A stretch of DNA of 64,000 bases from NCBI GenBank assembly GCA_951799445.1, contig OX637287.1, positions 33,622,224 through 33,686,223 on the forward strand. The letters run 5' to 3'. Origin of the DNA: Pseudisothecium myosuroides. Taxonomy: Eukaryota; Streptophyta; Bryopsida; Hypnales; Lembophyllaceae. The first letter of the stretch is position 1. Every line of letters starts with the position of its first letter. The notes under the pieces were generated by a model that worked only from the letters and a program-made list of their open reading frames with translations, was not told where the DNA came from and made no database searches. Below, one piece after another: positions 1 through 64,000 of the stretch. The translations under genes were made by a program, and so were the position numbers.

Positions 1-467
1 AATAACCGGACTTGGTACTTGAAAAAACGGTTCAATATGGGAATCCATACCTTAAGTTAGGCTGTTTGTTTTGCCATTTGTTACGGTGAGATCTCCTAGA
101 CCTTGCATCTCCAGTCGTGTTCTTGATGCTGTTGGAAATCCCTCGGCAAGGAGGGGTGCACATGCTTGGTTTTGTGGATTGGGGTGAATTGACCCCCTTG
201 CTCAGTCATGAAGGAAAATCTTGAAATTTTTTATTTGTGACATATGATAAAATTTGCAAATTTTGAATTCATATTTGCAATCAAAGGCCCCAAACTAGCT
301 AGCAGGGGTGTAGAACATAGATTTAGCACGTTACAAAATAGGGGGCTTTTTCTTCATATGCACCTCCGGAATGACTTGGAGAGGCGGAGCGAAAGGGCCA
401 GTTCACCACGACCCTTTCGTGGCGCTTGGACCTATAGTGTGAAATATATTGAATTTCAAAGTTTTTA
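1..467. other. AT-rich flank, no gene seen
   Basis: Short reading frames here are not coherent, and no splice-bounded exon, repeat or RNA gene was recognised. Confidence 0.5.
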
Positions 468-471
468 TTAA

Positions 472-962
472 CCCCTAAAAGACCAAGTGTCCGCTCAACG
501 TACGCAAGAAATCTTGGGTAGGGTCTTCCAAAGTCATTTTGGTAAGATGTTCATGAAATTTGGGCACAATGTGAAAGCATCTACCTCCTTGGTGAAAAAC
601 TATTTTTTTTTCCAATCAAGTGCCCGGATCAAAAGTTATGCTGCCCTTAACTTTTTGGGCAGCTTGGGCAAAATCCTCATTTTCGTGTAGAGCAAAAAAT
701 TTACTCCAAAAGGTCCCAATGTTTGTTGACCCTGTTTTGGAAGGAATGAAAAAATGTTTTTTTTCTCACATCAAATGTTATAACCTCTCAATCCACATGG
801 TCAAATGGGCTGAAAATTTTTCTACACTCTGGTAAAATACTTTTCTTTAGTTTTGTATGGTTGAAGCTTCAAAAAAAGAATTTAGTTTTCATTTCTGAAT
901 AACATACAAAAAAAACGTAGTTTTTGACAATGTGTCTCTGAACCCCCTCGGTCTTGTAGGGA
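472..962. mobile_element. TTAA-flanked CCCCTAAA-type element (copy 1)
   Basis: The element is bounded by TTAA at 468-471 and 963-966. Its left terminus is CCCCTAAAAGACCAAG and the inverted right terminus reads TCCCTACAAGACCGAG. Internal sequence near 600-643 (a T-run, then a GTGCCCGG motif and AAAGTTATGC) also occurs in the copies at 18.2 and 53.3 kb. No transposase is encoded, so it is a non-autonomous member of the family. Confidence 0.65.
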
Positions 963-1049
963 TTAATTTAAAAATTAGAAAATTACTTTTACTTTTATTT
1001 TAATCGGCAATGGCTCACTCAGGGCACACTAGTAGTTTAAAGGAAAATA

Positions 1050-1239
1050 CAGTAGAACCTCTCTAACTCGATCAGTCCCGGACCGGTCTGACAAGATTAC
1101 GTGAGGAAGGTTTATTGGCTTCTGGAGGGTCATTTTTAGTCACAACCTTTGTTATGTGGCCATACCAGGACCGGTCTGACAAGATTGGTTTACAGAGGTT
1201 TATCGGCTTATGGAGGATCGACTTAGGGAGGTTCTACTG
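1050..1239. mobile_element. Emigrant/pogo-like MITE, 190 bp
   Basis: Termini are CAGTAGAACCTCTCTAA and its imperfect inverse, flanked by TA dinucleotides at 1048-1049 and 1240-1241. The motif GGACCGGTCTGACA(A/T)GATT appears twice inside. CAGTA(G/A)AACCTCTATAA-type ends with TA target duplications are typical of plant Emigrant/Lemi1 (pogo/Tc1-mariner) MITEs. A sister copy lies at 53000-53190. Confidence 0.75.
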
Positions 1240-1279
1240 TAGCTGGGAAAACTTTTAAAAAAGAATTTATTCAATACTA

Positions 1280-1523
1280 GAGTTATTCGTAAAGTCCCCC
1301 CCCCCAGTTTGGAGGGGATTTTTTCCGACAAATTTCCTCTGACGGACGACCCCGCAGGCGACCCCGACCCCGCAGACAAAGTCCGGATGAAACTTCTTTT
1401 TGGTCGATTTGGGTGCGAAAGAAAGTTTGATACCCACTTTCGTATTAACTTTTTGCCCAATACCTGCTTTTTCACAAAACTGCGGGGTTTAAACCCCGGT
1501 TTTGGGTACTTTACGAATAACTC
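1280..1523. mobile_element. TA-flanked MITE, 244 bp
   Basis: Inverted termini GAGTTATTCGTAAAGT at the left and its inverse at the right (with one mismatch) are flanked by TA at 1278-1279 and 1524-1525. The interior is GC-richer, with a C-run and GACCCCGCAG-like motifs. The apparent reading frames on both strands are products of this structure. TA flanks fit Tc1/mariner-type MITEs; the family is not recognised. Confidence 0.6.
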
Positions 1524-1525
1524 TA

Positions 1526-2894
1526 CTGAGTAAAAAAAGACTTGTGCCGGTATTTGATGAATCCTTTTCCTGGATGAGAACTAAAGGCGGAGATCTCAGT
1601 GACAAGGCAAATGGGGAAAAGGCTTACTCAGCAGATAAACCCTAAAGGACTGAAGTGCAGACACCCATCTTATCCACCTGTACAAAATCGATCCCGGGGG
1701 AATATTTATCCACTTGCGGCTTTCCACTAGTACCCATCCGCCACGTCGTCACTCAACTGTCATTTCACTAACCGATCCCACCCGTAGTAATGCCCCAGTC
1801 CGCGTTTGCCAAGTGGGCGCCAACTACGCTTCGAAGATGTGTGACCTGGCAATTGGGAGAAAGGACTGATTCATATTTATCTCGGACACCAAATAATATG
1901 GGTGGGCTCTTTCCAATTCGAAAATAAATAAAAGTGCTGTGGGTGGGTGCGAGCTCTATGATGTACAGTAGAAGAATTCATCAATCTGTTTTTGACACGT
2001 AAGTACTTGAAGGAAAGAGGGCAAGATTTTTGTGAAATTTTGTAATAAATAGTTGAAAACTACTTTACAATATGAAATATCAACATGTGTCAGTGACTCA
2101 TGTAGAGCATTCTTTTCTTTCTTGCGTTGATGTATTATATGGTTTTTGCTTGGGCTTCTGTAATGAGAATTAATTGGATGAAGGGCACTCTTTACAACAA
2201 TTATCAGCCAGCAAGTGGATGGTTGAATGTTTAGGGGTTCTAAAGTAGGCACAATTCAATGGGAAAAAAATATGTTTTCTTTTTGTTTTACTTTAAACGC
2301 CAGAGAGAAAAAAAATAGGGTTTCACAATTGATCATCTAATCTTTTCATAGTCATAGTGTGGTATCAACTACCATAATGTATTAGCAAGCTCTACAGTCT
2401 TGTGCCAAATTCGTTATTTTTTTCAAAACAACGCAATTTGATGAATGAGGATTATATTTTTGTGAAGATTTTTGAAGATTTTGGTTTTGCCATACCAAAT
2501 TGTTTACTAAAAAAAAATTTCCTATCATTTTGGTACTTCTTTACAGAATAATTTTACTAAGAATCTGCTAGCAGTTTAGGACATCTCATTACCAACTGAA
2601 ATCATCTAGAACGTCCACTTGCATCAGAAAGTCAGAATGAGGTTGCAGTTTTCTTAGAACATCTAAGGTAGGAGGTCCACAAAGCGCCCATTTAAGAGTT
2701 GAAAATTAATTTGGGGACGTTAGACTTCTTGAAAATTTTTCAATAAAATTTCTGTGAAAGATAAATGGAATCGGCATCTAATCCAAGTCGTTTCATATTT
2801 TTTGAAGTTTTGTAAAAGTAGTTAGGAATTTTTGACGTTGTAATGCAATGGTCACTAAAAGCATCCACCTCCTACAATGTTCACTCTATTTGTA
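1526..2894. other. Intergenic DNA, no gene seen
   Basis: 1600-1940 is less AT-rich, with a CCACGTCGTC stretch that resembles an ACGT-core element, but no exon follows it. The remainder is AT-rich, and no coherent reading frame was found on either strand. Confidence 0.4.
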
Positions 2895-3775
2895 CAGTGC
2901 CCTAGGCAAAGTAAGGTAACCCCTAATTTCAACTTACAAGAACATCTTTCAAAATTTGAACTTTTCAGATCTATTTTGCAAAACCAAACTATTAAATTTA
3001 TTGTTTTATGTAATCTTGATCAAAACACCAAATTTCAATTTAAAAAAACAAAGATTCCATTTTTGGTGAATTGTTTTGTGTGTTTTTCACTATATTACAT
3101 AATAATTGATTGAAAAATATTGGTGATGAATTTTTAAAGTTTTAATGTGGAAATATTTAAGAAAAATCAATTTGCACATCTCACTTTCAGGGAAAAACCA
3201 CATTGCCTAGGAAGAATTTTACACTATGGAGAATTCAATGTCAAAGTAATGCCTTCCCAAATTTTATTAAATAGATATTTCTAAATTTTAATTATATTTT
3301 ACTAACAGACCCTTGTATTATGACTACTACTATATCTTTGAGTGTGATGGTGCAATTGGTTTGCCAAAACTTAATTGTAATTTAGGAAAAAAAATTGTAT
3401 AATTTTTTATCAGTGACACCTTGACATTGAATTCTCCATAGTGTAAATTTTTTCCTAGGTAATGTTTTTTTTTTTTCTCAAAATGAGATGTGCACATTGA
3501 TGTTTCTTAAATATTTGCATAGTAAAATTTTTAAAATTCATCACCAATATTATTCAATCAATTATTATGTAATACAATGAAAAACACACAAAAAGGATTC
3601 ACCAAAAATGGAATTTTTGTTTTTTAAAATAAAAATTTGGTTTGTTGATCAAGATTGCATAAAACAAAAAAATTTAATAGGTTGATCTTGAAAAATAAGC
3701 CTAAAAAAGGTCAAATTTTGAAAGATATTCTTGTAATTCAAAATTGGGGGTTACTTTACTTAGCCTAAGGCATTG
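2895..3775. mobile_element. Fold-back element, 881 bp
   Basis: The sequence folds on itself over almost its full length. CAGTGCCCTAGGCAAAGTAA at the left is matched by the inverse of the right end (GGCATTG), and inner blocks such as GAATTCAATGTCAA and GACATTGAATTC mirror each other around 3336. TA flanks both ends (2893-2894, 3776-3777). No transposase is present. A second copy occupies about 5425-6294. Confidence 0.7.
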
Positions 3776-4981
3776 TACGATACATAGCTTGGTGTAATGA
3801 GAAAGCAAAATATATCTCTATATTCGAAGACATTTTTATAGCCTAAACGGACCTCCTACTTTAAAGCATCCACGCACCTGTACCAACAGACTAAGGTTGC
3901 AGATAACATAGAACATCTAACACGTAGGCAATCCAAAATTTGCCACCAAAATCAAATATGTACCTACGTGGAAGAAACAATTCTAAAACCTTTACCAAAA
4001 AAAATCTTTGACCCATCCTAACTTTTGCATACGCTATCCAAATGCCTCATTCTTCGGAACCTTCAAGAACAAGAAAATATGAAAATTTTAATAGTCTCAA
4101 AATACTAACAAAAATGTCGGTTTGGAGGGTGACCACCTCGGAACATCTTCAGTAGAACATGCACCTGCAACAACGTAAGAATGGGGGATGGAGCAAGAAA
4201 ATCACACATACGGTAGTCTTGGGAGTTGCAAGGAAAAAAAGGATGAAAAGGACGGTACAGGTTGCGTGGCTGTGAAGGAGACAATAGAAACTTCTAACTT
4301 GCAAACAGAAGAAGTTCACTGCCCCATGCGCGTGTGTTTGCCTCTAAAAGGACTTCTTCTCAAGGCTCAAGCATTCCACCTGGCTGCTTCGTATGTTTGT
4401 TTCGTATCTTCCATGGAAGAAGGTTCTAAGGTCATAGACACTCGACAGTACAGTACAACTCCCATGATCAAAATTGCCGAGAATGCGTCACTACGTTTCG
4501 ACTGTAACCCACTGCCAAGAAATCACCTGTTCGTTTCTTGGGCGGGTTTTGGGTCCGCAACTAGGTTGTAATGCCTGATTTTGCGTTTTTGTCTGCTTAA
4601 TTGGGCATTCCAACTTTTTCATCCCAATTCAATTTGTTCTCTATACCCTTGAACACTGCGGCGGATGTTTTGTGTCTGATGGATGAAAGGGAATCAAATT
4701 GTATAGGACAAAAGTGCAACTATTCATCCTCGAAATTTGTTGTGGAAAAGGAAGATCTTCTACAATCGTTTGACTTCCAACGAGTGCTTTTGCAATTTTG
4801 GAGGCTAATGGTTCACACGGTAATAGAAAAGGATGATTTCGAGGGTCCCCCCTTCGGCGTTTAAGGGTTAATGAAATCTATTCTCTTGAAGGCACAGTTT
4901 TTCCTGCAATCCCCTCCTCTTCAAGCATTGCCCTATACGAAAACATTATTTTTTTGTTAGATGTTAATTACACAAGATGTA
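3776..4981. other. Intergenic, with two unrecognised open stretches
   Basis: A 127-codon open stretch (4188-4571, plus) and an 87-codon one (4601-4864, plus) are less AT-rich than their surroundings and could be fragments of a gene, but neither matches a family I know and no clear splice sites join them. The second ends in an orphan terminus of the TTAA family (inverse of CCCTTAAACGCCGAAGG, with TTAA at 4868-4871). Confidence 0.25.
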
Positions 4982-5426
4982 TAAGGTAAACCAGCCCATG
5001 ACAATCAAATGGCCCATGATGGACACCTAATGACCCCATTGTGGTTTTTCAGACCACAATCAATACCTTACATGGTAGTTATGGAGTAATTAGTGACCTC
5101 AGTAGGTACTTCCAACTTTTCAGTGTAAAATTCTTTGTAAAAATTGATTTTTTAGGTCTTCCATGTTTGAAAATGTTGCGACTTCATTGGGTAGGAAGAT
5201 GACCATATTGGATTCAGATTTTGTTGGTCATGAGGTAGCCTACAGATCCCTATGGGCTGATCACTTCAAAAATTCATAGCAGATTCATACTTTGTCAAAA
5301 AAACGTAATTTCAATTGCTCTCACTATTTCTCACACTTGTACTATTGTAGGGAAAAAACTGAAAAATTTCAGCAACCATATGAGGTCAAACTCCTAATTC
5401 TGACCGTCATGGGCTGGTTTACCTTA
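4982..5426. mobile_element. Fold-back MITE, about 445 bp
   Basis: TAAGGTAAACCAGCCCATGA at the left is matched by its inverse at the right end (TCATGGGCTGGTTTACCTTA). The next fold-back element begins immediately where this one stops. Nothing coding is inside. Confidence 0.6.
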
Positions 5427-6294
5427 GTGCCTTCTAGAGAGGAAGGTAACCCAAATTTCAACTTGCAAGAATATTTCAAAATTTGACCTTTTCAGACCTA
5501 TCCTTCAAAACTAACATATTAAATTTATTGTTTTATGCAATCTTGATCAAACGCACCAAATTTCAATTTTGGAAAAACAAAAATTCTAATTTTAGAAAAT
5601 TATTTTGTGTATTTTCCATTGTGTTACATAATAATTGATTGATAAACATTCGTGATGAATTTTCAACTTTTATTGTGCAAATATTTAAGAAACATCAATA
5701 TGTATGTAGTCTCACTTTTAGAAGAACACGGCCATATTACCAAAGAAAATTTTTATGCTACAGATAATTCAATGTCTAGATGTTGCCTTCCCAAATTTTA
5801 TTAAATAGATATTTTTAAATTGTAATTATATTTTACCAATTGATCCTTGTTTTGTACCTTTGAGGATGATGGTGCAATTAATTTGGCAAAACCAAATTAT
5901 AATGTAGAGAAATTTGTTGTACAAATTTTTGATTTGTAACTCTTGGACGTTGAATTATCTGTAGCACAAATTTTTGCTTGGTAAAGTGGTGTTTTTCTAA
6001 AAGTGAGACATGTACATTGGTGTTTTTTTAAATATTTGCACAATAAAATTTTAAAAATTCATTACCAATGTTTATCAATCAATTATTATATAACACAATG
6101 AAAAATACACAAAATAATTTATTAAAAATGGAATTTTTGTTATTTGAAATTAGAAATTTGGTGTGTTTGATCAAGATTGCATAAAACAATAAATAAAATA
6201 GGTTAGTTTTTTAGAATAGGTTTGAAAAGGTCAAATTTTGAAAGATATTCCTGCAAGTCAAAATTGGGGTTACTATACTTTCTAGAAGGCATTG
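5425..6294. mobile_element. Fold-back element, second copy
   Basis: This is homologous, end to end and in the same self-complementary layout, to 2895-3775: both carry the GGTAACCC-AATTT-CAACTT block on the left and its inverse on the right. The right end GGCATTG is followed by TA (6295-6296). The left end is eroded and abuts the preceding fold-back MITE. Confidence 0.65.
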
Positions 6295-6296
6295 TA

Positions 6297-8249
6297 CACA
6301 ATCAAAACATGAAAATCTACAAGAGCTTGCCAGGGCCTTGAGAGATCAATTTGGACTTGAAGAGATCAAATTTGGTGTTATAAAGTCTAATTAAGGGGAG
6401 GTATTTAAGAGAGAGGAAGATAGAAAAATCAAACTTTAATACCAAAAAATCAAAAGAGGCAATTAAAAGATTATAAGGGAAGCTTTGGTTGTTAATTACA
6501 ATTAAGAGAAAAAGGAAATCAAATGCATAGACACAAGAACTAGCTAGAAGAGAGAAGAGAGGTGAAGGAAATTAGCAATTGATAGAATGAATTGATGATT
6601 TAGAAGTTGGAAAGTTAGCAATAGAGAGGATTAGGCAAAAATCTAAGAAATATTCAGTTGACCATTAAAAATTAGATTAGAAAATAATTGACGTATTTAG
6701 AAGGACAATTTTGCAATTGTCAATTTTTTCTTGAAGTTTGGAACAAGTATTCTATTCCATTGGAAAGTCAACTAGTAGAATATCAATAATAGAATAGAGT
6801 AGTAGTAGAAGAAAAAGAAGTAGTAGAAAAAGAAAAAGAGAAGAAGAAATAGGAAGAAGGAACAAGAAGGAAAATTTAGGATGAAGTAGGAGTTAGTTTT
6901 CAATTTCAATTTCACAATTTGTATCAAAAATCCAAAAAACATTAAGCGATGAGCACAATTCCAAAAGGAGGCAAGATGGCAATTGCGGATGCATTTTGAA
7001 GGAGTCTTTGATCACCTCATATATGAGGTTCACTCCGAGATGAGTTCCTAAATTCCATTTTTTTTCCTTTAAATTTCTTAATTAGAAGCCTTAACTTATA
7101 TCCAAATTACAAGTTAGATTTAGACCACTAAGGTTAGGTTTTATTTTGAGTTTAATTTTTGAAGCTTGTAGAATAGATACAGAGGTTTCCAAAAAGATAA
7201 GACACTTTGGAAAATAGAGTTAAAACAAATAAGATACAAGTAGATGAAGTTTAGGAGCTAGATTGGATGAATATTAGACAATTTCTTCTGAAAGGAACAA
7301 GAATGGAAAATAAGAAAGTTAAAAGAATCAAGGCTCTTAAAGTGAAATTAAAAGTTGATTTTGACTTATAAGGTGAACATAATTAGTAGATGAAGTTTGA
7401 AGTACCAATTAGCGGTCAAACTTCATCCATCTATAATTTTCACTAGAAAAGTTCAAACTTCAAGTAACTTAGCATTTTGGATAGGTGAAATCAAAATCTT
7501 TAAGGAACAAGTCTTAAAAGATTAAAAATAATAATGTGATAGAAGTAATTTAGCATCTTTAGTAAGAAGCAATTGCCAAACTCAAACCTTTTGAAAAATA
7601 ACCAAGGAAGAAAATTTGAGTTTAGAATCTTATAGAATAAGATTAGTGAAGTCCAAAGTTAACTTAAACTTTAAAAATTACTTAAAATCCCATAAGATAA
7701 TGAAGAATGAAGTTAAGAATGAAAATAGATGAACTTAAGGATATTTTGTCTATCTAAGTGCAAACTTAGTATTTAGATATTAGCTTTTAACCTAAGATTG
7801 AAGAAGAAATTCCAAGTCAAATCAAGTTTAGGAGTTAGTAGAAAAAAATGGATGAAGTTTAAATTGCCATTCTAGAGGCTAAACTTCATCTGGTCATAAC
7901 TTTCTCTAGGACCATTAGATTTAAATGAATATTATATTTTTTAAATTGGCATGATTTGATCTTTAACATAAGACATTTAGATTGTGAAAATAAGCTCTTT
8001 CCACAAAACTATAATAGCCTTGTATAGTTCGGCCGTTTTGGCCTAAAAATGTGATTTCTGTTAAATTTTGTTTGGTAATTTCACAAGTACATATCCAATA
8101 AGCACTAAGAAAAGATTCATTGCTTTGAAAGTACAGTGGAACATGCCAAGGCATCCAATTAGGATAGACTTTCATACAAACAATAGAACCTAGTCTTATT
8201 CGTTTATAAACAATGGGTGTGTATTGAAATGCTTATAAAAGTAATAACC
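6297..8249. other. Purine-rich, gene-free tract
   Basis: The plus strand is strongly A+G-rich, peaking near 6800-6890 with runs of AGTAG, GAAGAA and AAAGAG. Loosely repeating words such as AAGTTTAGGAGTTAG recur, but no regular period is visible. No gene is supported. Confidence 0.4.
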
Positions 8250-11200
8250 TTTTGTCCAACAACAAAAAAGAGCCCTTGTTTGATGGTAACCGAATTTACA
8301 AAATTGATAGAAAAATGCCTCATCTTGTGCTAGAATTTTTCAAAACATAGTGTGTGGCCTAGAAGTATTCCTTTTATAGTCCTCTAGTACCTACTACCTA
8401 GAGGAACCTTTCATAATATTCTAAAGGCTTTTGTAGCCTTCTAGAAACTTCCATTGTCTTCCAAAGTCTTCCATGGACTTCAAGGAAATTTTCAAAGGTC
8501 TCTCACTCCTAGTATACATAGGAGGCAAAATGACAGTTCTCTAGTTTCACCAATACAAGCTTTGGAGCAATCTCTAGTGTTGTCTTGTCATGTATGTTGT
8601 CTAATTATCAATCAAATTCGATTTTTATTTCTAAAGAGCAATGCTTGTATACTTATATACTTCTTGTTGTATAGTTCTTGTGTCCATGATACATTCTATG
8701 TTACTATAAAATTCCTTAAAATTCATTTAGTGGGCACATTTAACATTTGACCTCCTAAGTTAAATGCCAAAAATATTTGTAAAAATTAAAGAGTAGCTTT
8801 TGTTACATTTTTCCTTATTTTAGAGTCCAAAAGACACTATTGTCAACTTACATTGAATAATTCAAACTATCAACAACAAGCCTTTCCCAAATGCGTCACT
8901 CTTATAACATATCTCATTTTCCAGTTTATTTGTTTATTTTATGTTGGCTTAATGTATTTGGATATTCAATTGAAAGAAGAAGACTTATGAAATTTTACAA
9001 GTCATTCCAAGATATTAACATGCTAATTCATTGCAAATCAATATTGTTGTTGTAAGCCCTGAGCGTGAGTATCAAGAACTTGTAAAGTAAAATGTTGCTC
9101 TTGTTGGGGCTTTTAGTGCTAGATTGTACCAATAAAAAACAATTTTACTAAAAATCAACCAAAATCTCAATATGACATCGCCAAAACGTCTTCAATTTTT
9201 TATAAAATAATTAAAAAATTACTTAATTTGGAAGACAATAACGGTGAAATGTGAATACAAAGTATTCTCTTTCCAAGATATCAATGAATGCAGAAATATA
9301 TGGTTATATCATATTATTTTGTGTTGAGGGATTAATACTCTCTAAAAAAATGAAAAGGTTGGTTACATGTATTTTTTATCAATCTAGATTGCCTATAAAA
9401 TTATATAAATAAATTCACCCCCAATTTTATAGGATTTTATATGTTGTAGTGTTGTATATCAAGTGTTACAACCTACTTGGTGCAAATGGGACATGCTAGA
9501 AAATTCAACCATCAAATTTAGTCAATTGCCAATTTGGCAGCATAACTAGGAGGCATTGACAGTAAATGGTACTCACAATTCATACTTGCTTGATACAATA
9601 GTCATTGACTTCTCTAAATAAACCATTGTCTTTCCCTTTCCACCATTAGTCTTCTCTAAATAAGCCAGTGTCCTTCCTTGGCCACCATTGGATATTCCAT
9701 TTGCCATCATTGGATATTTTGTCTTCCAGTTTGTCAAATCTTGAATGCCCATTACTAAATATACAAAAATGACAGTATGAGATTGACCTCCTAGTGCGAG
9801 ATTATGTAGGCATAAGCATTTCGCTAGATTTAACAGCTTCAAGTGTAGATTTTTATTGCTTATAACACAACCCAAAACTTAACATTGGTTCCATTGACCA
9901 ATAGTGAGCTGATTGTGCAATAGTGGATTTTCCACATTCCAATACAACAATTGGTGAAAATTTGGAAGTTTAAAGACTTTTTATGCAATTGGATAGATGA
10001 TTCATAACAATTATAAAATACTCTAAGAGTTCTCCAAATTATTAACCATGAGTGTAATATGCAATGAAAAGCATTATCGTGGATGAAAGTAGTCCCTATT
10101 TTGAAAATTAGAAAAATTTACAACTTCATAGCAATAGACATTGGACTTGTAATTATAATAAAATATTCAAGATTATAAAATAAAATAAAATTGTGGAATA
10201 GAAGTTAGATATGGTATGCTGTCTAGTTACGCTCAAACGAAATTGAAGTCATTGCATGACCTACATTGTATTTCCCCCCTTTAAAAGAGAAACTAAAATA
10301 AACGACAATCATTATCTCATATCCCAACCAAGATGAAGTTATAAAGAGATTGAGTGTGTCATTGACTCTTTCCAATTCATAAAAAGGGCCTTAAACAAAA
10401 ATGCTCGCACAATTGAATTTGCAATTAGTGTTTAAAAGGCTAGATAATATAAAAAAATTAAAAATTCTTTATGCCTTGCTCATGAAAACTCACAGCATAA
10501 ATCCTTTGCAAAAACCTCCAGTGCAACCTATTTATTATGATGCAGACATTACCAAATTGCAAAAGTTGTTACGGTGCAACCGTTGATGCTATGAAAATGA
10601 TTCAAGTCACTAATTTGTGGTAACTTAATTGCAATGGACTATTTATATGTCATTAGATAATTAACCTCATGCACCGTGCCAAAGGACTCTCCCTTTATTT
10701 TTTTTGGTAGACTATGTCATTAGATAGACTTTCATTGCCACATAAGACTCCTTGGATTCGAAGAGCCATTTCTTGGTGTCAAAAAAACCTACCTCTATTT
10801 GGGAGGGGGGGGTCATTTGAAGGTCTTTGGTTTTGCATAAAGGTCCCTCCGAGTCAATGGAAGACTTTTCAAAGGCTCTCCATCATCAAGGAGCCCTTCT
10901 TTGGTGCTAAAGGGCTCTCTTTTAATTCTTTTTGATATGTCATTCGATAGACTCATGGTGCCATGGAAGGCTCTTTGGATCCAAAAAGCCATTTTTTGGT
11001 GCCAAAAGATTCACCTTTAATTTTGGGGTGATTGCACAAAAAAATTGCTAATTTTGTTGCGTTTTACAAATGTCATGCCTTTTTTTTTGGAATACTTTAA
11101 AATTAGAAAAATCATTTTTTTTTAAAAATATGGCCAATGTACCGGTATACGCCTATTAGATGAAGGTAACCACAAAAGAAAAACCATAAAAAAATTCTCT

Positions 11201-11529
11201 AAGTAGGAGAGCTAGAAAAGTGCCAAATCTCAAGAAAATAGATATTTTGAGGTTTTAATTAGATAAAGTAGGAAAAAATTAAATAAATAAAAGGATTTCC
11301 TATTTCTTAGAAATTAGTGTCTGATTTCTAAAGGCCTACAAGTATGAATTTTGAACAATGAATGTTTTGAAATGCAAGTAGAAAGAGTCTTACTTTGTGG
11401 ACTCCTACACAATATATAATTAATTACATTTAGAAATCCTTTGAACAATAGCTAAAAAACTACTACAAGACCATTTCCTCCAAAAAAAAATCCAAAATTG
11501 GCAAGCGTGACAATAATCGAGGGCTATTT
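8250..11529 (+). repeat. Left arm of a 3.28 kb inverted repeat
   Basis: Positions x here pair with 25213-x in 13684-16962. The relation holds without indels from about 8450 to 11529, with only rare substitutions (for example TTTAGTGCT against TTTGGTGCT near 9110). One-base indels and more mismatches occur only in the outer 200 bp. Four short reading frames recur as exact mirror copies, so they reflect the duplication and are not evidence for genes. Within the arm, a block of about 223 bp starting near 10714 is repeated in diverged form near 10937. Confidence 0.9.
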
Positions 11530-13683
11530 GTGATTTTGTCAACTTTAGAATGCAATCGTTTTTTTGAATTTCTATATTATTTTGCTAACATAAACTAGCT
11601 AAAATGAGAACTAGTTAAACTTGCTTTCTTAAACTAGTCAAATGAGAAATAAACCAAAAAATATATTTTACATGACTAAGCTATTGGTGTTCTAGAAATT
11701 ATACATGCCATACTAATCATGATTTTAGAGAATTTTATCTCAATTATTTTTTATTTGACTTTCTATATATGTGCCTTCAAGACCGGTTCTATTGAGAGTA
11801 GATGTGGCCTATAAATTGTGTACATTTGCAAAACATATTAGCAATGAATCAATTTTAAATAATTGCATATGCTACATTTTTTGCAATTGAAAAACAACAA
11901 CTCTTTCCTTGCATATGTCTCAAATGTGCATTTAAAAACTACATCCCTATAGTATTTCTTCATACAAAAAAGATGAACTCTACAAAATTGCTTGATTTTT
12001 TTTATTGATAGTACCCACAATTGATGCATACAATTCAATAGCTAGCGTTTACAGAACATCTTTACCTTAACCACATGATCCTAAAGGAATAGTATTTTAA
12101 TAGGTCCTAAATTCAATATATTTCTGGTGTTCCATTGGGATCTTGCAAAAACTTAAGCACGCACCTCTATTGAAAACCATGTAGGACCATAGCCCAGCTT
12201 CTGCAAGCATTTCCACAACTGCGGGCCTCGCAGTCAAGAGAACCAATGCAGGAACTTGTAGCTCAATGCCTTCCAATGGTGAAAGTCTGAGTGTGAATGC
12301 CCAAGAAACAAAAGGGGTAACGACGGCCTTCTACTGAAGGCAAGAAACCGAGGGTTGGGAGATTTAAACTCTCCTTTGCGGATTTGGTGTCGGATACGCA
12401 TTTGCGGTTGAAGGACAAAGCTATCAAACTAGGCATTAGCGTGACCTTTTTCAAGAATCGCCGCAAAGGTGCAAGTTTGGGGCACTAGCCGGGCTATGGA
12501 GTGAGAGCCGAAATGAAGCGCGCACAAGCTCAAGCCCGTGCATGAGGTAAAATAATTTTGCTTACATTGTAACCATACATAGTTATAAGATTTGATACTC
12601 TCAGTCTAATCTTCTTTTAGTTAGCAATATTATAGCTATGGGGTGTCTTGTAGCAATTGAGTTTATTTCATTGAGATTGTTTTTAATGTCTTTCATTGGA
12701 ATTTTGAGTCTCTCATGAAGAAATTGGATGGATTGGGGATGTGGTTTAGTTTTCCAACTTAGGTTTTGTATGCTAATTAGGAGGGTTTGATATTTTAGCG
12801 TTTTAGTGCATATAACTTGTTATGAGTATTTATTGTTGCATAATGTGAGCTCAATGAATTGTATTTGATTGTTGGTGTTTAGGTTGAAGGGTGGTGTGGA
12901 GTAAAGGAGTTGATTTAGTACACAAAGTATATCTAGTCTACGCTGTGCTTCGCATTGACATCTAGGTGAAAAAATGATTATGATAAAAGCCATGATGACA
13001 TTGTATTATTTGTTGTTTTGGATTCAAATGTGTCCACGTTTATTAATGTAAAGCATCTCATTTCTGAGATGGAAATGAGAAGCTTACAGAGTTGGTATAT
13101 TGCTTTGTTGTATCTTTTTAATATGAGAGTATTAATGTATTTTTCATTACATACCAAAAAGACATGGATCCATGTGTCAGATTATTGTAGATTGCAAAGT
13201 AGACATGTAGTTGTTGGATTTAGTATAGACCAAAAGATGTGTTCTTTTAGGTTACTCGTGTTATTGACTATATTTGAATTTTAATAGTGCGGATTTTTAG
13301 GCATCTAATATTCTTAGGTTTTCTTCAAAACTGTTTGAGAGTCAGTTCTGTAAGTCATTATTGTATGACCATTTGTTAATACTCAAGAAATTTAAGACTA
13401 ATAGTTTATTTTTTGAACCTTTCAATTTTTTTAAGAAATAGATTTAAGAATCATATATGACCTTTGTAAGGGTCACCAAGGGTATCTAATGACATACCAA
13501 AAAAGGGTGATTGCGCAAAACACCTATACTATTTTATGTCACATGTCTCTAGCTCATCTATTTTTTTCACCATAACTTTTGCGTTCTAATTCAAAATGAC
13601 TCAAAATTCATAGGCAAGGTATTCATGACTACTATACGCCTTGTCTAATTTATTGGAACTTTCAAAAAAAAATTATTGTCTAA
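11530..13683. other. Spacer of the inverted repeat
   Basis: This 2.15 kb stretch lies between the two arms and is unrelated to them. It is AT-rich except for 12180-12550, which holds a coding-like fragment described separately. The last 179 bp are the left end of the GGGTGATTGC element that the right arm continues. Confidence 0.6.
12321..12488 (+). pseudogene. Exon-like gene fragment in the spacer
   Basis: A 55-codon open stretch in the only GC-balanced part of the spacer reads as a basic peptide, including LKDKAIKLGISVTFFKNRRK. It starts after one stop and ends at TAG. A GTAAAA donor-like site follows near 12546. Composition and residue pattern look protein-coding, unlike the neighbourhood. 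It may be a captured or decayed exon; the parent gene is not recognised. Confidence 0.3.
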
Positions 13684-14187
13684 AAATAGCCCTCGATTAT
13701 TGTCACGCTTGCCAATTTTGGATTTTTTTTTGGAGGAAATGGTCTTGTAGTAGTTTTTTAGCTATTGTTCAAAGGATTTCTAAATGTAATTAATTATATA
13801 TTGTGTAGGAGTCCACAAAGTAAGACTCTTTCTACTTGCATTTCAAAACATTCATTGTTCAAAATTCATACTTGTAGGCCTTTAGAAATCAGACACTAAT
13901 TTCTAAGAAATAGGAAATCCTTTTATTTATTTAATTTTTTCCTACTTTATCTAATTAAAACCTCAAAATATCTATTTTCTTGAGATTTGGCACTTTTCTA
14001 GCTCTCCTACTTAGAGAATTTTTTTATGGTTTTTCTTTTGTGGTTACCTTCATCTAATAGGCGTATACCGGTACATTGGCCATATTTTTAAAAAAAAATG
14101 ATTTTTCTAATTTTAAAGTATTCCAAAAAAAAAGGCATGACATTTGTAAAACGCAACAAAATTAGCAATTTTTTTGTGCAATCACCC
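13505..14187. mobile_element. GGGTGATTGC-type MITE, 683 bp
   Basis: Termini GGGTGATTGCGC and GCAATCACCC are inverted, and TTGCGTT-like subterminal words recur. The longer element at 37809-38890 shares these ends and the following ACACCTATACT. The left arm of the large inverted repeat contains only the inverse of 13684-14187 (at 11026-11529), so that copy is truncated. Target duplication is unclear. Confidence 0.55.
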
Positions 14188-16962
14188 CAAAATTAAAGGT
14201 GAATCTTTTGGCACCAAAAAATGGCTTTTTGGATCCAAAGAGCCTTCCATGGCACCATGAGTCTATCGAATGACATATCAAAAAGAATTAAAAGAGAGCC
14301 CTTTAGCACCAAAGAAGGGCTCCTTGATGATGGAGAGCCTTTGAAAAGTCTTCCATTGACTCGGAGGGACCTTTATGCAAAACCAAAGACCTTCAAATGA
14401 CCCCCCCCTCCCAAATAGAGGTAGGTTTTTTTGACACCAAGAAATGGCTCTTCGAATCCAAGGAGTCTTATGTGGCAATGAAAGTCTATCTAATGACATA
14501 GTCTACCAAAAAAAATAAAGGGAGAGTCCTTTGGCACGGTGCATGAGGTTAATTATCTAATGACATATAAATAGTCCATTGCAATTAAGTTACCACAAAT
14601 TAGTGACTTGAATCATTTTCATAGCATCAACGGTTGCACCGTAACAACTTTTGCAATTTGGTAATGTCTGCATCATAATAAATAGGTTGCACTGGAGGTT
14701 TTTGCAAAGGATTTATGCTGTGAGTTTTCATGAGCAAGGCATAAAGAATTTTTAATTTTTTTATATTATCTAGCCTTTTAAACACTAATTGCAAATTCAA
14801 TTGTGCGAGCATTTTTGTTTAAGGCCCTTTTTATGAATTGGAAAGAGTCAATGACACACTCAATCTCTTTATAACTTCATCTTGGTTGGGATATGAGATA
14901 ATGATTGTCGTTTATTTTAGTTTCTCTTTTAAAGGGGGGAAATACAATGTAGGTCATGCAATGACTTCAATTTCGTTTGAGCGTAACTAGACAGCATACC
15001 ATATCTAACTTCTATTCCACAATTTTATTTTATTTTATAATCTTGAATATTTTATTATAATTACAAGTCCAATGTCTATTGCTATGAAGTTGTAAATTTT
15101 TCTAATTTTCAAAATAGGGACTACTTTCATCCACGATAATGCTTTTCATTGCATATTACACTCATGGTTAATAATTTGGAGAACTCTTAGAGTATTTTAT
15201 AATTGTTATGAATCATCTATCCAATTGCATAAAAAGTCTTTAAACTTCCAAATTTTCACCAATTGTTGTATTGGAATGTGGAAAATCCACTATTGCACAA
15301 TCAGCTCACTATTGGTCAATGGAACCAATGTTAAGTTTTGGGTTGTGTTATAAGCAATAAAAATCTACACTTGAAGCTGTTAAATCTAGCGAAATGCTTA
15401 TGCCTACATAATCTCGCACTAGGAGGTCAATCTCATACTGTCATTTTTGTATATTTAGTAATGGGCATTCAAGATTTGACAAACTGGAAGACAAAATATC
15501 CAATGATGGCAAATGGAATATCCAATGGTGGCCAAGGAAGGACACTGGCTTATTTAGAGAAGACTAATGGTGGAAAGGGAAAGACAATGGTTTATTTAGA
15601 GAAGTCAATGACTATTGTATCAAGCAAGTATGAATTGTGAGTACCATTTACTGTCAATGCCTCCTAGTTATGCTGCCAAATTGGCAATTGACTAAATTTG
15701 ATGGTTGAATTTTCTAGCATGTCCCATTTGCACCAAGTAGGTTGTAACACTTGATATACAACACTACAACATATAAAATCCTATAAAATTGGGGGTGAAT
15801 TTATTTATATAATTTTATAGGCAATCTAGATTGATAAAAAATACATGTAACCAACCTTTTCATTTTTTTAGAGAGTATTAATCCCTCAACACAAAATAAT
15901 ATGATATAACCATATATTTCTGCATTCATTGATATCTTGGAAAGAGAATACTTTGTATTCACATTTCACCGTTATTGTCTTCCAAATTAAGTAATTTTTT
16001 AATTATTTTATAAAAAATTGAAGACGTTTTGGCGATGTCATATTGAGATTTTGGTTGATTTTTAGTAAAATTGTTTTTTATTGGTACAATCTAGCACCAA
16101 AAGCCCCAACAAGAGCAACATTTTACTTTACAAGTTCTTGATACTCACGCTCAGGGCTTACAACAACAATATTGATTTGCAATGAATTAGCATGTTAATA
16201 TCTTGGAATGACTTGTAAAATTTCATAAGTCTTCTTCTTTCAATTGAATATCCAAATACATTAAGCCAACATAAAATAAACAAATAAACTGGAAAATGAG
16301 ATATGTTATAAGAGTGACGCATTTGGGAAAGGCTTGTTGTTGATAGTTTGAATTATTCAATGTAAGTTGACAATAGTGTCTTTTGGACTCTAAAATAAGG
16401 AAAAATGTAACAAAAGCTACTCTTTAATTTTTACAAATATTTTTGGCATTTAACTTAGGAGGTCAAATGTTAAATGTGCCCACTAAATGAATTTTAAGGA
16501 ATTTTATAGTAACATAGAATGTATCATGGACACAAGAACTATACAACAAGAAGTATATAAGTATACAAGCATTGCTCTTTAGAAATAAAAATCGAATTTG
16601 ATTGATAATTAGACAACATACATGACAAGACAACACTAGAGATTGCTCCAAAGCTTGTATTGGTGAAACTAGAGAACTGTCATTTTGCCTCCTATGTATA
16701 CTAGGAGTGAGAGACCTTTGAAAATTTCCTTGAAGTCCATGGAAGACTTTGGAAGACAATGGAAGCTTCTAGAAGGCTACAAAAGCCTTTGGAATATATG
16801 AAAGGTTCCTCTAGGTAGTAGGTACTAGAGGACTATAAAAGGAATACTTCTAGGCCACACACTATGTTTTGAAAAATTCTAGCACAAGATGAGGCATTTT
16901 TCTATCAATTTTGTAAATCTGGTTACCATCAAACAAGGGCTCTTTTTGTTGTTGGACAAAGG
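13684..16962 (-). repeat. Right arm of the 3.28 kb inverted repeat
   Basis: This is the inverted partner of 8250-11529 (coordinate sum 25213). The outer end lies at GTTGGACAAA near 16951-16962, beyond which the two flanks are unrelated. The inner end lies within the MITE at 13505-14187. No target-site duplication is obvious at the outer ends. Confidence 0.9.
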
Positions 16963-17240
16963 GTGGCTGCTAGATTGTGTGGCTTCTAGATTGTTTGGCT
17001 CCTATGGTCTTAGTGTATATCTTCTTTTCTTTTCCTTTAGTAAAGATAGAAAAACACACTAGCTTTTTGAAAATCTAGTTTTTATTTTAATAGATCGTCG
17101 GAAGCAAAAGTTATGCCCTCAAAAGCCCAAGTTTGAATTTGGCAGGAGGGATAAAACAAACTCACAAGAACTTAAAATGAAGAATTTTGAAAATTTGTTT
17201 TATATAGATTGTTTTTTTTATCTACATGGAAAGCTTTGAT

Positions 17241-17461
17241 CACTACAAGAGAAGGGGGTGTTTGAAGTGATTTTTTAAGTATAGTCCTAGACACATGATT
17301 TTAAGTAATGACCTTTTAGGAGATTTTCAGCAAAATGTTACTTAAAACCATGTATTTTATGTAACATTTCATTGAAAATCTCTTTAAGGGTCATTACTTA
17401 GAATCATGTGTCTAGAACTATATTTTAAAACTTACTTAGAACACACCTTTCTCTTGTAGTG
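17241..17461. mobile_element. CACTA-type MITE, 221 bp (copy 1)
   Basis: It begins CACTACAAGAGAAGGGGGTG and ends with the inverse CTTGTAGTG. It is self-complementary along its length and flanked by the 3-bp duplication GAT (17238-17240, 17462-17464). CACTACAAGA ends with 3-bp duplications are diagnostic of En/Spm (CACTA) derivatives. Confidence 0.88.
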
Positions 17462-17570
17462 GATTCATTCTATTTGGATTTGTTATATGAAAGTTATGGA
17501 CAATCTTGTTGTTTGGGCAATTAGGACATGTTCTTGAAAAGATAACATAGGATTTATTTTTGAACGCAAT

Positions 17571-17791
17571 CACTACAAGAGAAAGGGGTGTTTAAGTGAA
17601 TTTTTAAGTATAGTCCTAGACACATGATTTTAAGTAATGACCTTTAAAGAGATTTTCAGCAACATTTTACTTAAAACACATGTGTTTTAAGTAAAATGTT
17701 GCTGAAAATCTCTTTAAAGGTCATTACTTAAAATCATGTGTCTAGGACTATGCTTAAAAATTCACTTAAAACACTCCTTTCTCTTGTAGTG
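17571..17791. mobile_element. CACTA-type MITE, 221 bp (copy 2)
   Basis: Same family and length as the copy 110 bp upstream, with ends CACTACAAGAGAAAGGGG and CTTGTAGTG and the 3-bp duplication AAT on both sides. Its two halves form a long hairpin around 17681. Confidence 0.9.
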
Positions 17792-18233
17792 AATTTTTAC
17801 AATTTTTCAAGAACTTTTGAAAATTTAAGAATTTCTTCATAGAACAATCTCATTTTTGAGATTAATGTGTTTCAACTCTATCTTAAAGCTATGAATGGTT
17901 TAGTTTTCCTTTCAAAATTGAACCTACTTCTACTTAATTTTTTAAAAAAAGGTTCAAAGCTAAAGATATGTAGTTGAGTAAGGTGCAAAAAAACTTGTCT
18001 CCTTCACTTTAAAGTTTAAATGCAAATATATTGCAATCTACATTGTCAAAGTTTCTAAAATTTCTTCCACACATTCTTACACTAGTCTAATACCAAATCC
18101 TATAGTTAGATAGGCAAATTTTTTGTTTTTTGTTTTTTGCTCTTTGTTATTGATATGGCAATTTTGAGTGGTTTGTGATGGAAAAAGGCCTTCGATGTTC
18201 TGGAATTCAATGCCTTGGGTCTTTTTGAATTAA

Positions 18234-19168
18234 CCCCTAAAGGCCCAAGGCCTTTTTTCTGCCAAAAAACACTGAAAACTGCCATTTCTATAGCAAAGTA
18301 TAAAAAAAATTTCAAAATGTTTTTTTTGAACATCTAACCATAGGATCTTATGCATAACTAGTATGAGAATGTATGGAAAAAAATTCAGAATTTTTGACCG
18401 CACAAATTGCAAGATATCTGCGTTTAAAGTGAAAAAAACAAGTTTTTCAGCACATTGCGGGGCTAGATTTTTTGGCTTTAAATATTTTTAACTTAAAATT
18501 TTTGCACTACAGCGTTTTGAGCTTTTAATCCTTATAGTGGAGAATTGAGTTGAGAGTCTAGGAAAAAAAAAAATTCAAAAAAACTTAATTATCATTTAAA
18601 AAAAAAATTGTTAAGTAGAAGTAGGTCCAAGATAGAAGGAAAATCTAAAATATTTATATATTTTAGATGGAATTAAAATGCACTAATCCCAATGGTGAGA
18701 TTGTTCTAGCAAGTAAATTACAATATGCAAAAAAAAAGAAATTTGAAAAATTTGAAAAATTGCATTCAGAAATGAATCCTACAAGTTATTTTTTTCAAGA
18801 AGATGCTCTAACTGCCCGAAAAACAAGAATATCCATAACTTTCTCATAACAAATCCAAATGAAATGAATCAAAGCTTTCCAGATAGGCAAAAATATAATC
18901 TATTAGAAAAAAAATATTTAAAAAAAAAATTCAAATTTTTGTCCATTTTTTTTCTGCTGCTCGGGTTGCCCGCCGTCCCCTGTTTTGAGCTTATTTGGTC
19001 ATAACTATTGTTCCCGGGCACCGATTGTAGAAAAAATTATATTCCCACAAAGCTTATCAGTTTTTCTATCTTCAAAAAAAGTTTCAAAAAATCAGGACAA
19101 AATTTCAGCCCATAGGTACCTGCCCAAAATCTCATTTGTCCCCCGAGGGGACAATGGGCCTTTAGGGG
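18234..19168. mobile_element. TTAA-flanked element, 935 bp
   Basis: Perfect termini CCCCTAAAGGCCCA and its inverse sit between TTAA at 18230-18233 and 19169-19172. The subterminal blocks (CACTGAAAACTGCCATTTCT at the left; a GTCCCC-GAGGGGAC hairpin at the right) match the copy at 53338-54251 in opposite orientation. No transposase is encoded. Confidence 0.8.
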
Positions 19169-19172
19169 TTAA

Positions 19173-20155
19173 AGGCCTATGGGCCCACATGCAATGGATC
19201 ATCCTAATTTACTTCAAGTCTTTTGCTTAGTGCAAGTGCTTCTGGGATATGCTATATGTTTGTGAAATATGTATTGTAGGTCAGAAGTTTTCCTATAAGA
19301 ATGTGGGTAATGTGCATTTTGAAGCATCAAGGCTACTTCAAAAGGATCTTCACCCCTAATAACCTACGTCAATATTTTGCAATTATAAATTTTTGTTTAG
19401 AAAAGTAATTAAATCAATAAATTGCAACAATAATTAAGAATGCTCGTGGGCGTCACTCCGTGTAGGATTTTGTACATCACTTACAGCTAGGGGGTTTATT
19501 TTTGGAGGAATTTTTGACGGGGATGCTAGTATGTGAGCCTGTGAGCCTCCATTTTTTTTCATTTAGGGTTTGTAAATTTGTTGGAGACCTATGACCGTGG
19601 AATTAGATGTAAGGATGTATAGACCAAATGAACAACAAATGAATATGCCGCTATGTGATTTTGTATCAAAAAAATGAATCTATATATTTCCAAAGTCAAA
19701 TTTACATTTGGCTTCTATGGCTATGCTTTAAAATAAAAACAAAAATCTCTTGGACATTGAATATTTAAAATAACCATAGTAGTCATATATTGTAAATTAA
19801 ATAAATGTATTAACCTCGACTGACCTAGACGACTATTTTTATAGTTGATGCCCCTCTTTTTGAACTGTCTTGTTTCAAATTTTATGTTTTTGAAAATCAA
19901 AATCATTTTTAACAAATAGACTACATAATAAATTCAATGGTAGTAGTTTCATGGAATGCCATATTAAACTCCGCTTTGTAGAATTTTATAAAGTTGAATG
20001 GTGGAGTGTAATTCAAGGCTCATGATTTATTGTTCAATTTGAGCATAGGGTGAAGTTTTAGGCCAAAGAATGGAACTGTTGCCACATCATATATAAATAG
20101 ATTCAATTTGAAAAACAAGACAATAAAAATCAAATATCAAATCATGAAAAGAAAC
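19173..20155. other. AT-rich intergenic DNA
   Basis: No gene, repeat or RNA was recognised. It forms the 3' flank of the minus-strand ParB-methyltransferase gene. Confidence 0.4.
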
Positions 20156-20495
20156 TCAAATATCGTCTGACTCAGATGCACTGAGTTCAAAATAAGAACA
20201 TACTCTAGGATCATAAGATCTATGAGGTGATAGAGAAACTGAAGATGAATCAGATTAAGCATTAGCATAAGCTAATGCTAAATCTTCAGCATAAACAGGG
20301 AGGCCACGAGGACTGAGAGAGGGACTTCTAAGAAATCCAGGGTGTCGATAAAAAGGCAAGTTTTGCCTTAGTGATGGATTCATCCAATTGCAAACAACAA
20401 ACCATATATCAGAGTATGTAGTAACAAATTAAAATACAAAGTATAAAATTTGTAAATGAAGTTGTTAAAAATGAAAAACATAAAATAAAACTTAC

Positions 20496-21544
20496 TCACA
20501 TAAGTCAAGGAATGCAACGTCTTCAACTGGAGAGTCATCATCAATCGCCATACCATCGCTTGTAGTAGTAGAATCAAGAATCTTGGAGACGGCTATAGGT
20601 GTTTGCAAAGGCTTCAATATCTCATCAAAGAGTTTGGTATCACTCTCTAATGCTAAGATATGGCGATTAGATGAATGAGCCGCTCTAATGGAAGAACTTG
20701 GATGAAACACAATATTAAAATTATGAAAACATCAAAATTGCAGTGTAGAAAAAAAATCAAACAAAAAAATAGAATAAAAAATAATTCAATATTGTAGATT
20801 ACAATACCTGTAGAGGCAATCATATCTGCCACAATGCCACCTACAGGGCTCAAGCAATGAACAAAAATCTTCATTAAAACCTCTAATTTCTCCTTAGCAC
20901 CCCTCCATGGCTTGCCATCTTCCTTTCTACATGATTGATTATCCATAGTAATAGAATTGAAGAGAACGTCGTCTGTGGCTAAATCAACCTTGGGAATTGA
21001 AGGATCAGTAGTAATCACAAGCTCCTGAGGTTGCCTTGTAATGGAAGAGGCCAATGATCGAACCAACAATAAAGCCTTAAACTTTAGAGTCTGAAAATCA
21101 AAATCAAATTAAAATTAGAAAATGTACTTACAATCAAAGGAATTGCAATAAGAATTGAATCAATGCCAAAAATGAAAGCTTGAAATTGCTACTTACATTT
21201 TTAGATGGATTCATAGGATTTGCCAAATGTAAGCAATTCACAATAGTCCACTCATCCTTGACCTTTAGCTTGTAGTTCTTGAAGAATCCTGCCACTTCTC
21301 TCTTCACTGTAGGACTATCACGATAAAATAGAAGGAATGCTCCATCATCATGAAGATAGGTAAGAGAGAATGCCATCATTACGTGGAGAAAACTTGGAAT
21401 GCTGACATTCCAATGCGGAATTTGAGATGGCGGATTTGAGACCTCTGGAACCCAAAGACCATCTGGATATTCTGCAATGATGAGGTCCACGGCAGGTTTC
21501 TTTTGCACTTTGCCATCAAAAAAGAAATCTCTACCTTCACCAAC
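20496..21544 (-). other. Beta-class methyltransferase-fold exons
   Basis: The exon at 21544-21197 carries motif IV-like DLIIAEYPDG (21487-21458), in the place of DPPY, and a LHDDGAFLLFY strand like motif VI/VII. The exon at 21090-20808 carries KPWRGAKEKLEVL, like the motif X helix, and ends in motif I VADMIASTG (20832-20808). The next exon continues SSIRAAHSSNRHILALESD, the helix, strand and acidic residue expected to bind the SAM ribose. The DPPY tetrad itself is not conserved, so amino-methyltransferase chemistry cannot be assumed. Confidence 0.6.
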
Positions 21545-23628
21545 CTACAAAGATAAATTTCAAGAATATTAATTCATGATTGAACAAGTCAAAGTCACAG
21601 AATATTATGAATTAGAAGAGATGGCTTTCAAATAACATGTAAGATTTTATAACAATATAAAACATGAAATAAAAAAACTATAAAAAGAATGAACTCACCT
21701 TTGATAGAAAAGCCACAATGTCGTCATATGGTGCAGCAAATGTACCAGTCTTCTTCTTCTCTTCAATAATTCTAACAAAAGAATCATTCAAGATCAAATC
21801 TAAAGATGTATGATTTGTAGACAAAGGTGCCAAAGAAGTCATCATACTCCTAAGCTTAGGAGGTAGCTCAATGACAGAAGAGGAGGTTGGCACCAAAGTC
21901 ACGAGAGTAGAAGTTGTCTTCTGCCGCTTTGAAGCAGGGAGTATTGCCTCAACATTTGAGGAAGAAGGTCCTGTAACAACGAGGTTTTTGAGACTGTCTT
22001 GAACCGGCACATCTTCATCGGAATCATCAAGCTCCACCACTGACTTCTTTGGCTTGAGCTTGGTTTTCTTGTTCTTCTTGGCTACATCCTTGTCCACCGT
22101 CTTAGGAATAGCTACAACTGTGCCTTTGAGAGCTGGTTCAATGGAATCTCGAAGGGCAATGTCAAAAGTAGGAGGTCTTTTGAGGGGACAATCCAAATAC
22201 CATCCACACTTTTCCCAATGCATGGGATCCCAAGATTTCATAATCCCCTTTGCAAACATGTACTCTTCACTTTCTTTGTCCAAATAATTTGCAAAGAAAG
22301 TGGGAGATTTGGAAATGGCTATAGCAGGGAAAAGGACATACTTGAAGTACCTATAAAGCACCCTCTACATGGCTGGTTTGAAGTTGAGTTGTTTTCAATC
22401 TTATGATTTTTGTGGATCTCCTTATCCACAGCAAACTCACAAAAGAATGCAGTATCCCACAACAGTATACGCATTGTCTCCACATAATCAAATATAGTGG
22501 GCAAAGGATCCATACCATCAGGAAGATAGTTAATAGACACGTCTAGATCAGCCACTGTAGCATTGAAAAGCTTTTCTGTCTCAATAACCAACTGCCACAC
22601 AAAAAATGTAAGTTAGAAGAATGTTATGATCAACTGAAAATGTTCAAAGGAAATAATACTAAAACAGGAAAAAGAAAGAGAAGTACTCACTTGAGCCTAC
22701 CATGTAGCTTTATGAAGCCACTCAGGGAAGTCAATATCACTGAATTTTGGTTTAGGGAATTTGAGAGCCTCACGAAGAGAAGAAGACTTGTTCCACCTCT
22801 CTAGCCATTTGATCTTCATAGAAGTGTCCATTGCTGAAGTTGCTAGCATCCAAAGTTTTTCTTGAGTCATTTCTGGACTCTTGTCATGAATTTCATAGTG
22901 ACACTGCACCTGCTCCAAGAAGGCCATCGTGTGGTTAGGATCTGCAATGGGGAGTTGTTTCTTCAGCTCTAAATGAGAAGCTACCTTGATCCTCTCAACA
23001 GCTTTGGAGACCCATTCATGAACAACATTTGGAGTCCAATCAGCTGGATTGGGATACTTTTCGTAGAATTTTCTTTGAGCAGCAGCAGCAGCGTCCCCCA
23101 ACTCTTGCTGCATAGAATAAATGATGTATAGAAATAAGCATAATATACATGATAATACATGTTATGCATAATACTAGAGCAAGATATAATTAATTCAAAT
23201 TAACAAGAAGAACAAAAAAAAGACCAAAGAATTGAAAAAATATGAAATAGAAAATAAGACTTTAGAAATGAACCTGGTATAAGACTCCATTTAGAGCCTC
23301 AAGAGTGAGAGTGAACCAAATTCGTTGTTTTGACTTTTGTTTGGCTTCAGCTGCCTCTAGATCCTCTTTGGAAACAAGTTTTTCAAAGTATGAGAGTGGT
23401 TGTGCAACAATACGTTGAATGCAATAGAGCTTGTGAACAAGATTTATGGAAACATGGGATTTCTAGTTTCTCCTGGCACCACAAAATTGATTGTGTTAAA
23501 ACATGTGAAGCAAACACCTAACTCTCCAAAAGATAGAATAGTAACTATTACAATGGTCCATATCAAAGAAGCTTTAGAAACTAAGAAGTGAAATGAAAAG
23601 AAAACTGATAAATAAGAAAAAGGATTAC

Positions 23629-24229
23629 CAATTGACTTCATGCAATGTTGCCAGCATAGTTGCAATGTCCCCCTTGACGTCCAAAATAATGCTTTCAACA
23701 GCATAATGCCACATAGAGTCGTCCACATGATCACGATTGATAAGAGGCAACCATGCTTGCAAACGATGGTTGCCATCCCAAACCATGAACATCTTGCTAG
23801 AGAAGACTTTTAGATCTTCATCATTCTGCAATTCTTTCTCAAAAGCAGCATTTGCTTGTACCTAGTTGGCACTCCATGATTTAACAATGTCATCCGTGAC
23901 ATCTACTGTCTTCCCCTCATTGTTCTCCAAAGCCACATAAAAAACTCCGTTTCCTTCCATGTAACCACAAGTGACAAAATGTGCAGCTAGATTCATCACG
24001 TCATTCTTCAAGAAAGGCCTCACAACCGGCAAAGAGATCATACGACATAAAGGAATATTAATTTTAGACTTTGCCCTGGGTTGGTATCTCAACCGCTCGA
24101 GACGCGAAGAAGTGTTCACAGTCTCCTTCTTCAAAAAGCCATGCAATTGCAACTCCAATTGATCTTTAGAAAGAAGTTGGACAGCAGCATCTACTGCTAG
24201 TACTTGTGGATCTATATCTGTCAACATCT
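23629..24229 (-). other. ParB/Srx-like domain exon
   Basis: This third exon encodes the segment from PLCRMISLPVVRPF to ILDVKGDIATMLATLHEVN. It contains VWDGNHRLQAW (DGNHR at 23777-23763), which matches the ParB-type signature of a hydrophobic strand, D-G-x-H-R and a following helix. The stretch before it has the ParB pattern of an arginine, a helix and a strand (MNLAAHFVTCGYMEG). A TAG interrupts the frame at 23862-23864, with clear coding on both sides. Confidence 0.6.
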
Positions 24230-24303
24230 CTGAAATAATGTTTAAATCTTGATTAGAAGAAGTTATACTTTGTATACATTTATTATAAACTATGTAATAA
24301 AAC

Positions 24304-25000
24304 ATACCAGCCGGCAATGGCTGGGGTCTAGCAAGGCCCCAAAATTTCAGCATCTAAGTTCTCTATAGAAATCATTGCCCAGAAATTGATGCCTCCAAAA
24401 GCGTAGCCGTTAACGGCTGGGGTCTACGGAGGTTAGAAGAATTTCAGCATTTGACAGAATTTTAGCAAAGAATTTTCTAAATTGGAACCCCAAAAAGCGT
24501 AGCCGTTAACGGCTGGGGTCTGGAAAGGTAGAAAAAAATTTAGCGTTTGACGAAATTTCAGCAAAGAGTTTTGTAATTCGGAACCCAAAAAGCGTAGCCG
24601 TTAACGGCTGGGGTCTGAGAAGGCATAAAAAATTTCAGCATTTGATGAAATTTCAGCAAACAGTTTTCCAAATTGGAACCCCAAAAAGCGTAGCCGTTAA
24701 CGGCTGGGGTCTGGGAAGGCATAAAAAATTTCAGCGTTTCACAAAATTTCAGCAAACAGTTTTTCAAATCGGAACCCTAAAAAGCATAGCCGTTAACAGC
24801 TGGGGTCTGGGAAGGCATAAAAAATTTCAACATTTGACGAAATTTCAACAAACAGTTTTTCAAATCGGAACCTCAAAAAGCGTAGCCGTTAACGGCTGGG
24901 GTCTGGGGAGGCAAAATTTTTTTTAGCATTTGACAAAATCGCACTCTCTATTGGAAGCAAAATAGGACCCAAAAAGCGCAGCCGTTAACGGCTGAGGTCT
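24304..25000. repeat. 96-bp tandem array with a central palindrome
   Basis: About eight units start at 24304 (diverged), 24401, 24497, 24592, 24688, 24784, 24880 and 24976, spaced 95-97 bp. Five of the eight units contain the perfect palindrome AGCCGTTAACGGCT; the units at 24304, 24784 and 24976 carry variants. The array lies within the second intron of the ParB-methyltransferase gene (25030-24230). Because 96 is a multiple of three, both strands stay open and give spurious repeat peptides. The half-site AACGG is the core bound by MYB3R-type proteins in M-phase elements; relevance here is inference. Confidence 0.9.
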
Positions 25001-26193
25001 AGGAAGGCAGGCAGGAAAAAAAAAAAGCACCTGGATTTGCCTCACTCTGCACGCTTGTTGTCCCTTCATTGGCCTTGTTCATTGTTCCTCCATGCTCATC
25101 TCGCCGCGCCAAATCCGCCGCAGCCTCCCCTTCCTCCATGGTGGTACCTCCACCTTCCTCCTCCGTAAGCGGTTGTTGCCTCCCAACCTTCAAAGACGAC
25201 GGCTAAAGATGTGACAAGGTTTACGGTAAACCGTACTCCACTCCAAAAATTGGTAGATGTACCTCAAGGGAATCTTCTGAATAACTTCTTCAATTCTCAA
25301 GATTTTGAGCCAAATTTTTTTTAATCCATAGATTCTACACGTGAGATTCACTCTAATTTTTTTTTGAATTTCCGGACATTCCTACAATTTTACAAAAATC
25401 AGCCAAAACTGCTAAAAATCAAAAGCCTGGATTTGGCCTAAAAATCAGCCAAATCTGAAGATTTCAGGCCAGATTCCAAGATGCTGAATTAGTTTTTAGG
25501 CCATAACTTCTTCAATATGTATCCGTTTTTTAAATGCTTTATACCGTTGGAATTGTGCTTTCGACGCGAACAAAATGATGTAAAGTTGCTAGATTTGCAT
25601 CCAAGAAAATTTTTCACATACATTCAAAGTCAATATCACTTGGGGTTATTATTTTCTTACCATTCTGATTATACTTCCGAACTCTCGCTCCAACTTTGAT
25701 GGTTGTTGTTGTTGTTGTTCTTCTTCTTCCTCTTCTTCGCTACTATATTGATCCAAATCACTACAACCTGAGGCAATATCTAGTTGATTTTCACATAAAA
25801 TGGATTCACCCTGCACAATATCCTCTTGAATTGCTTCACGTGAAATGGGTTCACCTTCCATGATATCCTCCCGAATTGCTTCACACAAAACAATACCTTC
25901 ATATGTTAAATTCCTTGTTGTGCCCGACAAATCAGTTGCAGTGATCCGAGGCAACCGTCTAATCATTCTAGCCCTTAACAATTGCCTTCTACTGGAATAA
26001 GGAAAGCTACTTTTCCTCCTCCTCTTCTTCCTATCCTTTACTAAAGTGTCCAACGTTAGCAATGGAGAAAGGAAGTTCTCTTGCATTTGAAATAATCAAC
26101 TACCAAGGCATTACAATATCAACATCCTCCATACTACATCACCCACTCTTTGGAACATGCCTTTCTACACATTACTTCATCTTCTTCAATAGG

Positions 26194-26201
26194 CTTTTAT
26201 A
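26194..26201 (-). promoter_or_regulatory. TATA box of the ParB-methyltransferase gene
   Basis: TATAAAAG reads on the minus strand 108 bp before the first ATG (26086-26084). Its distance supports that ATG as the start of the gene. Confidence 0.5.
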
Positions 26202-26667
26202 TTCTAAGAGACTTGCACAAATTCTCTCCACAAAGTTACAATTTCATTTTATCACAAAATTGCTGGCTTTATTTGTCTGTTACTGATATCATCATCAACC
26301 ACAAGATTCTTAAATGGTCACTAGATATATAATCATAATTGCATGCATGTCATGGGTCATCATACAGTATAATGCATGATGACACATCATCTCCTGTCAG
26401 TGCTTGTTGTAACTCTGCCAGCATGGTCTGATACAAATTGATCCGTACTTTGTACTATAATTCATTTATTATTGGTGTTGTATTAATTGATGACGTGTAA
26501 TACGCTGCCTTACCCACCTCCATTTTAGATGTTGTTCACATACCTTCTTCTATATCAAATCTTGATATGATATGCAATAACTAGCATTCAAATCATCAAT
26601 CCAATTTCAAATTTTTGTACAGGTAAAAATTCCTATTCTTCGAAACGAACCTACAAGTCTCTCCTTC

Positions 26668-26676
26668 TTTATATCC
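26668..26676 (+). promoter_or_regulatory. TATA-like element of the divergent gene
   Basis: TTTATATCC lies about 90 bp before the ATG at 26765, in a pyrimidine-rich leader. Together with the minus-strand TATA box it makes the 679-bp intergenic region a plausible bidirectional promoter. Confidence 0.4.
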
Positions 26677-26764
26677 ACACCTTTTGCACTTGCAAATATC
26701 AAAGCTTCATTCTTTTTGCTTCTTCGTGTTGTTTGTTGCTTGCAATTTTCTTTAATGCTTCACT

Positions 26765-27595
26765 ATGGCTAGTATTGTCGCTAGAGGCCATGAGGTCCCA
26801 TTTGTTTTACCATTAGGTATTCAAGGTTCTGTACATATGCCCACCCATCTCCTTCATGTCCGCTTTGGATTTTTCCCTTCTTCTATCGTCATAGAGGAAG
26901 AAGTCCAAGGTGACTACAACGTTCTTAAGGAATCAATTTTGCAGGTAAGATGTAGCGATCATGAAGGATTCTACTGGCTTCTTCATGTAGGATGCTATAG
27001 AGTTTATGATCTCTTGCCAGAGCCCTTGCCGGCTTCGACTGAAATACTTCCACCCATTTTTGATGAGTTCACTGTTGAGCGCCCAGTATTACGTCCAGTG
27101 AAAGTGGAGTCTCTAGGTAGTGGATGCTCTGAGAATACAATTTTGTTCAATGTCAACAATGTTAAACGTGAGTCCCTAGAACCTGTGATAGAGTTATCCA
27201 GTGATTCTGAAGGCGAAACGCCAATTAAAGTTTGTCAACCTTCCTCTTTGAATGTTGTTTTGCCATGTATGGTGAATTCAGCCATTCCTACTGCCTTCCG
27301 TACTACCCTTAGTAGTCCTGCATCATTTGGATTTTCTCGTCTTCCTCTCCCTCTGTGGACGCAAGATTACCCACCCTTGGTAATAGAGCGAACACCGACC
27401 AGGTTCTATGCCTTTATCCACTTTTTTAATATATGGGGGTATTGTGAGCGCGGTCCACTGTGCCTTCCAAGCAATGGATCTTTTTTGCTAACGTTTCCTA
27501 AGGGTCGTGGATGGCAGCGAATAATTAGAATGCATGTAGTAACTCACAAGGTAACTGCAATGCTCAGGGGTAATGGTGAAATTCTAACTCCCTAA
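26765..27595 (+). CDS. Unrecognised 276-aa protein with SUMO-type motifs
   Basis: A single uninterrupted frame starts at ATG 26765 (context CACTATGGC) and ends at TAA. I do not recognise the family. The N-terminal third is hydrophobic and possibly globular (VPFVLPLGIQGSV, WLLHVGCYRVYDLL). The middle has two consensus SUMO-acceptor sites, VKVE (~112-115) and VKRE (~133-136), followed by VIELSSDSEGE (~141-151, 27185-27217), a textbook SUMO-interaction motif with an acidic-serine tail. The C-terminal third (LPLWTQDYPPLVIER to the end) is again globular-looking. It is divergent from the ParB-methyltransferase gene, whose product has a similar motif. Nuclear function is an inference. It lacks the nonsense codons of its neighbour, which argues that it may still be under constraint. 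Confidence 0.55.
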   Translation: MASIVARGHEVPFVLPLGIQGSVHMPTHLLHVRFGFFPSSIVIEEEVQGDYNVLKESILQVRCSDHEGFYWLLHVGCYRVYDLLPEPLPASTEILPPIFDEFTVERPVLRPVKVESLGSGCSENTILFNVNNVKRESLEPVIELSSDSEGETPIKVCQPSSLNVVLPCMVNSAIPTAFRTTLSSPASFGFSRLPLPLWTQDYPPLVIERTPTRFYAFIHFFNIWGYCERGPLCLPSNGSFLLTFPKGRGWQRIIRMHVVTHKVTAMLRGNGEILTP

Positions 27596-28980
27596 CTATC
27601 TATCCTATGTCGAGGGTAGACTGGGTAGTTGGCGTCATTTCTCACGTTCCTAACTACGTAAAAAGGGGAACCCCTATGTTCCTTCCATGAACCTCTAAGA
27701 CTATCGTGGGTTTTTAAGACTCCACCTAGAAGTTCTACTTCTAAAGACTAATTCTAAAATCCAACTCTTACTCTAATTTTCAACCTCTAAAAGAAACTCC
27801 AGGCTTTTACCCTTTTAACTCGGCTTTAAGTATTAACTACCGACTTCCATTCTATGTTTTGACTTTTGACTCTAAGTTTTTACTTTCAACTCCTAACTTC
27901 CAAGTTTTAACCTTCTAGGGTAATTCTAAGTTTCACTTTTAATTTTATGTTCTTAATTCCAAACTACTCTAAGATTTACCCTCTAAAGTTAACTCTAACT
28001 TTTCGCTTTCTACTGTAGATTTTTATTCCTAATTTAACTCTAGGTTTTTGACTTTTAACTCTAAATTTTTACTTCCAAAATTAATTCCCAATTTTAACCT
28101 CTAGGGTTGACTCTACGTTTTTACTTTGACTCTAGATTTTTTCTACTTCCAACTAACTCTAAAATTTAACTTCTACCTCTAAGTTTTAACTTCTACTTTT
28201 AGCTTTTGACTCTAACCTTTTACTCCCCAATTGACTCTAAAATTTAACCTTTGAATTTAATCTAAACTTTTGACTTTTGACTTCCCCTTCCAAATTTAAT
28301 CCTATTGTTTTAATCCTGGATTAACTCTAGATGTTACCCTCCTAAATTTAATTCCAACTTTTAACTCTAGGGTTTTGACTTCTATTTTTTACTCTATTCC
28401 TAACTCAAAAATCTACTTCCTAAGTTGATTTTCAATTCTACCGTTGACCTATATTTCTACTCTAATTTTTGACTCCCTAATCAACTTCTAAACTCTTACA
28501 TGAACCTCCCCTAAGATTTGACTTGAGAGTTGAAACCCCTAGGTTAAGTTCTAAATTAATTCTATTTTTTAACTTCCCAAAGTTAACTCTAGATTTTGAC
28601 CTTAGAAGTTTAACTTTAAAAAAATAAAAGTGTAAATTGATTCTAATTCTACCTGCTAATTAATCCCTAATTTTAATCCTAAATTCTCCTTCTAATCTAA
28701 TCCTAAATTCCGTCCATGGTTCCTTGTGGATCAAATTTAATTAAAATTCCTCCGTTCTACCCCTTACCGCTTAACTTAGCCTAACGCGGTCAGTTTACGG
28801 TCAAATCTTAATTATAAGATGTTTTCGGAAACCTCTATTCCTAATCTATCAATTTTTGAATCTAAACTTCTAATTTACACTAATCTCGGATGCTAATCAC
28901 GCTCTAAGGGCAGATTAGGACAATAAAGGCTAATTAGGGAGAAACATCAAAGATTAAATCAAAAACTTACCTCTTCACTA
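27596..28980. repeat. Degenerate pyrimidine-rich quasi-repeat tract
   Basis: The plus strand consists largely of drifting variants of AACTCTAA, TTTTAACTT and CTTCTAACTCTAGG-like words, with no fixed period. It resembles an old, heavily diverged tandem array. No gene is supported. A 112-codon frame at 28984-29322 continues the same composition and is not credible as a protein. Confidence 0.5.
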
Positions 28981-29699
28981 CCGGTGTCGGAAATGACTTC
29001 GTCCACGTCCACGTGTACATCCTCACGCTCCATGGTAGTCTTTGACTTTGTTTTGAATTTTTTCCAAGCTCACCGCTTATTGAGAAGATATTACAATTTT
29101 GATGATCTAAACTCCTTCTTTCCCTTCCTCCTTTCTTTTCTTTCTTCCTCTTTCTTCTACACTAGCACTATTCCACCTAAGCCTTTATGGGTCTTACACT
29201 ATGGCTTCAAACTACGAGAAGGGCTTAATTGTTCTTTCCTACCCTCTTACGCAACCTTGCTTTGTGTCATCCTAATCTTCTTCCCAACGGTTGCAAGGAG
29301 TTCTTCTAGATTTCCTACCTAATCTCCTAGCTAGGCACTATTCATCGTCTCTCTCCTTTTCACTCCTATAACACATCCCTCTCCCTAATTTCCTTCCATT
29401 CTGTGTAAGTGGGAGTGGTGATAGAGACCGTTTTCATGTGCAAGTACGGTGGTGCTCCGCTCTCTTCTTCCTCCTCCCTTTTGTATTTTTGTATTGGCCC
29501 TAATTCTGCTTCACCCCTGCTTAGCACTTAATTAGCCCAACATTCCTTGAGTTTGCTTTATCTTTGTTCATGTTCTGGTTTGAGAGAACCAAAACGTGAG
29601 ACAAAAAAAAGGAATCAAAATTTTGGAGGAGCCTGCCTGGCCCTTCCCGGCTGGCTGGCTGGGGGGTCGGGTTTTAAATATAAAAAAATCTTTTTTTTT

Positions 29700-29850
29700 A
29701 TTTATTGCTGATGGGATGCTGGTTGGGATGCTGGTTGGGATGCTGGTTGGGATGCTGGTTGGGATCGCTGGTTGTGATCGCTGGTTGTGATTGCTGGTTG
29801 GGATGCTGGTTGGGATTGCTGGTTGGGATTGCTGGTTGGGATGCTGGTTC
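29700..29850. repeat. 12/13-bp minisatellite
   Basis: About eleven copies of GATGCTGGTTGG, with GATTGCTGGTTGG and GATCGCTGGTTGT variants, follow one another. Confidence 0.85.
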
Positions 29851-30216
29851 TTTTTCTCTAAGGCTATTTTAGGACTGAAATTTTGCTAAGGCTATTTTAA
29901 GGCTAGGGGGAAATAAAACCTTGGGGGTACTAAACTCACTAAGACCCCGGGAACCAACTAAACTAGATAAACTTTGGGAAGACACTACACTTGATAAGTA
30001 CAAAGGAACCTACATCTCTTGGAAGCTAAACTCTGGAGGTTTCCACAAAGGTCTTGGAAACTAGACTTTGGAATCTAAGGCTATGGAGGTTCAAAGCTTC
30101 GCCGTAAAATCGGGTTTAACACCAACTTTAGGACTTGCGACACTCCATGGGTTCAAAGCTCCGCTGTCTAAGAGTATTTTAACACACACTGTAGGACTTG
30201 ACGTTGTTACTAGTTC

Positions 30217-30540
30217 AAAGCTTCGCCGTCCCGAGAGGGGGTCCACGCAACAAGGGGGAGATTAGAAGAAGATAAAAAAACAAATTTAGAAACACGTGTG
30301 ACAAAGCCAAAGCTTCGCCGTCCCGAGAGGGGGTCCACGCAACAAGGGGGAGATTAGAAGAAGATAAAAAAACAAATTTAGAAACACGTGTGACAAAGCC
30401 AAAGCTTCGCCGTCCCGAGGGGGGGTCCACGCAACAAGGGGGAGATTAGAAGAAGATAAAAAGACAAATTTAGAAACACGTGTGACAAAGCCAAAGCTTC
30501 GCCGTCCCGAGAGGGGGTCCACGCAACAAGGGAAAGATTA
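30217..30540. repeat. 92-bp tandem repeat, about 3.5 copies
   Basis: Copies start with AAAGCTTCGCCGTCCCGAG at 30217, 30309, 30401 and 30493, exactly 92 bp apart and almost identical; the last is truncated. Each full unit contains an ACACGTGT (G-box-type) word and GGGGTCCACGCAACAAGGG. Weaker relatives of the AAGCTTCGCCGT core precede it at 30095 and 30155. Confidence 0.88.
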
Positions 30541-32290
30541 GAAGGGGGTGAGGACACATAAGTAAGGGAAACACACGTTTTAGTACACGTAAAGACACAC
30601 AACTTCACAAGCTAAAGGCCCCCCAAAGCGGCATCGCCAAGGTACGGTGGAGGGTGACTTTAGGATTAGGACACGACCCAAAAAGACTCCTAAACTCACA
30701 AGTTAGCTCACAAGGGTACAACAAGAGAGAACAAGGACTCTTAACTCGTAACAAGGGTATAACAAACGCACGAGAAGTACACAAGGCAAGATAGAAGGAC
30801 CCCCAAGGACCTTCAAAGCTTGAAATCTAGCAACAATGTAGCAAAAAGTGCTCCAAAAACACCGTAGAGGTTTTTGGCTTCAAACGCCAAAATATCCAAA
30901 GCAACTTGGACCCACGGACCCAATTAAAAGTGAGGGGATGTTTTAGAGAGAGAAATGGGGCCCTTATATAGGTTTCCAAGGGCTCACCCCTCTCTCTCAA
31001 GCTCTAAGGTAACCTTATCAAAGGGGATTTTCATCCTCATCCTCAAAGATTTTCATCCTACATCCTAAATTTCTACTTCTACCATCTATGCTAGACCAAC
31101 ATCCTAACTTTTGGAGATTAGCTCCAATCGCCGAACGGATTGCGTCGTTGGATCCAGAACGCCGTGTTTAGTTTTAGATCCCTTAATCCCCGGACCGAGG
31201 CCAAAAACGCATCGTAGGCTAATTTAGTTTAAAAATCAAATCATGGTAAAATCCTAGATCTTGGGGGTCTCCTATTTTGAGAAATGTGAATAGCCTAGGG
31301 TCTCCGGTAGGTGCGAGAGAGTTGGAAAGGACTCTTGGTTGACTTCGTTTCGCCATCGTATGGTCCCGGAATGCCGGTCAACGTGGCGGGGACCCCGCCA
31401 CGTGGTTAATTCCCGAGGAATCTCGCCGGTTCGGGTACTTGCCGCTATCGGAATGTCGTGAAACTTCACGGAGCGTATTATTAACATAAAACAAGCTAGT
31501 CTAATTTTTAATGAGATTTTATTGTAACCTGGGTAATTTCCATGAAATTCCCGTTGGAGGTTAGGAGGGTTGACCACCCGGAAAAAGGTTCTTCTGCAAG
31601 TCGGAAGATGCCGGGATTTTTCACGTGACCTCTCAGGGAGTCGCATGAAAGACGTGCGGGTGTGTTTCCGTACCTGGCACGATTGGTCAATGGAGATTTA
31701 AACTGGACATCTCCTTGAATTAGCGACGGTGCGGGAATCTTCTGCAGGTGGAGGAATCTTGGCGAACCAATTTCGCCGTTGGACTCCTGGCATGGGATTC
31801 ACCCTAGAACACCATCCTTGCGCTGTAGATTCCTCCACAAGCCCGGTCTTGCGTGAGTGGCTCCTGCATGTTAACAATCGGGATTTTGGGAATTCGTCGA
31901 TCTAATGGGGAATTCTAAATCTAACTCTAGGACCCGACCTAGTGGCCTCGCTGTGGATCCCTCGGATCGACCTAGCCATGAATCGCCACATTCATGGTGG
32001 GATTTAGCCCTTTTGGAGCTGTGTGACTCGAATCCTCCAAATCTAACCTTTTCGTTATTTTTATACCATTTTTAGGCAAGGTTTGGGGGATTCTAAGTAA
32101 AAAACACAAATCTAGACCAAATACTATAATGGGTATGACACAACCCTATTTCGGTTCTACACTCTTTTTATGGATTTTTGTATACTTTTATCAACTTTAA
32201 ATTGCAAATTTCCAAAAAAAATAATTCTACGAGTCCCAAGTGACGAATTGGGAGCTCACACCCTCCCAATCAGCGTGATTCCCTTAGTGT
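30541..32290. other. Intergenic region with a GC-rich patch and a palindrome
   Basis: 30541-31060 is rich in AACAAGGG and ACACAAG words; CCTTATATAGG sits at about 30963. 31130-32000 is GC-balanced, with overlapping but unrecognised frames on the minus strand. At 31381-31403 ACGTGGCGGGG is followed by one A and its exact inverse, an 11-bp-arm palindrome ending in ACGT cores. This is the upstream flank of the MULE-like gene and could hold its terminal region, but no terminal repeat was found. Confidence 0.35.
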
Positions 32291-32296
32291 ATTGCA

Positions 32297-35200
32297 ATGC
32301 CTTCGCAAATTGTCTTTAGTGCCTGGATTACGGAATGAACTTGCCCAGATTGATTTTGATGCTATAGAATACCAGAACATTCAGTTTCTCCCAGCTAGAT
32401 TCGATGGTGACGTTCTCTTTGAGTTGCCACCATCTTGTGGATCTAGATGTGGAGCTAGAGGCATGGAGGGCATGGATAAACGGTATGATGGTCACACGTG
32501 GTGTCGCACCATGACGTCAAACATCCATAATGACTTAGGTTTAAAGTTCAGAAAGTCGCATTGTATTGGACATTTGATCTGTGAAAATATAAAATGTGAG
32601 TACCGCACACGAGCTTCAAAGAATAACGAAATTGAGTGGATTGGGACCACAAAACATTCCTTTAGCCTAGGTCAGATTCCTCCGCCAGACTCTACTGTGC
32701 TCTGTAAAGTTTGTAGACAATCTCCTACTTGCCTCAGTTTATGTAACTCGCGGATTTACTACGTACTTAGAACTGGAGATTTGTCGCGTGCGTGCATCCA
32801 CTTGGGTGTCCATTTGCATCCAGTTGCTGACAGCCAATGTAGAGAGTCTCTTGAAGCAATCACCGGACTAATTGCTCACGAAGTGGCTAGAACTCCAACC
32901 GCCAAAACTTCCGCTATTACCATGGCAGCAAGCAAGGAGTTCCTCGACACGTTCCTTATTCACAATGGACCTGAACCAAAAGAGATGCTCCATGGTGATG
33001 CGTTAGAGAATGTCATGGATAAGTTTTAGCTTCTTAGCTCGCCTAATATGCGCAACGTGATATCTTCTTTACGGAGCAACAACAAGGGTGCTGGCGAGAT
33101 TGATCGGATCTTTGATATGAAGGAACGTGCCAAAATGGAATACATTCATGATAGTGTATTCCCGGGACAAGGGCAAGACAAGGTCTATTTGTTCAAGATG
33201 CTCGTGGATGGACCTGGGAGTGGAGTCGATCTTGTACGACGGATGCAACCAAGTGGCGATCTAGAAAACTGCTTTATCATGTTTGATCATGTGAAGAGGG
33301 TGAAATTATGGACAACTATTGCTTGTCACGTCTATGACTCCACTTATTGCAAAATCATGACCATTGCCGTATGTGATATGCAGACTGAGGGAACCGAAGG
33401 CCAAATCATTTTTTGGCGTTGTTTGAATAAGGTCATGGTGAAAAATGGGGTGTCAGATCCAAACTTCAAGGGATTCATGTGTGATAGTGCTCAAGCAAAC
33501 TTCAATGCAGTTTGCATTGTGTATGGGTCAGAAGATCCATCCATTCCAATGGTGGACCGTGAAAGGACTTGCTTATTCCATTGGGCAACATGCATGCACA
33601 AGCATACGGAGAAGCTAATCGCCAAAGAATTCCAAAACCAACATATTCGACACTGCAGGCAGTACAAAGATGCGACATCGATATCCGAAGCAGACAAGAT
33701 GTATTTAGAAATCAGAGCTTGGTGGTACTCCTCCGGAGCTGCATCAGAACCAGCTATTCGTGAACTCGAGGATTGGCTCGCATTTTGGCACTTTCGATAT
33801 CGTCAATGGGGTGGATTTATGGAAATGGTAAGAATCTTTACTCTCATTATTTCTTCCTCTATTTCTTATCCTAAACTACAAACCGTTTTATTAATGACTT
33901 TATTTGTCATGTTGGCAGAAATTGACAATAGAGGAACTAGCAGACATCCCAACATGCAACTTGGCTAAAACAGTGCACAACAAATGGATGCAAGCTTCCG
34001 GGAAACGCGGGTCTGATTTGTTTGTGGCCACGTGTGATGACTGGGTCTGAGCCTTTATGCAGATGACTAATTATAGGGCTTATCTGTGCGGGGGCCCTTC
34101 TAGAAAAGGCCCCTCTAAAGAAGATTTGAAACTGAAGAGGGCTATGGTATCTGGAGATGGAAAGAAAATTGCAGACGCACTTAGTGAAATGCCTGGAGCG
34201 GAAGACATTTGCACTCGAATTCCGCACTTGGAGGGGGAAGAAGTATTCGGGTCCAACAAAAGGAAATTGGATCTTCCGATTGGGTCCGAAGGTGATTCTC
34301 ATCGCCCTGACAAGGTGAACTTCTCTCATCCTCGGATTCAAACTAGATCAGCCAATGCTAGAGTGCAACTTGAGACTGTAGTTGAGGAGTTTCATACAAT
34401 TATGCCTCATACTCAATCTGTAGTGGAAACGGATTGCGATACATCGGAATGGCACATAGCAAGAATTTCACACAAGTCAAGGAAACAGTGTCATGCCATT
34501 CAGAAGTATACACAGGCCAAATGCAAGCTACTAATTGTTAGGCATGGAAAACCCACTGCTGCCCCTACTTATAGAGGGCAAAAGCGAGAATATAAAGGCA
34601 CGGCAGTTCAGACCGAGGATTTTTGGTTTTGTGCAGACCAAATTGCACGATGTGTCATGGGACCTAAGCGTTCCCATGTTCTTACTCGACTCGAGATTCC
34701 CGAAGTCTGGCCTGTTCTTACTGATACCAATCTTACCCGTACTGAAATTATAGAGCTTGAAGAAGCTGGGTTCCGCTTGCAATCCAACGTGCCGATGTTG
34801 CCTCGACGTTTGTTTACCTCGTCTAAGGTATTTGAGCCTGTGTTGTGGAGTCATCCTCGACCAGCACATGCCGAAAGAATCCCTTCTATTCGGAATGGCA
34901 AGTAGGTTCGTCGGAGCAGTAAACACTACAAGAGAAAGGGGTGTTTTAAGTAGTGTCCTAGACATCACGTCTTTTAAGTAAAGTCTTTTAAGTAAGTTTT
35001 TAAGTAAAATTTTACTAAAAAGACAATCTTTTTAGTAAAATTTTACTTAAAAACTTACTTAAAAGACGTTATTTAAAAGACGTGATGTCTAGGACACTAC
35101 TTAAAACACCCCTTTCTCTTGTAGTGAAAGCACCTACCAAGAATCACCGCAATCAGTGGGAAAGTGCAAGGAATGTTACTGCAAGTATTACTGGGGTGAA

Positions 35201-35505
35201 CTTCCTTCCCTACCCTGGACTTGGTGCTGTTATTACACTACTGTCCGGCACTGAACCTAACCAGAAGGTTTACAGCATCACACTTTGTAATTTTCCATTT
35301 TGTACTTGTCCCCATTATGGAAGTATGAACGGGACCTCTATTGGAAAGCGTGGGATGTATATCAATTGCAAACACCTTTATTACATTTTTTGTTATTTTT
35401 GCAAACTGGATTATAAGACATACGTTCATCCACGCTCCTACCCTCAGCTTGGATGAAGTTAAGCAAGTGCTTGTTGCTGCCGGAATCATCAAGACATGCG
35501 AGTGA
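32297..35505 (+). pseudogene. MULE-like transposase gene with SWIM finger, degraded
   Basis: Two exons are visible: from 32297 to 33827, then GTAAGA-TTGGCAG intron 33828-33918, then 33919-35505. The N-terminal part has a zinc-ligand pattern typical of WRKY/GCM1-like fingers of MULE proteins (CIGHLICENIKCEYRTR). The middle has MULE-like acidic positions in HVYDSTYCKIM and GFMCDSAQANFN with a following C-x(n)-H (CLFHWATCMH). The C-terminus has the SWIM pattern CTC ... CKH (35307-35380). Breaks are TAG at 33027-33029, TGA at 34048-34050, TAG at 34903-34905, a 203-bp CACTA MITE at 34924, and one-base frameshifts near 32340 and 35420, after which the frame continues LSLDEVKQVLVAAGIIK to TGA at 35505. 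Removing the MITE and one target copy restores the frame downstream. No terminal inverted repeats were found, so it could be an element or a domesticated derivative, now dead. Confidence 0.72.
34924..35126. mobile_element. CACTA-type MITE inside the transposase gene, 203 bp
   Basis: Ends CACTACAAGAGAAAGGGG and CTTGTAGTG, flanked by AAA (34921-34923 and 35127-35129). It forms a near-complete hairpin and belongs to the same family as the copies at 17.2 and 17.6 kb. It interrupts the transposase reading frame just before the SWIM-encoding part. Confidence 0.9.
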
Positions 35506-37808
35506 CCAAGTTAATTGACATATATTAGTATAATATAAAGTAGATAGGCAGTATTAGTATATTATCTTCAATATCCTCAAATTCAAGTAGCTAAATATGT
35601 ATCCCTTTCTGCAATGAAAGAATATTTTATTATTTACTCAATATTCTACATCCTATAGTATTTTCATTGCATTTGTTTTCTTCTCATCCTTGCAATTGCC
35701 TCTAATTATTTGTACTCTCACTTCATCAGACTACCCTGAGAAGGCTTCTCAAAATATAATATAAATTTCAAAACATGCAATAGCACCAACTTCCCAGGCT
35801 TTTAAATTGGAAATCCACGATCATGGGTCCCGTGGTAATAGGTCATATATATTTTACTATATTTTACTAAATATAATAAAAAAAATTCAAAAATTTTCAA
35901 ACTTTTAACTTTTTAATCCAAAAAATTTAGAAATTACATCATGTTTTATATTTTTAGGCTCTAGGCTCACACAATCCACGCTCACCACTCTTAGGCTCAC
36001 GCTCACCGCTCTTAGGCTCACGCTCACACGCTCACATGCTAGCGTCGTTGGAATTTTTGATGACCATGAACAATTAAATGGTTCTTATTATTATCTAATT
36101 TTCTAATTCATGATATTTTATGACCACTAAAATTACTTAGAATTCTAAAGGAGGGGCAATGTTTAGCAATTTTTTTTTGTTGCACAAAAAAAAAGGAAAT
36201 TGAGAAAAGACAAACACAAAGATTAAAGACAAAAGCACAACACATGAACTATAAACACAACCTTCACTTAACACAATTTGAAGCATTTAATATGCATTGT
36301 TGCCTTCTTCGTCCTGTAAAGCAAACAACACATGAGAATCCTCAAATCATAAACCGAAATAAGCAAAGAAGGACCACAAAACAAAACAAAGACAAAAATG
36401 GCACACACAAACTATAAATTAGAAATTGATAGCATTTACATCCAAGAGAATGTGAACAACAAATTGAGGCACAATAACCCCATCAACATAGTAATACACC
36501 ATACAATACAAAACAGCATGCAAGGAAGTAAAAATGCGCGAGGTCAATCCCCCCCCCAGAAAGGCAAAACTAAACCAAAAATGTTCAAGCACGTATGGTG
36601 CACCAATAATAATAACATTAAAGTGTTTGAAGCATGAAATGTGTTCATAACACAATTGTAAATACCAAAAGTAAATAGTTGCCTTAATCCTACCACACAC
36701 ATGACACGGAAATCCATAGGATAAAAAATCTCCAAGCTAAGAGGCAAACTGACATGCTAAACCCTCTCACACATAGATTGTAGGGGTCACCTACATGAAT
36801 AAAAATTTGTGCCAATCTTCACCCTTCACCACAAAAACTTTGCAAGGTTGCCAATTACGACACAAAATGCCATGAAACTCCTTTAACTCTCTATTGATAA
36901 GGTTTGACCGGGGGGAGTGCGTAGATGATCTAAAGGGGTCTCAAAAGCTACCACAATTTGGAAAAAAACTCCATGTTGCAATTGAAGTTGTCCACTACAA
37001 ATGTATCACCATCAAGCATGGGATGTTGGAGAACCCGCAACAGCTCAAATTGAAATTCTAAAAGTCTAAACCAACATACTTGAAACTGAATTTGAAACTC
37101 CAAAGAATGAGTAAACCAACACATCCCAAACTTAGTCTGGAACTCAAACCCCTAAACCCTTTTGACAATATGGATAGGCTCTTAAGACCTCAGATAATTA
37201 TTCATAAATAAAATTGAAAAATATTTATTGAGCTTTTAATTTTTATACTCTTCATTTTCATTTCAAGGTTTATTCTATATGGTAAATTATAACCTTTTAT
37301 CATTTTTGTTGCAAATCTTTGCATCACAAATAACTCACAAAATCCAATTATTTTTGCCAAAAATAAAATTGAACATGATTGTCTAGATTTACTTATATAT
37401 ATAAAGTTTAGAATCATTTTATGTTTATTAATAAGATAGAAATTGCAAAGAATTTTATATTCTTGACAATGTAGAATCTCTTTTCAAAAATAAAATTTGA
37501 GGATAAATCTTTATTCAATTCCATTTAAAGAAAGAGAAACAAATGAAAGATTCAAATTTTTATTCAAGAAAATCTTATATATGTTGATATTGCCACTTAC
37601 ACTTTATAAGCGTTCCATTACTAGAGTAGAGTTTAAACCAAATTAGGCATACACCAAGTATATACAAAATCAACATTGTATACTATTGTTCTATGTATGG
37701 AAGCATGGAGTTCTTTTATTTGTTCTTATAGTTAAAATAATTCCATGCACGAGGTGCCCATACTCTAAAGTTAAAAAATGTCTTATTATAATATATATTA
37801 TAGTTTTC
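35506..37808. other. AT-rich intergenic DNA
   Basis: No gene was recognised. 35955-36046 holds short repeats of GCTCACGCTCAC and TTAGGCTCACGC. 36170-36660 has small A-rich frames without coding character. Confidence 0.4.
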
Positions 37809-38890
37809 GGGTGATTGCACGAAACACCTATACTGTCTGGTTGCGTTTTTTTTTGGACCGCTATAACTTTTGCTATAACTTTTGATTTATAGGTTCAATG
37901 CCAAAACCAAAAAAATTCTTTCTAGATGTCCTGATTGTAATTGTATCCCTTATTTTTCAGAAATTAAAAAAACTCAATTTATATTTAAAATTTAATTTTA
38001 TTAATTTGTCACACTTTGACATTTAGGGTTTTTTAGTACTATTGAGCAGTTTAAATTAATGATTTTCAATTGAAATTTCTATAGTATATTCCTCTAATAG
38101 GTAGACATCTTTCTGCCAAAGACCATTTAAAAATACATTATTTTATACCCTCCACAGTTGTGCAAGTAGGCCTCCCTTGCGTGCGCACTTGTGAACAGTA
38201 GAAATGGTTTTTACTTCATTTTTTTGGTCAAATCTCATCACCAAGAAGTCTTCCCAAATGGCCAATTTTTAGTTTTGTTCAAGATTGTTTTATCTATTTT
38301 CTACAAATTAAAATGTCAAAGGATGTATTTTCCTCTTTGCTAGAGTAGTCTGCAAAATTGTTCCAGAAGATACATCCTTTGACATTTTAATTCGTAGAAA
38401 ATAGAAAAAACAATTTTGAACAAAACTAGAAATTGGCCATTTGGGAAGACTTCTTGGTGATGAGATTTGACCAAAAAAATGAAGTAAAAACCATTTCTAC
38501 TGTTCACAAGTGCACACGCAAGGGAGGCCTATTTGCACAACTGTGGAGGGTATAAAATAATGTATTTTTAAATGATCTTTGGTAGGAAGATGTCTACCTA
38601 CTAGGAGAATATACCATAGAAATTTCAACTGAAAATCATTAATTTAAACTGCTCAATAGTACTAAAAACCCCTAATCGTCAAAGTGTGACAAATTAACAA
38701 AATTGAATTTTAAATATAAATTGATTTTTTTTAATTTCTAAAAAATAAGGGATACAATTACAATCAAAACATTAAGGAAGTTTTTTATTTATTTTGGCAT
38801 TGAACCTATAAATCAAAAGTTATAGCAAAAATTATAGTGGTCCAAAAAAAACACAAAACTAGACAGTACAGGTGTTTCGTGCAATCACCC
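37809..38890. mobile_element. Fold-back element, 1.08 kb
   Basis: It begins GGGTGATTGCACGAAACACC and ends with the inverse GTGTTTCGTGCAATCACCC. The two halves are complementary for about 500 bp each around a short centre near 38350 (AATGTCAAAGGATGTATT and its inverse). TTTC is found on both sides and might be the target duplication. The MITE at 13505-14187 shares the ends. Confidence 0.8.
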
Positions 38891-39368
38891 TTTCTTTTCT
38901 CTTTATTTTATTAGTTTTGATTATACTTGTCTTAAGATATTTTGTTAGTCTTCAACCAACACTTTTGGTATATCTTACATTGAATTTGGGATTAAATGAG
39001 TTTTTTGATTACTATGTACCCAATAAGAGTGAATTTCTAAAATGTGTCAAAATCAAAAATGAATTTTGGAATTTCTTAGGATCTAAATTGCCTAGGAAAG
39101 TATCATATAACTCTCTACCTAGTTCTATGATGCTTTCACTTCTGTGCGAATAGGAGAAAACTACATTTTAGCAGTAGCATTGCCTTGTTGTCAAACTAAA
39201 AGCAACCAAAAATTCAAGTCTAATGTTAATATTATTTTTTGTAATTCCCCCCTTTTGTTTTTAATACTAGTATTATACCTATAGTGATAGAAAAAGTGTG
39301 ATATTCACACAACTCTGGTCAGAACCTTACTTCCCTACTTTTTACAGACCTCCACAAAACTTTGCAAG
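38891..39368. other. AT-rich intergenic DNA
   Basis: A 93-codon frame starting inside the preceding fold-back element runs through here, but it is low-complexity and begins within a transposon, so it is not supported as a gene. Confidence 0.4.
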
Positions 39369-39372
39369 TTAA

Positions 39373-40026
39373 CCCCTAAATGCCCATGGCATCAAATTAT
39401 AGTTTTAACAAAACTTTGAAGTTTAATAAAAAATTATTAAATTATTATTTTAGTAGTTTGAATTTAAACAAAAGATTCTTTTTGAAGTTTAGTTTTAGTA
39501 TCAAAAATTTAATTCTGTAAATGAATGATTATGATTTTTCTATTCAACATTTTGTGCAAGGGTGCCCATTGCAAATCTTGATTTTTTGGTGTTGAGGGCT
39601 CTTGAAAATGAGCCTCTAACACACTAGATCATTGAGAAAAATCACATTAGGAATTCATTTAAAAAATTGTAGAGTAGATTTTGAGAAACCATAAATTGAT
39701 TGGAGTTATGCCTCGAGTTATGCATATTATGTCCTTTAACCTCATATTTTTTTGGTGACCTCAATTTATTGATTTGAAATTTAAAAAGAAGATTGAAAGA
39801 CTTCAAATCACTTTTGGAGTTTAACACCCTCATGATCAAACATTACAATCTTTTAATCCATAAGTGATATTGTTGTGTTTTCTTTTCTATGGGATCTCTA
39901 AAATGTTTAGTTTGAATATGTACAGTAATAATTTAAAAAAAGTTGATAAAACTTTTCAAAATTTTTGCATTTTGATCAATTTAGAGAAAATTTCAAGAAG
40001 CTTAAAAAAAACTTGGATATGTAGGG
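39373..40026 (-). mobile_element. TTAA-flanked element, copy A
   Basis: CCCCTAAATGCCCATGG follows TTAA at 39369-39372; the other end is the inverse of TCCCTACATATCCAAG before a TTAA at 40027. Internal sequence (ATAATCCATAAGTGATATTG-like block near 39850) is the inverse of that in copies at 40541-41327 and 50188-50981. Confidence 0.5.
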
Positions 40027-40143
40027 ATTAACAATTCCAGTTCTCCTATTGCAACCATTGCTCGCTTCCATGTAGAATTTTGATTTTTTCTTTTCTTTTA
40101 TAGAAGATTTGGCCCATTCTAAAAATCCACCCTAAACTACAAA

Positions 40144-40436
40144 CATCATTCAAGGAGATTCGGGCCTCTAAAAGACTGTGAGTTTGCGGATTGTGGGAAC
40201 TCTGCAGGAATGTTGGGACACTACCAAATCATTAGTCTAACGTGGCCAAGCGACTGCCACGTCAGATTTTAATTTATTTTTTTAATTTTTTAATTTTTTT
40301 TAGTATTCTTTTAACATTTTAATAACTTTTTATTTTTTATTTTAATAAATTTTTTTTCTTCTAACAGCAGTGCGTTGTTCTCAGCATCAAGAACAGCCTT
40401 GAAACGGTCTTCCAGGGGCTCAAATCTCCTCTAATG
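40144..40436. mobile_element. MITE with CATTAGAGGAGATTTG-type ends (copy 1)
   Basis: The right end CAAATCTCCTCTAATG is the inverse of the left end of the copy at 51555-51781. Both copies share GTGGCCAAGCGACTGCCACG and CTAACAGCAGTGCG. This copy's left end is eroded (CATCATTCAAGGAGATTCGG). Confidence 0.55.
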
Positions 40437-40540
40437 AGTAATGTTTGCGAGGTTTCAAAACTTGAATGTACACCACCATTACAATTTTGCCCACAATGGG
40501 CTTGGTCCCATTTTGTTCATAATGGGGTAGTTTACCTTAA

Positions 40541-41327
40541 CCCCTAAATGCCGAGGATTGCTATTCATAGGAGTGTGAGCCCATGAGCCTAGAATAATAT
40601 ATACCTATGTTATAGGTGTATATACTATAAAAACCGTCTATGATTATAGGATATATATATTACAAATACCCATATTATAGGTGTTTATGATACATACACC
40701 TTCTATAGTGTGTGGTATTTACATTATAGGTACCAATATTGTAGGCTCAATGCTCACAAGCTCGCATTCTTGAGCTCACATACTAGTACCGTTGGCATCA
40801 AGTTTTTTTTATTTATAACTGTACAAATTCAAACTAGACATGTTAGAAATCACATAGGAGAAAAAAACACAACAACATCGCTTATGGATTGAAAGATTAT
40901 AATGTTTGATCATGAGGGTGTTAAAACTCCAAAAGTGATTTAAAGTCTTTCAATCCTCTTTCCACAAGTCAAATCTAAATAGTTGGTCACCAAAAAAATA
41001 TGAGGTTAAAGGGCCCAACATGCACAACCCGAATCAATTTACAGCTTTTCAAAATCTCTTCTAAATTTTTTTTAAATCAATTTCTAATGTGAATTTTTCT
41101 TGAAGATCTAGTGTATTTGAAGCTCATTTCCAAGAGCCCTCGACACTACAGAAAGTCAAGATTGCAATGGACACCCTTGCACAAATCTTGAATAGAAAAA
41201 TCATAATCAATCATTTCCAAAATCAGATTTTTATGCTAAAACTAAACTTCAAAAAGAATTTTTCAAAAATAATATGAACTACTAAAAATAGCAACTTGGT
41301 TAGGTTTTATTTAACTCGGGCATTAGT
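40541..41327 (+). mobile_element. TTAA-flanked element, copy B
   Basis: TTAA at 40537-40540 is followed by CCCCTAAATGCCGAGG; the right end near 41327 (GGGCATTAG before TTAA) is eroded. The middle shares GTACAAATTCAAACTAGACAT and the following block with copy C. Confidence 0.5.
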
Positions 41328-41647
41328 TTAACATAAATCCTAGAGCTCAAGGCCTGACTGTAGCTGTTCGCCTCAAACCCTAATCGCTCGAGGTTCTGCG
41401 CAGCAGTTTCGATTGGGTCGTCCGATTGCGAATAAACCACCGGCAAGCAATTTAGAAGCAGACGCCCTCTCACTCGCCTCGTATATATTTTAAACTTGGT
41501 ATGCCTTTGTTGCATGTGTATGAAAATGGATGTAGTGAGTTGATAAGATCTTTCGACCTTGCGATTTGTGATTTGCAAGCACGCCAATTTAAAGCGAAGA
41601 GCGAGACTATGCAGGCGTTTAGAGGAATTGGCAGCAGTAGATCTCAT
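41300..41647 (-). other. Possible divergent reading frame, unrecognised
   Basis: A 115-codon frame starts at ATG 41647 and has better codon balance than its surroundings; its first 25 residues are basic and Ser/Leu-rich, as in organelle presequences. It runs into the edge of TTAA copy B, where it ends. The plus strand across it contains a telo-box, AAACCCTAA (41375-41383), which is usual in plant promoters or leaders, so this may instead be the promoter side of the gene at 42444. Confidence 0.25.
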
Positions 41648-41653
41648 GTTTTC

Positions 41654-42105
41654 AGCTAGATTGAATTAGGAGGCTGTTGAGAGTGATCGGAAGCCCGGTA
41701 TGACATTTTAGGGCTGCAGTCGGACTTTCTAGTCCCGGAGTGAGGAATTTCTTGAGCTAGATTGAATGCGGAGACTTTTGAGCCACAACTGGCATTGAGA
41801 GTGATCGGAAACCTCGGATGACATTTTAGGGCTGCAGTCAGATTTTCTATTCCCGGAGTGAGGAATTTCTTGAGCTAGATTGAATGCGGAGACTTTTGAG
41901 TCACAGCTGACATTGAGAGTGATCGGAAGCCCGGATGACATTTTAGGGCTGCAGTAGGAATTTCTGCATCCGGAGTGAGTAATTTTTTTGAGCTAGATTG
42001 AATGTGGAGGCTGTTGAGTCGCGACTTTTATTGAGTGATCATGAGCCCGGAATGGTATTTTAGGGCTGCAGTCGGACTTTCTACTCCCGGAGTGAGGAAT
42101 TGGCA
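41654..42105. repeat. 118-bp tandem repeat, four copies
   Basis: Copies begin with AGCTAGATTGAAT at 41654, 41755, 41873 and 41991 and each includes GACATTTTAGGGCTGCAGT and CCCGGAGTGAGGAATTTCTT. The array lies 340-790 bp before the ATG at 42444, probably in the promoter or a leader intron. Confidence 0.88.
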
Positions 42106-42443
42106 TTAGACGGTGTCGAAATAAGGTGTTCTGCGCACTTGATCGATTTTAGGGTTTCATATGCATGGCTGGATTTCAGGCGATGTGAATTTGGTGCTGA
42201 GATTGATTGATCGCTGCCCTTTTGTTTTTTCAATCATTGGTGGTCTACACTGTTGGATATTGAATTGGAGCAAACAGCGATGTTGATGCAGGCTCTATCG
42301 TTATTTAGCATGGATTGACGTCGTAATGCACATCATTTGCCAGCTTCACGTCTTTACAAAGGAGATAGAGGTTTGGTTCCGTCAGTGAGAAGTTGCACGT
42401 AGCAATAAGATCGGCGACGGAAAAGTTTGTATGATTGGCAGGT

Positions 42444-43878
42444 ATGGCTGAAGTGCCGTGTGGAGCACGCATTGGATTTTTGGTTGCTGCCATCATCTTC
42501 GTTATTGTTCAGGTAAATTCAGTTCATATGCCGAGAGTCCTCTGCATTGGGCAGAAAATGTATTTTGAATCCTAGAATCAATGCTGTTTGTGATCTTCTG
42601 AGGATTACTCGGAAAGGCTCAGACTCTGAGCAGCGAGATATTGTTGTGTCGCACTCCTGAAGGATTAAAAATGTCATAAGTAGGGAATTAACAAGCTGGA
42701 ATGGTTGGAATGGAGGCAGATGCGCTTGTTTGCTACAGAGCAGAAGTATGCACTTCAAGCAACTTCTTCTGTGAGTTTTGATTCTCTCCCTCTCGTCAGA
42801 TGAATTTTGATGTGTCTACCTTGTGAGAGCTTGATTACGTTATGGTGAAACGTGTATAAAAAATATACAGATGAGAACAATTTGGTTGTTGTTATGATGG
42901 GTAACACGTGCGATATTGGATGGATGGGCGAATTGCTTGCAGGTAGAATTTGAAGAATACTGTCAAAAGGAATTGCGGGAACTTGGAGATAAATTGTTAA
43001 CGCAGCAGACTAAACTTGCGTACTTAGAAGGTTGTCTCTTCTATGGAGAAGTTCCTCTTGTACATTTTTGAGCGGGTTGGGGTTGTACTTTGAGCGATGG
43101 CTGCCTTTCTATAGCGAGGCACTCAGAATTACGCATGTGAATCAAAAAGAGCTGTTCTAAAATAAGAACAAGTGACTTTGGTCTTGGGTTTTTGTACGTG
43201 CTATAATATATATACTGTGATAACTTCGTTATTTCTCGTGCAGGGGAGAAAATCCGGCTTGAGAGGGAGAATGGAAATTTGGTCAGTGAGCTCGAGACGA
43301 GTCAAAGTAAGTGATCGTCTTGCAAAATGTGCTTTGGAGTAGCAAGCAAAAGGTCTATGTGTAGCACACGAGAGTACAAGTCTTAGCCTTTAAAGGACCT
43401 AGGATTCATTGTTTTAAATTGACGAATTTGATTGATGATATTGTGAAAATTATAATTCAGATGGAGTCAAATTTATTTTTATCAGAATCAGTGTAGATCA
43501 TTGCATGTGTTAGTCTATAAATAAATAAAATTGGACCAGCAACACTCCTTGTATGACCTACTCAAAATTGCTAATAAATATGAGGCCCAATTTGGAATTA
43601 GGCCTGGAGTATTCATGATAAAAAATGAACAATTCGATTGATCACGTTGTGAAAATTATATATCATCAGATGGGGCCAAATTTTATAACACTCCCAAATT
43701 GACCTCAAAAATGCTAAAGAAAACATGAGGCTCAATTCAGTCCTCCGTCATCATTGAACCTTGATATTCTCTATAAATCAGGTTCGGAGAACTAATTTGT
43801 GTAACCATCGCAGCTGTATCCGTTGCCTCTAAAGCCAAACGTGGGATGCTAAATTGGAGAAAATTGATTACGGACTAG
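42444..43878 (+). CDS. Small membrane-anchored coiled-coil protein, 94 aa
   Basis: Four exons with consistent phase join to exactly 95 codons: 42444-42512, 42943-43030, 43244-43306 and 43814-43878 (TAG). Exon 1 encodes MAEVPCGARIGF followed by a hydrophobic segment (LVAAIIFVIVQ), a likely signal anchor. Exons 2 and 3 encode a charged heptad-like helix (LRELGDKLLTQQTKLAYLEG, EKIRLERENGNLVSELETSQ). Exon 4 adds a basic tail (SKAKRGMLNWRKLITD). An AG acceptor directly before the ATG (TTGGCAG) suggests a leader intron. I do not recognise the family; a type II membrane protein with a cytosolic or lumenal coiled coil is the reading from the sequence. The last exon is the least certain. Confidence 0.55.
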
Positions 43879-46135
43879 GTATGTGAAAGAACAGGCTTAT
43901 TATGAGAAATTTTATTATATAGCCATGGGAATATCGAGGCATGTTGTTTCTAGTAGAACAAGGTTGTACTTTCACGATACAGGACATAACTTCACTAGTT
44001 TGATCTTGTTAGAGAATGCTCAGCGAAGAATGCTCAACCAAGGGACTAATAAGGAGGACACCGTAACTTCAAAGGACGTGAGGTATGTGCACCTGAAAGC
44101 ATCAAAATAAGCATGGTTGTTCACTCTTATTGGCCATTGTAAGAAGATTGTAATGCAAGTTAGCATGAATTTTTGGAAACCATATAAATGAACTATGAAT
44201 TTTGAAAGTTTTGATTAATGGTGTATCCAAAATTGACCCTAGGTTTTCATGTTCACATGTTCAGAAAGTGTACATTTTAGGATCTCTAGGCTTCACTTTT
44301 CGAGTAAGGGTCGCAATGAGGTGTAGTTAACGTACTCTCATGAGATTAACCGTGCTCTCCATATCCCATGAATGATTGCTGCCTCTACAAAAATGAGCTA
44401 CATCAAGGTTATGTTATGCAGTGAAAATCTCGTTACTATCTCGCTCTGTCTATTGTGGACTAGGTAATGTGGAAGTAAACCCTTGTTACGAGCTAATGCG
44501 CCAAGAGATGAAATGTCAAGGGATGTTTTTTCCATAATGGGGGTGGAGTTCAGACATATCTTAAATGGTTGGATCTCATTCGATCATTCTCATTCAAGGG
44601 TCTCAAAATTTCACCATAACTGTAAAATAGGATAAGACTATGAGATGTAAATATATTTTTCATATCCATGCTCTTCATATCTATTGAGGTTATGTTGCTT
44701 ATATGCCTGCTGTTTCTTTGCAGATGCCCTCGGCTTTTTTCGGGGTCCTTGTCTTTTTGGATTCTCACATTTCCACGATGTTATGAAAATGTGAATGCCG
44801 TGCTTCAAAGCAGAGTCTGCCACACCAACTCTCTGACGTATTAGCAAGTCAGATCCTTGCACACGGATTTGTTCCAAGCAGTTTACTCAATATAATTGCA
44901 CAACTCTGGTTAATTGTCATTTTCAATTAGTATCAGTCGAAAGAAGTACTCGCTCTGCTTGAAACTATTGTTGGACCAATAGATTTTTGTATGAAATTCC
45001 TGAACATATTACGACAATCAGATTTGCTGAGATGGTGGCCAATACGAAGTATGGGCTGATAGAGATACACTTTAAAAGACCTAGTGTATGGTCTGAAATT
45101 AGACCATCAATGGATTAAGGCCCTTCAGAATATCTCCCATTCCTATCAAAATGTTTCCACGGCAGCACTTTTGGAAAGTTTTGCGCAATAGGAAGTGGGA
45201 CTTGGAGGCCGACTCGGATTTTCAGTTTGGCTTGCTCTTGACCCACCTCTTGCTCCAAGTCGTACTTCGAATAAAGGGCAAGTTTTCAATTCATTCTTCT
45301 AATTTTATGAGATTCATAGTCTGATAATTTGTTTGGAAATAATGGTAAATCTTTCGTTGAAGCTTGCAATGTCATAATCCGATGCATTTTGTGCTGAGTT
45401 TTCTGAGGCAATTCATGAAATGAAGCAACTTTCTAATTGAAATTTCCAGTATTTTCAATACGGCAGGGCACAAGTACACATGATGATAGATAGGTATATA
45501 TAGATAGCTCAGAGACAATCCTTACATCGTGACCAAAATGATCTTCATGCTGTGACGTAGGAGGAAGGGCTCAACAGTGAGATGCTTTTACAGTTGTACT
45601 GTTGACAAACTCCGGAGAATTTTCGTGTAGCCACTGTGTAGCCACTAGATTTCTAAGGTGTAGCCACTGGCTGGACTTCAATGCTTTTGGAGTGGTGTGG
45701 GTGGACCGGGTGTGCTACCCCCCAGCAAAGGAGCTTGAACTTAGAGCTGGCCATTCTAGCAATGGAGAGGCTTAAGAATGGAGGGAAGAAGGTGTGACCA
45801 CCCCTACTGTTATTCTTCTCCGGTGGGAGTTTTATATTATTAGAAAATTTCTAATGAAGAGCTTGTCATCGTGGGCTTCGGTTTTTGGAAATGGAACCGT
45901 AGAGAAGAAGGGATCGACTGTCTCTAAGGTAATGATGCTTTGTAGTACTTAATGCCTCGTTGTGTGGCGGTCAATGTGTCCGCAGGCAACTTGTGCAATT
46001 GTCTGTGCAATGTGTACCTTCAAACCTATCGTCATTCGTCAGACATTCTTGGGTGGGTTTGGACCTAGGCTTTTATACTAATCGATTGCACTTGAATATG
46101 AATTTTTAATCAATTGCACTTGATTATCAATTTTT
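43879..46135. other. Intergenic DNA
   Basis: Moderately AT-rich and not obviously repetitive, apart from three GTGTAGCCACT-like words near 45628-45670. No exon with good splice sites was recognised. Confidence 0.35.
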
Positions 46136-46299
46136 CTAACCTTGCTCCCCTTGACGTAGACCACTGATTTTGTCTTCGGCATGGAACCGACCCTCGGCAC
46201 TTAAGTCCCAGCCGTTTTGGGGGGTTTCGCCTGGCAACCCTTGGCAGCCCGTCGGGGCGAATTTTTGACCCAGGCGGAATGGAGGCAGGAGGACAGGTG

Positions 46300-46510
46300 A
46301 GCAGGGGAGGCGCGGGCACCCAAGCGCGCCCTCGATTCGGACTGGGACTTTTGGCTGAGCGGAATCCTCGGCAGGGGAGGCCCGGGCATCCAGGCGCGCC
46401 CCCCATACCGACTGATTCTTAGTGTTGAGCGGAAATTTCGGCAGGGGAGGCCCGGACATCCAGGCGCGCGCCCCATTCCGACTGAGACTTAAGTGCTGAG
46501 CGGAACCGAC
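46300..46510. repeat. GC-rich 70-bp tandem repeat, three copies
   Basis: GGCAGGGGAGGCCCGGGCAT-like units begin near 46302, 46371 and 46441, each including a GGCGCGCC-like core and GAGCGGAA. The patch is much GC-richer than its surroundings and lies 400-620 bp before the AP2 gene ATG. It leaves long overlapping frames on the minus strand, which are products of the repeat. Confidence 0.8.
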
Positions 46511-46916
46511 AGACATCGTCTTCTCATCCTCTGAGAGTTTTTTTCGTCTTGCGAGCTTCATTTTTAGACATGTGGTTGTGGTATGAATAGGATTCTTTAG
46601 CTTGCACTGGCGCTCCATCTCTCTTTTGTGAACTTAGATGTATAAGCACATGGTTCTTGTATGAGTGTTTGGATGTGGAGTGTAAGCTGCGATCTTCGTT
46701 TCTCTGGGTATGTGTACTGTAGTATTAACGTGTATATATCTGAGACTGTCGCCCGATTTCGTCTTCTGCAAGCTTAGGTGCATGTTCGCATGGTTCGTGC
46801 GTGGGTGTTTAGCCTGTGATCTCCATTTCTGTGCTGTGCGTGGTCGTTACCGGTTGTTCCGTGTCTCTGCCTAAGGTGTTGCCGTTTTTTCTTTTTACCT
46901 GTCACTTCTTGCGGCT

Positions 46917-48687
46917 ATGGCGTTCATCGGGGATATGAAGAATATCAGGAATTATCCAGAAGGTTTGGACAACGAGCCTCGTCATCATGTAAGGCGGATC
47001 AGCTGCAGTGACACGATATTGGAAGACGAAGACGGTACTGATGAGATCTTGGATTACGCGCGACCTCTGGGCGCGGAGGATCAGGAGATGCTGAAATGGC
47101 AGCCAAGGACGGAGAATTGGCAAAATGATTTCGAAGTACGCGACACTCAGACTAACTTGTCGAGAAGGCCATGTCTGGGGCTATGTCCGTACAATAACAT
47201 CGGGCTCTCCTTGTGTGGTAAAGCGACTGACTCCGACACTCATCAAGAAAGGATAGAGCCACAGTCACTTTCCTCCTACCAACATGGCCCCTTAACGATA
47301 CGATCTGTTTCGACCGCACGAGTCGTGCTTCTGTTTTGGTGCGGCGGGCTTCCAGATAATCGACGGTGCTTGCAGTGGCTTTCGCACGATTACACTAAAG
47401 TGGATTTGTCTGAAGCAAAGCCAGGCTCTGAAGCAAAGCCAGGCTCTTATAGTGCGTCTTATGTTTTCCGGAGGGACGTTTTAGATACGACAGATTATAT
47501 CAATGACGGGCTTGTCGCCACTGACCCGGTAACTGGTCTTGGGATAAATCATTCAAGGCCGTGCTTGGACCCTTCAACCTCAGATCGCCAGAGTGATGAT
47601 GCAGGGAAGTTTAGCGGCGTTCGCTTTCGAAAGAATCGGAAGTCACCCTGGAGTGCCGAGGTGAAGCCGACAGGATCGAAGACCAAGATTTCTGTAGGCT
47701 GTTACCAAACCAGCGCGGCAGCTGCTCGGGCGGTAGACGCGGGACGCTACTTCTACAACCTCAACCTGGACAAATTAAACTTTCCAAACTCTTTGAGGTT
47801 TCTAGACAAAATTGAGGTTCCTCCCAATCTCAATGAGAAAGCATTGAAGGCTTTCGTGTTTAAACAAGCTCACCGGCTGGCAAAATTAGCTGAGAAGTCC
47901 TCGTCAACAAGGATTTCTGAAACGCGGTCCTGCAACACAAACACCGGGGGATTGCGGAATAACTTGAGCGCCAACAATTTCGAGACCCACAACATGACCC
48001 CGGGGACAAATGTAAGCTTCGCAGGCTTGCCAATTGCAAGACCGGATGACTTTGCGACACCGTCGATGGATTCAGGGAGAGACCTTCAAGCAAACCTCGT
48101 AGAAGTGAAATCGTGTGCTTCAAGTCCTTGGGGTGTTGGACAGAATTCAACAAAACTTGAATGGATGTGTGCGGCCTTCCACCTCATTTGGTAGTGGTGT
48201 CTTGCGAGAACCTGTTGCCCCCAGCTCACCAGAAGAGAACCTTTTGCTATCCACTTCGAATAACAGGTTCACTACTAATTCACAAGTGAGCGCAGGAGAC
48301 TTTCATCTTGAACTCGACCCAACATACACACATGAAGCCTCGTTCGCACCTGTGAGGAATTCCAGTTCGGGAGAGGCTGCGAATGATTTATTCAACGTGC
48401 TTGACGCAGCCTGGGACGAGAATCCGGAGCAGGACATCCCAGATGACTCTGCTAGAATTAGAGCTTTTGATATTCCTTCCGTAGGAGTATCTGATTCGAA
48501 CATCTTGATTCATGAGATAGAAAGTCAATGGACGAACTTGACTTTTCCTGGATATGATTTTAACCCGCTTCGTGCAGGATCTGAGCAAGCTGAGCCTAAC
48601 GGAGATTACGGGAGGGATATGGATCTCTTCGACTGGTTGGATTCTTTTGGAGAAGGTTCGTATGATTCCAGGTCCTGCAGTAATTAA
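46917..48687 (+). CDS. AP2/ERF-domain transcription factor, with a frameshift
   Basis: A frame from ATG 46917 encodes one AP2 domain at about residues 231-291 (47607-47790): GVRFRKNRKSPWSAEVKP, then SVGCYQTSAAAARAVDAGRY and LNFPNS, matching the family's YRGVR, WxAEI, GTFxTAExAARAYD and LNFP blocks. It departs from the consensus at several points (VGCY for LGTF, RAVDAG for RAYDAA), so it is a divergent single-AP2 member. The frame stops at 48194, but a +1-shifted frame from about 48115 continues with an acidic, aromatic C-terminus (DLFNVLDAAWDENPE, DMDLFDWLDSFGEG), a typical activation domain, to 48687. The span is one base longer than 590 codons, so a single inserted base in 48115-48190 would explain it: sequence error or a real mutation. 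The N-terminal half has a small duplication (SEAKPG twice). DNA binding to GCC- or DRE-type sites is expected from the family. Confidence 0.75.
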
Positions 48688-50187
48688 ACGGAGAACTTTA
48701 GATTCTAAATTGAAGAAGTCACAAGGTCGAATATGTTGTGTTTCTTTCTTTCATCGTCTCTCTAGCTGAATCATCTCGTCTTTCGAGAAATGGTACTCAT
48801 ATTTAACGTATAAAACGTGCAACATACTAATATATGAATAGAAATACATCGTGTACATATCCAGGCTGTTGAAGATTGCAGGTTAATTACGCAAAACTGG
48901 ACGAGACGATAGACTTCATCGACGAAGGCAAGTCTACACATTCAAGCTCCAGTGTCTGCCACTGTGGATTCAAAGTGCTTCAGCAAGTTCATCAAGTTTC
49001 TCAAGATGAAAGTGACGACCGACGCTTCCAGGGTTGTGACAGGATGCTCATTCCCTCTTGGTATAGATTTTCTTCTCTACCAATGGCAACATCTTTGTGC
49101 AATAGTGTATAGAGTACACATCTATCTGCTGACGAGACAACAATATCATTCAAGACAGTAATAACCCTACTAGTAATGTAAATGAGTGGGTGTTGTGATG
49201 GGTTGTTATCTACGTAAAGTATCATTTTTTGTAGAGCTGAATAGAGTGATCAACTACAATATGAAGGATAACGATGACAAAGTAACAAATAGTTGAGTAC
49301 AAACCAGGTGTCGCATGTACAGATCCATGGCGGAAAAACAAGCTGATGTTCATATGTTTCGGTGTGAGAAGTGAGCTCATTGTATCCTCTGTAAGCGAAT
49401 CCCTATTTAGGTTCTTTGTTGTATATTAAACATTGCCAGGCTTAGCAATGTTCTGAACAATTACTAATTTGTGTTTTGTGTCTTCTTGACATCCAAAAGT
49501 TTTTCTATAAAAGACTTTGAAGTCAGAGTTGCTAGTCTAATTTTCTCTTGCTAACAACTTTTTTAAACTTTTGATCTAATTGAAGCAAAATTTGATCCGT
49601 AGGTCCGATGTCCCCATTTCAAATAGCATGGTGCAGTTTTGTTTGTCAAAAAATTAGCAAAAAAGGCCCTTGATCAGATCTGAGGATCGGATGTCACACA
49701 TGGCACAAGAGTAGTCATTCTTGGATTAACTCATTAGTTGAATCTGCAAGTGATTTCAGCAAGAACATGCTGCTCAACTCTTCTCTCTTTCATTTAGCAT
49801 TACTTCACCAAATTCAAGGGAGACCTTCACACTCAAGTGCACTCACCTCCCATGTCGCTGGAATAGAACATCTTCCTCCATGTCTATCTGGTCAAGGAAG
49901 ACATCCAGATATCACTTCGATGTGGGTTTGCACAGGAAGAACACAAACATAGAGCATTCGAAGTGCATTCGAATGGTGTTTAAACCCTAAACTGGTCGCA
50001 CATACATGATGTGGATTTGGAGAATCTCCAAAATTGTATCTGAAATGTTCATATTGCAGTGAGGTGTCAGATGCTCTTGGCCTGCGGGGATTTCTGATTC
50101 AAATTCAGCCTCTGGAATGGGCTGAATTTGAGTTCTCACTTTGATTCTGGAGTCTGAAGTCAATGACGATTGGGACATTGCCATTAA
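48688..50187. other. Downstream and intergenic DNA
   Basis: Includes the presumed 3' untranslated region of the AP2 gene. Short overlapping frames around 48876-49225 are unsupported. No repeat family was recognised. Confidence 0.35.
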
Positions 50188-50981
50188 CCTCTAAACGATG
50201 CACCCTGAGACCATGTACTCAACTTCAATGTTCTTTGCTTTGAATGCTCTTATTTTCCACAAAATATCAGTGAAAAAATAATGAAAATGAAAATTCAAAG
50301 TTAACATCACATGCCTTCTACATGTTCCAAAAAATTGATAAAAATTTGAAATTATTTTTGAAATGATCTTCGTATTGGCATGCATTTCTTGTCTCCAAAC
50401 ACTTTGATAAGTTTTATCAATTTATAAAAAATTATAATTGTACAAATTCAAACTAGACATATTAGAGATCACATGGAAAAAGAAAACACAACAATATCAC
50501 TTCTAGATTGAAAGATTACAATGTTTAATTACAAGGGTGTTAATATTGTGAAAATGATTGAAGTCTTTCATTCTTCTTTTCACATGTCAAATTTAAAATT
50601 GAGGCCACCAAAAACATATGAGGGTAAAGGACATAATATGCATAACTCTAATCAATATATGGCTTCTCAAAATCTACTACACAATTTTTTTTAAATGAAT
50701 TTCTAATGTGATTTTTTCTCCAAGATTTAGTGTATTTGAGGCTCATTTCTAAGAGCTCTCAACACTAAAAAATCAAAATTTGCAATGGACACCCTTATAC
50801 AAAATCTTGAATAAAGAAAAACACAATCATTCATTTTCACAATTGAATTTTTGATGCTAAAACTAGACTTTAGAAAGAATTTGTTTAAAAATGATCCTCC
50901 TATAAATAGTAACTTGTCAAGGTTTTAGTTAACCTCAAAGTATTTTCAACACCAAAATTTCATGCCTTAGGCATTTAGGGA
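50188..50981 (+). mobile_element. TTAA-family element, copy C
   Basis: TTAA at 50184-50187 is followed by CCTCTAAACGATGC; the right end is GGCATTTAGGGA, followed by TTGA where TTAA is expected. The central block (GTACAAATTCAAACTAGACAT, ATCACATGG, AACACAACAATATCACTT) matches copies A and B. Confidence 0.5.
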
Positions 50982-51554
50982 TTGAATAAAAATGTATAAG
51001 AGAATTTTACAATTTAACCCCTAAGTGGTCTAGAGGCCGTATCTTGATCCTTGAAAATGTTTTTATCCTATTTTTTGTCAAGTTCCTTGATATATTTGCT
51101 AATACTTTCAACTACAAAATTGATGGCAATTGGAAAGGGCGGTTGAATGTGCTCAATTGAGCTTAAATGAAACTCACATGATTCTAAAGTAAGTACATCT
51201 AAAATTGCATGAATAAACTTTGTGGCATAACCGATATGCTTAGAAAACAAAAAAACAATTTTCACACATTGGAGAAGGATTATGAATCAACTTGCAAGTG
51301 GTTCCATAATTTTTGAAACCGTTGTGAATTAGTTACAAATTTTCAAAAATGCAAAGTATAGGAAACTAAAGGTGTAATGTAGGTGATGCCAAAATCCATT
51401 TGATGCACATAAAGAAATGACACTAGTAATATCAAAACATGTCATAAAGAAGAAGTTAAAACAAAAGAAAGTGTATCCACAATCGACCACTTGTAAAGTT
51501 GCCACCTCCACAGTACTATAAATAGATCTATTCACTACCCCAAATGGCCCCCAA
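50982..51554. other. AT-rich DNA with an orphan TTAA-family end
   Basis: TTAACCCCTAAGTGGTCTAGA at 51014-51034 looks like another left terminus of the TTAA family, but I found no matching right end. No gene was recognised. Confidence 0.3.
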
Positions 51555-51781
51555 CATTAGAGGAGATTTGGGACTTTAAGAGATTGTGAGTTCCGGGACT
51601 GTAGGAACTTTGCAAGAACGCTGGGACGCTGCCAAATGGCCAGTTTGATGTGGCCAAGCGACTGCCACGTAAGTTTTTAGTTTTTTTTTTAATAATAATT
51701 TTTTTCTAACAGCAGTGCGCTGTTCCTAGCATTGGGAACAGCCAGGAAATGGTCTTTTGGAGGCTCAAATCTCCTCTAATG
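51555..51781. mobile_element. MITE with CATTAGAGGAGATTTG ends, 227 bp (copy 2)
   Basis: Left CATTAGAGGAGATTTGGG is matched by the inverse at the right (CAAATCTCCTCTAATG). The interior shares GTGGCCAAGCGACTGCCACG and TAACAGCAGTGCG with 40144-40436. Confidence 0.65.
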
Positions 51782-52997
51782 ACTTCACCTTACACCCTTT
51801 CCATGCCTCAAACTTGCTTCTTCTTGTACCACAGATCTATTTGCTCAAGAAGTATAGGAAGAGTAAGTAAGTATTATGACGGTTCTGACACGGAATAATT
51901 CATATCAATTCAACAACATTCATCTTCGATGATCAAGAAACTATTGCATATAAGGTGGAAGCACCCAAAACCGTCAAAATAAGGAATTCAGCATACTTGC
52001 AGGCACCATTTCAAAAAATTAATATTTTTGTGGTGTTAGCGAGAGAAAATCATGAATTTAAAAAAAAAATAGATTTTTCGGACTTGGCATGTATTTTCTA
52101 TGAATTTTCAAAGTTGCAGTCCCCTAGACCATTGGAACCGTCTTGTAGGTGGACCCAAATCTGAATTCTGACAAATTCAACACTTATCCAATCACAGTGA
52201 AGAGAGGAGAAAACTTTATGACACATGCAAAGACCATTCAATAGAAGTCTAGGGATGGTTTAATGTCCATCTAGGAACAAAGATTAGATACAGGGACGCT
52301 TTTGGGTGTTTCTACCTTATGGGAGGCAAGTCAGGCAACCCATTTTTGACCACTTAAAGAATTCCACGTATCTGCAGGGCTGCTATCGTGACTGGGTAAA
52401 TTTTCGCTTGTGTAGCAATAGATTGCAGAAGGTTTTCATAATTTTCCAGATTTTTTTCCTCAAAAAAAAATAATTACTGTGAATTTTTCAATGGAAGATT
52501 CTATTCCTCCCATACCGGTGATATAGGACTTGCTATTCTGACCATGGGTTGAAAACAAAATCGACAAAGGGATAGTTTCAATATTGAGAGTCTTGTAGCC
52601 AATCAAAGTGTACCATACAACTGCCTCAGGAACCGTGCCGTAATTAATCACTGTTCTCCTTCCTCCTGCTTTACGGAAAGAGAATAGTCTACATACCCAG
52701 AGTGGGATGCTGATCAGGAATGGGTTGCCTCCCATAGAGCACTTGTTGATGCAAGTGTGGAAAACATCTCCAAGGCATTTGAATGAGTTAATTTTTAAAT
52801 TGTTTTGGATAATTGAAGGCCGTGTATTCACAATTTGTGTGTGTTTTATGCGCTTTTGCACGTATAAAGAATTTTAAGACTTGTACAACAGAGTCCAAAA
52901 AATATGCTAATTTTAGAAGGTCTTGAGGACAACTCCTTCAAACTACACTAAAATACTCCACTGAATCAGAGACTCAAACTTTATATGTACTTCTTTA
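51782..52997. other. Intergenic DNA with one unrecognised open stretch
   Basis: A minus-strand frame of 133 codons (52861-52460) has mixed composition and reads partly like protein, but matches no family I know and has no recognised start context or splice partners. Confidence 0.3.
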
Positions 52998-52999
52998 TA

Positions 53000-53190
53000 C
53001 AGTAGAACCTCTCTAAGTCGATCGGTCCCGGACCGGTCTGACATGATTAGTTTACAGAGGTTTATTAACTTAGAGAGGGTCATTTTCAGTCACAGCCTTT
53101 GTTATCTGGCCCAGTCCGGGACCGGTCTGACATGATTGATTTAGAGAGGTTTATCGACTTAAAGGGGATCGACTTAGAGAGGTTCTATTG
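53000..53190. mobile_element. Emigrant/pogo-like MITE, 191 bp
   Basis: CAGTAGAACCTCTCTAAGTC at the left and the inverse GGTTCTATTG at the right are flanked by TA (52998-52999 and 53191-53192). It is the better-preserved sister of 1050-1239, with the same duplicated GGACCGGTCTGACATGATT word. Confidence 0.82.
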
Positions 53191-53288
53191 TACGTAGAAC
53201 TACACCTCATACACCAAGAAGTTGAAATTTAGTAAGGACCACCTATAGATTAAATAATATGCTTTTGTATAGTTTTGATTGAAAATTA

Positions 53289-54459
53289 CTCCCTCTGTCC
53301 CAAAATAAGTGTCTTATTTGGACCTCATGCTTTTTAACCCCTAAAGGACCAAAGTCCCCTCGGGGGACACTTGGAATTTCGGGTAGGCTCATGCGACCTG
53401 AAATTTTGACCTGATTTTTTGAAACTTTTTTTAAAGATAGGGAATCACATTAGCTTTCTAAAAATATAATTTTTTTTCAATCGGTGCCCGGGAGCAAACG
53501 TTATGCCATCTTAAAGCAAAAAAGCAGTTCGGCGGGCAGAAAAAAAAAAAAACAGAAAAATAATTCTTTTTTAAATTTATTTATTTTCTCAAAGATCATG
53601 TTTATGTCTACATTTGAATCTTTGATTCATTCTATTTGGACTCAGAATGAGAAAGTTATGGACAATCTTGTTTTTCGGGCAATTTAAGCATCTTCAAAAA
53701 AAAACTTATAGAATTCATTTTTGAATGCAATTTTCAATGTTTTTCAATTTTTTTGACGAGGTCAAGTTTGTTTGCAAGAATAATCCCACCATTGGGACTA
53801 TGTTGTTTTAATTCCACCTAAGAGCTATTAACAATTTAGTGTTTCGTTCAATTTTGGACCTACTTCTATTTAACAATTTTTTTATATGTGAAAATCAAGG
53901 TTTGACATTCTGAAATTTTTTTTCCCGACTCTCAACTCAAATGTTCAACATAAAAAATTACAACTTTAAGTTGTATAGTGCAAAAAAAATCCACAAATGG
54001 CCGTCAAAGTCATCTGAAATTGCAGGAAACAGTTCAAAAAAACTTTTTTTTCCAACTTTGAATGCTAATATCTTCCAGTCGGAACGGTCAAATTCCTTGA
54101 AATTTTTACCACATGATCTGAGTTAAGTGAAGTATAAGATCCTACGGTTAGATTCTAAAAAAAAAGTCTTTTTTGGTTTAGGGAGTGATCGCAGCAGAAA
54201 TGGCAGTTTTCAGTGATTTTGGAGCCAGAAAATGCCTTGGTCCTTTAGGGGTTAAGGTTGTTTTGAGTAGGTCTTACAAAGATTTTTTTCTGTCCAATTT
54301 TAATGTAGGTTGAAATGACCAAGTGCAAAATTCTTCATTGATTTTGATGATATGAGATTTGGATCCTTTTGAATTTATGCTTTTCATAACATGATCAATG
54401 ACATTGGTATCAAATACTTTCAACAAAGTTGCAGACATTTATTTCAAAACAGAGGGACT
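53289..54459. mobile_element. Stowaway-like MITE split by a TTAA element
   Basis: The left end CTCCCTCTGTCCCAAAATAA follows TA (53287-53288) and is the classic Stowaway terminus. The inverse right end is eroded (TTTCAAAACAGAGGGACTT near 54442-54460). Without the 914-bp insertion at 53338-54251 the Stowaway element would be about 250 bp, the usual size. Confidence 0.6.
53338..54251. mobile_element. TTAA-flanked element, 914 bp, best-preserved copy
   Basis: Identical 15-bp termini CCCCTAAAGGACCAA in inverted orientation sit between TTAA at 53334-53337 and 54252-54255. The left subterminal region has a GTCCCCTCGGGGGAC hairpin; the right has CACTGAAAACTGCCATTTCT in inverse. It is homologous to 18234-19168 and to the relic at 17030-18229. 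It has inserted within a Stowaway MITE and encodes no transposase. Confidence 0.82.
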
Positions 54460-54613
54460 TTATGCCTCAAATTATATGCCTCTATATAATTTTGATTGAA
54501 ATTTTTTATAATCCTATTTGTGAATCTCATTTAAGATGCAACTATTCCTACACCAACGTATCAAAAAAGTCCTAAACATAAGAAATTAATTCTTATGGAC
54601 AATTAAAAAATAA

Positions 54614-55049
54614 CTAAAGGACCAAGTGCCTCTTCAATGTTGATATAAAAACATTGGTAAGTTCGTACAAAGTCAATTTTGAATGGATGTTCTCAAAATT
54701 TTGATACAAGGTGAGGGCATATATCATTTTGGGGAGAATTTTAAAAAATTGATTGGATGCTTACATCAATTGTAAGTAGAACAAAAATCTCATTCCTAGA
54801 AGGCTTGAAGTCTATTGAGCCTATTTAACAAGGCTAGAAAAAAACTTTTTTCACTTTTTTCACATATTACAATCTTGCAATACATAGTCCCATAGTCTAC
54901 GATTTTTTCCACACTGTTGTTATGGTCTACTACACTTTTGTGTTGGTGAAGTTTTTTTTAATTTTTTTAATTTTAATTTTTGGTTAATGTACCAAAAAAA
55001 TACAATTTTTGATCATTTCTCTTGGAAAACACATCCGATCCTCTAGGGA
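54614..55049. mobile_element. Eroded TTAA-family element
   Basis: The left end CTAAAGGACCAAGTGCC lacks the CCC and full TTAA; the right end, inverse of TCCCTAGAGGATCGG, is followed by TTAA at 55050-55053. Confidence 0.4.
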
Positions 55050-55053
55050 TTAA

Positions 55054-57066
55054 AAACATGATACTATTGATTTTATCATATGTTTTTTTTTAATTTGGTC
55101 TAGGATAGATTTTAATTTCATATCATTATCCTTATGACCACATGATTCTACCAGATATAAGAATTATTCTCTTATTAATATATGTCAAAACTTTAAATAT
55201 TTGAATCTACATTGCTCATCATTGCTAAATCTTTCCCTCCCTCTCTCTATGTGTGTGTGTAAACATGACAATTAAAATATCACATATGATATCAGGGATC
55301 TTGTCCAAATATCATTATTATACTAGAAATTGAAGAAACTAATATGTTGGAAAGATCAACTATGACACTATTTTAGTGGATAAAGTGAAAACAAAACGAA
55401 TTGGAAGGAGCTTGCACCTAGATTAATACATGCATTGAAATAATTATGCATGAAGAAAATTCAATGCTTCATCTTGTAATGGTGTGAAAAGCAACTAGCA
55501 GAGTCTATTTTACTTGTTAATGCAGTAGAAGTTCATCTCAAATGACAAGACCCATAAAGAGTGGTAATAATAAAATGTTGTTGAGAACCCATATTAGTCA
55601 AACAATATTATGGACTATGAGTAATGTGAAAGCAAAGAGAAATAACATGCCAAGCTCAAGAGAGGCAAAGGATGTTATTTCTTATAATAAGCCTCTACTT
55701 TCACATTACTAAACATAAACTCAATGTTGGATGGTTGGATCTTGGTCAACTATGCTCAATCAAGGGTGTAGAAGAAAGGCATCATAACTCTATATAAAAA
55801 CAACTTTATGATAATGGAAAAGAAGATGTCTGTCTTTGTGCAATCAGAGACTTTGGTTTGTCTGCAAATGAGCTCTATTCACAATGTGGTATTCATGAAC
55901 CAACTTAGAATAGAATCGCTCTCAATTCTTACTTATTAGTGGTGCATTTTTCTCACATGTGCACAACAAAATGCCTCCATATTTGAATTATGTAAAAACA
56001 TTTGAGCTTAAGTAAATTTGATAAAATTATATCCAATTGTCAGGATTGGCATTCCTTGCCAAATAATTAATTAAAGTTGGCAAATGTAATTTGAAAGATG
56101 CTTTGAAATAGAAACATTTATTTTCCTCCCACGAAGTTTATTTTTTGAAAAAATAATATCCCCAAAATTCAAGCTTTGTTTTTTAGGAATATTTTTTGCC
56201 ATCTTTGACCATTGGGTACAATATTTGATAATATTTCCCTTTGATGATTTTTTTTGTAGCCAAAACCTAATTAGAGGGATATGAAGAGGGTTGAAAAAAT
56301 AACGACTGCTATATTGGAATATTACATAATATTATATATATATTTCAATGAACTTAGTTCAAGAACTTGGAATGTGCTAGTAGCTAAAATAGTGGTCCCC
56401 AGTACAACTGTTGCAATTTTATGAATTCCAGTCAAAGGGGAGAATTGCAATAAATAAAATTAACTCTTGCAACGCTTGAGGTCCTAAAAAAAGTACAAAA
56501 TCATGAAGTTCACTCTTTTTTGTAGTGTTGTGTTAGATTTTTGAACTATATATACAACAACGAAAATTTCCACAGTTTGTTCATATATTAACTTGAGTGC
56601 AAGCACACATAAATTAAAAATAATCATCAATCGTTTAATAGTCAATTGGGCAGCCTTTTTTGATACCATTGGACATACCAATTTGGTATGCATTTTCAAA
56701 AGTTGAAACTCATAACAATACATTGATGTTCATGAAGCATTCCTAATTTTATTGATACCTTTGTTGGCTTTGTCCTTTGAACGAAGATTGTTGCATTGAC
56801 TCCCTAGTTTTTGAATCCCTTTTTTCAAATCCTATCTACAATTGCATTCACACCGCACAATACATTACATTTAGGGTTTGGATTGGAGTAGACAGAGCCT
56901 CGCAATCACATTGTTCTTGTTTTTTTGTTCAAGTACATTCTAGAACCAACACCCTCAACCTCAATGATATCCTTTGAAAATGAATATTGTTACCTATCCG
57001 GTATCTCCAACACCCAACCCATGTCCAACATTACTTTCTACCTTAGTCTCTTCTAATTTAAGGTAA
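55054..57066. other. AT-rich intergenic DNA
   Basis: No gene was recognised. There is a CT/GT-rich microsatellite-like patch at 55235-55262. Confidence 0.4.
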
Positions 57067-57272
57067 GAGCGTCCAATAGCCTTAGTGTATCCAATGGCGT
57101 CACATTCTAGGTGAGGCAATGATTCTAGAACATAAATGTAGGTAGACTATAGATAGTTTATCATTTTGGTCAACAAAAATAAGCTATCTACGGTCTAAGT
57201 TCTGAAATGACTGTCATGTGTAGAAAGTGACGCCATTGGATACACTGATGCCATTAAGGTAGTGTGCTCTAA
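57067..57272. mobile_element. MITE, about 206 bp
   Basis: AGTGTATCCAATGGCGTCAC at 57084-57103 is repeated in inverse as GTGACGCCATTGGATACACT at 57227-57246. The outer ends appear to be GAGC and GCTC. Superfamily is uncertain. Confidence 0.6.
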
Positions 57273-57830
57273 AAGCGAGCGGCCTCTTCAAATCGACCCT
57301 ATATTTAAGTATGAAATGGATATTAGGTGGTCTTTAAATGGACCTCTCAAGCCATTGAGAAAATCAGGAGAAAAGCATTATCTATTGTAAGAGCCAATCA
57401 TTGGCCTTCATTAACTCAAATCACTTTAGAAGTTGCAAGTGGTCAGATTTTGGAAGACCTAGGGTCACAAATAGGTGCCTACAACAGTTTTTTTTTGAAA
57501 ATTCATAAGTAATTCAAAAACGATTCAAAAAATATGAAACCACTTGTGTAATGTTCCGCATCCATTTTTCTTTCTCTGAAAAATGATCCAAAAATATTTC
57601 TGTTCAAGGAAACCTGTGAAAAAGGCAGATCAGACCTTAAATGGTCGCTTTTAGGCCATACTACCTTAGATGCTCCTACCTTAGAAGCACATGCTGGTTT
57701 CCTACGTTGATTCACGCCTCCACCTTCCTACAGTACTGTGGATTCCCCATACGGAAGGAGCTTCTTCAGCAGCTGTCAGTGAACCGGGCGGCTTCTCCAG
57801 GTGCGTGGGGGTGACGGACCTTTCTGGATA

Positions 57831-57954
57831 AAGGTATGTTCCCACTTGGTGTTACAGGTGTTCTTTGGAATGTGAATCCGGTCCAGAAAGAGGCCAAAAT
57901 TCATTCCTAAGACCCTCTGTAACAACACCTTTAACATCAGGTGGGAACATACCT
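57831..57954. mobile_element. MITE, 124 bp
   Basis: AAGGTATGTTCCCAC at the left is matched exactly by its inverse GTGGGAACATACCTT at the right; the inner GGTGTT-ACA words also pair. Target duplication is not clear. Confidence 0.65.
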
Positions 57955-58225
57955 TAAGCAAGCATCAACAAAGGAGAAATTAAGAACTGCCTTTCAGGAC
58001 ACAAAAAGCTAGTGGCAGGAAGAAGCCAGTCACAGTGCCCACCAGCCCAGTTCAATGTGTTTTTTATGCACGATAAGTTGCCAGTTGGCTACTACCAAAA
58101 GACGGAACCGGTATGTATTTTGTGTTAAGAAAATTTCCCTTTTTTTTCAAGTCAAAATACCAAGATTATTGCTACTTTTGAAGACCAATATGACTTCAAA
58201 ATGTAAAGATGCTGCCGAGGACTAC

Positions 58226-58478
58226 ACTAAATAGTGAAATTAGGTTGCCTTAACAATTAGGTTGCCTTACTTCAAGAAAAATCACTTTACAAGCCAACCA
58301 ATCAACAAATATGTCTATTGTTTTTTTTGTTTGTACGTATAGAGGTTCATGAGTCCCACATGCATAAATTTTTAATTCAAAAAAGTAGGAAATTCTTGTA
58401 AAGAAACAATACATATATATTTATATAGTGTAGAATGTCGAGAAATTAGTTTGGGACAACCTAATTTCACTATTTAGT
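58226..58478. mobile_element. Inverted-repeat MITE, about 253 bp
   Basis: ACTAAATAGTGAAATTAGGTTG at 58226 is repeated in inverse at 58457-58478. The stem is continuous at both ends, and the centre is AT-rich. Confidence 0.55.
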
Positions 58479-58534
58479 TTGGTTCTGTGCGTGTATTGTT
58501 CCCCTTTACAATGGAAATTGTCCATGTGTTTCAA

Positions 58535-58830
58535 GAAAAAAAAAAAAAAAGGACCAATAGGGCTTAGCCACGCGCCCCAGCCAACTGAGCCAAGGTCTCC
58601 AACGCGTCGTGGAAAAGCGGTCCTGCATGGCAGCGCCCGAAGTCCCCGCTTTGACTCCAGAAAAAAACCTCGCTCGCCGCGCCGTGCCGCGACTCGCCGC
58701 AGCTGCCGACGCAAGTTTCCATTCTCCCACGGGCCACGGGATGGCACTGAGGATTCCCCACGACGGTGACGACCCGCAGTCCCCGCAACAACAGCAACAG
58801 ACGAACGCGCCGCGGGGCTGACTCACGCCA
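58535..58830. other. GC-rich patch upstream of shikimate kinase
   Basis: A sharply GC-rich, CpG-rich block follows a run of about 15 A. All frames on both strands stay open because of composition. It may be a promoter-proximal CpG-rich region or a retroposed fragment; no protein family was recognised. Confidence 0.35.
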
Positions 58831-59058
58831 CAACATACTACTGACTCATCACCCTGCTCAGCTTTTCAACATGTTCCCAAATCTGAAAATTCTACAGTAC
58901 ATAAATTCCACATAAATTGCAGAAAAAAAGGACAATCACTCCGAAAAACGTTCCCGAAATTCAAAAGATGGAGATCCGTGGTCTTCTTCGGCTCCCGAAA
59001 GCGAGGACCTTTGACAGTTCGGGAGTCAGTTTGGGCACCAACCCAAAGAGACGAAAGC

Positions 59059-59066
59059 CTATAAAG
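59059..59066 (+). promoter_or_regulatory. TATA box of shikimate kinase gene
   Basis: CTATAAAG is followed by a CT-rich initiation-like tract (59081-59130). It would give a leader of about 480-500 bases before ATG 59581. Confidence 0.5.
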
Positions 59067-59580
59067 ACCGCGTGCGCGTCCCTTTCTTCTTCCTTTTTCT
59101 TCCTATCCCTGTTTCCCCTGTTTCCCTTTAGTACTGCCCCACGCGCCGCCTCGTCTCACATTGGTCTTGCAAGCGCAGGCAATCTTATTACTTCGTAGTG
59201 CGTTCCGTTGCGTTCCGTTGCTGGTTTTGTGCGATTGGATGAGGCCGTGTTGGTTGGGGTGGAGCGAAGACGTGGATTGACTGATGGATTGAACGAATGT
59301 GGGTGGAATGCTGTGAAGACTCGCTTTGGGTGATTTGGGAATACATTGTGTGGAGTTTGGGATTCAAAAACGGAGTAAGCGTGGCGGATTGGGTTGCCTT
59401 TTGGGATAAATTTGGCGAGAGGTTGGGATCCCAAAAGAAAGTAGGAATTAATCAAGAGAGCGTGGGCTGGCTTTCGTTGCTATTTGGGATACGATAGTTT
59501 GAAGCTTGCGATTCAAAGAAGGACTAGGAATCCGAGAAGCGTGAGATTTGGGGGGTTGGTTTCGGATACAGTGAGTAGCG

Positions 59581-62500
59581 ATGGCGGTGGCCGTGGGGCG
59601 CAATGTTGCAGTACCGGGGGTCTCTTGTGGACTCTCGAGCCGTCGATGTCCGCTGAAGGAAACGCCGGCAGCGACGTCGTGGAATGCGTTTGTGAAAGCG
59701 TCGTCGCCGTCCAGCAGCGGCAGAGCGTCTCTTTCGTGGCACGTTTCGGGCCGACCTGTTAACGTCCGCTGTACAGGACAGGCCAGAAGGCAAACTGCCG
59801 CCAAGGAACTATTTGTCGACGCAGACGTCGTGGAGTTGGTAACGTCGCTACCCCTCCGACAGAAAGTTTCCAGTTTGATAACTTTGCTGGCATAGAGACA
59901 GCTATGGCGGATTCGTGACTGGACTTATGAGTAAAATAGGAAACTTGAATCTTGTACGAATCCTATTCTTATAACTTATGATACATCTTGTGAATCCTGT
60001 TCTTATAACTTAAGAATCCGATTCTACTCACAGGCCAGTCACGAATCTACCTCTTGAATTTCGGAAATTTTCCAGTTTTATAATTTTGCTGGCGCGGAGA
60101 GAGCTATGGCGGATAAGTGACTGACTTGTGAATAGAACAGGAAACTTGCATCTTATATTAATCCTGTTTTAATAACTTATGTTTCTATTCACAATTCAAT
60201 GAATACCTTGAGATGGTCCACATGGCTTAGTGGAGATGCTAATGTAATTCTACGATTCTATGGAGTATTTGAAAAGTTTTACCTTTGCGAAATTGTGGGA
60301 TTGGTGTTTCGACTGAGCATCAATCCACCCTTGATCCCAAGTTAGCTGCTTCAGTTCATGAATTCGCCTTTCTTGTGGGATTTTGTTTTCTACTGCTGAG
60401 ACCTGAATCTTCTCTGCAATTTTCATTTCGTTATGGGTACCTTCGCACAAAAGGGGATTATGATCATCCAGTGGTATTTTTAGAACACCTAGCTGTGTTG
60501 AACTCTGCCAATTGCGAAGGCATTAAGGGGAATTTCCGATTCATAACGCGCTAGGATTTTTAGAATACCTCTGGGGCTTTTCCTACTGTGAGATTTTCAT
60601 CATTCCGGAAAGTTTAGATCCGTAATTGATTTATGTTTGAGGAAGGAGCTACATCGTACTAATAAGGGTGATGTTTGATATGGCAGGATTCGACCAATCC
60701 AATCCAGTTGCACTACGTGAAAGATGCTTCTGGTAAATTCAGCAACGTATTCTTCGTGTAATTCTTCGAGTAATTTAAAAAAAATTCTGGACTTAAAAGT
60801 TCAACTCCGTCTTGCTATTGTCGTGCTCATGGTGGAGCCTTGGTTGTGCAGGTACTGTCGATGGCCTAACTTTATTATCAGAGTTTGAGGGATTATTGCC
60901 ACAGATGTGCCAGGAAGTGGCGAAGTTGAATGAAGGGTCAACAATCTTCCTTGTGGGCATGATGGCGTCGGGGAAATCAACAGTCGGAAGAGTTTTGTCC
61001 GACTCCCTTGGCTACACATTTTTCGACAGGTACCATTACGTTGTAATTTGAGGTGTTTGATTATGTTTTTTCCATAAACTCAGGTTTTTTTGCATAGTAA
61101 GGGTTGTATGTTTGACTGCATTTGCATCCCATATGTTGGATAAATTGTGTTGGTTTGTGTCGCTTGCAGTGACGAGGTGATTGAAAGCCTTGTAGGTGGT
61201 ATGCCCGTTAAAGAGATTTTCCGGCAGCAGAGTGAGTCTGCATTCAGAGATCTCGAGGTATGCTCTCTAATCACAGTCTTTAATTGCACATTCCGTGTAT
61301 ATCCTCAGAATCTGTCATGTTGTGTACACACCTGATTGGACAACTTCCACATGTCCAGTTGTGAAAGCATTTGAGAGCCCATTTGTCCTCTCCAGGCAGT
61401 GTCATTAGAGGGGGTTGAGTGTATCAGATTTTGCTTAGTCTTGCAATTTCCACTACAGTTTGCTTCCTTTTTGTGTAATTGACTATTTTGCAAATCGTAA
61501 AGTGCATCATAAGGGAGTGGGAAGAGGAACGGAGGGCATTTTTTTCTTCTGGGGTTATTATGTGCATGTGGAGATGGTTTTTTTCTTTTCTATAAATTTA
61601 AGACTTGTAACTTTGTAGTTCTGGTTCTGCTTTCACAGACTCGTGCATTGCAGCAGCTCTCCGTGGCCAACTCCTTGGTAGTTGCAACTGGTGGTGGTGC
61701 TGTTTGTCGCGACCAAAATTGGTACATATCATCCTATTGCTCTTTGCTTTATACAACGTTTGGTGTCTTTATGCTGTTATGAACAACGTTTGCTTTTGAA
61801 ACATTCAGGCATGAAAGCGAAGTTAGTTGGACGAAACCTCATCGTCCAGAATACAAATTAGTCTAACAACCACTTGCTCAAATAGAGCAATGACATGCTT
61901 TTACTTCGTTAAAATCCCTTCGATTTTGATGTGTTGTGGTTAACCTCTGGTATAGTCTGGATTTTTGGACCTGATTGCTGGGTTTTTTCGGTTTTTTGTG
62001 GTTTATGCAGGTCCTACTTGCTGGACGGTACTGTCGTCTGGTTGGACGTGCCAGTGGAGGATCTTGCCAAACGGGTAACCACAGTTGGCACAGAGTCACG
62101 CCCACTTTTGGATGACTGTTCAGATTTTGAGAAAGCTTTCTCAAAATTGTCAAAACTGATGGATGCAAGAGAGAGACACTATGCAAGGGCTCATTGTAGG
62201 TTATCCTTTCGAGGTATACATCTGTTCCCTTTTCACTTTCTTCCCAAGGCTGTTTACATGCTCAACCTTTTCTATTATCCTGTGTAACAGTAACAGTACC
62301 TAATTGTGACCTGTTTGCAAAACCGTCTCATCTAGATTCTTGCCTAAAATGTACAGCCTCCATACATGAGAGCATAGGGTTGATTCTAGGTATATCTATT
62401 TTTAGCATTTTGAAAATCCATAGTTTTACTCATTAAGAGCCCAAAAAGTGCATTCTAAGATAATTTAGAATCCCCTTACAACTGCGAACAAGATCCAACA

Positions 62501-62959
62501 AAAATCTTTTCCAGTTCAACAACAGAAGCCATGCTCAAGCCCTTATTTGGACGCATTTATGTGTTGTTACCTATTAGGCATTACTAAGTTGGGGGAGTTG
62601 GGTGCAGATCTGGCGTTAAGTCTGGAATTGCCAGGAGTAGCTGCACTTACACCCACTGCCATTGCAGTTCAGGTAAAATAACTCTTTGGAAACCTCACTT
62701 TCAATGTTTTCGAGGTCCGCTTCTGTTTTGAAGAGACCCTGTTAACCATATGCCACGTTAACAATGTTTTTTTTCCCGTTATGCTACAGTTTTGAAATTA
62801 GAATTTTAGCGCATGACTTTTGTAACCTGACTAGAATGTCTTTCTTTCTTGTGCATTTTCGGAAGTCTGACACAAAGGCTGCCTTTTCAGGTACTGCAGG
62901 AAATTAAACAGGTACTGCAGGAGGAGGAGAAATTCATTCGTCCCCCTGTTGCCTTCTAA
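59581..62959 (+). CDS. Shikimate kinase, plastid-type, eight exons
   Basis: The enzyme phosphorylates shikimate at the 3-OH in the plastid pathway to chorismate. Exons by phase and GT-AG sites: 59581-59838 (or to 59865), 60687-60732, 60852-61029, 61170-61257, 61639-61721, 62011-62213, 62578-62672 and 62891-62959 (TAA). About 270 aa. Exon 1 is a Ser/Arg/Ala-rich transit-peptide-like leader (MAVAVGRNVAVPG...). Exon 3 has IFLVGMMASGKSTVGRVL, the P-loop (60956-60982), ending FFD. The next exon starts completing DSDEVIE, the shikimate-binding region. Exon 5 has VVATGGGAVCRDQNW, the GGG loop. Exon 6 has VVWLDVPVEDLAKRV and ESRPLL, the lid with its arginine. All hallmark residues of active plant shikimate kinase are present and no stop or frameshift was needed. 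The exact end of exon 1 is the only open point. Arabidopsis-type plastid kinases are about 280-300 aa, so length fits. Confidence 0.92.
59871..60190. repeat. Tandem duplication in shikimate kinase intron 1
   Basis: CAGTTTGATAACTTTGCTGG from 59871 and its diverged copy from 60073 (spacing 202 bp) are followed by matching AGCTATGGCGGAT and AACTTGAATCTT-type blocks. Both lie in intron 1. Confidence 0.75.
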
Positions 62960-64000
62960 GTGAGTATTATTTTGAAATTACTTCAGGAATATCATAAAGA
63001 AAACACATGATTAGGTCCGTGTAGATTTCGACATCGTGTATACACGCCATTCTCCAACAGTAGCCTGCTTATAGTCTAGTGAGAGATGATAGAAAATTTT
63101 CACAGGGAACGTGAGAGAGATGCCAGGAGATTACTCTTCAAGGAGAAATCATTTTTATTACTGGTACCAGCAGATTGAAATGCCAATAACATGCTTACTT
63201 CTTAGCATTTTCCCTTCAGATTAGTGAGGGACGCGGCGCATGATGCGACTTCTGGCAATTCGGAATCGTCCGTCAAGTAACTGACTCCTCTTTAGCTGGT
63301 GGCATACTGGAATTGCATTATCATGAGTCAAGGTATTACGGAGTAAAACTTAAGTTACGGAGTAGATGTCACCAGCGCCTCCCTAACGCTTGACAACAAA
63401 CTGAGGCAGATAAATCACTCTCGTACTCCTGTAGCTTGCTGCCATTAGTCCTCCTCTTTCTACTCGTGTAGTGAGATGTGTCTCGATGCCGTCCACACAT
63501 TACACGGAAGCACATTGACTTGGACAAAGTTGTACTCAAATGTACTTAAAATAAGCTTGGGTGCATGAATGGATTTCTTACTGGAAGACGTGTGTCTGAT
63601 GAGTCGTAGATTCACCGTTTCTTGTTGAGAATGTTCCATTCTTTTCTCAAAATGAATGCCGGTTCTGTCACAAGTTTCTTTTAAGGTAGTCTGCTTAAGG
63701 ACCACGAGAGCAGATTTTGAACAATGAATGAACGGAAACACATCTATACTCACCAAAATGCATTTTTTCATCCATCAGTTTTTTCTAAAGATTTTGGTAT
63801 TAGTTCTTTAACATTTGTATGGTATAGATTATGACGATTTTGCTTTGCAAATATTCTATAATTCAAAGTGTATTGGTAGGTTTAGCCTCAAAAAAATAAC
63901 TTTTTCAGTTCAAAAAATGACCCTTCAAAAACAACTTGAATCAAAAAATAAAATAAAAAATCTTCAAAAATCACTATAATTAGAACTTAGCATTTTGAAG
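62960..64000. other. Downstream region
   Basis: Contains the 3' untranslated region of shikimate kinase, then AT-rich DNA. A 103-codon minus-strand frame (63771-63460) has no family resemblance or supporting signals. No further gene was recognised. Confidence 0.35.

Follow-up and report, generated by a model that had tools for sequence, protein, structure and literature searches.

The window (the whole 64,000-nt stretch that was analyzed) comes from Pseudisothecium myosuroides, assembly GCA_951799445.1, contig OX637287.1, positions 33,622,224-33,686,223 forward; the host is a streptophyte plant, probably a moss. On the minus strand, from 26086 to about 20501, there is a series of open exon-like segments that we refer to as the ParB-methyltransferase gene (Table 1). 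Read in order, they encode an N-terminus that is basic/acidic, a domain containing VWDGNHRLQA, the stretch DLIIAEYPDG, VADMIASTG, and, in the next exon, SSIRAAHSSNRHILALESD. A sequence-only reading of this DNA had named that same order (an NLS-like stretch, DGNHR, DLIIAEYPDG, VADMIASTG, and a SAM-binding helix with its acid), and we recover it. It had also counted ten GT-AG exons. The gene does have introns, with GT-AG sites at most exons, but only eight exons are supported (counting exon 5, in two pieces, as one), exon 3 lacks a clean acceptor, and a frameshift breaks exon 5. The supported model stops at about 20501 and leaves out a C-terminal exon proposed earlier at 20255-20418; its joined segments amount to 1102 aa. 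Rfam and tRNA scans were empty.

Table 1. Coordinates in the window of the ParB-methyltransferase gene and of the transposon around it
Feature	Coordinates	Strand	Remarks
Exon 1	25662..26086	-	N-terminus, first basic, then acidic
Exon 2	23629..24226	-	ParB/Srx-fold domain, DGNHR; in-frame TAG at 23862-23864
Exon 3	23277..23444	-	acceptor uncertain; relative in L037
Exon 4	22697..23107	-	in-frame stop at its end
Exon 5	21700..22591	-	frameshift near 22391; middle region, GWYLDCP and charged linker; L028 and L029 match
Exon 6	21198..21547	-	methyltransferase, first half; DLIIAEYPDG at the motif IV place
Exon 7	20812..21089	-	methyltransferase; WRGAKEK (motif X-like) and VADMIASTG (motif I)
Exon 8	20501..20695	-	SAM-binding helix, acid (ALESD), acidic tail
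Tandem array in intron 1	24397..25009		unit of ~96 bp; palindrome AGCCGTTAACGGCT 8 times (<=3 mismatches), 6 exact
Transposase gene, 5′ part	26759..27353	+	divergent from the ParB-methyltransferase gene
Transposase gene, 3′ part	32261..35490	+	end estimated from C1b; DDE-like and SWIM-like motifs by eye; stops
Nested repeat in transposase gene	27354..32260		C1b and C4 lack it at this point
Small nested insertion	34924..35120		~200 bp, inverted ends; within the transposase 3′ part
Whole transposon	19518..36049		includes both nested insertions; ~11.4 kb without them
Left direct repeat (target-site duplication)	19507..19517		GGAATTTTTGA; same 11 bases at 36050-36060
Right direct repeat	36050..36060		GGAATTTTTGA
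Candidate left terminal inverted repeat region	19518..19560	+	GGGGATGCTAGTATGTGAGCCTGTGAGC; imperfect
Candidate right terminal inverted repeat region	36010..36049	-	CAACGACGCTAGCATGTGAGCGTGTGAGC (reverse complement); imperfect

A decayed gene with many relatives

The copy in the window is decayed and defective, as had been claimed. Its exon 2 has an in-frame TAG at a position that is W in 108 of 112 relatives; among the other copies of the element, this TAG is shared by C1a and absent from C1b, and C2, C4, C5, and C6 are unaligned there. C1a, C1b, C4, and C5 lack the stop that closes exon 4; C2 has a stop there as well. The one-base frameshift in exon 5 is found in none of the five other copies that cover the place. 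As for the suggestion that the gene may be intact elsewhere in the genome, many relatives there have open exon frames.

Pairwise Nei-Gojobori ratios between close copies range from 0.45 to 0.8, values that by themselves would suggest constraint. We do not read them as purifying selection, because the differences are spread evenly over codon positions, transitions are in excess, and in the two closest copies the introns are no less similar than the exons. Judged by these substitutions, the close copies are decaying neutrally. Conservation over longer range is seen at the protein level only, in a comparison of exons, where those of L028 and L029 still align.

Are these segments real? Searches with the exons, against proteins predicted from public contigs, find 120 relatives for the ParB exon (best E-value 3.5e-110) and 57 for the methyltransferase exons (best E-value 1e-73), and the latter have at least 173 matches in the same genome. 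With this many relatives, across which the motifs recur, the exon segments are not a product of chance, and a pseudo-gene illusion is ruled out. The full-length joined protein as query has no match at E <= 0.001, and only exon-sized queries do, because the relatives in that set are probably exon-sized frames.

A gene that moves with a transposase

The gene itself lies within the 20255..26086 originally reported, but the relevant unit is larger, a DNA transposon spanning 19518-36049 and flanked on both sides by an 11-bp direct repeat. Its ends are short and imperfect (GATGCTAGTATGTGAGC / GACGCTAGCATGTGAGC). Three of the six copies fetched are full length, each with its own flanking repeat. C1a, C1b, and C4 share the stretch from 19518/19534 to 35985/36006, with about 85-98% identity per aligned block (tandem array excepted), and their homology ends at their own direct repeats. 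The target-site duplications are 11 bp long in the window, C1a, and C4, and 7 bp (8 of 9) in C1b, and the element shows the 8-11 bp duplication of a Mutator-like (MULE) DNA transposon.

The transposase gene, interrupted in the window by a nested element, is transcribed divergently from the ParB-methyltransferase gene, and a homologous transposase lies divergently upstream of that gene in 4 of the 5 families examined, distant ones among them. The two move as one unit. In the transposase, SWIM-like CxC..CxH and CxxH motifs are recognizable by eye only, and there is no match to Pfam MULE at E <= 1 (pieces from the window's family and L030 frames); for both reasons we call the element Mutator-like and do not file it as a MULE.

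The gene had been taken for a long-resident single host gene. A host gene acquired once is contradicted by the insertion boundaries and by the copy number, and what we see is the second gene of a transposon. One could still argue for a single bacterial or viral writer gene, acquired horizontally and now resident in the plant nucleus, given that prokaryotes have such fusions (the available part of PMC5512222 describes a ParB-methylase). This we consider highly improbable: it is contradicted at this locus by the insertion boundaries, and it runs against the flanking direct repeats, the multi-copy structure, the conserved pairing with a transposase, and the lack of relatives in IMG/VR or GTDB contigs (in pattern-limited scans). 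A giant-virus, phage, or bacterial resident is rejected on those same scans and on a phage tblastn search that returned EmiRose gp39 alone (E-value 0.4), by its motifs a beta-class methyltransferase.

The ParB-like and methyltransferase-like halves

The sequence-only reading of a ParB-like domain fused to a methyltransferase-like half holds, as judged by fold and by matches to DNA methyltransferase profiles. The exon 2 domain has the ParB/sulfiredoxin (Srx) fold, and DGNHR, kept in 88 of the 104 relatives that span the place, fits the G-x-H-R type of motif that we take to be the ParB/sulfiredoxin active site. The profile search, on the other hand, gives no support: none of 56 members matches a Pfam ParB-family profile at E <= 1, so we file the domain under ParB/sulfiredoxin by fold only.

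In the second half, motif IV precedes motif I, with a motif X-like stretch directly before motif I. This beta-class order, proposed earlier, is seen in the exons and the relatives, and also in the alignment with EmiRose gp39. There is a match to PHROG 3008 (E-value 2.7e-6); Pfam PF01555 reaches E-values of 0.05 to 0.0059 only, under its cut-off. DLIIAEYPDG does sit at the motif IV place, but the catalytic [DNS]-P-P-[YFW] motif is not there: DPPY occurs in 0 of the 34 relatives with a readable motif IV, where EYPD is the commonest form (24/34), and L028 and L029 have DVPE and DIPE. For this reason we do not file the protein as an active amino-methyltransferase, catalysis looks doubtful from these motifs, and "epigenetic writer" is still a guess.

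Could the methyltransferase fold be catalytically dead, serving as a DNA-binding or dimerization module, so that the protein writes nothing and has an architectural or partition-like role such as tethering or copy control? The motif IV forms speak for this possibility, which we take seriously while holding it somewhat short of even odds. Against it, 14 of 22 relatives with a readable motif I keep D[LM][TS][AT][SG]TG, the motif X-like WRG.KEK is found repeatedly, and the acid after motif I is kept wherever exon 8 is seen. Because these three are kept, the sequences suggest that SAM binding has been retained.

Sequence searches against solved structures gave nothing useful. In alignment A1 one of the 57 relatives (P0057) was left out. 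The query used for modeling, P0006, was aligned with 44 of the 57 relatives; it has no exon 8 and includes an intron in translation. Its model (pLDDT 53.7) has Foldseek rows that agree with DNA methyltransferases, and we give it little weight because, in the VIA-align rows, Alba-like and other folds stand alongside class I methyltransferases.

Palindromes in intron 1 and self-recognition

What this analysis adds is the tandem palindrome array of intron 1, with core CGTTRACG. The palindrome is AGCCGTTAACGGCT in one family and CCTCGTTGACGAGG in two others, the core being common. In 313 kb we observe 46 core sites vs. 2.6 expected, 44 in such arrays and 2 just beside one. In three families, clustered palindromic sites lie beside the ParB gene, at corresponding positions 5′ of the ParB exon. 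The genome has many tandem repeats in general.

We propose, by an analogy that is unproven, that these palindromes are a putative parS-like self-recognition site. A masked comparison of units, valid for the L029-L032 pair only, finds that the two units are otherwise unrelated and that their sole common stretch is the 16-mer GACCTCGTTGACGAGG. The common core is a weaker argument than this 16-mer, because at the palindrome the window unit fails to align with L029 or L032, and its scores against these two are reached in 44 and 28 of 500 shuffles. Conservation within units is 0.936 for the palindrome vs. 0.788 (55 units), a comparison that is biased because the units were located via their palindrome.

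Alternatively, the gene may be cargo with no role in self-recognition, its array an ordinary minisatellite or a promoter/enhancer, and its protein acting on host chromatin or other DNA. That would agree with the absence of the core site from L028, L031, L033, L037, and L038, with the general abundance of tandem repeats, with the unaligned window unit, and with the inverted repeat of a single unit being no more than mildly unusual (equaled in 43, 114, and 95 of 2000 shuffles). We think it rather unlikely, as the shared 16-mer, the matching array place, and the excess of core sites all tell against it.

Our preferred reading, with a probability of roughly 0.55, is that this is the second core gene of a large family of cut-and-paste DNA transposons, present in the window as a decayed copy, and that its protein is a self-recognition factor encoded by the transposon. 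The protein would form dimers on the palindromes by way of its ParB-like and middle regions, in the manner of ParB at parS. The methyltransferase domain, or a descendant of it with altered catalysis, would thereby be carried to the DNA of the element itself. Marked or coated in this way, the element might stay expressible against host silencing, or have its transposition regulated. Only tentatively would we go as far as a complete self-marking module, in which a ParB-fold methyltransferase loads on its own parS-like array in intron 1, spreads, modifies or coats the element, tells self from host DNA, and counters silencing, site and protein having diverged together between families.

The fusion had been called familiar in phages and bacteria, with no characterized plant protein known to have it. 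It is reported in eukaryotes too: the available part of PMC12477816 describes the Ectocarpus transposon Sola1-1_Ec32, whose cargo gene (1104 aa) has a ParB-like and a DNA methyltransferase domain, and cites green and red algal transposons with such cargo (its refs 50 and 51). With brown, green, and red algal cases, the kind is already known; for land plants we found no such fusion in the literature searched (most subscription papers were outside reach). As in those algal proteins, two domains are encoded inside a transposon on the strand opposite to the transposase. From what is accessible of that source, Sola1-1_Ec32 shares with our element the two-domain architecture, the length of about 1100 aa, the opposite-strand transposase, and the large DNA transposon. 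The likeness described here is one of architecture. The host lineage is another, the plant element has tandem palindrome arrays, and its transposase is Mutator-like rather than Sola by direct-repeat length and eye-read motifs. The bacterial fusion Bce_0392 (PMC5512222, seen in part) also joins a ParB-fold domain to a DNA methyltransferase, but the plant protein is eukaryotic, with introns, a long middle region, a non-canonical motif IV, and no close prokaryotic relative found. ParABS systems share the fold of the ParB N-terminal domain and palindromic sites clustered near the gene; they differ in site sequence, tandem spacing, and the methyltransferase fusion, and the plant array is a candidate site only. 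Finally, the 4mC writer MpDN4MT1 of Marchantia (PMC8566409, PMC8885841) is likewise a prokaryotic-type bryophyte DNA methyltransferase outside the 5mC families. According to the available text of PMC8885841, it has no additional N- or C-terminal domains and is recruited in spermiogenesis, and nothing in that text makes it transposon cargo.

Transposons that carry epigenetic machinery of their own are rare. This plant system, probably a moss, has numerous copies, a two-gene layout that is conserved, and a candidate site for recognition, which together make directly testable the idea of a transposon that binds and modifies itself. If true, a ParB-parS-like mechanism would have been put to new use in a eukaryote, and the family could supply plants with non-5mC marks or with new regulators that bind DNA.

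A gene pair inside one transposon

The window lies at C1:33622224-33686223 (C1 being the contig that carries it) in a genome assembly of 388 Mb and 222 contigs, and its DNA is eukaryotic. LEAFY is a family of streptophytes; a profile search finds it in this genome (SAM_LFY, best E 1.7e-27), and the DNA-binding domain beside that match reads KMRDYVHCYALHCLD, with D, not H, at the place that tells the moss type; the host is thus probably a moss.

We took 30 kb around each of six related transposon copies from the same genome (C1a, C1b, C2, C4, C5 and C6). Three of these, C1a, C1b and C4, align with the window from 19518-19534 to 35985-36006, save for nested insertions; C6 is a truncated copy, and interruptions or rearrangements affect C2 and C5. 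The homology in the window is bounded by the direct repeat GGAATTTTTGA, and direct repeats also flank C1a (CGCAATGTACG), C4 (TGTAGGGAAGT) and C1b (ATAACCC, 8/9 over nine bases, by eye). Inverted repeats around GCTAG.ATGTGAGC, imperfect in their match, form the transposon ends. The ParB-methyltransferase gene is a transposon gene, and it forms a co-mobile pair with the transposase. The sequence-only reading had seen here an acquired writer resident in the genome; with copies ending at direct repeats, it belongs instead to the core genes of a lineage of transposons.

The transposase gene, split in the window, is uninterrupted in C1b, where it gives a 609-residue frame. No Pfam model names it in a profile search. 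By eye it carries D...D..CxxH and a SWIM-like end, CTCPHY...CKHLYYIF; these motifs, together with direct repeats of 9-11 bp, give it a Mutator-like appearance, short of an assignment to MULE.

What was observed of the ParB-methyltransferase gene from sequence alone is mostly right, with eight supported exons in place of the ten claimed, and the decay proposed for it is borne out by several defects of the window copy. In exon 2 an in-frame TAG takes the place of a W codon kept by 108 of 112 relatives (also in C1a, not in C1b; C2, C4, C5 and C6 give no alignment there). Exon 4 ends in a stop that C2 has at the same codon and C1a, C1b, C4 and C5 lack, and exon 5 has a one-base frameshift absent from all five other copies covering the position. 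By their codon-position counts, decay in the close copies is unconstrained.

Features of the window and of related loci (L numbers, fetched loci of more distant families in the same genome)
Feature	Position	Remarks
Direct repeats	19507-19517; 36050-36060	bound the transposon
ParB-methyltransferase gene	26086 to ~20501	minus strand; exon 5 split in two pieces
Transposase gene	from 26759	plus-strand frame; cut at 27354, resumes 32261
Nested 4.9-kb repeat	27354-32260	contains tandem arrays of 12-bp and 92-bp units; C2 has related copies, C5 several
Small palindromic insertions	34921-35128; 17568-17793	~200 bp, inverted ends; one inside the transposase 3' part
Inverted arms, 3.28 kb	8247-11529; 13684-16964	99.76% identical, ~2.15 kb apart
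Repeat, ~950 bp	18230-19173; 53333-54255	18-bp inverted ends TTAACCCCTAAAGGCCCA, exact in first copy
Two long overlapping frames	46875-48687	weak AP2-domain match in the first
Frame starting TMAESSNPVARRPSVTA	L033 1669-2457; 2904-4190	twice in tandem
ParB and middle exons	L037 1293-2992; C1:31629044	53-60% identical to the window's; methyltransferase exon 35%
79-bp array	L029 9238 into L030	upstream of ParB exon
Basic and acidic frame	L030 854-1309	exon 1 of the L029/L030 gene, by eye
149-bp array	L031 4156-6793	upstream of the gene in L028; 17.7 copies

Other repeats share the window. The very long inverted ends formed by the 3.28-kb arms mark a recent insertion or duplication; the ~950-bp repeat, found twice in C1b and also in C6, looks like a non-autonomous element. 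The overlapping frames are possibly an AP2/ERF-type gene (E 5.5e-4, below the curated cut-off).

The methyltransferase half and its distant families

The methyltransferase half matches PHROG 3008 in a profile search at E 2.7e-6 (8.9e-5 for a shorter piece). The alignment of these exons, A1, has 57 members, the window piece and 56 relatives, mostly fragments; 5/57 match PHROG 3008 and 5/57 match PF01555 at E<=1. One distant family matches them at E 0.0013 and 0.0059, respectively. In phage EmiRose gp39, VKPVTL...GGLVLDPFAGTG-STLEAAYSLGMRSIGIEQD aligns with the window stretch WRG.KEK...GGIVADMIASTG-SSIRAAHSSNRHILALESD; this protein has DPPY...DPFAGTG, motifs by which we class it as a beta-class enzyme.

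Motif I, D[LM][TS][AT][SG]TG, is kept in 14 of 22 readable relatives. At motif IV, EYPD stands in 24 of 34 readable relatives, with near variants in the remainder, and DPPY in none of the 34 (the pattern gives no reading for 23/57 members of A1); L028 has DVPE and L029 DIPE at this place. As read from these alignments motif IV is not canonical, and DNA methylation by the gene product is putative.

The methyltransferase exons have at least 173 matches in this genome, with 150 of 587 candidates scored. Transposase pairing was judged in the five families with usable flanks, leaving out L038, which has none; L039 has no match to the ParB-methyltransferase gene. The window family has the transposase. 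In L029/L030, whose ParB exon shares 42% identity with that of the window, a homologous transposase begins ~4.1 kb upstream in divergent orientation. In L032, compared by its methyltransferase exon (42% identical), a weak match to exon 1 (E 2.7e-5) lies ~0.5 kb from the start of the transposase, which is again divergent. In L033/L037 the start is ~10.4 kb upstream, again divergent, with other repeats in between. The L028/L031 family (28%) shows no transposase in the 10 kb upstream that were searched. Between these families the transposases are 28-54% identical. The pairing is therefore old and no accidental capture.

The ParB exon of L033/L037 is 57% identical to the window's and the methyltransferase exon only 35%; perhaps the catalytic half was swapped or evolves fast. 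The tandem frames of L033 lie between its transposase and ParB-methyltransferase genes.

Palindrome arrays

In the window copy, units of ~96 bp form a tandem array within intron 1 and carry the perfect palindrome AGCCGTTAACGGCT. With up to 3 mismatches admitted (exact sites in brackets), array sites number 8 (6) in the window, 10 (4) in C1a, 18 (14) in C1b, 6 (1) in C2, 8 (0) in C5 and 5 (1) in C4, with none in C6. Besides the L029/L030 array, L032 has one of 117 bp downstream of its exon 1 match. The 16-mer GACCTCGTTGACGAGG occurs exactly in the units of both L029 and L032, and 0/500 shuffles reach the score; without it the likeness of the units is at shuffle level (119/500).

The core common to the arrays, CGTTRACG (R, purine), occurs 46 times vs. 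2.6 expected in the window and 249 kb of DNA fetched from the genome, together 313 kb that are not a random sample because they were chosen for carrying these genes. The sites divide as 6 in the window, 6 in C1a, 15 in C1b, 3 each in C2, C5 and C4, and 5 each in L029/L030 and L032; because the six close copies are related, these counts are not independent events, and the independent evidence is three families. Arrays hold 44 of the sites, and the other two (L032 9224 and 9339) are just ahead of the array called at 9541. Palindromes of single units are, alone, only mildly unusual. The core is absent from the fetched DNA of L028, L031, L033, L037 and L038, the large L031 array included.

Known similar systems and a proposed mechanism

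PMC12477816 describes Sola1-1_Ec32, a 21.5-kb element with a 1104-residue ParB-like and methyltransferase protein opposite the transposase. For green and red algae it points to further cases, through the genome paper on Bostrychia (reference 51) and a review from 2011 on DNA methylation systems in eukaryotes (reference 50, identified by DOI), and self-modification was earlier proposed for the algal proteins (PMC12477816). Bacillus cereus has a ParB-methylase fusion (PMC5512222), and the Marchantia 4mC writers are of another kind than the present gene (PMC8566409, PMC8885841). The open-access literature searched holds no report of such a fusion in land plants. The transposon gene is a variant of an already reported type, and the palindrome array is the new part.

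The co-mobile gene pair, the ParB fold, the methyltransferase-like half and the array in intron 1 are all observed here. ParB proteins are dimers acting on palindromic sites. The gene product would bind the array, might spread from it, and would mark or coat the transposon. Within the open-access literature searched, the array is new evidence for the self-modification idea; it is the strong, testable new element.
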